This document shows positions 1 to 26,393 of a stretch of 26,393 bases of DNA, piece after piece (position 1 is the stretch's first letter; every line of letters begins with the position of its first letter). Source of the stretch: a virus. The notes beneath the pieces were generated by a model. The model had not been told where the DNA came from. It searched no databases and worked only from the letters and a program-made list of their open reading frames with translations. The translations under genes and the position numbers were made by a program. The stretch lies in IMG/VR virus record IMGVR_UViG_3300008111_000208, positions 1 through 26,393 of that record; one strand, written 5' to 3'.

Positions 1-252
1 TGGTATGGCTTTGGCAAGAAGCTGCAAGGCTGGAATATGACGGTTGCACCGTTCCATTACAGCGTGGCTGGCCACTTCCACACGCCAACTCGGATGTACC
101 TGAACGGAATTACGCACTGGAGCGGTGGGTCGACGGAAAGCTCGAACACCTACGCGCAGGAACAGCTTGCATCAGCTGGCGAGCCATGCCAGTGGTTGCT
201 CTTCCAGCACCCAGAAGGCGTGACGGCTGAGTATTTGATTCGGCTTACTTAG
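1..252 (+). CDS. Metallophosphoesterase-like protein, C-terminal part
   Basis: The reading frame is open from base 1, so the 5' end is outside the window and the ATG at 37 is internal. The visible 83 codons hold the motif GHFHTPT, the typical last metal-binding GHxH motif of calcineurin-like phosphoesterases. It is followed by a strand-rich tail (NGITHWSGGS, then LLFQHPEGVT) of the kind seen in phage phosphoesterases. Such enzymes hydrolyse phosphodiester or phosphomonoester bonds with two metals; the substrate here is unknown. The gene converges on the head operon, and its stop overlaps the end of the next gene by 8 nt. Confidence 0.7.
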   Translation, partial: WYGFGKKLQGWNMTVAPFHYSVAGHFHTPTRMYLNGITHWSGGSTESSNTYAQEQLASAGEPCQWLLFQHPEGVTAEYLIRLT

Positions 253-937
253 ACCTCTTGTTGATGCGGTAACGCCGCTGGCGCATGATTTTAAGGTATT
301 GGGACCGCGACATTGAAGCAAGTTTTTTGTAGCCGTAACCACGGCCGCTAGACATTTCAATTGGCGCGGTCCCAAATTTCTTTACTAGGCGCAAAACACC
401 CGTCACGCTGAGTTTAGTTTTTGTTGGCACATAGACGCCTTTTGTTGCGGCTGCGACCCGGATATTCGCCGCAATGATTGCTGCAATTGCTTGAGAAATG
501 TCATCGCCAATCCTGCCAAGCCTTCCGCGAAACTTTGCGACTGGAGCAGACAAGAAATCATCATTGACATATCCCACGTATGGCACCCCGTCCTCACGAA
601 CCGGGTCCGTTCCATAAGTGACGCCAACGTACGTGACGCCACCCTTGCCGGCAGGGGAAACCGAGAATACGCTTTGAGACGTTCTCCCTTTGTCAAATTC
701 TTCGTTAGAGTCTGGACTAGAAAGGCCCGCCTCAAGCGCGCCCGTATCAACCGGGGCAAGGGCTGAAGCATCTTGAGCCAACCCGCCCGCGCCATAGACG
801 GCATCCGTAGCAATACTTATTGCAGCAGCCTGGAATGCTGGATTCAGGTGCTCAGTGGACTCAACAAGAACCTTTTTAACGTTCCTGAGACTTTGCTCTG
901 CAGCTTTGATATTAAAGGTAACCTGACCCTTTGCCAT
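245..937 (-). CDS. HK97-gp10-like head-tail/tail completion protein
   Basis: A 230-aa protein, last gene of the head operon. The N-terminal helix-rich part is followed by APVDTGAL (around residue 61), the hallmark xPVDTGxL motif of the HK97 gp10 / minor tail family, which helps join the head to the tail tube. The C-terminus is very basic (RQRRYRINKRSK). The start ATG lies one base beyond the stop of the upstream head-closure gene, so the pair is probably translationally coupled. It is longer than the usual 110-170 aa of the family, with extra sequence in the middle and at the C-terminus. Family assignment rests on the motif and gene order. Confidence 0.65.
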   Translation of the reverse strand: MAKGQVTFNIKAAEQSLRNVKKVLVESTEHLNPAFQAAAISIATDAVYGAGGLAQDASALAPVDTGALEAGLSSPDSNEEFDKGRTSQSVFSVSPAGKGGVTYVGVTYGTDPVREDGVPYVGYVNDDFLSAPVAKFRGRLGRIGDDISQAIAAIIAANIRVAAATKGVYVPTKTKLSVTGVLRLVKKFGTAPIEMSSGRGYGYKKLASMSRSQYLKIMRQRRYRINKRSK

Positions 938-938
938 G

Positions 939-1262
939 CTATTCCGTAATTCTGGCTACAACAAGAAGGTGGTGGTTCAACGCCTCTTGTCCGGTTTCAA
1001 CAACGGCAAAGCTCTTTCCGTCAACGGTCAGGATGTCGTTGACTTGCGGCCGGTACTCGCCACGGGCAAACGGCAGCCAAAACTTGTATACGTCTTTTAC
1101 GGATCGGCCCGCAGGCCCAATGTTCTCCTGGTGGTACGCCTGCTGATAGTGCCCGTTCTTTGTCCAGACGGCAGCGTTGGTTACGATTGGGCTACCGATA
1201 GAGTCTTGGCCGGTAAGCCCTGGTCGAGTAAGGGAAATGATTTTATTGAAACCTGGAATCAT
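939..1262 (-). CDS. Head closure / head-tail joining protein
   Basis: A 107-aa small beta-rich protein located between the head-tail adaptor and the gp10-like gene, the position of the phage head-closure (SPP1 gp16 / HK97 head-tail joining) protein. The C-terminal half (PQVNDILTVDGKSFAVVET) fits the pattern of these proteins, in which a strand pair describes a position and a value. The ATG overlaps the TGA of the adaptor gene (ATGA), indicating translational coupling. The function is inferred mostly from position; no catalytic residue is expected. Confidence 0.55.
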   Translation of the reverse strand: MIPGFNKIISLTRPGLTGQDSIGSPIVTNAAVWTKNGHYQQAYHQENIGPAGRSVKDVYKFWLPFARGEYRPQVNDILTVDGKSFAVVETGQEALNHHLLVVARITE

Positions 1263-2191
1263 TTAATGACCGGCCTAATGTACTGATCAAGGAGCAGAGT
1301 TGCCGCAAGCGGGATCGCTGCGCTTGGGTCGCGCTTAGCCCTTGCGCCGCCCTGGCCAGCTTCGTTGCTGTAGATTTCCATCTCGCCAACGCGCAACCGG
1401 CTAATGGCCTGAAGGCCCTGCTTTGCCAGGCTATCCCGGGCCAAGAGCTCAACTGCAATAAGTGCTGTGGCGTCCTTGATGTCCTGGGGCGGCACGGATG
1501 CGCCGTGGGTGTAGGTGATTTCAACAACTGGCTCAATCATGCCAAGGGCGACAATCGCCGGGAACAAAGAGTACGTGACGTTGGCCAGAGAGGTAATCTC
1601 AACATAGCCGCGATCTGAGTTAATGAAGATATCGTTAACGGTAAAGGCGGCAGACTGCTGGGCGCTCACATAGACGCGAACGTTTTCGACTGAAATAATT
1701 GAACGATGGATTGGGTAAATCCGCCTTGTCCCCTGATTCCAGCGGTGCTTCTCTGTGGAACTTCGGTGGTCAAAGGTGTAGCCAACGTAGGAGTCCACTA
1801 GCGAGCTTGCAACCTTAACAATTTGACGGATCTTATTGTCGCTAATCTCGCTCCCGTCGGGATTTGTCAGGTCTCCTAGTTCGTACTCGCGGAACTCAGC
1901 AACCCCGATATAGCCAAAGTGCCGGCCTGGTGCGGGGGCAGAGTAGGAGCCATTAGCTCCAGTGCTGCTGTTGTTTAGGCGGTAAGAATACCAAGATACT
2001 GACGTTCCGTCGTTATCGGTGTACTCATACGTTCCAACATTGGCAACCAGCGTCTGGTAACCAATGGAGCTCCAGGTACCCGTTCTCGACGTAGCATCCG
2101 TTTCGCTATCGGCACGGCCAATTTCTACGCGGTTGTACGTCGAGATGTCGGATACAATATTAGGGACGCTTATGCTGACAAGACTTGCCAT
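1259..2191 (-). CDS. Head-tail adaptor with N-terminal Ig/FN3-like domain
   Basis: A 310-aa protein. Residues about 95-310 form an alpha-helical connector-like domain (KIRQIVKVASSLVDSYVGY, later a DATALIAVELLARDSL helix), resembling gp6/gp15-type head-tail connectors that sit under the portal. Residues about 15-85 are different: YNRVEIGRADS, then GTWSSIGY, then TYEYTDNDG and SWYSYRLNNSSTGA. This has the strand pattern of a fibronectin-III-like fold that could sit on the connector surface. The gene is the first of three tightly packed joining genes. The ribosome site upstream of the ATG is weak (GGCGG about 12 nt away), so the start is less sure than for its neighbours. Confidence 0.6.
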   Translation of the reverse strand: MASLVSISVPNIVSDISTYNRVEIGRADSETDATSRTGTWSSIGYQTLVANVGTYEYTDNDGTSVSWYSYRLNNSSTGANGSYSAPAPGRHFGYIGVAEFREYELGDLTNPDGSEISDNKIRQIVKVASSLVDSYVGYTFDHRSSTEKHRWNQGTRRIYPIHRSIISVENVRVYVSAQQSAAFTVNDIFINSDRGYVEITSLANVTYSLFPAIVALGMIEPVVEITYTHGASVPPQDIKDATALIAVELLARDSLAKQGLQAISRLRVGEMEIYSNEAGQGGARAKRDPSAAIPLAATLLLDQYIRPVIK

Positions 2192-2244
2192 GTTGTTGCA
2201 ATCCGCCTTTCATGTGGCGGCGGTACATATCGCCCCGCCTACGA

Positions 2245-2586
2245 TTACTTTCCAAGAGCCTTTACGTATTCAATCCACTCGACTGGCACGGCAGCGCGCG
2301 AAACGCCGTCCTGCTCAGTTGGGCGAACCCATCGTCCGTCTGGAAGGGTGAACGCGCCGGTTACCGGAACGACAATCTGCCAGATGCCAGGGGCAACTTC
2401 CCAACCGCTGCCAACTGCTGGCTTTTCGCCTGCTGGGGCGGCGGCAACTGGGGCTGCGGCAACAGCGGCCGCAACGACAGGGGCCTGAGCGACAGGGGTT
2501 TTTTCTGCTGGAGCTACGACAACCGGGGCAACAGCCTCGGGAGCCTTCTCCTCGGACTTTCCAAGAATGCTATTAAGGTCAACCAT
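2245..2586 (-). CDS. Ala/Pro/Val-rich small virion-associated protein, unknown
   Basis: A 113-aa protein not recognised. Residues about 15-58 are low complexity (A, P, V, with charged K/E at the start), followed by a compact C-terminal part with conserved-looking aromatic residues (GSGWEVAPGIWQIVVP, then DGRWVRP). An AAGGAG site lies 6 nt before the ATG. It sits between capsid and connector genes, so it may be a head decoration or minor structural protein with a flexible arm. That is inference from position only. Confidence 0.5.
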   Translation of the reverse strand: MVDLNSILGKSEEKAPEAVAPVVVAPAEKTPVAQAPVVAAAVAAAPVAAAPAGEKPAVGSGWEVAPGIWQIVVPVTGAFTLPDGRWVRPTEQDGVSRAAVPVEWIEYVKALGK

Positions 2587-2601
2587 GGTTTTCTCCTTTT
2601 A

Positions 2602-2832
2602 CTAGGCGCGCTTGCACCCGTGTCGCTCCGCCTCCGGAAGAAGCGCGAGCGGGATTTTGGCCCTTCCGTTCTTAAATTCAAGAACCGAATCGTCGGAAAG
2701 CATGATTTTGTTACCAAATTCCCAAGTAATATCTACCAGGTAAGAGGGGTTGTTGGCAATAGCAAAAGCAATTGCTTTCCTGGCCATCAATTCGTGGTGA
2801 GGGATTCTGCGGTTTTTTCGACGTTTTGCCAT
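2602..2832 (-). CDS. Small basic protein downstream of capsid gene
   Basis: A 76-aa protein beginning MAKRRKNRRIPHHELMARK. The open frame runs further upstream, but that would cross the capsid terminator and reach into the capsid gene. The ATG at 2832 has GGAG 8 nt before it, so this start is chosen. The N-terminus is strongly basic; a middle segment (NPSYLVDITWEFGNKIML) looks beta-stranded. It is the first gene after the capsid terminator, so it is expressed by read-through or a weak promoter not identified here. No family recognised. Confidence 0.55.
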   Translation of the reverse strand: MAKRRKNRRIPHHELMARKAIAFAIANNPSYLVDITWEFGNKIMLSDDSVLEFKNGRAKIPLALLPEAERHGCKRA

Positions 2833-2846
2833 AGTGTACTCCGAAA

Positions 2847-2880
2847 GAAAAGGGGGCGAGGTTTCCCCCGCCCCCTTTTC
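2847..2880 (-). terminator. Terminator after major capsid gene
   Basis: Perfect 12-bp inverted repeat (GAAAAGGGGGCG / CGCCCCCTTTTC) with a 10-nt loop. On the minus strand it ends in TTTTCTTTC. It lies 22 nt after the capsid stop codon. It probably lets the capsid message exceed the downstream connector messages. Confidence 0.8.
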
Positions 2881-2902
2881 ATTTACCCGAAGGTAGTCCC
2901 GA

Positions 2903-4138
2903 TTAGATCGAGACGCGAACCTTACCATTGAACTGCGGGGCCTTGCTGGCAAGACCGAACATGCAGTACATGATGTAAAGGCGCGAAAGCGAGCCGTTTA
3001 CACCAACTGGAATCTCGAGCGTGGTGATCGAATCCGAACCAAGGTACGGCATCGACCAGACCGACTCGTCCACGACATACATGTCGCGGTAGTCGACCGA
3101 GCTCAAGGTGTACGACCCGATGCTGTCGCCAGGGACGGAGAGGAGCGGAAGCTCCCCAGCGGCCGTGACAACTGAACCGAGCGTAAGGCCCATAACGTTA
3201 CCAGCCTGGGTAGGAGCGTTGTAACGAACAAGGTTCGTCACTTCGTTCACAAGACCGGCGTAGTCCGTAGGCGAGCACAGGATCGCGGAAGGATTGCCAC
3301 CAGCATTCAGGATGCTTGCGACGTTCTCGTTGATCGTCTTGAGGTAAGCGGCAGTTCCCTTGTTAGAGATCTGCGCCGTACCGGCTGCCGTTCCAAGGAG
3401 CTTGCGGAGACCATCGAACCCGTTCGCATCGTATGCGCCAAGCTCGGCGGTTGAAAGGCCGCCCGCGCCTGCGGTGACCGTTGCGTTACCCTGGAAGAGG
3501 GTCTTCTGAAGCTTGTGCGCAATGGCAGTGACGCCACCCTCAAGCTCGGTTGAAAGGCCCTGCTGCCCCGGGGCGCCGCCCTGGGTAATCGCAAACTGCG
3601 ACTTCAGGGTGATACCACGGCGGGTTGCCAGGACGGCCACGTTGGTCGTCTGGCGTGCGTAGGTGTTCGTGTCGTCCGTGACCGTGCCGGTCTCGGTCTG
3701 GAACACTGCATCGCCGTAAGCGGTCTGCTGGTTGAACGCGTGCACGAGGCCGTTTGCCGGCTCCTTGCGGATGCGCTCAAAGAACGGGAATCGCTTTACG
3801 AAGAGTGCGTAAAGAATTGGCTCAAGATCCTGGCGGATAAGGGCCGCGCCACCGCTCGCATCGAGCAGCTTGGCGATGTTCGGGTTCGCAACCGCAAGGC
3901 GGTTAAGAACGTCGGACGAAGCCTGCTTGCCCGACTCGCGGGTAGCCTGGATGTCAAGCGCTTCGCCAAGCTCGTTATTGCTCATCTTCGAGAACTTCTT
4001 GCGAAGTTCGCGCTGGGTAGCATACGCCTCGGCGACGTCAATGGACTCGTCGGCAACTCGGCCGACGAGGTGCGGGGCCGTGCCAAGGGTATCAAGACCC
4101 TTCTGCACTTCCTGTAGCTTCTCGTTGAGTTCGCTCAT
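2903..4138 (-). CDS. Major capsid protein, HK97 fold
   Basis: A 411-aa protein. Residues 1-100 are helical and charged (the delta-domain/scaffold-like arm usually removed by the protease). They are followed by a typical HK97-fold order: N-arm and E-loop (about 125-165), long spine helix region (AIAHKLQKTLFQGN), A-domain (NPSAILCSPTDYAGLVNEV) and a P-domain tail ending LASKAPQFNGKVRVSI. It assembles the icosahedral shell. Its ATG lies 3 nt after the protease stop, and the GAGGAG ribosome site is made of the last protease codons, so the two are coupled. A strong terminator follows. Assignment rests on size, context and fold-like pattern. Confidence 0.85.
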   Translation of the reverse strand: MSELNEKLQEVQKGLDTLGTAPHLVGRVADESIDVAEAYATQRELRKKFSKMSNNELGEALDIQATRESGKQASSDVLNRLAVANPNIAKLLDASGGAALIRQDLEPILYALFVKRFPFFERIRKEPANGLVHAFNQQTAYGDAVFQTETGTVTDDTNTYARQTTNVAVLATRRGITLKSQFAITQGGAPGQQGLSTELEGGVTAIAHKLQKTLFQGNATVTAGAGGLSTAELGAYDANGFDGLRKLLGTAAGTAQISNKGTAAYLKTINENVASILNAGGNPSAILCSPTDYAGLVNEVTNLVRYNAPTQAGNVMGLTLGSVVTAAGELPLLSVPGDSIGSYTLSSVDYRDMYVVDESVWSMPYLGSDSITTLEIPVGVNGSLSRLYIMYCMFGLASKAPQFNGKVRVSI

Positions 4139-4141
4139 GAT

Positions 4142-5875
4142 TTACTCCTCACTGTCCAGCATGCGCTGGATGATAGGCGAAAGCCAAGGGGCATTCGTCT
4201 TAGAATTGTTTGTAGCAACAGAATACGACTTGCGACCGGATGGAAGATCCATCAATCGCCCGACGACATCAAGTGCCTTAGCAAGTTCAGCCTCGACCGT
4301 GGCCTTCTGACTCAACAGTTCGGTCAGCTGAGCCTTGACGGCTGCGACCTCCTGCTGGGCGGCAAAGGCTGCATCCAGTGCAGACTTAGCGATAGCGGTC
4401 ACCTCATCAACAGCCGGGGCCTCAACAGCCGGGGCTTCGACAGCAACCTCCGCCTCTGGCTCCACAGGCGCCACAGCGGGCTCCTCTGCAACCTCAGGCG
4501 CAACTTCGGGCGTTGGCTCTGCAGCCTCTGCCACAGCCTCAGGCTCACCATCAGCGGCAAGCTCAGCGACCTTAGAAATGATTCGCGCGCGCTCATCGGC
4601 GCTGGCGCGAACAAGGACAGCCCCAAGATCCTGCAGGGCCTGGATGGACGGGTCAACGACCTCCTCAGCAGCAGGCTCTTCAGCGGCAGGTTCCTCAGCA
4701 GCAGGCTCGTCGGCGGCAGGCTCAACGGCCGGCTCCTCGACAGCTGGCTCCGCTACGGGCTCAGTATCAGACTTTGCAACAGCGGCTTCCGCCTCTGTGC
4801 CTTCGGCCCCTACGGCCTGATTATCTTCTGCGGGCTTTTTCGTCTCCTTGTCGTCGCTTTGCGTGACAGTGACGGTAACCCGCGTGGCCTTTTCAGTATC
4901 CACGGTAGTTTCTCCTTCAGTATCGCCCGCTTCTGGGGCCTCTGGCGTCTCAGTTGAATCCAACTCAGACAGTTCCTGGGCCAAAGAAGCAAAAGGCTGC
5001 GATGACCGCTGTACATCCACGTCTTGGCGATCTGCCAATCCAGGCTCAACAATTGACTTCAAAGAATCAATTTTGCGTAAAGTGGAGACTTTGTGCCCTA
5101 CTAGTGTATCAGTAGGTGCCCAATCCTCTGCGCCTTTTCGCCAAACGCGAATAAGGGCCGCTGGATCATCGGGGGTTCCGGTAATGGTAAATTCAGAATC
5201 CGGAACGTCAATTTTTCCATCGGTGACAATTCTGGTAATCTGGCCACGGGCCGTTCCGCCGCTAGAGCCCCAGGAAACAAAGTCTCCCTTGCTGACGCCA
5301 TTGGCCGCAGCCTTTTCTGAAATCTCAATTTCTCCAGACTTCTCAGCAGCTTTAAGGCTCTTAAGGGCGTTCTGCAAGTACGAGCGTTGGTTTGCTGGGA
5401 TGCCAACAACCGAAGCTTCCATCAGCTTGACAGAGTCGATAACGTAGGTATCTTCGCCAGTCCGGTCGTCTTTCTTTCTGGAGACTCGCTCAACACGCGC
5501 GCCAATAGAGAGGCCCAGCTTGACGCCGCGCTTGATGGCTTTAAAAGCGCGCATGGCCTCTGGGTTCTCGTCCTCTTTACACACCAGCACGTCAATGTCA
5601 AGGTCATAGACCTCAGAGCTGGTCTCGGCGTCAAAGCGCTTTACAACGCGGGCGTCCTTGACCGAACCAAAAAGGTCTTGCGGGACATTGTAATTGTGGT
5701 TAAGGAAAATAGTCATGTTTTGCTTGGCCGTATCGGCCATGGTCTTAATGGCGTTGAGGGTCATCTCATCGCCATGCAAATCACGAATTGTTGAAGAAGT
5801 CGTCCCGGTAACATATAGGTCGCCACCTGGCGCCTCATATGCTTTCAGGGCGTTTGTATAAACCTTGAAATCCAC
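4142..5875 (-). CDS. Prohead protease with Tudor-like insert and scaffold-like tail
   Basis: A 577-aa protein from the GTG at 5875, which has a textbook AGGGAGG 5 nt upstream. The frame extends to a TTG at 5929, but that TTG is part of a promoter -35 box. Residues 1-165 are a caudoviral prohead serine protease: His60 in FLNHN, Ser123 in LGLSIGA, and LMEASVVGIPAN at 151-162. Residues about 196-269 (KGDFVSWGSSGGTARG, then DDPAALIRV and PTDTLVGHK) match a small SH3/Tudor-like domain often found in actinophage proteases. Residues about 300-510 are acidic E/A/P repeats, then a coiled-coil-like helix, probably a built-in scaffold. It cleaves and guides capsid subunits during assembly. Confidence 0.85.
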   Translation of the reverse strand: MDFKVYTNALKAYEAPGGDLYVTGTTSSTIRDLHGDEMTLNAIKTMADTAKQNMTIFLNHNYNVPQDLFGSVKDARVVKRFDAETSSEVYDLDIDVLVCKEDENPEAMRAFKAIKRGVKLGLSIGARVERVSRKKDDRTGEDTYVIDSVKLMEASVVGIPANQRSYLQNALKSLKAAEKSGEIEISEKAAANGVSKGDFVSWGSSGGTARGQITRIVTDGKIDVPDSEFTITGTPDDPAALIRVWRKGAEDWAPTDTLVGHKVSTLRKIDSLKSIVEPGLADRQDVDVQRSSQPFASLAQELSELDSTETPEAPEAGDTEGETTVDTEKATRVTVTVTQSDDKETKKPAEDNQAVGAEGTEAEAAVAKSDTEPVAEPAVEEPAVEPAADEPAAEEPAAEEPAAEEVVDPSIQALQDLGAVLVRASADERARIISKVAELAADGEPEAVAEAAEPTPEVAPEVAEEPAVAPVEPEAEVAVEAPAVEAPAVDEVTAIAKSALDAAFAAQQEVAAVKAQLTELLSQKATVEAELAKALDVVGRLMDLPSGRKSYSVATNNSKTNAPWLSPIIQRMLDSEE

Positions 5876-5900
5876 GTTTACCTCCCTAGGGTACCGGGCC

Positions 5901-5929
5901 ATATTGATGGCACGAGATATTTGCGTCAA
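5901..5929 (-). promoter_or_regulatory. Promoter of head operon
   Basis: On the minus strand, TTGACG (5924-5929), a 17-nt gap and CAATAT (5901-5906). Transcription would begin near 5894, leaving a leader of about 18 nt that carries the AGGGAGG site of the protease. The -35 is perfect in the first five bases; the -10 is only 3 of 6. Confidence 0.55.
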
Positions 5930-6032
5930 TGAGATATTAATCTCTATGAACGATGTATTGGACCAAGACTACAACCCTGAGGCGATAGAATATTGTTACT
6001 TTTTACCAAACTAAGCTTCATGCGGACAATAC

Positions 6033-6090
6033 GTGGATATTCTACAACAGTATTTCACACACCAGTCATTAGCCTGTTGATAGTATCCAC
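6033..6090 (+). promoter_or_regulatory. Divergent control region: inverted repeat and -10 box
   Basis: An imperfect inverted repeat pairs GTGGATA...CAACAG (6033-6050) with CTGTTG...TATCCAC (6074-6090), arms of 7 and 6 bp separated by a small internal loop. TAGTAT (6081-6086) inside the right arm lies exactly 6 nt before the ATG at 6093, giving a probable leaderless start. A protein bound here could control the portal side and perhaps the head operon. There is no clear -35. The surrounding 5930-6032 stretch holds a small GAGAT/ATCTC hairpin and no supported gene. Confidence 0.5.
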
Positions 6091-6092
6091 TC

Positions 6093-6515
6093 ATGGATAT
6101 TGAGTTTGCACCCAGCCACCAGCCGCACGAAGACAGCCTACATTGTGTTTTGTGCGACGAGATACGAGAGCGCGGACGGGAAGTCCGCGAGCTGGCGTCT
6201 GCCTTAATTCGGCTACACAAGACAATTACCCCGGTTCTAGAGACGTACCAAAAGCTCAAGCGGTCCCACCCCCAATGCGCCTCTTGTGGGATCATGGCTG
6301 GCCCAATTGGCCAGCACCACGAAAACGAGCTAATCCCGGAGCCGATGGTGCCGCGCGCAAAAGGCCAGAAGCGGTACAACGTCTGCCGCTGGTGCTATGA
6401 TGGCCTAGCAAAAGCAAAGAAGAGCGTACCCCAGCAGCGAAAGCATCAGCTTGACATTGAGCAGGCTTTCAAAGAGCAAGACAAAATTGACGGCATTGAA
6501 GAGGAAGATATTTGA
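6093..6515 (+). CDS. Cys-rich zinc-binding-like protein upstream of portal
   Basis: A 140-aa protein not recognised. It has three CxxC pairs: C18/C21, C62/C65 and C98/C101, with a His pair at 75-76, so one or two zinc sites are likely. Residues 25-57 form a long charged helix (RERGREVRELASALIRLHK); the C-terminus is acidic. It is the first gene of the portal operon and starts without a Shine-Dalgarno site, 6 nt after a TAGTAT box. The position just before the portal is where a small terminase or DNA-binding head protein might sit, but the sequence does not show this. Confidence 0.6.
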   Translation: MDIEFAPSHQPHEDSLHCVLCDEIRERGREVRELASALIRLHKTITPVLETYQKLKRSHPQCASCGIMAGPIGQHHENELIPEPMVPRAKGQKRYNVCRWCYDGLAKAKKSVPQQRKHQLDIEQAFKEQDKIDGIEEEDI

Positions 6516-6739
6516 CGCCACCATCGATATACGATACTATCGAAGCTGATTTCTCCGACGGGCGGCAGGTCGTTCCATCCTGGTGGGGAAGGTATCTTGC
6601 GCCGTATACGGTAGGATACCGAGGTGGTAGACGGGTCCTCTCTTGCACAAAGATGGAGATGCAGGACATTATTAACCGGCGCATGACCGACGATATCTTC
6701 TGGTCAGCTGTCCGTCGTAGCAAACATGGAAGGACATAA
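6512..6739 (+). CDS. Small protein between Cys-rich protein and portal
   Basis: A 75-aa protein with a TTG start overlapping the previous TGA (TTGA). GAGGA lies about 7 nt upstream and there is no ATG before residue 48, so TTG is the best start. It is rich in W, Y and R in the first half (SWWGRYLAPYTVGYRGGRR), ends basic, and its stop overlaps the portal ATG (TAATG). Overlaps on both sides argue that it is a real, coupled gene. No family recognised. Confidence 0.55.
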   Translation: MTPPSIYDTIEADFSDGRQVVPSWWGRYLAPYTVGYRGGRRVLSCTKMEMQDIINRRMTDDIFWSAVRRSKHGRT

Positions 6740-8910
6740 TGGCAGAGAGCCGATCACTTTTTGGCCGCATTCTTGATGGCGTTGGCCTCAGCTTTGGCAC
6801 TTCCGATAAGGCCATGTCCACAACGCCTGAGTACGATGACGCGCCCTATGCCCGAGGCGTTGCCGGCGTTACCCATCATGCTAAGCGCAGCACCCAGCAG
6901 CTCCGTCGCTGGTCGCGCACCAACCCTTGGATTCGCGCTGCTATCAACTTGCGCCGCACCCAGGTAAGCCGCGCCAAGTGGGACATCGTTGCCCTTGACT
7001 CAGATAGCCCGGTAAACCCAAAGAAGGTCCAGGAAATTAAGGACCTGATGCGCATGCCGAACGCGAAGATGGAATCCTTCCGCTCGTTGATCGAGCCGGT
7101 TATTGAGGATATTTTGGTTCTTGACCAGGGTGCGATTGAAGTTGTGCCAACAAAAGGCGGCAGGATTGGCTCGTCAAACAAGCCTATTGCAGCCTTATAC
7201 GGTAAGGATGCCTCCAAGATTGTCTTTGACTCATCGTGGGATGGCAGCGATCCGGCAAAGCCCCGCTACTACGAGTTTGACCCGGACGGTCGAGAAGTTG
7301 CACGATATCTAAACGGAGAGCTTGTTGTCATTATTGCCAACCCTGTCACCTACACACCTCTTGGCCTTTCGCCACTTGAGGTCCTGTCTGAGACCATTGA
7401 GGCAGACCTAGCCGCAGCGGCGTACAACTCAAAGGCAGTAATGGCAGCCGCTCCGCCAGGCGTATTGCACCTTGGCGAAGGCGTCCGCGCCGACCAGGTT
7501 GACGCGTTCCGCGCTTATTGGGATGCAGAGATTGCTGGGCGAAGCCAGATTGCCATTACCGGCGGCGGCAAGGGCATCCAGTGGATGCCTCTCGCATCAT
7601 CCAATCGAGACATGCAGTTCATGGAGTGGCAGGTCTACCTTGCCCGAAAGATCTGCGCCGTCTTCGGCGTGCAGCCGCAAGACATCGGCATTGGATTTGA
7701 TGTCAACCGAAGCACCTCCGAGCAGGGTGCTGCATTCACTCAGGACGTCGGCATTGCGCCACTCCTTGACCTTATTGCTGAGTACCTAACCCGAGAAATT
7801 GTCTGGCGCTACGATGAGAACCTTCGTTTTGCTTACACCGATATGGGCCGCCAGAGCCAGGGAGAAATGTCCGCATACTACAAGACAGCACTTGCCGGCC
7901 TTCCATGGCTCCGCCTCAATGATGCTTTGCGCGAGCGCGGTCAGGACGGCGTTGGCGTAGAGGGCGAGCAGATTTGGCTTCCAAGCCCGCAGGGCTATAT
8001 GCCAATGGACGTCTACATGAAGTATCTGGACAATCTTGTCAACAACGGTCAGCCAGGCCCAGAAGGCAACCTTCCGCCTACGGCCAACAACCCACAAGGC
8101 GTCTCTTCGCCACCACAGGGTTCTGACATGACCCCGGACAATACCCCTTCGAATTCGCCTCAGTCACAAACGGCTAAGGCTGCTGGCGACCCAATTATTG
8201 TGTGCGATATTGACGGAACGCTTACCGTTTCGGATGGAAGTGACGAGGCAAACGATGCCGTAGTCGACTATCTGCAGCGCAAGGCCGACAACCATCGCAT
8301 CTTTATTGTCAGCGCCCGATCAGCCAAGCGCCTTGAAGAGACGCGCCTGTGGCTAGAGGAGAACGACATCCCTCATGACGCCCTGTATCTTTCAGACTTC
8401 CCAGCTGGGGCAGGGTTGCAGTTCAAGCGCTACAAGATTTCCAAGATTATGAAGGAAGACGGCAACGTTGTTGAGGCGATTGAGAACGACGGCGATGTCC
8501 GCGAGGCATACCGAGCTGCCGGCGCAACAAACGTTCACGGACCGGACGAGATTGCCGCCAACTACGCAGCTGCGGACTACTCCGGCATTAACCTCAGCGT
8601 TCCTTCGGCGGTAGTCGCGGAGGCCAAGCGTGGCCTTAAGTGGCGAGAAGAGTTTGGTCGCGGCGGGATTGGGCCCGGGCAGACAACCGCTCGTATGCTG
8701 ATTGGCGGAAAGATGACAATTCCTCGCGTCCGCAAGATGCGGGCGTTCCTTGCTCGACATGAAGTTGATAAGCAGGGTGAGGGGTTCAACCCTGGCGAGA
8801 AGGGCTATCCTTCAGCAGGTCGAATTGCCTGGGCCCTCTGGGGCGGAAACCCTGGCCAGAGCTGGGCAAACAAGATTATGCGACAGGTTGAAGCCCGCGA
8901 GAAGCGGTAA
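6739..8910 (+). CDS. Portal protein fused to HAD phosphatase and C-terminal helical domain
   Basis: A 723-aa protein, much longer than a usual HK97/SPP1-type portal (400-500 aa). Residues 1 to about 430 are the portal (TNPWIRAAINLRRTQVS; FGVQPQDIGIGF; a long helix before residue 430), the 12-mer through which DNA enters the head. A Pro/Asn/Gln/Ser linker (about 435-480) leads to a HAD-type phosphatase: DIDGTLT at 490-496 with nucleophile Asp490 and Asp492, Ser525 in IFIVSAR, and a helical segment with ENDGD near 585. This is similar to the 3'-phosphatase half of polynucleotide kinases. Residues 615-723 form a third domain (VRKMRAFLARHEVD, IAWALWGGNPGQSW) known from phage head proteins. GGAAGG precedes the ATG. 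Confidence 0.85.
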   Translation: MAESRSLFGRILDGVGLSFGTSDKAMSTTPEYDDAPYARGVAGVTHHAKRSTQQLRRWSRTNPWIRAAINLRRTQVSRAKWDIVALDSDSPVNPKKVQEIKDLMRMPNAKMESFRSLIEPVIEDILVLDQGAIEVVPTKGGRIGSSNKPIAALYGKDASKIVFDSSWDGSDPAKPRYYEFDPDGREVARYLNGELVVIIANPVTYTPLGLSPLEVLSETIEADLAAAAYNSKAVMAAAPPGVLHLGEGVRADQVDAFRAYWDAEIAGRSQIAITGGGKGIQWMPLASSNRDMQFMEWQVYLARKICAVFGVQPQDIGIGFDVNRSTSEQGAAFTQDVGIAPLLDLIAEYLTREIVWRYDENLRFAYTDMGRQSQGEMSAYYKTALAGLPWLRLNDALRERGQDGVGVEGEQIWLPSPQGYMPMDVYMKYLDNLVNNGQPGPEGNLPPTANNPQGVSSPPQGSDMTPDNTPSNSPQSQTAKAAGDPIIVCDIDGTLTVSDGSDEANDAVVDYLQRKADNHRIFIVSARSAKRLEETRLWLEENDIPHDALYLSDFPAGAGLQFKRYKISKIMKEDGNVVEAIENDGDVREAYRAAGATNVHGPDEIAANYAAADYSGINLSVPSAVVAEAKRGLKWREEFGRGGIGPGQTTARMLIGGKMTIPRVRKMRAFLARHEVDKQGEGFNPGEKGYPSAGRIAWALWGGNPGQSWANKIMRQVEAREKR

Positions 8911-9059
8911 TGGCCGACAAGTTTTATCACCAGCAGCCATGCTTTTGCATTCCCTGCAGAGTGCTACGCGATTCTGGCGAAAAACTTCCATCTGCTGCTA
9001 TAATTAGCAGTGATGAAAAGCAAAAAAAGTCTAAAGCCAAGCGCGGCAAAAAGTCTTAG
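8910..9059 (+). CDS. 49-aa Cys-rich small protein overlapping methyltransferase start
   Basis: The ATG overlaps the portal stop (TAATG). The product begins MADKFYHQQPCFCIPCRVLR, with Cys at 11, 13 and 16, and ends in a strongly basic tail (KKSKAKRGKKS). The last 50 bases overlap the methyltransferase start in another frame, and a TATAAT promoter box lies inside it. It could be a tiny metal-binding, DNA-binding protein, or just leader coding. Coupling to the portal is the main support. Confidence 0.4.
   Translation: MADKFYHQQPCFCIPCRVLRDSGEKLPSAAIISSDEKQKKSKAKRGKKS
8999..9004 (+). promoter_or_regulatory. TATAAT -10 box of methyltransferase gene
   Basis: A perfect TATAAT ends 5 nt before the GTG at 9010 and 8 nt before the ATG at 9013. 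No Shine-Dalgarno site precedes either codon, which suggests a leaderless message. No good -35 was seen at 16-18 nt. Confidence 0.5.
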
Positions 9060-10149
9060 TCACTTCTCCACTTTTAGTGGAGTTGGCGGCATTGACCTTG
9101 GCCTAGAAGCAGCTGGATGGCACACCGTTGCCTTTTGTGAAAATGCCCCTTATCAATCTGCCATTATTGCGCAGCAATGGCCGGGTATCCCCAACTTTGG
9201 CGACATCACAACTATTAGCACAGAGCAAACCGGAGAGCCGTGGCAGTCTGCTAGGCTTTGGTCGGCAGGATTTCCCTGCCAGGATTTAAGCAGTGCGGGA
9301 AAACGAAAGGGGTTTGGCGGTGAGCGATCAGTCCTTGCCTTCGCGTTCCTTAACCTCGTCGAAGCGTTCTCCCCGGAGTGGGTCCTCCTCGAAAACGTCC
9401 CCGGACTCCTCACCTCAAACGGCGGAAGAGACATGGGGCGACTCCTCCAGGAAATGGATGGGCTCGGGTATGGCGTGGCGTGGCGAACTGTGGATGCATC
9501 GAGCTTCGGAAGCTGTCAATTGCATGGGGGAAGGCGCCCAGTGCCCCAGCCGCGCCGTCGAGTCTTCCTTCTTGGACATCGTGGAACCAGTCGTGCCGGC
9601 GAGGTTCTTCTTGACACACGGGGAAGCAACGAACTACCTTGGGCGTTCGGTCACAACGTCAGCCAGTGGCACGAAAATCGGTTTTACGCCGGACCTGTAC
9701 CAAATGATCCTGGAAACTATCGACCAGCGGCGTTTGATTTTGCGAAGATTGACTACGCTCGAAATGGAGCGCCTGATGGGCTGGCCGGACGGGCACACAA
9801 TGGTCCGAGGATTCCGACGTCTACACGTCAAGACCACCGGCCGGTAGAGACGCCAAACTCCAGCTCGGGCCAGATCCGCATGTTCCGCAAAAACGAGCGC
9901 AATCAGAAGTCTGGATTCTTTGAGCGCTGGACAGAGGACGGCAAGTTCAGCACCCTCACCGCCTTCTCATCCTCGGGCGTCTTCGGCTCTCACCTGCTTA
10001 CCAGCGGAGCCTGCATTGAGCACCCCCTCCTTGAACGAGCCAACGAATCTACCCGGGCAGACGCATGCGGCAACGGAGTCGTCAGCCAGGTGGCCGAATG
10101 GATTGGACTACGGATTGTAGAAAACATGCGCTTGCACAATGAAATCTAA
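9010..10149 (+). CDS. DNA cytosine-5 methyltransferase, motif IX out of frame
   Basis: A 379-aa open frame from GTG (ATG at 9013 is equally possible). It transfers a methyl group from S-adenosylmethionine to cytosine C5. Motif I is FSGVGGIDLGLEAAGW, motif IV GFPCQDLSSAGKRKG (catalytic Cys90), motif VI LLENVPGLL, motif VIII PQPRRRVFLLG, motif X ACGNGVVSQVAEWIG near the C-terminus. Motif IX, which should lie between VIII and X, is absent from this frame. It is instead read at 9743-9799 in the +1 frame (RRLTTLEMERLMGWPDGHT), where an open stretch runs to a stop at 9847. So the target-recognition region is either disrupted by two compensating shifts or rearranged. Activity is uncertain. It may shield phage DNA from host restriction. 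Confidence 0.8.
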   Translation: MMKSKKSLKPSAAKSLSHFSTFSGVGGIDLGLEAAGWHTVAFCENAPYQSAIIAQQWPGIPNFGDITTISTEQTGEPWQSARLWSAGFPCQDLSSAGKRKGFGGERSVLAFAFLNLVEAFSPEWVLLENVPGLLTSNGGRDMGRLLQEMDGLGYGVAWRTVDASSFGSCQLHGGRRPVPQPRRRVFLLGHRGTSRAGEVLLDTRGSNELPWAFGHNVSQWHENRFYAGPVPNDPGNYRPAAFDFAKIDYARNGAPDGLAGRAHNGPRIPTSTRQDHRPVETPNSSSGQIRMFRKNERNQKSGFFERWTEDGKFSTLTAFSSSGVFGSHLLTSGACIEHPLLERANESTRADACGNGVVSQVAEWIGLRIVENMRLHNEI

Positions 10150-10154
10150 TGTGA

Positions 10155-10160
10155 TACGCT
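10155..10160 (+). promoter_or_regulatory. -10 box of early gene block
   Basis: TACGCT lies exactly 6 nt before the ATG at 10167, with TTGCAC 17 nt further upstream (10132-10137). It could start a leaderless transcript for the HNH gene and the genes after it. Confidence 0.45.
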
Positions 10161-10166
10161 TCTGGT

Positions 10167-10475
10167 ATGCCTCATAAAGACCCGGTAACCCCGGAAATCC
10201 GTTACGCAGTCATCAAGCGCGACCACACCTGTGTGGGGGCGAAGATTGGCATGGGCGGAGCTTGTGGGAGCCAGTTCGGCTCCGGTCAAGGCATTATTTG
10301 GGAGCTAGACCACGTGGACAACGCCGGCCTTGGCAAGCGCGGTCCAAGTACTATGGAAAACCTTGTCTTGCTTTGTGGGTATCACCATAGGGTAAAGACC
10401 GAGTCGACCAGAACGTGGCGGCCAAAGCTGAGGGAGTATCTCGATGAAAAATCCAAATATGCAGTACCCGGGTGA
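10167..10475 (+). CDS. HNH endonuclease
   Basis: A 102-aa single-domain HNH nuclease. Asp48-His49 (LDHV), Asn65 and His73-His74 (CGYHHRVKT) make the metal-dependent active site, and Cys22, Cys33 and Cys70 suggest a structural zinc. RGPSTMENLVLLCGYHH is typical of phage HNH proteins that act near terminases or as free nucleases. No Shine-Dalgarno is seen; the TANNNT box 6 nt upstream suggests leaderless translation. The 3' end overlaps the next gene by 32 nt. Confidence 0.85.
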   Translation: MPHKDPVTPEIRYAVIKRDHTCVGAKIGMGGACGSQFGSGQGIIWELDHVDNAGLGKRGPSTMENLVLLCGYHHRVKTESTRTWRPKLREYLDEKSKYAVPG

Positions 10476-10689
10476 TCTCGGGTGCTCGTACGATCTCTGC
10501 CCAAATCGGCGAGAAGTACGGATCAAGCGTGGAAACCTTATGCCGCTTGGTGAGCTACAATCTTTTAGTGCCGGTGCGGCTATTCATAGGGCCTGCATGG
10601 AGCGAATTCTCCGGGGCGCGAACACCGTACTTGACAGTGCGGATGGAATTTCGGATACTACTAGGGTAGTTGAGCAGGAGGAAGTATGA
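10444..10689 (+). CDS. Small Cys/His protein of unknown function
   Basis: An 81-aa protein starting inside the HNH gene, with GGGAG 9 nt before its ATG. Cys14, Cys19, His48 and Cys51 (GCSYDLCPN; AIHRACMER) could bind zinc; the layout recalls small phage zinc-ribbon proteins. The stop overlaps the next ATG (ATGA). An overlapping frame at 10472 is a shadow. No family recognised. Confidence 0.6.
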   Translation: MKNPNMQYPGDLGCSYDLCPNRREVRIKRGNLMPLGELQSFSAGAAIHRACMERILRGANTVLDSADGISDTTRVVEQEEV

Positions 10690-10973
10690 CTGAGCAAGTA
10701 GACTGGAACATCGAAGATATGCGCATCGGCGTCAATGCCGTCGCCGCAGCTATCCCGCAGATGGCAGCCGAAGTTCAGGGCATTCAAGACCGAAATGCAA
10801 TGGCACCGTGGGTCTATCAGTCCGTACTGGCAGACCTGCGAAATGGCAGCTGCGCCGCAATGGACCCAGAGCGCTGGTGGCAGGTAGCGGACGGCATTCA
10901 GTTGGCCGTTGATTACTGGATCGATCACGGAACGACCTATTCATTTGACGGAGACTTGGAGAGCAATGAGTAA
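10686..10973 (+). CDS. Small acidic protein of unknown function
   Basis: A 95-aa protein with a good GGAGGA site 5 nt upstream. The sequence is mostly helical and acidic, with Trp-rich segments (APWVYQSVLADL; PERWWQVADGIQLAVDYW). It overlaps the genes on both sides, so it belongs to the early block. No family or active site recognised. Confidence 0.6.
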   Translation: MTEQVDWNIEDMRIGVNAVAAAIPQMAAEVQGIQDRNAMAPWVYQSVLADLRNGSCAAMDPERWWQVADGIQLAVDYWIDHGTTYSFDGDLESNE

Positions 10974-11214
10974 GCAAAGCGGAGACCAGCACAAGGAGCT
11001 GCGCATCGAGCAGCGAGAGAAGAATGCCAAAGTATGGCAGTTGATTAAGGAGTCCGGGGTGAAGCGACGATGGGTCGCCATGCATCTTGGTGTATCCTAT
11101 GGGTATCTGAACCAGGTCCAATACGGACACGCGCCGATGACGGCGGAGATGCGACGACGATTGTCGGAGTATCTTGGTCTTAGTGAAGCCGAGCTCTTTA
11201 GCTCGGAGAAGTGA
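10966..11214 (+). CDS. HTH DNA-binding protein, Cro/Xre-like
   Basis: An 82-aa protein from the ATG at 10966, which overlaps the previous stop by 8 nt; a longer upstream frame is a shadow. Residues about 23-75 read as a helix-turn-helix: LIKESGVKRRWVAMHLGVS, then YGYLNQV and a closing helix (TAEMRRRLSEYLGL). The domain binds DNA as a small repressor or regulator. It sits just before recombination genes and may regulate this block, but no operator pair was found. Basic N-terminal half (KELRIEQREKN). Confidence 0.7.
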   Translation: MSKQSGDQHKELRIEQREKNAKVWQLIKESGVKRRWVAMHLGVSYGYLNQVQYGHAPMTAEMRRRLSEYLGLSEAELFSSEK

Positions 11215-11222
11215 GGTTAGGA

Positions 11223-11825
11223 ATGGCATACGACACGGCACCGAAGAAGAAGTTTGCAGAGGATTACATTGATGTAGCGGAGCGCCTCCGCGCTTGGTAC
11301 GACGCATATCCAAATGCTCGCATCGAAACGGAGATTGTTTCGTTGAGCGACAAGAATGTTGTTGTTAAGGCATGGGCCTATCGCGGCGAAGTTGCCGAAG
11401 AGAAGCCAGCCGGCACCGGCCACGCATCGATGGCAATCCCAGGCAGCACGCCATACACCCGTGGCTCAGAGCTTGAGAACACGGAGACGTCGGCCGTTGG
11501 TCGCGCACTTGTTATGGCTGGGCTCCCTTCAAAGAAGGTTGCGTCCGGCGACGAGATCCGCTCAAAGGGCGGGGCAGTAAAGCCTTCTCCAACTCAGGAG
11601 CGCGAGAAGCAGAAGATTGATGATGAGGCTATCTTGCGGGCTGCAAACGATGCCTTTGGCAATGACGCAGCACTGATTGAGTGGCGCGACGCAATCAACG
11701 GCTCCGTGACCGGCGCTGATCTTACGGCTGTTGCGCAGCAGATTGCCGCATCAAACCTTGACGCCGATAAGAAGCGCTGGCTTGGCCAGTTCTACACGTC
11801 GCGCAAGGCCGAGCTCGGCGCCTAA
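11223..11825 (+). CDS. Probable single-strand annealing/recombination protein
   Basis: A 200-aa protein from the ATG at 11223 with GAGG 8 nt before; a GTG 12 nt upstream is less likely. The N-terminal half (YIDVAERLRAWYDAYPNARI; later SELENTETSAVGRALVMAG) carries the NTETSAxGRAL pattern common in phage proteins found beside RecB-like nucleases and grouped near ERF/Rad52-type annealing proteins. The C-terminal 70 residues are helical (DADKKRWLGQFYTSRK). It is followed with a TAATG overlap by a PD-(D/E)XK nuclease, the classic annealing-plus-exonuclease pairing. The annealing role is inference. Confidence 0.6.
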   Translation: MAYDTAPKKKFAEDYIDVAERLRAWYDAYPNARIETEIVSLSDKNVVVKAWAYRGEVAEEKPAGTGHASMAIPGSTPYTRGSELENTETSAVGRALVMAGLPSKKVASGDEIRSKGGAVKPSPTQEREKQKIDDEAILRAANDAFGNDAALIEWRDAINGSVTGADLTAVAQQIAASNLDADKKRWLGQFYTSRKAELGA

Positions 11826-12685
11826 TGCGCGAGCACGTCAGCGTCAGCGAGATCCGCGAGTTCCAGGCCTGCCCTCTTCGGTGGTGGTACCGCTACGAGA
11901 ATGGCCTTTGGACCGAAAAGACGAGCTCGTTTTTCGCGCTCGGCACTGCGGTGCACGCAGGTCTCGCCAACTGGTATGAACCGCTCAATGGCGGCAAGAA
12001 GACCGGCGACCTTACCATGCCAATCAAGCTGTATCGCGCTGCGTTCGCAGACGAGTCAGAAAAGGTGAACTGGACAGACGAGTCCGATAAGGACCCGATT
12101 AGCCAGAGCGCTCTTGGTGAAGAAATGTTGAAGGCTGCCATCTTTGAGGGCGACGATTGGTCTGCGAAGGCAGTCGAGCGCGCCTTTATGGCCGACATCA
12201 CCCACAGCCGGCTGGGAAAGCTGCCGATTAAGCTGAAGTCGGTGTTGGACATGGTGACGACAACAAACGATGTTGTTGAGCACAAGACCGCGACACGCAA
12301 GTGGGAAGAGGGCCGCGAGCATGGAGACATTCAGGCGACAGCCTACGTCTCTGTTGTTCGCCAGAACTACGACCACGACCCAAAGGTGACGTTCAACATT
12401 GTGAGCAAGCACTCGAAGGGCCCAAACGTGGAGCGCCGCACCACCACCCGAACGCAGGACGACATTGACCGGCTGTACATCACGGTCCGCGCAATGTTGG
12501 ACGCCAAGGAGAAGGGTGCTATCTATCCAAACCCAACCGCGTTCGTGCATGCGACGTGTGAGTTCAGGAAGTTGTGTGACAAGTGGGAATCTCATCCTCA
12601 ACCATTGCCCGAGACAGCATCTGGGCTGCTCAAGGTGCTGCCATCCATCCGCCAGTCGTCGCTGACGAAGATGTACGGCGAGTGA
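11825..12685 (+). CDS. PD-(D/E)XK nuclease, Cas4/RecB-like
   Basis: A 286-aa protein. N-terminal VSVSEIREFQACPLRWWYRY and GTAVHAGL (His44) match RecB/Cas4-type nucleases. Asp142 (LDMV), Glu152-x-Lys154 (VEHKTA) and the QATAY motif at 170-174 complete the active site. Cys16, Cys245 and Cys251 resemble the iron-sulfur Cys set, though a fourth Cys was not placed. It would resect or trim DNA ends, working with the upstream annealing-like protein. TAATG and GTGA overlaps tie it to both neighbours. Confidence 0.8.
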   Translation: MREHVSVSEIREFQACPLRWWYRYENGLWTEKTSSFFALGTAVHAGLANWYEPLNGGKKTGDLTMPIKLYRAAFADESEKVNWTDESDKDPISQSALGEEMLKAAIFEGDDWSAKAVERAFMADITHSRLGKLPIKLKSVLDMVTTTNDVVEHKTATRKWEEGREHGDIQATAYVSVVRQNYDHDPKVTFNIVSKHSKGPNVERRTTTRTQDDIDRLYITVRAMLDAKEKGAIYPNPTAFVHATCEFRKLCDKWESHPQPLPETASGLLKVLPSIRQSSLTKMYGE

Positions 12686-12990
12686 ACGATCTCGTCTGGT
12701 GGCGCAAGGAGATTGAATCGGCACCAAACAAGCAGGGTCGCATGGGCGACTTCTACCAGGCGATGACCGGCAAGAAGCTTAAGCGCTCTGAGTACGGTCG
12801 GATCTTCAAGTTGATGCAATCGTTCCCGGGCAGCATCCCGGGGCTCATGTCGGCGATTTGTGAGGCGGCAATCCGCGATTTGGACGGTGACCCGCTCGCC
12901 TACGTGCAGAAGCTCGCAGATAGTCCGCGCTGGAAGGCTCCGGTCGCGGGGAGGAAGAAGGAGAACTACGATGGGATTATCCAAGATTGA
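12682..12990 (+). CDS. Probable replication-associated small protein
   Basis: A 102-aa protein. The GTG at 12682 overlapping the previous TGA is chosen over an upstream ATG that lies inside the nuclease gene. The helical sequence (LVWWRKEIESAP; MSAICEAAIRDLDGDPLAYV) resembles the helical C-terminal part of DnaD-like replisome organisers, and it sits directly before the helicase loader. The replication role is inference from this resemblance and the neighbour. The stop overlaps the next gene by 20 nt. Confidence 0.45.
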   Translation: MNDLVWWRKEIESAPNKQGRMGDFYQAMTGKKLKRSEYGRIFKLMQSFPGSIPGLMSAICEAAIRDLDGDPLAYVQKLADSPRWKAPVAGRKKENYDGIIQD

Positions 12991-13642
12991 CCCAAACGTT
13001 GATTTTGCCTACATCATGACCCCAGAAGGGGCAGTGATGCGGCGTCAGGACGAGCCACCGACGTCAGATGTCGCCAATGCGCGCATTGAGAAGGCTGGCG
13101 TGTCAAAGCGGTACCTGAATGCGTCGTTTAACGGCCTGAAAGAGCTCCCAGAGGCGAAGACTGCGGTGAAAGTAGCCAAGGAGTGGGCAGAAGCACCACT
13201 TACGGACCGTGGATTCTTCTTTGTTGGCACTCCAGGGGTTGGAAAGACCTATTTGGCAGTTGCGGCACTCCGGCACAAGATTGAAAACGGGTTATTGAAC
13301 GCCCGATTCATCAATGTGCCGCTGTTTTTGGATGCAGTGCGGTCCAGCTTCAAGTTTTCGGACGATTCCGTGCAGTCGGACTTCCAATTTATCTGCAATC
13401 GGGCCTCTGTTGTCGTTTTGGACGACTTTGGCAAGGAGCGCGCGACCGATTGGGCGACCGAACGGCTCTATGTGATCGTCGAAAGCCGGTATTCATCCAT
13501 GTTGCCAACGATTGTGACGTCAAATCGCACGTTGGACGAGCTGAATGACCTTGGGTATGGTGCAACCGTGTCGCGTTTGACCGAAATGTGCACCGTTGTC
13601 AAGGTTGGCGGGTCCGACTTGCGGCCAAAGTTGCGTTCGTAA
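12971..13642 (+). CDS. DnaC-like helicase loader ATPase
   Basis: A 223-aa AAA+ protein from the ATG at 12971, preceded by AAGGAG 8 nt away. Walker A is GTPGVGKT (86-93), Walker B VVVLDD (147-152), sensor 1 TSN (183-185), and Arg202 in the SRLTEM segment is a likely arginine finger. The N-terminal 70 residues are unlike host DnaC and probably contact the helicase. It loads the replicative helicase at the phage origin. No phage helicase gene is visible in the window, so it may recruit the host helicase. Confidence 0.8.
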   Translation: MGLSKIDPNVDFAYIMTPEGAVMRRQDEPPTSDVANARIEKAGVSKRYLNASFNGLKELPEAKTAVKVAKEWAEAPLTDRGFFFVGTPGVGKTYLAVAALRHKIENGLLNARFINVPLFLDAVRSSFKFSDDSVQSDFQFICNRASVVVLDDFGKERATDWATERLYVIVESRYSSMLPTIVTSNRTLDELNDLGYGATVSRLTEMCTVVKVGGSDLRPKLRS

Positions 13643-14016
13643 TGTCTGACGCGCTTGAAATTACGCTGTATGGCCGGCCACCAAGCTGGAACTCAGCGTA
13701 TCGGGCGCGAAAATCGTACATCTACATGACTAGGGAAGCAAAAGACTGGAAAAAGCTCACAACCACACTGGCAAAGGTCGCGGTCGACGACCAACACTGG
13801 TCGTGCAAACCTGATACAATGCTCGTGGTTGACGTGTGGATCTACGTGAAGCGGACAATTGACGCGGACAACATCCTCAAACTGACGCTCGACGCAGTCG
13901 CCGCCGGTTTAGGAGTTAATGATGCACGGTTCCTACCAAGGGTGTGGGAGCTTAAGAAGAAGTGCGACGAAGAAAAAGTCGTACTGAAGATTAGTGAGGT
14001 AGAAAGCAATGATTAA
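13642..14016 (+). CDS. RusA-like Holliday junction resolvase
   Basis: A 124-aa protein from the ATG overlapping the previous TAA (TAATG). Asp74, Asp76, Asn77 and Lys80 (IDADNILK), Asp84 and Asn93-Asp94 (GVNDARF) match the RusA family active site, which cuts four-way junctions as a dimer. N-terminal YGRPPSWNSAYRARK is the usual family opening. It resolves recombination or replication intermediates before packaging. The stop overlaps the SSB gene by 8 nt. Confidence 0.85.
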   Translation: MSDALEITLYGRPPSWNSAYRARKSYIYMTREAKDWKKLTTTLAKVAVDDQHWSCKPDTMLVVDVWIYVKRTIDADNILKLTLDAVAAGLGVNDARFLPRVWELKKKCDEEKVVLKISEVESND

Positions 14017-14392
14017 GGTACAGTTGATTGGTTATGTTGGCGCAAGGCCAACGATTCGCGCAACACAGAAGGGTCGCCAGGTAGCGAATTTCAACGTTGC
14101 TGTTCACGGCGCAAAGGATGCAAACGGCGAAGAGAAGTCGACGTGGTATCCAATTGCCTGCTGGGATGGCCGCGCAGAGCTTGCTGACAAGGTAGTCCAG
14201 AAGGGTGACCTTATCTGGATCGAGGGAACACCGGAGATTTCATCGTGGACTGACAAGAATGATGTCGAGCACACGGAAATCGCCATCACCGCAAAGTTTA
14301 TTCAGGTACTCAAGCGCTCCGGTAAGGGCAAGGAAGAGGGCGAGGCCCCACGTGCCGCTATGCAGGAGTCACTTGAGGAGCTTCCGTTCTAA
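14009..14392 (+). CDS. ssb: Single-stranded DNA-binding protein
   Basis: A 127-aa OB-fold protein: MIKVQLIGYVGARPTIR, then NFNVAVHG, WYPIACWDG and GDLIWIEGT. After a short linker (KGKEEGEAPR) it ends in an acidic tip, SLEELPF, the protein-docking tail of bacterial SSBs that recruits recombination and replication partners. It is shorter than host SSBs (about 170 aa). GAGG lies 9 nt before the ATG. It probably serves the neighbouring annealing protein, resolvase and loader. Confidence 0.85.
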   Translation: MIKVQLIGYVGARPTIRATQKGRQVANFNVAVHGAKDANGEEKSTWYPIACWDGRAELADKVVQKGDLIWIEGTPEISSWTDKNDVEHTEIAITAKFIQVLKRSGKGKEEGEAPRAAMQESLEELPF

Positions 14393-14601
14393 TGGGGCAC
14401 ACGTACGATCTCGTTCAGATCGCCGACGACCTGGAACGACTGAAGACCATGGATCATGGCAAGGAGCGGGAGGCACTACTTTATACATTAGTGCCAGTTC
14501 TTTGTGAATTGATCGGTGCAATGGCGAAGATTGCGGATAAGATCTCCGAGCCCGTGGAGAGCGAGAGTCAGCGAAGGGTTGCACGCAAGCCCCTGAACTG
14601 A
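14392..14601 (+). CDS. Small helical protein after ssb
   Basis: A 69-aa helical protein (ADDLERLKTMDHGKEREAL; LVPVLCELIGAMAKIADK) with a basic C-terminus. The ATG overlaps the ssb stop (TAATG). A longer frame on the opposite strand is a shadow. No family recognised. It appears to be the last gene of the early operon before a hairpin. Confidence 0.55.
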   Translation: MGHTYDLVQIADDLERLKTMDHGKEREALLYTLVPVLCELIGAMAKIADKISEPVESESQRRVARKPLN

Positions 14602-14637
14602 TATGTTGTGCCACCGCAGACGCGGAGTCATCTGAAT

Positions 14638-14663
14638 GAGGGGGCTGGGAAACCAGCCTCCTC
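14638..14663 (+). terminator. Hairpin with GAAA loop before thioredoxin gene
   Basis: An 11-bp stem, one G-T wobble, closed by a GAAA tetraloop and followed by TCTTTATCC. It is 37 nt after the previous stop and 24 nt before the thioredoxin ATG. It could end the early operon or act as a stabilising 5' hairpin for the thioredoxin message. Confidence 0.5.
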
Positions 14664-14686
14664 TCTTTATCCCTATTGGAGGCACC

Positions 14687-14989
14687 ATGGTCAAGCATAC
14701 GTTCGCCCAAGTCGTTCTCGAAGAGACTAAGAAAGGCCCCACCATCGTGGATTTCTGGGCCGAGTGGTGCCAGCCGTGCAAGCAGATTAGTAAAGAGCTT
14801 GATCGCCTCGCCAAAATGAAGCCGGTCAATATTTTGCGCGTCAATGTCGATGCACGCCCCGACGCCGCAAAAGAGTACGAAGTCAAAACGCTCCCAACGC
14901 TTCTCTTCTTCTCCGGTTTTGGTGCTACCCCCGTGCAAGTCAATGGGTTTGTCAGTGCCGAAGAGATGATCCGTCGTTTCAGGCTCTAG
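14687..14989 (+). CDS. Thioredoxin
   Basis: A 100-aa thioredoxin-fold protein from the ATG at 14687 with TGGAGG 5 nt upstream. IVDFWAEWCQPC contains the redox pair Cys28/Cys31 (CQPC instead of the host CGPC), and Pro70 in KTLPTLL is the cis-proline. It would reduce disulfides, possibly supplying ribonucleotide reductase or, as with T7, serving a polymerase; no such partner is visible here. It is flanked by a hairpin before and a terminator after, so it may be its own unit. Confidence 0.85.
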   Translation: MVKHTFAQVVLEETKKGPTIVDFWAEWCQPCKQISKELDRLAKMKPVNILRVNVDARPDAAKEYEVKTLPTLLFFSGFGATPVQVNGFVSAEEMIRRFRL

Positions 14990-15025
14990 GTAGGGCTGTC
15001 CCACACACCTACCTACATACCAACG

Positions 15026-15090
15026 CCGGTTTGTGCTGGTCGATGCTTTTTGTCGCTATCTCCGTCTTGCAGCAACCGGTAAATTTTTTT
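15026..15090 (+). terminator. Terminator after thioredoxin
   Basis: CCGGTT and GCTG (15026-15038) pair with CAGCAACCGG (15070-15079), a 10-bp stem with a 3-nt bulge and a loop of about 31 nt. TAAATTTTTTT follows (to 15090). The loop is long for a simple terminator, but the T-run is clear. Confidence 0.65.
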
Positions 15091-15099
15091 ATATTTTGT

Positions 15100-15153
15100 A
15101 GGGGCTGTGCTGTTATCTCCCTCTCCCATCTGGACACCCCAGAACCAGCCCCT
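15100..15153 (+). other. Inverted repeat upstream of tRNA-Ile
   Basis: AGGGGCTG (15100-15107) and CAGCCCCT (15146-15153) form a perfect 8-bp stem with a 38-nt loop. It follows the thioredoxin terminator and precedes the tRNA. TATGCT at 15166-15171 could be a -10 box for the tRNA. Its role is unknown. No gene is supported between 14990 and 15223. Confidence 0.35.
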
Positions 15154-15223
15154 GACGTTTGGAGTATGCTGACACCAGTTACGGGGTAAACGTGGCTCTC
15201 CGTGGCTCCTACAGGGCTCCCAG

Positions 15224-15299
15224 GGGGGCGTAGCTCAATGGTTAGAGCACCGAGCTTATATCTCGGCGGTTCCTGGTTCGAATCCAGGCGCCCCTACCA
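15224..15299 (+). tRNA. tRNA-Ile (UAU), CCA encoded
   Basis: Cloverleaf: acceptor GGGGGCG with CGCCCCT (one G-T pair), D-arm GCTC/GAGC, anticodon stem CCGAG/CTCGG with loop CTTATAT (anticodon UAU), T-arm CCTGG TTCGAAT CCAGG, discriminator A and an encoded CCA. It reads AUA. Phages often carry tRNAs for codons that are rare in the host. Confidence 0.9.
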
Positions 15300-15422
15300 C
15301 CTATCTGCTATGCTGGCGTCAGCACGCTGGACCTGAAAGGTATGGCTCCCTATTGCATTTTGGGGGGTGACCATATCGGGCCTTTAAGCGTCAGCGCTGC
15401 CCTCCGGGGTTGGTCCAGGTGC

Positions 15423-15428
15423 TATACT
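15423..15428 (+). promoter_or_regulatory. -10 box of HNH gene between tRNAs
   Basis: TATACT ends exactly 6 nt before the ATG at 15435 and no Shine-Dalgarno is visible, so a leaderless transcript is likely. No -35 at the right distance. Confidence 0.5.
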
Positions 15429-15434
15429 CCCCGT

Positions 15435-15830
15435 ATGAGTGACCTTGACAGATTCCTCAAATACGTTACGACAAATCCAGCGACCCAGTGCTGGGAGTGG
15501 ACGGGCGCCTCTGACCGAAGTGGGTATGGTGCATTCAAGTACCTGGGTAAAAAAATAAATTCGCACCGGTGGAGCTATCGCCACTATAAAGGTGAGATTC
15601 CGAAGGGGTTGGACGTCGATCACCTGTGTCGTGTCCGGAAGTGCGTGAACCCAGAGCACTTAGAGGCCGTGACCCGCAAAATTAACGTACAGCGTGGTCT
15701 GTCAAGTCAGGAACGAAAAACCCACTGCATTCATGGACACGCCTATACGCCAGAGAACACGTATCGCTATCCTGATGGCGAACGTGAGTGTCGGACCTGC
15801 AAATATTACGGTGGACGCATTCCGGAGTAG
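15435..15830 (+). CDS. HNH homing-type endonuclease between two tRNAs
   Basis: A 131-aa protein of the HNH_3 type: CWEWTGASDRSGYG, HRWSYRHY, then VDHLCRVRKCVNPEHLEAV with Asp62-His63, Asn72 and His75 as active-site residues. The C-terminus adds a second Cys/His site (CIHGHAY, then CRTC at 119-122). The ATG at 15435 is chosen; an upstream extension is unsupported. Its stop codon lies inside the acceptor stem of tRNA-Asn, so gene and tRNA share 10 bases. Such nucleases spread by cutting sites lacking them, which fits its place between tRNAs. Confidence 0.85.
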   Translation: MSDLDRFLKYVTTNPATQCWEWTGASDRSGYGAFKYLGKKINSHRWSYRHYKGEIPKGLDVDHLCRVRKCVNPEHLEAVTRKINVQRGLSSQERKTHCIHGHAYTPENTYRYPDGERECRTCKYYGGRIPE

Positions 15831-15895
15831 CTCAGTGGTAGAGCGGGCGACTGTTAATCGCCTGGTCGTAGGTTCGAGCCCTACCTCCGGAGCCA
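15821..15895 (+). tRNA. tRNA-Asn (GUU), CCA encoded
   Basis: Acceptor TCCGGAG pairs fully with CTCCGGA; D-arm GCTC/GAGC, anticodon stem GGCGA/TCGCC with loop CTGTTAA (anticodon GUU), T-arm GTAGG TTCGAGC CCTAC, discriminator G, encoded CCA. The first 10 bases are also the last codons of the HNH gene. Confidence 0.92.
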
Positions 15896-15919
15896 GTTTG
15901 GTATTTTAAAAAAATTCTC

Positions 15920-15948
15920 AGCCAGGCCGTGTGCTTGGCTCTTTTTTT
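15920..15948 (+). terminator. Terminator after tRNA-Asn
   Basis: AGCCAGG pairs with CTTGGCT (7 bp, one wobble), 7-nt loop, followed by CTTTTTTT. A strong intrinsic terminator, 25 nt after the tRNA. It closes the rightward region where it meets the leftward cassette array. Confidence 0.85.
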
Positions 15949-16298
15949 GCGCAAGAGGGGTTGAGCCCTCCGGAGCCACGCCCGGGGTCACGCCGGGGAG
16001 TGACAGAAGGAAGGAGAGAGGGAGAGAGCGAAAGAGAGAGGGATGGATGGAGTTGGTAAAATGTTGATTTGTTCGTAGCGCGCAGGCTGGGTAGGGGGGT
16101 GCGCGGGTTCTAGCCGGGGGTTGGGCAGCACATCGAAGGGGGGGCAGCGGGTCTGGTATTCCGTTGACCGCTATGGCCGATCACGGGCAGCCGTACCGGT
16201 AAGGGGTCACCCCCCAGGGCGGCGCGTCGATGTTGGGGCAACGGCCAAAGGGGGGCAACGGGGGGGCGGGGTGTAGAGCTATCAACGGACAACAAGAA
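15949..16298. other. Gene-free junction, purine- and G-rich
   Basis: No supported gene. It holds a 12-nt copy of the tRNA-Asn 3' end (CCTCCGGAGCCA at 15967-15978), a run of GA repeats (about 16009-16050), and G-tracts (for example 16093-16098, 16138-16145). It also has short pieces resembling the spacer modules of the cassette array (GTTGACCGCTATGG; CGTCGATGTT). It lies between converging transcripts and could hold an attachment, origin or packaging site, none of which can be shown from sequence. Confidence 0.4.
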
Positions 16299-16322
16299 AC
16301 CCCACCCCCGAAGGGGTGGGGT
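16299..16322 (-). terminator. Terminator of paralog 1 unit
   Basis: A 10-bp perfect stem (ACCCCACCCC / GGGGTGGGGT) with a CGAA loop; the minus strand continues TTTCTTGTTG. Confidence 0.75.
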
Positions 16323-16347
16323 CTCTTAGTCCCAGAGGGTCAGCGGG

Positions 16348-16779
16348 TCAGCCGAGCGGCTGCGGCTCCCCCGCAATCACCCACGACACCAAGCGGGTCA
16401 GGTTGACGGTGCGGTGCGAGTGGAAGGGGCGGCGGTTCTCACACGCCGAGCCTTCGCGTCCTGCGTTCGGAGCCATCACCACCAAGTCCACGCAAGGCTC
16501 ACCCTTCTTGGTGAGGTACACGCCTTCTGGGTGAACATCGCGGTTCACCTGACCTGCCACCTTGAAGCGGAACACATCACCCTTCTCGGTCTTGATGGAC
16601 TCACCGCAGACCTTCACGCGACCAAGCGCGCGGTGCTCGGCGAAGTTGGCGGCAGCCTTCTTCTCACGAGCCTCAAACTTCTTCTGGGTCGTTGGTGCTG
16701 ACCACGCCTCAACGACGACGATCATACCCCCCGACTTGGCGGCTGCGTTCAGCCCTGCCTTCTGGGTCATACCTGCCAT
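16348..16779 (-). CDS. Cassette protein, paralog 1 of a three-member family
   Basis: A 143-aa protein from the ATG at 16779 (GGGAG 7 nt before; the upstream extension crosses the promoter). It shares a clear pattern with the proteins ending at 20495 and 22642: AWSAPTT near the start, AEHRALGRVKVCGE, KVAGQVNRDVHPEGVYL, KKGEPCVDLVV, and the closing CENRRPFHSHRTVNLTRLVS. The strongly conserved His/Arg-rich end suggests a metal, nucleotide or nucleic-acid site. No known family recognised. It has its own promoter and terminator. Confidence 0.65.
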   Translation of the reverse strand: MAGMTQKAGLNAAAKSGGMIVVVEAWSAPTTQKKFEAREKKAAANFAEHRALGRVKVCGESIKTEKGDVFRFKVAGQVNRDVHPEGVYLTKKGEPCVDLVVMAPNAGREGSACENRRPFHSHRTVNLTRLVSWVIAGEPQPLG

Positions 16780-16837
16780 TTGGCTCTCCCTGTCGGAGCG
16801 GAACCGAGCGGCTCCGTCTGTGTTCCCCGACAACCAG

Positions 16838-16866
16838 ATTCTCGCAGGTCTGGGGTCAGAGCGCAA
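16838..16866 (-). promoter_or_regulatory. Promoter of paralog 1 unit
   Basis: TTGCGC (16861-16866), 17 nt, GAGAAT (16838-16843) on the minus strand. It fits the array pattern but has the weaker TTGCG -35. Confidence 0.5.
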
Positions 16867-16924
16867 GACCCCGACCCATCAGGCGCAACACGCGCAGTTG
16901 CCCGCGTGCCGGTCGCGCCCCTTT

Positions 16925-17125
16925 CTTGGGTGTAAGGGGTAAGGGGTACAGGGGTGAATGAACTGACTGAACGAACTGACTGAACTAACTGATGAGTGAA
17001 GGCCGCAACGCTCGGAGCTTTACGCTCATTGACCGCAAGCCGGGCACGCTTGGCGCGGCGCGTTGCCCGAACATCGACAGAAGGGGGAAAGGGGAGAGGG
17101 GAAGGGGAAAGGGGGGCGAGTAATG
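16925..17125. repeat. Inter-cassette spacer with two G-tract modules
   Basis: First module: GGGGTAAGGGGTACAGGGG (about 16936-16954), then repeated GAACTGACTGAAC elements (to about 17000). A middle part has GCTCATTGACCGC and ACATCGACAGA. Second module: five GGGG or longer tracts at 17087-17117, then GTAATGACGAC. No gene is supported in 16867-17139. Confidence 0.6.
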
Positions 17126-17139
17126 ACGACATAACAAAA

Positions 17140-17167
17140 ACCCCCCACCCCCGAAGGGGTGAGGGGT
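17140..17167 (-). terminator. Terminator of 17.2 kb unit
   Basis: A 12-bp stem with one mismatch and a CGAA loop; the minus strand continues TTTTGTTATG. Confidence 0.8.
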
Positions 17168-17192
17168 CGTTGCCCGACGACCGGGCGAGCGA

Positions 17193-17609
17193 CTAGGCGA
17201 GCGACTCAATCCAAGCGCAAGCGTCGCAGCCTTCGCAGGACTCGTTGCCCAAGCGGTACGCTCCCGCGTGGAACATCTGGTCGCAGGTGAAACCCTTATG
17301 AACGGCGCAGAGGTCGTGCTGCCCCCGCTTCGACATAGACGACGCGCCGAGCGCGGCAAGCACCACATCAAACCAACGATCAAGCCCGACCTTGTCGGCG
17401 TACGCCTCAGCGAAGCCGTAGCACGCCACCGCTTCCTGAACCGAGGCGTGTACGCCGTCGGCGGCAATGACCACCCGCTCAAAGAGGTAGGTGAGCCCTT
17501 CCTTGTTGGTCTCGGTGATGGTTGCCCCTGTGCCGGTCTGAGTCCACTTGATTGCGGTGATGTTGGCGGCGATGTCGTTCACCTCGCCCATCTTCCAATC
17601 CGTAGCCAT
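17193..17609 (-). CDS. Cassette protein with Cys-rich C-terminus, unknown
   Basis: A 138-aa protein with AAGGAG 8 nt before the ATG. The N-terminal third is beta-rich (ITAIKWTQTGTGATITET), then a helical part with DRWFDVVLAALG. The C-terminus has six Cys (HDLCAVHKGFTCDQMF; ESCEGCDACAW), possibly a zinc or iron-sulfur site. Single-gene unit with its own promoter and terminator. No family recognised. Confidence 0.6.
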   Translation of the reverse strand: MATDWKMGEVNDIAANITAIKWTQTGTGATITETNKEGLTYLFERVVIAADGVHASVQEAVACYGFAEAYADKVGLDRWFDVVLAALGASSMSKRGQHDLCAVHKGFTCDQMFHAGAYRLGNESCEGCDACAWIESLA

Positions 17610-17656
17610 TGGTGCGCTCCTTCCTGTGCTGCTCGGTCATCTGCCGAACTACCCAG

Positions 17657-17685
17657 AGTGTACCGGCACACAGGCAACGACGCAA
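17657..17685 (-). promoter_or_regulatory. Promoter of 17.2 kb unit
   Basis: TTGCGT (17680-17685), 17 nt, TACACT (17657-17662). The leader then carries TCGG...CCGA, a GCACAG element and the AAGGAG site. Confidence 0.6.
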
Positions 17686-17751
17686 GCACCCATCGCACCA
17701 GACGCAACGCTGCCCGTGATCGGCCATAGCGCACAGGTGCGGCAGTTCCGG

Positions 17752-18180
17752 TGGGGGATAGGGGTAAGGGGAGTAATGAGTAATGAATGAATAATGAATG
17801 ATGAGTGATGACCGCATTGTCGCAGCTGCGCGGGTGATGACCGTTTATCGACAGACGACGACTACGCGTGGTTGCCCAATGCCGGTGCTGGCCAGTCGGC
17901 GGGGTACGGGGTAATGGGGGAAAGGGGAAGGGGGAAGGGGAACCAATGATGAGTGAATGATGAATGACGAGTAGTGGTCGTCGCAGCTGCGCGCTCATTG
18001 ACCGTTCATCGACAGAGAGCCGCGAAGGTTGCCCAGTGCCGGAGCCGACCAGTTAGGGCAAGGGGTCAAGGGGTACAGGGGGGAAGGGGTGAGGGGTGAA
18101 TGATGATGGGGTGATGATGAATGATGACCGCTCATCGACAGAGAAGCCAGAGCGTTGACCACTACCGGAGCCGAGCGGTA
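17752..18180. repeat. Three-copy long spacer repeat, no gene
   Basis: Copies of a unit of about 125-160 bp: G-tracts (17752-17775; 17900-17940; 18060-18097), GAATGATGA-type repeats, then shared motifs. GCAGCTGCG occurs at 17822 and 17982, exactly 160 nt apart. ATCGACAGA occurs at 17848, 18009 and 18134, after TGACCG. GTTGCCCA and GCCGG follow in copies 1 and 2; copy 3 is shorter and more diverged. No supported gene in 17686-18200. This may be leftover spacer from lost cassettes. Confidence 0.65.
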
Positions 18181-18200
18181 GGGCCAACACAGGGCAACAA

Positions 18201-18230
18201 GAAGCCCCACCCCCGAAGGGGCAGGGCTTC
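18201..18230 (-). terminator. Terminator of 18.3 kb unit
   Basis: A stem of about 13 bp with two adjacent mismatches and a CGAA loop; the minus strand continues TTGTTGCCC. The T-run is weak. Confidence 0.6.
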
Positions 18231-18253
18231 ATTGACCGAGACTCGACCGACGA

Positions 18254-18742
18254 CTAGCGCGCAATCTCCTCATCGTAGGTCAGGCTCAGACCGAGAGCGT
18301 GCTCCAAGTCAAAGACCTTGGCGCGGGTGTAGGCATCAGCCAGCACCGCATTGCGATTGTTGAGCCAGAGCGCGACGATGGTTCGTCGTGCCGACTCAGC
18401 CAGCGGCTCGTAGTCCTCACCGAAGCCCGTCGAGTAGTGGGCAGCGTCGCGTGCCAGTTCGTCAATCTCGTTCTGCCCCATCACCAAGACGACATAGGAG
18501 CCGTCATCGTAGTTGCCCCACTCGGCGGACGATGACCGCACCTCGACCGAGACGAAGTCAAGGTCGCGGCTGGTGTGGTCGTTCCAGAACGCAGCGGGTA
18601 CGACGACGAGGTGCTGCCCGCCCCCGGACTCGGTGTTCGCCTGCGCGGCTTCACCGAACTCCTCAGCCGTCAGCGACTCATTGACCGCCACGATTGCTGC
18701 CCGTACCTCGACGAGCCGCTGCTGGTTCTTCTCCCTATCCAT
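18254..18742 (-). CDS. Cassette protein, unknown, acidic
   Basis: A 162-aa acidic protein with GGAAGGAG before the ATG. N-terminal helix (EKNQQRLVEVRAAIVAVNES), a beta-rich middle (QHLVVVPAAFWNDHTS; DGSYVVLVMGQNEID), and a helical C-terminus (RTIVALWLNNRNAVLADAY). No catalytic motif or family recognised. It has its own promoter and terminator, like its neighbours. Confidence 0.6.
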   Translation of the reverse strand: MDREKNQQRLVEVRAAIVAVNESLTAEEFGEAAQANTESGGGQHLVVVPAAFWNDHTSRDLDFVSVEVRSSSAEWGNYDDGSYVVLVMGQNEIDELARDAAHYSTGFGEDYEPLAESARRTIVALWLNNRNAVLADAYTRAKVFDLEHALGLSLTYDEEIAR

Positions 18743-18793
18743 AGGGCGCTCCTTCCGTCAGGGCGGGTCTGTGCCGACAACCCCAACACCGAG

Positions 18794-18822
18794 AGACTAC
18801 ATCGACAAGCGGTCAGCGTCAA
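18794..18822 (-). promoter_or_regulatory. Promoter of 18.3 kb unit
   Basis: TTGACG (18817-18822), 17 nt, TAGTCT (18794-18799). The leader includes GGCACAGA and the GGAAGGAG site. Confidence 0.65.
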
Positions 18823-18864
18823 GCCCGACGCACCAGACGTAACGCCCGACCTATCCCGTAGTCC

Positions 18865-19100
18865 CAGAAGTAGTGGGGTATAGGGGAAGGGGGTGTAGGG
18901 GTATAGGGGTAATGATGAATGAATGATGACTGAGTGAATGATGACCATGACCGGCCAGCGATTCTCGGAGCTGCGACAAAAACCACCCCGTAGGAACGAC
19001 GGAGAGACGCGAAAGCACGGCAGCCCATACCAGAGCACCCGACTAGTTGGGGGGTAGGGGGAAGGGGTAAGGGGTCATAGGGGAATGAATGATGAATGAT
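18865..19100. repeat. Inter-cassette spacer with two modules
   Basis: Module 1: GGGGTATAGGGGAAGGGGG and further tracts (18876-18911), GAATGATGA repeats to 18948, GGAGCTGCGACAA at 18978. Module 2: G-tracts 19049-19084, then AATGAATGATGAATGATGACC. No supported gene in 18823-19124. Confidence 0.6.
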
Positions 19101-19124
19101 GACCACGACCAGCTGATAAACAAA

Positions 19125-19152
19125 CCACCCCCACCCCGAAGGGTGAGGGTGG
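19125..19152 (-). terminator. Terminator of 19.2 kb unit
   Basis: A 12-bp stem with one mismatch, CGAA loop; the minus strand continues TTTGTTTATC. Confidence 0.75.
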
Positions 19153-19176
19153 CAGTTGCCCGATACCGGCCAGCGA

Positions 19177-19515
19177 CTAGAAGGCGGGAGAGTCCTCTAC
19201 GGCTGCGACGAAGGCGAACGGCTTCCCGTCTACCTCTACCCACGACCCAGCCACAGCGACCAAGCCCACACCAGCCAGCAGGTCAGCGACCCAGGCAGGA
19301 GCCGTCTCCCTGTCGTCGGACTCAGCGCCCCACTCGCCCACGCCCGCGTCAATCTCAACGACGGCGTAGACCGCCTGAATCATTCCGCGCACGATGGGCA
19401 TCGGCTCATCAAACGAGACGGCCTCGGTGCGGTCAAACGACCAGCCCTCACCCAACGCCTCACGCTGACCGCTACCGGCCGCGTCACGCGCTACTGCTAC
19501 CAAGAAACGCCACAT
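19177..19515 (-). CDS. Cassette protein, unknown, small
   Basis: A 112-aa protein from the ATG at 19515 (GAGGGGG 7 nt before); the longer frame runs through the leader hairpin. Sequence MWRFLVAVARDAAGSGQRE..., later MPIVRGMIQAVYAVVEIDAG and a beta-rich end VAVAGSWVEVDGKPFAFVAA. Acidic, no Cys site, no family recognised. Confidence 0.6.
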   Translation of the reverse strand: MWRFLVAVARDAAGSGQREALGEGWSFDRTEAVSFDEPMPIVRGMIQAVYAVVEIDAGVGEWGAESDDRETAPAWVADLLAGVGLVAVAGSWVEVDGKPFAFVAAVEDSPAF

Positions 19516-19537
19516 AGCGTTCCCCCTCTCTGTGCTA

Positions 19538-19595
19538 CTCAGCGGAGCATTGCCGCCGAGGTGATCAGCGTAGCCGGTAGTGGGCAACAACGCAA
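19538..19595 (-). promoter_or_regulatory. Promoter and leader hairpin of 19.2 kb unit
   Basis: TTGCGT (19590-19595), 17 nt, TACGCT (19567-19572). It is followed in the leader by an 8-bp hairpin (19538-19560, 7-nt loop) and GCACAGAGAGG before the ATG. Confidence 0.6.
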
Positions 19596-19644
19596 GGGGT
19601 AGACGCTGACCGTCGCATGCGAACGCCGACCGACGCCGACAGTC

Positions 19645-19705
19645 TGGGGGATAGGGGATAGGGGGGGAAGGGGTACGGGGTAGTAATGATGAGTGAATAA
19701 TGACC
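19645..19705. repeat. Inter-cassette spacer module
   Basis: G-tracts (GGGGGATAGGGGATAGGGGG and two more, 19646-19681) followed by TAGTAATGATGAGTGAATAATGA. No gene in 19596-19728. Confidence 0.6.
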
Positions 19706-19728
19706 GCGTACAGCTATCACCCCAAGAA

Positions 19729-19764
19729 GAAGCCCCCACCCCCCACAGAAGGGGTGAGGGCTTC
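19729..19764 (-). terminator. Terminator of 19.8 kb unit
   Basis: A 14-bp stem with one mismatch and loop CCACAGAA; the minus strand continues TTCTTGGGG. Confidence 0.65.
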
Positions 19765-19779
19765 GGTGGCCGGTAGCGG

Positions 19780-20076
19780 TCAGCGGCTAGTCGTCAAGGC
19801 TCTCCCCGAACTGATAGACCAGCCAGCCATCGCGTCGCACTTAGGGCAGACTCCCGAAGTCGTCGTCTCGGTGCAATCAACCCACGCCGAACGCTCATCG
19901 TCCAGCAGGAACTCGCGCGCGTCATCGGCGGTGTCGGCGTTGTACGCCCCCAAGGTCTCCGCCAACCCAATCAACGCGGTTGCGGCTTCCTGACCCGTAG
20001 CGTGCCACGAGCGGCGAGTCTCGCCCTCCCATACCACCTCAACCAGCCAGAGGCTCTTGGTTTCCGTTGCTGCCAT
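19780..20076 (-). CDS. Cassette protein with CxxC, unknown
   Basis: A 98-aa protein from the ATG at 20076, with GAGGAG 8 nt before. It opens with a beta strand pair (KSLWLVEVVWEGETRRSW), then a helix (EAATALIGLAETLGAY), an acidic stretch, and VCPKCDAMAGW, a single CxxC. The longer frame passes through the leader hairpin. No family recognised. Confidence 0.6.
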   Translation of the reverse strand: MAATETKSLWLVEVVWEGETRRSWHATGQEAATALIGLAETLGAYNADTADDAREFLLDDERSAWVDCTETTTSGVCPKCDAMAGWSISSGRALTTSR

Positions 20077-20099
20077 CTTTGGTTCTCCTCTCTGTGCCA

Positions 20100-20150
20100 C
20101 CGGAAGATTCCGGCTACGCCATCTTATAGGGCCGGTCGCGGTCAAGTCAA
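20100..20150 (-). promoter_or_regulatory. Promoter and leader hairpin of 19.8 kb unit
   Basis: TTGACT (20145-20150), 16 nt, TATAAG (20123-20128), the best promoter of the array. The leader has CCGGAA/TTCCGG (20100-20113) and GGCACAGAGAGGAG. A C-run (G on the minus strand) precedes the -35. Confidence 0.7.
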
Positions 20151-20194
20151 GCCCCCCTCCTAGACCGTCTAGTCCAGCGAGCCCAGCCAGCCAG

Positions 20195-20405
20195 CCCTAG
20201 TAGTAGTGGGGGTCTGGGGGTATGGGGTAGTGGGTGTGAATGATGAATGAATGAATGATGAATGAATGATGAGTGATGAGCGCGGAGCTGCGACGACTCC
20301 GGGGTCTAAGTCGAATGGAGAGCCGGCGCACCGGTACGCGCTGGGGGTGCGGGGGGCAGGGGGGAGTGGGGGATAGGGGTGTGGGGTGAATAATGAACGC
20401 CTATG
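20195..20405. repeat. Inter-cassette spacer with two modules
   Basis: Module 1: G-tracts (20208-20232), a long run of GAATGATGAATGA elements (20238-20280), GGAGCTGCGACGA at 20284. Module 2: G-tracts 20343-20386, then GAATAATGAACGC. Nothing else is supported in 20151-20439. Confidence 0.6.
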
Positions 20406-20439
20406 AAATGTTGCCCGCCTAAAGCTTTTTCCAAATGGA

Positions 20440-20471
20440 GAGGCCGCCACCCCCGAAGGAGCGACGGCCTC
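20440..20471 (-). terminator. Terminator of paralog 2 unit
   Basis: GAGGCCG/CGGCCTC outer stem, an interrupted inner stem, CGAA loop. The minus-strand tail CATTTGG is weak. Confidence 0.5.
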
Positions 20472-20494
20472 AGTACCGACCGGAGCGGAGCCGC

Positions 20495-20962
20495 CTAGCG
20501 GTGCTGTTCCTCGCCGGAGTCCAACCACGACACGAGCCGTGAGAGGTTGATAGTCCGGTGCGAGTGGAACGGCCTACGCTTCTCACACGCAGAACCCGGA
20601 ACGCCGGCGTACTCGCACGCCGTCGTATACCCATACTCGGTTGGCGCGGAGATGACGACATCAACGCAAGGCTCGCCGGCCTTGTTGAGATAGATGCCGC
20701 CCTCGTGAACATCGCGGTTGATGGAGCCGGCTACCTTGTAGACGAAGGAGATGCGCCCCTTCTCGTCTACCTTCTGCTCACCGGTCGTCTTGACGCGACC
20801 AATGGCGCGATGCTCGGCCTCACGAGCCGCTGCTGCGGCCTCACGACGAGCGAACTCCTTCGCGGTCGTTGGCGCGCTCCACGCCGTAAACACCGCGAAC
20901 CGGCCACCGAGCCGGTCGGCTGCGGCCATCGCCGCCGCGTGCGTCATTCCTACCTTGCCCAT
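20495..20962 (-). CDS. Cassette protein, paralog 2 of a three-member family
   Basis: A 155-aa protein, closest to paralogs 1 (16348) and 3 (22642). It shares AWSAPTT with paralog 1, AEHRAIGRVK with 3, VAGSINRDVHEGGIYL with 1, and the segment APTEYGYTTAC almost unchanged with 3. It ends CEKRRPFHSHRTINLSRLVS like the others. N-terminal half is a long Ala-rich helix (ARREAAAAAREAEHRA). GGAAGGGG precedes the ATG. No known family recognised; the His/Arg end is the most conserved part and probably functional. Confidence 0.7.
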   Translation of the reverse strand: MGKVGMTHAAAMAAADRLGGRFAVFTAWSAPTTAKEFARREAAAAAREAEHRAIGRVKTTGEQKVDEKGRISFVYKVAGSINRDVHEGGIYLNKAGEPCVDVVISAPTEYGYTTACEYAGVPGSACEKRRPFHSHRTINLSRLVSWLDSGEEQHR

Positions 20963-20982
20963 TTGCTACCCCTTCCTGTGCT

Positions 20983-21036
20983 GCCGGTTCATCAGACCGG
21001 CTGAGGCCAGTATACACACCCCACCGCAGAACGCAA
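20983..21036 (-). promoter_or_regulatory. Promoter and leader hairpin of paralog 2 unit
   Basis: TTGCGT (21031-21036), 16 nt, TATACT (21009-21014). The leader has GCCGGT/ACCGGC (20983-21001) then GCACAGGAAGG. Confidence 0.65.
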
Positions 21037-21079
21037 GCCCCCCCTAGCGGGTAGGCCACCGGAGCCGGCGTGCCGGTCT

Positions 21080-21150
21080 AAGAGTCTGGGGGTCTGGGGG
21101 TCTGGGGGTATAGGGGCGTAGTGATAAGGCGTAGTAATGACGCGCCTGAA
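21080..21150. repeat. Inter-cassette spacer module
   Basis: GTCTGGGGGTCTGGGGGTCT and a further tract (21084-21116), then GTAGTGATAAGGCGTAGTAATGA. The CTGAAATGTTGCCCG segment at about 21146-21160 also appears before the paralog 2 terminator (about 20402-20417). No gene in 21037-21180. Confidence 0.55.
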
Positions 21151-21180
21151 ATGTTGCCCGTGTGAAGCTCTACAAAGAGA

Positions 21181-21214
21181 GAGGCCACCCCCCGCACAGA
21201 TGGGGAGTGGCCTC
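21181..21214 (-). terminator. Terminator of 21.2 kb unit, GCACAGAT loop
   Basis: GAGGCCAC/GTGGCCTC outer 8 bp, one mismatch, then CCCC/GGGG, loop GCACAGAT. Minus-strand tail CTCTTTGT. Confidence 0.7.
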
Positions 21215-21233
21215 GGAGACGAACCGGAGAGGT

Positions 21234-21692
21234 CTAGCGGTAGTCGCTCGGCATCACCGGATTGTGGAGCGAGTCAATCCACACCGCGCCAATCATCGGC
21301 GTATCCATCAGGTCAGACTCAACAACCTCAAAGACCTCGGCACCGATAGCCGAAGTCTCGCCGCCGAAAGCGTCTACGAAGGCCGCGAACTCGACCGGAC
21401 TCTCGGCAAAGGTCGCCGCCTGAGCCGGAGTCATCGTCTTCCAATCGCTCCCCTCGTGGTACGCCCAGAAGGAGCCGCCGCGCTCGTCGTCAGCCCAACC
21501 AATCAGAACAGCCAGAGCCGTTCCGTAAGTTGGCACATAAGCGATGAGGTCGTCGCCGTCGCCGTAGCGCACATAAACGCGGAAGGCCGCGTCAGCCGGG
21601 AGCGTCTGGCGGCAAGCCGGGCAGGTTCCCTGCGCCTGATTGCCAAGGTACTTCTGAACCCACTTCTGAGCCGTACTCCTGATGTCGTTCAT
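21234..21692 (-). CDS. Cassette protein with CxxC, unknown
   Basis: A 152-aa protein from the ATG at 21692, with AAGGAAGGA before it; the much longer frame runs through promoter and spacer. N-terminal helix (STAQKWVQKYLGNQAQ), then GTCPACRQTL (one CxxC), a beta-rich part (AAFRVYVRYGDGDDLIAYV), and an acidic C-terminal half. The CPAC segment could bind zinc with residues not seen, or act as a redox pair. No family recognised. Confidence 0.6.
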   Translation of the reverse strand: MNDIRSTAQKWVQKYLGNQAQGTCPACRQTLPADAAFRVYVRYGDGDDLIAYVPTYGTALAVLIGWADDERGGSFWAYHEGSDWKTMTPAQAATFAESPVEFAAFVDAFGGETSAIGAEVFEVVESDLMDTPMIGAVWIDSLHNPVMPSDYR

Positions 21693-21720
21693 CTTGTCCT
21701 TCCTTCCTGTGCCTGTGCCG

Positions 21721-21769
21721 TTGGCAAGTGCCAACACCAGAAAGGTAGCAGGTCTACACCAGAAGTCAA
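21721..21769 (-). promoter_or_regulatory. Promoter and leader hairpin of 21.2 kb unit
   Basis: TTGACT (21764-21769), 16 nt, TACCTT (21742-21747). The leader hairpin TTGGCA/TGCCAA (21721-21734) is followed by GCACAGGCACAGGAAGGAA, in which the GCACAG element occurs twice. Confidence 0.65.
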
Positions 21770-21827
21770 GCCCCCCCCTAGCGAGCCGGTATCCGGCACG
21801 GCCGCAGGTATCCGGTAGATGGTGGGG

Positions 21828-21915
21828 GTCTGGGGGGTCGGGGGTATGGAGTAGGAATAATGACTGACTAATGACTGACTGATAACTGATCGCGGAGCTG
21901 CGACAAGTGCCGGAA
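21828..21915. repeat. Inter-cassette spacer module
   Basis: G-tracts (21822-21845), then TGACTGACTAATGACTGACTG, GATCGCGGAGCTGCGACAAG at about 21888. The 317-bp stretch 21693-22009 otherwise contains only promoter, leader and terminator elements. Confidence 0.55.
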
Positions 21916-21954
21916 AAACCAAGCTGGGCTCTTAACAATCCCTTAACAAATGAA

Positions 21955-21988
21955 GAGGCCGCCGGGGGCACAGATCCCCGACGGCCTC
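21955..21988 (-). terminator. Terminator of 22.0 kb unit, GCACAGAT loop
   Basis: GAGGCCG/CGGCCTC, one mismatch, CGGGG/CCCCG, loop GCACAGAT. Minus-strand tail TTCATTTGTTAAGG. Confidence 0.8.
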
Positions 21989-22009
21989 GTAGACAACCGG
22001 AGCGAGCGA

Positions 22010-22378
22010 CTACATCGGGAAGCCGCCGCGCTCCAACGCCGAGATGATCCGCGCTACTTCGTTAGCCGTGAAGCCGCGCAGGTTCTCGTTGTGAACGAGT
22101 GAGCAGGTGCCGACCAGACCGCCGCCGTTGAGATAGGCCGGTGCGCTCTTAGTGGCAACAGCGAGAACATCGCACGCGGTCAGGTTGAGTTCAGGGTCGG
22201 ACTTCAGCAGCCCTTCCTCATCGGCAATCACCGAAACCTCAACGCCGCCAATCTTGCCGTGGCCGACAATCTCCACCATCTCGCACTCGGTCGCAGCGTA
22301 GAGGCCATCAAGCCCTTCACCGCGCGCCGTAATGGTGATCTTGCCCGGAGCGATCCTGAGAGCGTAAATGTTCTCCAT
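22010..22378 (-). CDS. Cassette protein, unknown, beta-rich
   Basis: A 122-aa protein from the ATG at 22378 with AAGGAAGGA before it. Beta-rich first half (IYALRIAPGKITITARGEGL; ATECEMVEIVGHGKIGGVEV), a short loop with VATKSAPAYLNGGG, and a closing helix (TANEVARIISALERGG). The pattern suggests a small mixed alpha/beta fold. No family recognised. Single-gene unit. Confidence 0.6.
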   Translation of the reverse strand: MENIYALRIAPGKITITARGEGLDGLYAATECEMVEIVGHGKIGGVEVSVIADEEGLLKSDPELNLTACDVLAVATKSAPAYLNGGGLVGTCSLVHNENLRGFTANEVARIISALERGGFPM

Positions 22379-22402
22379 CTTGTCCTTCCTTCCTGTGTCT
22401 AT

Positions 22403-22450
22403 CGGGAAGCCCCGACTCATAGAGAATACACGACTCACCGCAGAAGTCAA
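22403..22450 (-). promoter_or_regulatory. Promoter and leader hairpin of 22.0 kb unit
   Basis: TTGACT (22445-22450), 16 nt, TATTCT (22423-22428). Leader hairpin CGGG/CCCG (22403-22414) then ACACAGGAAGGAAGGA. Confidence 0.65.
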
Positions 22451-22485
22451 GCACCCAGCCTAGACCACCCAGCGCAGCTCAAAGT

Positions 22486-22560
22486 GTTGGGGGGGTGTGG
22501 GGGAGTGGGGTACGGGGTCGCAGGTACGAGTACGGCCTGAATAATGAACTGATAAGAACC
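22486..22560. repeat. Inter-cassette spacer module
   Basis: G-tracts (22489-22519), then CTGAATAATGAACTGATAAG. AACCAAGCTGGGTTTGCCGG is close to the sequence before the 22.0 kb terminator (about 21917-21930). No gene in 22451-22586. Confidence 0.5.
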
Positions 22561-22586
22561 AAGCTGGGTTTGCCGGAGCAAAGAGA

Positions 22587-22624
22587 GAGGCCGCCACTCC
22601 CGCACAGATGGGAGCGACGGCCTC
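22587..22624 (-). terminator. Terminator of paralog 3 unit, GCACAGAT loop
   Basis: GAGGCCG/CGGCCTC, interrupted middle, CTCCC/GGGAG, loop GCACAGAT. Minus-strand tail TCTCTTTGC. Confidence 0.7.
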
Positions 22625-22641
22625 GGAGATAGTGCGAGCTG

Positions 22642-23097
22642 CTAGCCCTCGACTTGTTCCTCACCCGCGATCACCCACGACACGAGGCGCGTGAGATTCA
22701 CGGTGCGGTGCGCGTGAAACGGCTTCCGCTTCTCGCAAGCAGTACCAACCTTCCCCGCGTTAGGACAGGCCGTAGTGTAGCCGTACTCCGTGGGTGCTCC
22801 GATGATGAGCGAGAGCGTAGGCTCGCCCTTCGCGTTGTGAACGATTCCGGTGGCGTCTTGCGTGCGGTCAAGCATACCGGAAGCCGTGAACAGGAACGAC
22901 ACGCGCCCCTTCTCATCGTAGCGAGCTTCGCCGGACACCTTCACGCGACCAATGGCGCGGTGCTCGGCCTGTCGCCCTGCTGCGCCTTCCTCACGACGCT
23001 CCAAAGTGCGCGGCGTTGTCCAATCACTCCACGCCGTCAGGGTGGTGATCTTACCGGCGGCCTTCGCCGCTGCTGCTAGTGCTTGCTGTGTGTTCAT
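22642..23097 (-). CDS. Cassette protein, paralog 3 of a three-member family
   Basis: A 151-aa protein starting MNTQQALAAAAKAAG with GGAAGGAAGGA before the ATG. Shared with the paralogs: AEHRAIGRVKVSGE, DEKGRVSFLF, NAKGEPTLSLII, APTEYGYTTAC and the end CEKRKPFHAHRTVNLTRLVS, followed by WVIAGE as in paralog 1. It differs in the middle (DRTQDATGIV in place of NRDVHEGGIY), so that segment is not essential to the fold. Function unknown. Confidence 0.7.
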   Translation of the reverse strand: MNTQQALAAAAKAAGKITTLTAWSDWTTPRTLERREEGAAGRQAEHRAIGRVKVSGEARYDEKGRVSFLFTASGMLDRTQDATGIVHNAKGEPTLSLIIGAPTEYGYTTACPNAGKVGTACEKRKPFHAHRTVNLTRLVSWVIAGEEQVEG

Positions 23098-23119
23098 AGG
23101 TTCCTTCCTTCCTACTACG

Positions 23120-23170
23120 CCGGAAAGCTCCGGTGATCAGATACTACAACCAACCACCGCAGCTCGTCAA
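23120..23170 (-). promoter_or_regulatory. Promoter and leader hairpin of paralog 3 unit
   Basis: TTGACG (23165-23170), 18 nt, TAGTAT (23141-23146). Leader hairpin CCGGA/TCCGG (23120-23133) then AGTAGGAAGGAAGGAA. A long C-run (23173-23181) borders the -35. Confidence 0.6.
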
Positions 23171-23218
23171 GCACCCCCCCCCTACCCTATCGCCGGCCTA
23201 TCCCAGCGCAGCTCGAAT

Positions 23219-23270
23219 CGTTGGGGTCTGGGGTGCGGGGTAGAGAGTGCGCGTGAATAATGAATAATAA
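23219..23270. repeat. Inter-cassette spacer module, short form
   Basis: TTGGGGTCTGGGGTGCGGGG (23221-23240), then GCGTGAATAATGAATAATAA leading into the next terminator. This is the shortest spacer seen. Confidence 0.5.
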
Positions 23271-23272
23271 AA

Positions 23273-23299
23273 ACCCCCAGAGTGATGAGCTCTGGGGGT
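23273..23299 (-). terminator. Terminator of 23.3-24.1 kb operon
   Basis: A 10-bp perfect stem (ACCCCCAGAG / CTCTGGGGGT), 7-nt loop; the minus strand continues TTTTATTATTC. The strongest terminator of the array. Confidence 0.85.
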
Positions 23300-23325
23300 G
23301 TGATACCGGGGGAAGGTTTCCCGGC

Positions 23326-23595
23326 TTAGATAAAGGGCTCCTCGCCGCTCTCCATCAGGATAAAGCGTGCGACCATCTTGGCCGTGGTTTCGGTGTCGTC
23401 ATACTTGCCGAGCACCGGATACCCTGCCGTACAACCGGCGGAGTAGTCGTAGCCATCATCAGCACGCTTCCACAGCGTACCGCCGAAGTTCACGCCGTCG
23501 GTGCTCATCAAGGCCACCCACGCGTCGTCCGCGAGGTCAATGCGCAAGTATCCGGCCTCGTTCATCTCGTAGGCCTCAGTTCCTTCTAGTGCCAT
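23326..23595 (-). CDS. Small acidic cassette protein, unknown
   Basis: An 89-aa protein from the ATG at 23595, with AGGAG 7 nt before. Sequence MALEGTEAYEMNEAGYLRID, later DAWVALMSTDGVNFGGTLWK and a closing helix (TAKMVARFILMES). It lies 47 nt after the previous stop without a terminator between, so it is probably the last gene of the operon that begins at 24069. No family recognised. Confidence 0.6.
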   Translation of the reverse strand: MALEGTEAYEMNEAGYLRIDLADDAWVALMSTDGVNFGGTLWKRADDGYDYSAGCTAGYPVLGKYDDTETTAKMVARFILMESGEEPFI

Positions 23596-23642
23596 CTCAT
23601 CACTCCTATCTTTGACCGGAAGCCCACACAGCCCCCGCAACA

Positions 23643-23837
23643 TTAGTCTAACACCAAGAACGCAAACACCGCAAGCACCACCAGAGAAGCTACACGCCAA
23701 GTAATCTCCTCACGGCGGCGGCGACGAACCCAATCCTCGGTGTCGCGCTGATACTGCGACTTCGTGATAACCGGGTGATAGATTGGCTTGCTGAAATCTT
23801 GTACGCACGAAGGGTAATCCCGATACGACTTACTCAT
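23643..23837 (-). CDS. Tail-anchored single-pass membrane protein, small
   Basis: A 64-aa protein. Residues 1-47 are polar and end in a basic cluster (WVRRRRREEITWR). Residues about 48-63 (VASLVVLAVFAFLVL) form one membrane helix at the very C-terminus, so the N-terminal part should face the cytoplasm. The start overlaps the previous gene and GAGGAG precedes the ATG. It may act at the host membrane (for example superinfection exclusion or a lysis helper), but nothing in the sequence decides this. Confidence 0.6.
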   Translation of the reverse strand: MSKSYRDYPSCVQDFSKPIYHPVITKSQYQRDTEDWVRRRRREEITWRVASLVVLAVFAFLVLD

Positions 23838-24069
23838 ACTCGCTCTCCTCTAATGGGTATCCGGCGTTCTCCAACACCTCAATCATACACGCGCGCACGG
23901 CTTCCTTGTAATCACCGAAGGTCGCGCGCTCTCCGGGGTAGAACCCCCGGAAGTCCACATCGGGCAGGTCATCAGGGGTCAGGCCGCACTTGGCCTCAAC
24001 CTTGCGCGCCACCGCGACATAGAACTTGCTGAACGGAACTTCCAGAACCTCGTTCGTATCCCTACTCAT
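23830..24069 (-). CDS. Small acidic protein, first gene of operon
   Basis: A 79-aa protein starting MSRDTNEVLEVPFSKFYVAV with AAGGAG 6 nt before the ATG. Acidic, helical C-terminal half (YKEAVRACMIEVLENAGYPL). Two neighbours begin in a similar way (the genes starting at 24487 and 24848, both xSRN), with similar leader sequence AAGGAGTA(C/T)C, which hints at duplication of the translation start region. No family recognised. Confidence 0.6.
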   Translation of the reverse strand: MSRDTNEVLEVPFSKFYVAVARKVEAKCGLTPDDLPDVDFRGFYPGERATFGDYKEAVRACMIEVLENAGYPLEESEYE

Positions 24070-24091
24070 CAGGTACTCCTTCCTACTACGC

Positions 24092-24141
24092 CGGCAAGTG
24101 CCGACTACTGAACACTACACCCACTACTGCGCTGTCGTCAA
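24092..24141 (-). promoter_or_regulatory. Promoter and leader hairpin inside upstream gene's 3' end
   Basis: TTGACG (24136-24141), 18 nt, TAGTGT (24112-24117). The -35 lies within the last codons of the gene ending at 24124. Leader hairpin CGGCA/TGCCG (24092-24103), then AGTAGGAAGGAG. Confidence 0.6.
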
Positions 24142-24348
24142 GGCCTCAGTTGGGTCAAAGGATTCAGGGCGTTCGGCTGCCACCCAAGCGTCAAGCTCCA
24201 CGCGCCACTTCCACGGACGCTCAATAAGGTCAAGCAACAAATCGCAGCGGTCATCAGACTCCGCATACTCCGCATACCCGCCGCGAACCATTGCGCGAGC
24301 AAACGCCAACACATCGAGTTCGTTGTAAGGCCAATCAAATCGTCCCAT
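24124..24348 (-). CDS. Small Trp-rich acidic protein, unknown
   Basis: A 74-aa protein from the ATG at 24348, which has AGGAAGGA about 8 nt before. A TTG 24 nt upstream also lies in frame but has no ribosome site. Sequence MGRFDWPYNELDVLAFARAM, then acidic CDLLLDLIERPWKWRVELDAW. It overlaps the upstream gene by 14 nt. No family recognised. Confidence 0.55.
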   Translation of the reverse strand: MGRFDWPYNELDVLAFARAMVRGGYAEYAESDDRCDLLLDLIERPWKWRVELDAWVAAERPESFDPTEALTTAQ

Positions 24349-24487
24349 TATCTCGTCCTTCCTGTACGCCAATCTCCTCTAACGAGGCCAGATACGCGTC
24401 GGCAAAGCACTCCGCGCAGATACGCGATTCGTACTGCCGGTCGTCCTCTACTTCACTCCCGCACCAAGTACAAGCGTTCCTACTCAC
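24335..24487 (-). CDS. Small zinc-ribbon-like protein
   Basis: A 50-aa protein from GTG at 24487, with AAGGAG 6 nt before. The longer frame to 24520 has no ribosome site. Two CxxC pairs, CTWC and CAEC, about 20 residues apart, form a typical zinc ribbon. The tail is acidic. It overlaps both neighbours. Such tiny zinc-ribbon proteins often contact DNA or host enzymes; no specific partner can be named. Confidence 0.6.
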   Translation of the reverse strand: MSRNACTWCGSEVEDDRQYESRICAECFADAYLASLEEIGVQEGRDNGTI

Positions 24488-24848
24488 CTGATACTCCTTC
24501 CTTATGAGCCGCATACTCATCGGCTACCCTGAGAGCATACTGCTTGGCTTCCTCAAAGTCAAGCAATACCTCGCCGTCCTCGTTCTCCCCCCAGATGACC
24601 TCAAACCACGGATTATTGTGCCACTCAATCGTGCCGGCCTCCTCAGCGGCGGCGAGCTTCTCGTCGGTATCAAGCCCCTTCTCATCGAGGTCGTTTGTAT
24701 ACCGGAGAACACTCGTGCTGCCGTCTGGCTCGGTAAAGTGAATCCTCATCTCGCCAGCCCGGTACACAACGACTTCCTTATCGTCGGTGAACCATACCGG
24801 GTCGGAATCGTGGTACTGCGTAAAGAAGGCCGCGTCGTTCCTGCTCAT
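24480..24848 (-). CDS. Acidic cassette protein, unknown
   Basis: A 122-aa strongly acidic protein from the ATG at 24848 (overlapping the upstream TAA). Beta-rich first half (DPVWFTDDKEVVVYRAGEM; then STSVLRY), Asp/Glu-rich middle, and EWHNNPWFEVIWGENEDGEV before a closing helix (KQYALRVADEYAAHK). The negative charge could mimic DNA, as some phage inhibitors do, but this is only a suggestion. No family recognised. Confidence 0.6.
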   Translation of the reverse strand: MSRNDAAFFTQYHDSDPVWFTDDKEVVVYRAGEMRIHFTEPDGSTSVLRYTNDLDEKGLDTDEKLAAAEEAGTIEWHNNPWFEVIWGENEDGEVLLDFEEAKQYALRVADEYAAHKEGVSGE

Positions 24849-25054
24849 TAGTTCCACCCAACTTCCTGCCAAGCGACAAAGCACTCGTCGCAAAGGTCTA
24901 CCGATTCCTCATAGGCGTTCTCATAGCCGTTCCACCCATAGCGGAAAGGCCGCGCCTTCACCCCTTCGTGCGACCACTCAGGCCAACGGCGTGCGTTCTC
25001 GCACTCTGCCGGCTGCTCCTGCGGTTCACCAACCGGAATCTCAAAAAAGTCCAT
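24848..25054 (-). CDS. Small acidic protein with CxxC, first gene of operon
   Basis: A 68-aa protein with GGAAGGAG 7 nt before the ATG. Cys18 and the CDEC pair near residue 56, plus His29, may bind zinc. Several aromatic residues (RRWPEWSHEG; RPFRYGWNGYENAY). It opens a four-gene overlapping unit (25054 to 24124). No family recognised. Confidence 0.6.
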   Translation of the reverse strand: MDFFEIPVGEPQEQPAECENARRWPEWSHEGVKARPFRYGWNGYENAYEESVDLCDECFVAWQEVGWN

Positions 25055-25097
25055 CTGTCCTCTCCTTCCTCTACACCGGCAATCACCGGCACAACGA

Positions 25098-25126
25098 ATC
25101 CTAAACGATACAATCTACGCCGTCAA
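25098..25126 (-). promoter_or_regulatory. Promoter of 24.1-25.1 kb operon
   Basis: TTGACG (25121-25126), 17 nt, TAGGAT (25098-25103), placed directly after the RNA-B terminator. Confidence 0.6.
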
Positions 25127-25133
25127 GTATGAA

Positions 25134-25177
25134 GGGGAGAGTCGCCTAGGGAAACCACTCCCAAGTTGCGACTCCCC
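25134..25177 (-). terminator. 3' hairpin of RNA B
   Basis: GGGGAGAGTCGC pairs with GCGACTCCCC (10 bp with a 2-nt bulge); an inner GGGA/TCCC is possible. The minus-strand tail TTCATACTT is moderately T-rich. Confidence 0.55.
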
Positions 25178-25343
25178 CCAAACCCTTTCGCGGCATTGAC
25201 GCTTATCCCTAATCACAGAGGCAACATCGGCTCTCGCCTAGTTGCTGCCACCGACACCCCTGTTGGTTAGACCCAAGCTCGGTGGCCTTATCGTCTCGGG
25301 CAGTTCGTCTATCTGCCAACTATCCGGCCTCTACCCGGAACGG
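25134..25343 (-). ncRNA. Structured non-coding RNA candidate B
   Basis: About 210 nt with no coding frame that looks real. It has its own promoter (25350-25378) and a long terminal hairpin. On the minus strand it folds as a series: UCCGG/CCGGA, GGCAG/CUGCC, then an 8-bp stem GCCACCGA/UCGGUGGC (25247-25286) that encloses UUGG/CCAA. Next is GCAAC/GUUGC (25221-25245) holding GGC-GAGA-GCC with a GNRA loop, and last the 3' hairpin. No known RNA family recognised. Ends are estimates. Confidence 0.55.
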
Positions 25344-25349
25344 AATACA

Positions 25350-25378
25350 AGACTACAACATAAGAATAAGGGAGTCAA
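25350..25378 (-). promoter_or_regulatory. Promoter of RNA B, embedded in RNA A terminator
   Basis: TTGACT (25373-25378), 17 nt, TAGTCT (25350-25355). The -35 is the 3' arm of the RNA A terminator, so one RNA's end overlaps the next one's start. Confidence 0.6.
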
Positions 25379-25397
25379 GCCCGAAGGCCTGACTCCC
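25370..25397 (-). terminator. UUCG-capped terminator of RNA A
   Basis: GGGAGTCA/TGACTCCC plus GGCC/GGCT around a TTCG loop on the minus strand, 12 bp, followed by TTATTCTTATG. The tail is T-rich only on the minus strand, which sets the direction. Confidence 0.8.
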
Positions 25398-25648
25398 AGA
25401 CCGGTAGCTCGCCGGCCTCTTGTCCTGAAACCTTCGGGAGCCGTCGCCCCCAAAAGTTTCAGTAGACTATTCGCTTCCGCCGGTATTGGCCTAAACCTTC
25501 CGGCTTCCACTTACAATCTTGCTCTCCCGCATTTACAGCAGCGATTAGAGCCCATCACTCGCCTGAACCACTTCGCATTTATCGGCTGCGTGCTTTGTTC
25601 CTAACACTCTCACCTATTCGGTAGCTTCTCCTAGGATTGCTCCCGACA
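25370..25648 (-). ncRNA. Structured non-coding RNA candidate A
   Basis: About 280 nt with no convincing protein. The 3' end has three adjacent hairpins on the minus strand. A stem of about 17 bp lies at 25425-25462 (CUGAAAC/GUUUCAG at its base, GACG loop), then AGGCCGG/CCGGUCU (25398-25418), then a UUCG-capped terminator. Upstream are GCCGG/CCGGC and GCUCU/AGAGC pairings. It does not show the marks of tmRNA (no tRNA-like 3' end), RNase P or 6S. Its promoter is weak at -10, so the 5' end near 25648 is uncertain. Confidence 0.55.
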
Positions 25649-25653
25649 TAAGG

Positions 25654-25682
25654 AGTTTCTCACAGGCGTATCAGCAAGTCAA
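25654..25682 (-). promoter_or_regulatory. Possible promoter of RNA A
   Basis: TTGACT (25677-25682), 17 nt, GAAACT (25654-25659). The -35 matches the array; the -10 is weak. Confidence 0.4.
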
Positions 25683-25719
25683 GTAAGTTGCGGATAAGGT
25701 TTGTGTAAGGAATCTTAAC

Positions 25720-25790
25720 TATTTTGGGGTATGGGGTATGGGGTACGGGGGCGCATGAATAGGCCGGCCTGATGATGTCGAGCTACAAAA
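25720..25790. repeat. Inter-cassette spacer module before radC terminator
   Basis: GGGGTATGGGGTATGGGGTA and GGGG (25725-25751), GCATGAATAGG, TGATGATGTCGAGCTACAAA. Same module order as the other spacers. Confidence 0.55.
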
Positions 25791-25794
25791 AGAA

Positions 25795-25823
25795 TCCCCC
25801 GGTGGGAGGACTCCACCGGGGGG
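25795..25823 (-). terminator. Terminator of radC-like gene
   Basis: A 10-bp GC-rich perfect stem (CCCCCGGTGG / CCACCGGGGG), 7-nt loop; the minus strand continues GATTCTTTTTGTAG. Confidence 0.85.
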
Positions 25824-25865
25824 ATAGGACTCGCGGGAGGGAGGACACCGCCCCGCAAGTCGTAG

Positions 25866-26381
25866 TTAGTTTGCTCCGCCCATAACGCGCAGCCGATTGT
25901 CCTCCTCAAAGATTCCTGGCTTCCCTGACCTAATGCTCGTGAACGCGCCGTTGCTGCCCACAACCAAGTGGTCAATGAACGACAGGTCGAGCAGCGACGC
26001 GGCCTTCGCCACCTCGCTCGTCAGGCTGATGTCCTCATCAGAAGCCTGAGAATCGCCCGATGGGTGATTGTGAACGAGCGCGAACCCTACCGCTCCCATG
26101 AGCAACGCCGAGCGAATCAGTTCACCAATGCGAACCGAAGTGCCTGTCGCCGTACCCTGATAGACGCGATGGATACCGAGCAGGTTGTTGCGCCCACCGA
26201 ACGCGATGACGAACAACGCCTCACTCATCTCAGCGTCAGCGAACTCGCGGAACAAGGCCGCAAGGTCGCGTGGGCTTGTGATGACCGCCGACTTGTTGGT
26301 GCGTGCGACACGCTTGACCGAATACTCGTAAGCGTTCCACATACCGGTTTCGGCAATGCTATTAGCCTTCCTCTTTGCCAT
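25866..26381 (-). CDS. RadC-like JAB-domain protein
   Basis: A 171-aa protein. Residues about 45-165 form the RadC/JAB (MPN+) domain: EALFVIAFGGRNNLLG, then HNHPSGDSQASDEDISLT, the JAMM-type HxHPSG...D metal motif, and LSFIDHLVVG. It lacks the N-terminal helix-hairpin-helix of full RadC (about 220 aa), having instead a short basic N-terminus (MAKRKANSIAE). Related proteins are common on mobile elements; the biochemical role is unsettled, with a zinc-dependent peptidase-type fold. AGGAGG lies 5 nt before the ATG. Its promoter is outside the window. Confidence 0.85.
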   Translation of the reverse strand: MAKRKANSIAETGMWNAYEYSVKRVARTNKSAVITSPRDLAALFREFADAEMSEALFVIAFGGRNNLLGIHRVYQGTATGTSVRIGELIRSALLMGAVGFALVHNHPSGDSQASDEDISLTSEVAKAASLLDLSFIDHLVVGSNGAFTSIRSGKPGIFEEDNRLRVMGGAN

Positions 26382-26393
26382 AAGTCCTCCTAG

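Follow-up and report, generated by a model that had tools for sequence, protein, structure and literature searches.

The DNA examined here derives from an uncultured freshwater tailed phage and carries a tandem array of nine accessory-gene cassettes. The array occupies positions 23325-16250 (~7 kb) of the window, by which we mean the entire 26,393-nucleotide stretch analysed. It consists of nine consecutive minus-strand genes, all of them small. Each is preceded by a predicted sigma70-type promoter, a stem-loop in the 5ʹ leader and a Shine-Dalgarno site, and is followed by a predicted intrinsic terminator. The best explanation, which we consider highly probable, is that these are nine cassettes predicted to be transcriptionally autonomous and reshuffled through homologies in the spacers that separate them. 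One transcript per unit is a prediction, as are the promoters and terminators themselves. These phages appear to reshuffle their accessory genes like cards.

A preliminary description of this DNA had assigned individual promoters and terminators to most small genes between 16299 and 26393. That organization holds for the nine units, but not for the full extent claimed. The genes from 25054 to 23326 are separated by gaps of only 0-54 nucleotides, lie outside the array and look like a single ordinary operon behind one promoter. A large structured RNA, which has no match in Rfam, and a RadC-like gene are located upstream of these operon genes.

All features described below are on the minus strand. 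The upstream operon closes with an intrinsic terminator (23271-23301) after the gene at 23326-23595, and a C-tract module (23223-23240) then precedes unit 1. This unit comprises the promoter TTGACG-18-TAGTAT (23141-23170), the leader stem-loop CCGGA-GCTT-TCCGG (23120-23133), a gene for 151 amino acids (22642-23097) that forms one paralogue family with those of units 4 and 9, and a terminator (22587-22624). Unit 2 follows a C-tract module (22489-22517) and has the promoter TTGACT-16-TATTCT (22423-22450), the leader stem-loop GTCGGG-GCTT-CCCGAT (22401-22416), a 122-amino-acid gene (22010-22378) and a terminator (21953-21990). The spacer before unit 3 (21824-21901) includes a GCAGCTCCG motif (21901-21893), TCAGT/TCATT repeats and a C-tract (21844-21824), and leads to the promoter TTGACT-16-TACCTT (21742-21769), the leader stem-loop TGTTGGC-ACTT-GCCAACG (21719-21736), a 152-amino-acid gene (21234-21692) and a terminator (21181-21214). 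In unit 4, a C-tract (21088-21116) is followed by the promoter TTGCGT-16-TATACT (21009-21036), a gene for 155 amino acids (20495-20962) that is a paralogue of unit 1, and a terminator (20440-20471).

Two modules (20208-20386) precede unit 5, the first represented by a C-tract (20386-20343) and the second by GCAGCTCCG (20291-20283), TCATT repeats (20272-20250) and a C-tract (20227-20208). The unit itself has the promoter TTGACT-18-TAAGAT (20121-20150), the leader stem-loop GCCGGA-ATCT-TCCGGT (20099-20114), a 98-amino-acid gene (19780-20076) and a terminator (19729-19764). Unit 6 is preceded by a C-tract (19646-19680) with TCATT-type repeats directly upstream, and contains the promoter TTGCGT-17-TACGCT (19567-19595), a gene for 112 amino acids (19177-19515) and a terminator (19124-19153). 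The two modules before unit 7 (18875-19102) are composed of TCATT (19102-19088) with a C-tract (19083-19049), and of a terminator-like hairpin (19004-18986), GCAGCTCCG (18974-18966), TCATT (18944-18918) and a C-tract (18909-18875); promoter TTGACG-17-TAGTCT (18794-18822), a 162-amino-acid gene (18254-18742) and a terminator (18199-18232) follow. Unit 8 has three tandem modules (17753-18127), whose C-tracts (18096-18062, 17940-17901 and 17771-17753) each have TCATT repeats ahead of them, then the promoter TTGCGT-17-TACACT (17657-17685), a gene for 138 amino acids (17193-17609) and a terminator (17133-17174). Finally, two modules (16936-17116; C-tracts 17116-17083 and 16954-16936) lead to unit 9, with the promoter TTGCGC-17-GAGAAT (16838-16866), the weakest of the nine, a 143-amino-acid paralogue of units 1 and 4 (16348-16779), and the terminator that ends the array (16291-16330). 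One more C-tract (16250-16271) lies past this last terminator and is not followed by a unit promoter.

The promoter scheme originally proposed, of the TTGACN or TTGCGN type, recurs throughout. A TTG[AC][CG]N-16/18-NANNNT site is found 43-58 nucleotides upstream of the ATG in all nine units, and its -10 hexamer conforms to TANNNT in eight, with GAGAAT in unit 9. Across 11 loci, 80 of 87 spacers have a promoter-like site 33-60 nucleotides ahead of the start, compared with 0.7 expected from dinucleotide shuffles. A strong hairpin terminator is present 3ʹ of the stop codon in every unit of the window. The preliminary description missed a further component, the stem-loop that opens the predicted mRNA leader; it was found in 75 of 81 leaders, whereas shuffled sequences would give 11.3, and the unit 5 stem exhibits compensatory changes among relatives.

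The products of the units have no match in PHROG or Pfam, except for a weak similarity of unit 2 to DUF3846/phrog_25534. An AlphaFold model of the unit 1 protein (pLDDT 77) had no match in the PDB, and relatives of this protein come only from uncultured phages. No cellular or prophage homologue of the unit 3 protein was found in 84,980 genomes. An RNA pattern gave ten genome matches; four of them were inspected (L100-L103) and seem to be chance occurrences, and the two compared with the phage loci showed no match. The capsid protein matches SU10_MCP, and the portal is a PF04860 protein that is 22-25% identical to those of cultured phages among the best matches listed. Searches of INPHARED with the capsid, the unit 3 protein and the array DNA gave no match.

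Each array spacer, from terminator to next promoter, contains one to three copies of a TCATT-type repeat plus C-tract, and several hold two or three such modules in tandem. Together, C-tracts and TCATT repeats account for about a quarter to a third of the spacer length. At least ten spacers of one scheme had been counted at first; nine end in a unit promoter, and additional C-tracts after the last unit and after RadC raise the number of C-tract sites to 11. The modules proposed to be shared are indeed repeated far above chance. With at most one mismatch, TCATCATTCATT has 10 sites, all on the minus strand within the array (0.05 expected), and ACCCCNNACCCC has 39, nearly all likewise placed (2.2 expected). 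The CAGCTCCG/GCAGCTGCG motif is less general than had been thought, as its five sites are confined to four of the nine spacers. When IMG/VR was scanned with two patterns of the spacer modules, matches came only from this phage group.

Among relatives, the modules are lineage-specific in sequence, but five lineages retain the order of parts, their strand and their association with terminators. The L007/L013 lineage (lineage II) uses TTTTTTC..CTATTA..CCCCCATACCCCC, and the more distant L075 carries (GTTATG)n(CCCGTA)n. On the other strand of the lineage II element, TAATAG stands 7 nucleotides before GAAAAAA, and an antisense promoter was considered. The C-tracts could be read as G-quadruplexes on the template strand that act as roadblocks, and patterns of four C3+ runs do occur in seven of nine window spacers; they occur in none of the nine spacers of L007 and none of the nine of L013, so the pattern is not a conserved property. 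We regard this possibility as highly improbable.

Terminator and C-tract co-occur in 101 of 116 spacers of relatives, and no detected terminator among these 116 spacers lacks a C-tract. Furthermore, the module is present behind terminators even where no promoter follows, for example past the last unit, and spacers that have a promoter but no terminator do not contain it. A role as an upstream promoter element is therefore disfavoured. Because the module tracks the terminator in this manner, the C-rich, G-poor segment after each terminator probably insulates neighbouring units in addition to providing homology for recombination.

Such insulation might be the whole function, if the module is a Rho utilisation site that serves as a back-up terminator, with recombination a by-product of its repetition. 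Rho utilisation sites have been characterized as 78-nucleotide stretches with more C than G, spaced cytosines and unstructured RNA (PMC6407284). In every lineage tested, a 78-nucleotide sense-strand window per spacer has a mean C fraction of 0.41-0.49 and a G fraction of 0.08-0.15, whereas random non-array stretches reach a C-G difference of at most 0.27. The presence of the module behind terminators, also after the last unit, and its absence from spacers with a promoter but no terminator agree with this proposal as well. However, the lineage II motif is more specific than composition would demand, and the L075 repeats have G-rich parts. We consider this account somewhat less likely than not.

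Alternatively, the modules could be putative binding sites for a phage or host protein (an activator, repressor or architectural factor) that coevolves with each lineage. They occur in a single orientation with up to three copies per spacer, and CCCCCATACCCC is present in all nine spacers of both lineage II genomes and nowhere outside the array region of these 82.5-kb and 50-kb contigs. In addition, spacers of one genome share more 7-mers with each other (0.152) than with their orthologues in other lineages (0.119). Yet the absence of the module from promoter-only spacers and its presence past the last terminator indicate that it is not tied to promoters, and no candidate factor was found. We consider protein binding rather unlikely.

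Evidence that the cassettes move comes from a comparison with approximately 20 related metagenomic phage contigs. Within the array the genes occur in permuted orders, with 11.4% of gene pairs discordant versus 1.7% among the upstream genes, and only 54% of shared adjacencies kept versus 91% upstream. Some units are missing from relatives, others are replaced singly by diverged alleles, and most are found in several lineages in moved positions. For example, L009 and L023 share 99-100% identity in the last genes of the operon and in units 3 and 4, but their unit 2 sequences are only 77% identical, and L023 has no unit 1. The contigs are metagenomic assemblies; most of the gene orders turn up again in independent samples, and the 12-14-nucleotide homologies at the joints are shorter than usual assembly overlaps.

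The joints that could be placed at the base level, which are few in number, lie within the C-tract or TCATT module and have approximately 12-14 nucleotides in common. In L010, L032 and L023, the spacer between the operon and unit 2 is a hybrid of two L009 spacers, its left half matching one and its right half the other, with the switch point inside ACCCCGTACCCC or ACCCCNNACCCCAG; this joint probably reflects one event. The spacer between units 2 and 3 of L023 switches inside AGTCATTATTCA, and the joint between units 4 and 8 of L011 lies at the end of a C-tract. For most units compared across lineages, similarity begins at the first base of the -35 hexamer and ends no more than ~30 nucleotides from the terminator stem, although some pairs do not have such sharp ends. 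Units are also fused with no terminator or spacer between them, as with unit 2 and unit 1 in L007, L013 and L015, and the operon and unit 2 in L016 and L017. Promoter, leader, gene and terminator together give the best definition of the exchangeable cassette, with the C-tract/TCATT modules as joints.

Joints between genes are expected in any case, since selection acts against joints inside genes. The spacer repeats might be neutral simple sequence grown by slippage, and the shuffling a product of illegitimate recombination followed by selection for intact genes, which would retain intact units regardless. The low complexity of the modules and their differences between lineages fit such an origin. 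We judge it distinctly unlikely, given that part order, strand and terminator association are conserved in five lineages, that rearrangement is far rarer in the upstream operon of these phages, and that hybrid spacers switch within modules. The permuted order, missing units, exchange of alleles unit by unit and joints in spacers therefore support the earlier idea that cassettes are swapped by spacer homology.

A mechanism can be proposed from these observations. Each cassette places one small gene between two predicted transcription signals, a host sigma70-type promoter and an intrinsic terminator, with a short 5ʹ stem-loop leader and a Shine-Dalgarno site ahead of the gene. Because each unit has its own start and stop signals, its position and order should hardly matter. 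The repeated spacers, running from terminator through TCATT repeats and C-tract to promoter, offer short homologies at every joint, and recombination can thus move, delete or replace whole units, outcomes that the relatives show. The partners would be other phage genomes or concatemers, and the same process probably makes the spacer modules of a lineage uniform. The window encodes a RusA-like resolvase, a PD-(D/E)XK nuclease and an SSB, which could carry out this recombination; no annealase was identified by name among its recombination genes. Judging by its composition, the C-rich, G-poor module perhaps acts as a Rho-dependent back-up terminator. More tentatively, and with considerable doubt, the terminator-linked C-tract/TCATT module may be a dedicated, lineage-specific and array-homogenised element that is both insulator and recombination joint. 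If so, this phage group keeps a cassette array that resembles an integron in its logic but has no site-specific integrase.

Gene order in phages is usually conserved, and the movement of accessory genes is mostly inferred from mosaic genomes. In this array, the exchange unit can be read from the -35 hexamer to the terminator in most unit pairs compared. Because this unit is legible, the joints lie in a repeated module and relatives differ in order, shuffling by spacer homology is testable in natural populations. The array also provides a list of candidate host-takeover genes that these phages retain yet move around.

Several known systems invite comparison. The host-takeover modules of SPO1-type phages (Stewart et al. 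1998, as cited in PMC12282133) likewise gather many small early genes and many regulatory sites in one plastic region; in contrast, the array has one cassette per gene with repeated spacers, and no terminal redundancy is shown. The preliminary description likened the layout, in idea but not in sequence, to the start-associated repeats of some mycobacteriophages. In cluster K, these are short repeats and inverted repeats before many starts in the non-structural half of the genome (PMC3203893), and the array similarly places short repeats and inverted repeats ahead of start codons. However, array genes are flanked by a sigma70-type promoter and a terminator, with the C-tract upstream of the promoter. 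Allowing at most two mismatches, the window contains no match to the 13-bp cluster K repeat GGGATAGGAGCCC found at start codons, or to the 13-bp cluster A stoperator GATGAGTGTCAAG.

Morons of lambdoid and other temperate phages are described as single insertions between conserved genes. The array units resemble them as single accessory genes with their own predicted promoter and terminator, but they are not isolated insertions absent from relatives: nine stand in tandem with common spacers and permuted order, and most occur in several lineages.

The nearest precedent is instead the promoter early stem-loop (PeSL) cassettes of T4-type phages (Arbiol et al. 2010; Comeau et al. 2014; both cited in PMC4503421 and PMC5348500). 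PeSLs combine a promoter with a terminator stem-loop in the spacers between small accessory genes and recur along a plastic region, in which close relatives shuffle genes with joints inside the cassettes. A terminator stem-loop combined with a sigma70-type promoter is found in all nine window spacers, and the array displays both repetition in many spacers and shuffling with joints in the cassette. It differs in that each unit adds a 5ʹ leader stem-loop and that the joints sit in a terminator-linked C-tract/TCATT module of lineage-specific sequence. We know of no description of such a module for PeSLs. The array phage, with its SU10-type capsid protein and PF04860 portal, is not T4-type, and its cassettes thus carry the PeSL idea beyond T4-type phages to a freshwater group unrelated to them.

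Nine small genes on the minus strand of the window (a 26,393-base viral record) form an array whose end faces replication genes on the plus strand. Numbered along the direction of transcription, they lie at 22642-23097 (unit 1), 22010-22378 (unit 2), 21234-21692 (unit 3), 20495-20962 (unit 4), 19780-20076 (unit 5), 19177-19515 (unit 6), 18254-18742 (unit 7), 17193-17609 (unit 8) and 16348-16779 (unit 9). Every unit carries a predicted promoter (TTG[AC][CG]N, 16-18 nt, NANNNT) located 43-58 nt 5' of the ATG, then a leader stem-loop, a Shine-Dalgarno sequence and, after the gene, a predicted GC-rich hairpin terminator. Over 11 loci, 80 of 87 spacers carry such a site at a distance of 33-60 nt from the start codon, compared with 0.7 expected. 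The stem-loop mostly starts 4-7 nt past the -10 box, and stems of at least five perfect pairs are present in 75 of 81 leaders (11.3 expected). The unit 5 stem is retained via compensatory changes (GCCGGA/TCCGGT, GCCAGC/GCTGGT, GCCGAG/CTCGGT). The proposal that most small genes here possess their own promoter and terminator is thus borne out by predicted signals at all nine units, from which we infer that each unit would yield one transcript and would be expressed independently of its position.

Units 1, 4 and 9 are paralogues of one another. Their family, with two to three members in each array, splits into at least five clades (A-E), and C and H residues are conserved close to the C-terminus; an AlphaFold model of unit 1 matched no known fold in the PDB. 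The replication region encodes a C-5 cytosine DNA methylase and a thioredoxin (plus strand, 9010-10146 and 14636-14989).

The preliminary description had extended the self-contained units over 16299-26393, which holds for the nine units and fails for the genes at 25054 to 23326. Because these are separated by gaps of 0-54 nt with no terminators between them, they look like an operon outside the array.

Scanning IMG/VR with unit 1 yielded 23 loci, unit 3 added one contig (L036) and unit 2 added further distant contigs (L numbers denote related metagenomic phage contigs). In INPHARED, queries with the array DNA, the capsid protein and the unit-3 protein gave no counterpart. Orders are read from the operon onward, with D and E for unit 1 paralogues, x for another paralogue, a prime for a diverged allele, and 27, 30, 31, 33 and 35 for other genes. 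The window, L003 and L006 read 1 2 3 4 5 6 7 8 9, and L009 reads 1 2 3 4 to its contig end. Orders with unit 1 displaced are 2 31 1 3 4 (L010), 2 31 1 3 4 8 (L011), 2 1 3 7' D 6 5 27 9 30 (L007), 2 1 3 7 D 6 5 8 9 30 (L013), 2 1 3 7' D 6 (L015) and 2 4 3 5 35 1 7 27 (L040). The others are 2 3 4 5 to the contig end (L032), 2 3 4 5 6 x 7' 8 (L023), 2 3 E 27 5 6 7 9 30 (L020), 2 3 E 27 5 6 7' 9 30 (L036), 2 3 4 6 5 7 33 27 9 (L016), 2 3 4 6 5 7 27 9 (L017, which equals L016 without 33) and 2 4 3 (L021). Shared adjacencies are kept at 54% in the array versus 91% among upstream genes, and discordant gene pairs amount to 11.4% versus 1.7%; these counts are pairwise among contigs with common history and hence descriptive. 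Most orders occur in at least two contigs of different samples, which argues against assembly error.

Base-level comparison places the resolved joints within the spacers. L009 and L023 are 99-100% identical across the operon genes they share and across units 3 and 4, whereas unit 2 is only 77% identical and L023 lacks unit 1. In L010, L032 and L023 the operon-unit 2 spacer is a hybrid of two L009 spacers, its left part being that of one and its right part that of the other, with the switch inside ACCCCGTACCCC or ACCCCNNACCCCAG, and the L023 unit 2-3 spacer switches within AGTCATTATTCA. The L011 joint that deletes units 5-7 falls at the end of a C-tract. Unit 1, which differs in position between L009 and L010, moved as a stretch running from the TCATT/C-tract 5' of its promoter to the C-tract 3' of its terminator. 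The expectation that gene gain and loss would have breakpoints in the spacers is supported by permuted orders, exchanged units and resolved joints in C-tract/TCATT modules.

These modules, TCATT-type repeats followed by a C-tract, lie 3' of the terminator in one to three copies. Among 116 spacers from 14 loci, 101 have both terminator and C-tract, nine have a C-tract without a detected terminator, six have neither (five of these retain a promoter), and none has a detected terminator without a C-tract. C-tracts also follow terminal genes with no promoter behind them. Since the module occurs there without a promoter and is missing from five promoter-bearing spacers without a detected terminator, it belongs with the terminator side. 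In 78-nt windows the module has C at 0.41-0.49 and G at 0.08-0.15, a composition that fits published RUT criteria (PMC6407284), and such a C-rich, G-poor module may insulate the units. G-quadruplexes were ruled out as its explanation, as lineage II (L007, L013) is without them.

Between lineages, alignment of units with 83-94% identity is mostly confined to a stretch that begins with the -35 hexamer at its first base (most pairs have offset 0) and finishes at most about 30 nt from the terminator end; some pairs reach further or begin later. Spacers do align within lineage II, and hence the modules turned over across the whole array between lineages. In lineage II, CCCCCATACCCC is present in 9 of 9 spacers of both genomes, with 16-17 copies per contig on one strand and confined to the array region. 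Lineage II spacers in the L007, L008/L035 and L013/L045 arrays carry one to three copies of a strict element, TTTTTTC-N2-G-N3-CTATTA-N~15-CCCCC(C)ATACCCCC. Its opposite strand reads G5TATG5-like, then TAATAG 7 nt 5' of GAAAAAA, and could be an unusual antisense promoter. The distant relatives L075, L076 and L072 keep the layout of one promoter per gene with different simple repeats; L075 and L076 spacers contain (GTTATG)n and (CCCGTA)n, and those of L072 contain GGTTAGGGGTTA-type hairpins.

A large, conserved structured RNA with its own predicted TTGACT promoter lies between a RadC-like gene and the operon (25655-25127, minus). Its two halves have fold z-scores of -5.5 and -3.3, 13 pairs are changed on both sides among 10 distinct sequences with 98% of cells paired, and its covariation score was reached by 0 of 500 shuffles. 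It is conserved in about 15 relatives and has no convincing family in Rfam 15. L013, L020, L036 and L077 lack its internal terminator-like hairpin, so there the RNA runs unbroken over about 440 nt. Shorter relatives of about 250 nt occur in other phage contigs (L084:2380-2720; L086:1-330; L095 near 9319, minus; L094; L098), of which L084, L086 and L095 look unrelated. They share the blocks TAGGTGAG and GCAGCCRAAAAAUGCG and a final GCGACGGC-loop hairpin, with no convincing Rfam match.

At the level of sequence, the comparisons establish the layout, the permutation, unit-wise exchange, joints in modules and lineage-specific modules. Recombination would act by homology at the spacer modules and could draw on the RusA-like resolvase, PD-(D/E)XK nuclease and SSB encoded in the window. 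Searches of the window found neither SAS nor stoperator sequences. The array functions in the manner of the PeSL cassettes known from T4-type phages (cited in PMC4503421), and single units resemble morons in having their own signals. However, this phage is not T4-like and its units stand in tandem, so we file the array under neither class.

Follow-up and report, generated by a model that had tools for sequence, protein, structure and literature searches.

The question raised by this locus is what is encoded next to the radC gene near the end of the window (the whole 26,393-nt stretch of viral DNA that was analyzed), where a folded minus-strand region has no evident protein product. The radC gene of this uncultured phage group adjoins two folded non-coding RNAs, denoted here RNA A and RNA B, and both units are present on the minus strand, between positions 25647 and 25134, where a preliminary description had placed them; the RNA features and promoter-like sites discussed below are all on this strand. 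Folding of the 591-nt minus-strand stretch 25130-25720 yields -241.7 kcal/mol, which corresponds to z = -5.5 relative to dinucleotide shuffles; the plus strand of the same stretch gives z = -3.25. Coding on either strand can be excluded, in agreement with the earlier impression that there is no convincing frame: the minus strand (25647-25134) carries no coding signal; substitutions across the RNA stretch lack a 3-base periodicity, falling in all three codon phases; frame-breaking indels (1, 2, 7 and 14 nt) are common among homologs; and a 120-codon antisense open reading frame (25242-25604) is frameshifted between relatives and has no Pfam match. In every comparison, synonymous changes in this antisense frame are fewer than random.

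Relatives were collected from IMG/VR through the neighboring radC gene. A blastn search identifies the RNA stretch in loci L002-L019 with identity of 75-100%, pattern scans brought in L036, L045 and several partial or single-module loci, and the homolog set was confirmed with a nucleotide profile and a covariance model (R1). Wherever the sequences of L002-L022 and L045 include the flanks, radC lies upstream, followed by a promoter with CTTA repeats. The RNA was sought in the distant radC phages L021, L023 and L024 and is absent from them, and no further copy was found within the same genomes (two weak second-copy matches were dismissed on inspection). A match in Bifidobacterium aquikefiri, those in loci L042, L043 and L046, and most loci of one later candidate batch were rejected as chance matches. 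No close relative was found among GenBank phages, nor did the major capsid protein have a match among them; psbA, sought as a pointer to a cyanobacterial host, gave no match, a result that is uninformative either way.

The covariation test for both RNAs together employed 115 base pairs, taken from the RNAalifold consensus after removal of the promoter helices, in 11 distinct sequences. In this test, 98.2% of the pair cells form, compared with 36-49% when the partner is slid by 1-3 columns, a difference that is partly explained by the structure having been drawn from the same alignment. Fourteen pairs are changed on both sides, against a shuffled mean of 7.6 (0/500 shuffles reach this value) and only 0-3 pairs in the slid controls. 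A test of RNA B, performed with nine sequences including L152 and L153 (alignment A5) and with hairpin P7 left out, detects changes on both sides in 12 of the 29 pairs (3.7 in shuffles; 0-2 in slid versions), with 97.7% pairing. Because P7 is misaligned by MAFFT, its arms were paired by hand: the seven distinct arm pairs are 96% canonical, a value that drops to 46% after swapping arms between homologs, and at least two standard pair types are seen at each position. Compensating changes in homologs are thus abundant, far above both the shuffled and the slid controls, and the stems on which the preliminary description relied are maintained by covariation. The shapes of RNA A and RNA B have been kept by evolution while their sequences changed.

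A search of the window with Rfam 15 at the gathering score detects only two tRNAs, both elsewhere, and a search of the stretch and its relatives at permissive E-values yields no credible family, which bears out the claim that no recognized family is involved. The Rfam models of GOLLD and ROOL have no match in the window or its relatives, and a literature search found nothing resembling RNA A or RNA B. The two RNAs are new as families but belong to a known general kind, the ornate phage RNAs, outside GOLLD and ROOL. To our knowledge, phages have few structured RNA families with good support, GOLLD and ROOL being the best known. The present RNAs resemble GOLLD in being phage-encoded, large, elaborate and non-coding, and in the combination of a conserved 3' part with a more variable remainder (PMC12286853); unlike GOLLD, which exceeds 800 nt, the modules here are about 210-280 nt each, and their loci are not adjacent to tRNA genes (nine loci, covering up to 10.5 kb of surrounding sequence, contain none; the two tRNAs of the window are ~9 kb away). 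The resemblance to ROOL lies in the occurrence in phages or prophages, the complex fold and the lack of a known protein partner (PMC12286853), but ROOL is one RNA of ~660 nt, whereas two short separable modules are found here. GOLLD and ROOL are best regarded as analogues only. The frequency of GGA motifs, a feature of sponges of the CsrB/RsmZ type, is by hand count near the composition expectation.

RNA A, the 5' module (~25366..25646, ends approximate), is delineated by homology and covariation and occurs alone in L020. The part located 5' of P2 shows little variation among homologs. P3 (25464..25519), supported by covariation, consists of an outer helix, a purine-rich internal loop and a GCCGG/CCGGC hairpin, with 2 pairs changed on both sides and 98.9% of the outer-helix cells paired; the 17-bp hairpin P4 (25425..25462) has 4-5 pairs changed on both sides and 100% of its cells paired. 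As described previously, three hairpins stand side by side at the end of RNA A (25462-25425, about 25416-25402 and 25397-25370), the last of which is UUCG-capped and was flagged as a terminator (25370..25397; 12-bp stem, T-rich tail). The P3 loop contains the palindrome UGGCCA (UGAUCA in L007 and L017), a possible kissing loop. This palindrome, the large size and elaborate structure of the phage-encoded RNAs, their mostly GNRA-capped arms and the precedent of GOLLD and ROOL, both of which form cages (PMC12286853), would be compatible with assembly of the RNAs with their own copies, or of RNA A with RNA B, into an RNA-only particle. Such assembly appears unlikely, given that the altered palindrome probably reflects a single event, with a local 3-bp hairpin as an alternative, that both modules fall short of GOLLD and ROOL in length, and that no helix joining RNA A with RNA B shows convincing covariation.

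RNA A is preceded by a promoter-like site, TTGACT - 17 - GAAACT with an upstream TGn (25654..25682), which was identified from sequence and is conserved in position in the alignment; the predicted start is near 25646. The -10 element is weak in the clade of the window, and CATAAT is found instead in L020, L022 and L045. Just upstream of the -35 element, every RNA A homolog carries three CTTA blocks with 11-bp spacing (25684..25709 in the window); across the 8 sequence versions of this element, CTTA is kept (with one ATTA) and the spacers vary; this triple pattern has no other occurrence in the window or in the examined loci of the relatives. A Pho box or other OmpR/PhoB-type site calls for three or more tandem half-sites, repeating every 11 bp, upstream of a promoter, and the RNA A promoter has this arrangement. 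Sites of the OmpR/PhoB family with this geometry include the cyanobacterial Pho boxes (PMC1906773) and the PmrA box (PMC3973317), and the RNA A promoter shares with them CTTA-type half-sites that recur head to tail, with a period of 11 bp, close to the core promoter (PMC1906773, PMC3973317). The RNA A repeats are CTTATCC- or CTTACAC-like; relative to the half-site sequence CTTAACCT, each repeat matches in 4 to 7 of 8 letters. A search for a phage-encoded Trans_reg_C protein found none, so that a host regulator might act at the CTTA repeats, a possibility that we treat as a lead only. The CTTA-phased promoter suggests regulated expression of RNA A, possibly by such a regulator. A pairing between promoter and RNA proposed by RNAalifold (CCUUAUC/GAUAAGG) was rejected: it is broken in L006, L008 and L045 without compensation and is further disfavored by conservation of the motif in L020, which has no RNA B.

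In the clade of the window only, the modules are separated by a ~69-nt segment (25349..25417) that comprises two hairpins, the terminator and the RNA B promoter. The RNA B promoter-like site, TTGACT - 17 - TAGTCT (25350..25378), has its -35 box within the 3' arm of the RNA A terminator. It belongs to a promoter class, TTGAC-N16-18-TANNNT, with nine minus-strand sites in 15900-26393 (0.3 expected) and 0 on the plus strand; eight of the nine sites precede a Shine-Dalgarno sequence and a start codon, often ~57 nt past the start of the -35 box, and the RNA B site is the only one with neither within 180 nt. Four sister phages (L006, L007, L008 and L017) lack both the segment and a TTGAC site at the module junction and, to judge from sequence, would make one continuous RNA. 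By extension, the window could also produce a single continuous RNA of ~510 nt, with the 69-nt segment representing extra hairpins; this is very unlikely because the segment contains both a flagged terminator and a site of the phage's promoter class, and the predicted start at this promoter coincides with the beginning of RNA B homology.

The modules also occur singly. L020 encodes RNA A without RNA B; the R1 match in this locus is weak (E = 0.026) but is supported by the promoter and the position. In L152 and L153, RNA B directly follows the stop codon of another gene, R1 finds no RNA A in either contig (both are fragments), and inspection reveals no promoter of the phage's class between the stop codon and RNA B. 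L022 and L045 possess RNA A and, by inspection only, a diverged RNA B, the latter not being recognized by model R2 in either locus. Because each module occurs alone elsewhere, and the two are fused in the sister phages and split in the clade of the window, RNA A and RNA B are two separable, portable RNA modules that exist fused, split or single. The preliminary description of two tandem RNAs is thus supported by the separate promoter-like site and terminal hairpin of each unit and by their solo occurrence, with the qualification that the four sister phages would make the modules as a single RNA.

RNA B, the 3' module (~25134..25343, ends approximate), is supported by covariation and by a match of model R2 to 25185-25342. 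In its 5' part lie hairpins P5 (25323..25339; UCCGG/CCGGA, with GCCGC/GCGGC in L152 and L153) and P6 (25299..25317; GGCAG/CUGCC, with 3 of the 5 pairs changed on both sides). These are followed by a closing helix (25189..25298) in which GACG (25295-25292) pairs with CGUC (25201-25198), with CG/CG outer pairs; the GACG/CGUC helix is invariant in alignment A5 and appears, by inspection, as CACGA/UCGUG in L022 and L045. The closing helix surrounds three hairpins: P7 (25248..25285; CCACCGA/UCGGUGG), for which the seven arm pairs demonstrate covariation; P8 (25221..25245), with 6 of 8 pairs changed on both sides and a GNRA loop that is GAGA in the window and GGAA or GAAA among homologs; and P9 (25207..25220), with partial covariation and mostly GUGA or GCAA loops, the exceptions being L017, L153 and the longer P9 of L013 and L019. 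Thus, RNA B is modeled to fold as a four-way junction, with the closing helix around P7, P8 and P9, and the GNRA-class loops of P8 and most P9 suggest a compact tertiary fold. The stem of the terminal hairpin P10 (25134..25179) is rebuilt in several sequence versions. The multi-part stem, the GNRA hairpin and the terminal stem that had been noticed in RNA B correspond to P7, P8 and P10, respectively. Versions of P7 and P10 common to otherwise different members of the family suggest recombination.

In the window, the terminator prediction did not flag P10, whose tail is T-poor; in L153, P10 is followed by CCCCUUUUUAUUU, and RNA B there ends in a perfect terminator. Together with the location of RNA B in L152 and L153, immediately behind a stop codon and, by inspection, with no such promoter in between, this arrangement also fits a cis role, in which RNA B, as a structure at the 3' end, would protect or terminate the preceding transcript. 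This role is improbable, considering that RNA B in the window comes after a non-coding RNA and is served by a promoter-like site of its own, that a 200-nt four-way junction exceeds the needs of termination, and that all nine A5 sequences share unchanged internal motifs such as GGGAUAAGCGUCA. The RNA B region of L153 folded alone adopts much the same arrangement.

We consider it probable, at about 0.6, that this locus specifies two structured RNAs that fold separately and act in trans by binding a partner. Under this hypothesis, the promoter with three CTTA half-sites would drive RNA A, which would end at the UUCG terminator; the second promoter, with its -35 element inside the 3' arm of that terminator, would drive RNA B, ending at P10, and RNA B would form the four-way junction and its compact tertiary fold. 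The two RNAs would then fold separately and act in trans, as a scaffold or a decoy, on a macromolecule of the host or the phage to which they bind. This interpretation is favored because of the covariation, the lack of coding signal and the gene-less promoter of the phage's class beside a flagged terminator, and also because the modules occur alone, no inter-module helix is supported and RNA B of L153 folds on its own. Counting against it are the weak -10 element of RNA A, the T-poor tail of P10 and the cis-compatible placement of RNA B in L152 and L153, the transcript ends being predicted. Transcription, separate transcripts and action via a macromolecular partner are what we infer from these features.

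The preliminary description also mentioned decoys of host RNAs. Recognition by sequence, whether as a decoy of ribosomal RNA or as an antisense RNA, is extremely unlikely: the RNAs share with rRNA short words only, such as GGGAUAA, also found in 23S and 16S rRNA, the scores of sense and antisense alignments with E. coli 16S, 23S and 5S rRNA are within the shuffled range, and the Rfam scans show no rRNA family. More speculatively, RNA A and RNA B could be exchangeable parts of a bipartite RNA machine, made as a single molecule or as two assembling pieces, with RNA B also employed solo, that would form an RNA-only or ribonucleoprotein particle during infection; we regard this as doubtful. The fused, separated and single natural variants, combined with strong covariation, make it possible to ask which part does what, and RNA B alone (~210 nt) is small enough for structure determination and pull-down.

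Several additional features were observed around the RNAs. A small gene located after them (24848-25054 in the window; also in L020, L022 and L045) has no Pfam or PHROG match in the window; its YGWNGYENAYE...LCDEC-like tail is kept among the relatives, and the N-termini differ. In L153, the minus-strand region after the RNA B terminator (9400-9480) contains imperfect short tandem repeats of the TTATG(C/T)(G/C) type. Between 16250 and 25751, the plus strand of the window contains thirteen distinct stretches that each have four runs of G, mostly GGGGTANGGGG-like, and are possible G-quadruplexes. The minus strand has none, and neither do the first 16 kb; several of the stretches appear to be placed between a terminator and the promoter of a gene on the minus strand, and the relatives carry the same C-rich elements. 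Finally, the portal gene of the window (6739-8910) continues into a fused C-terminal extension that weakly matches phosphatase families of the polynucleotide kinase type.
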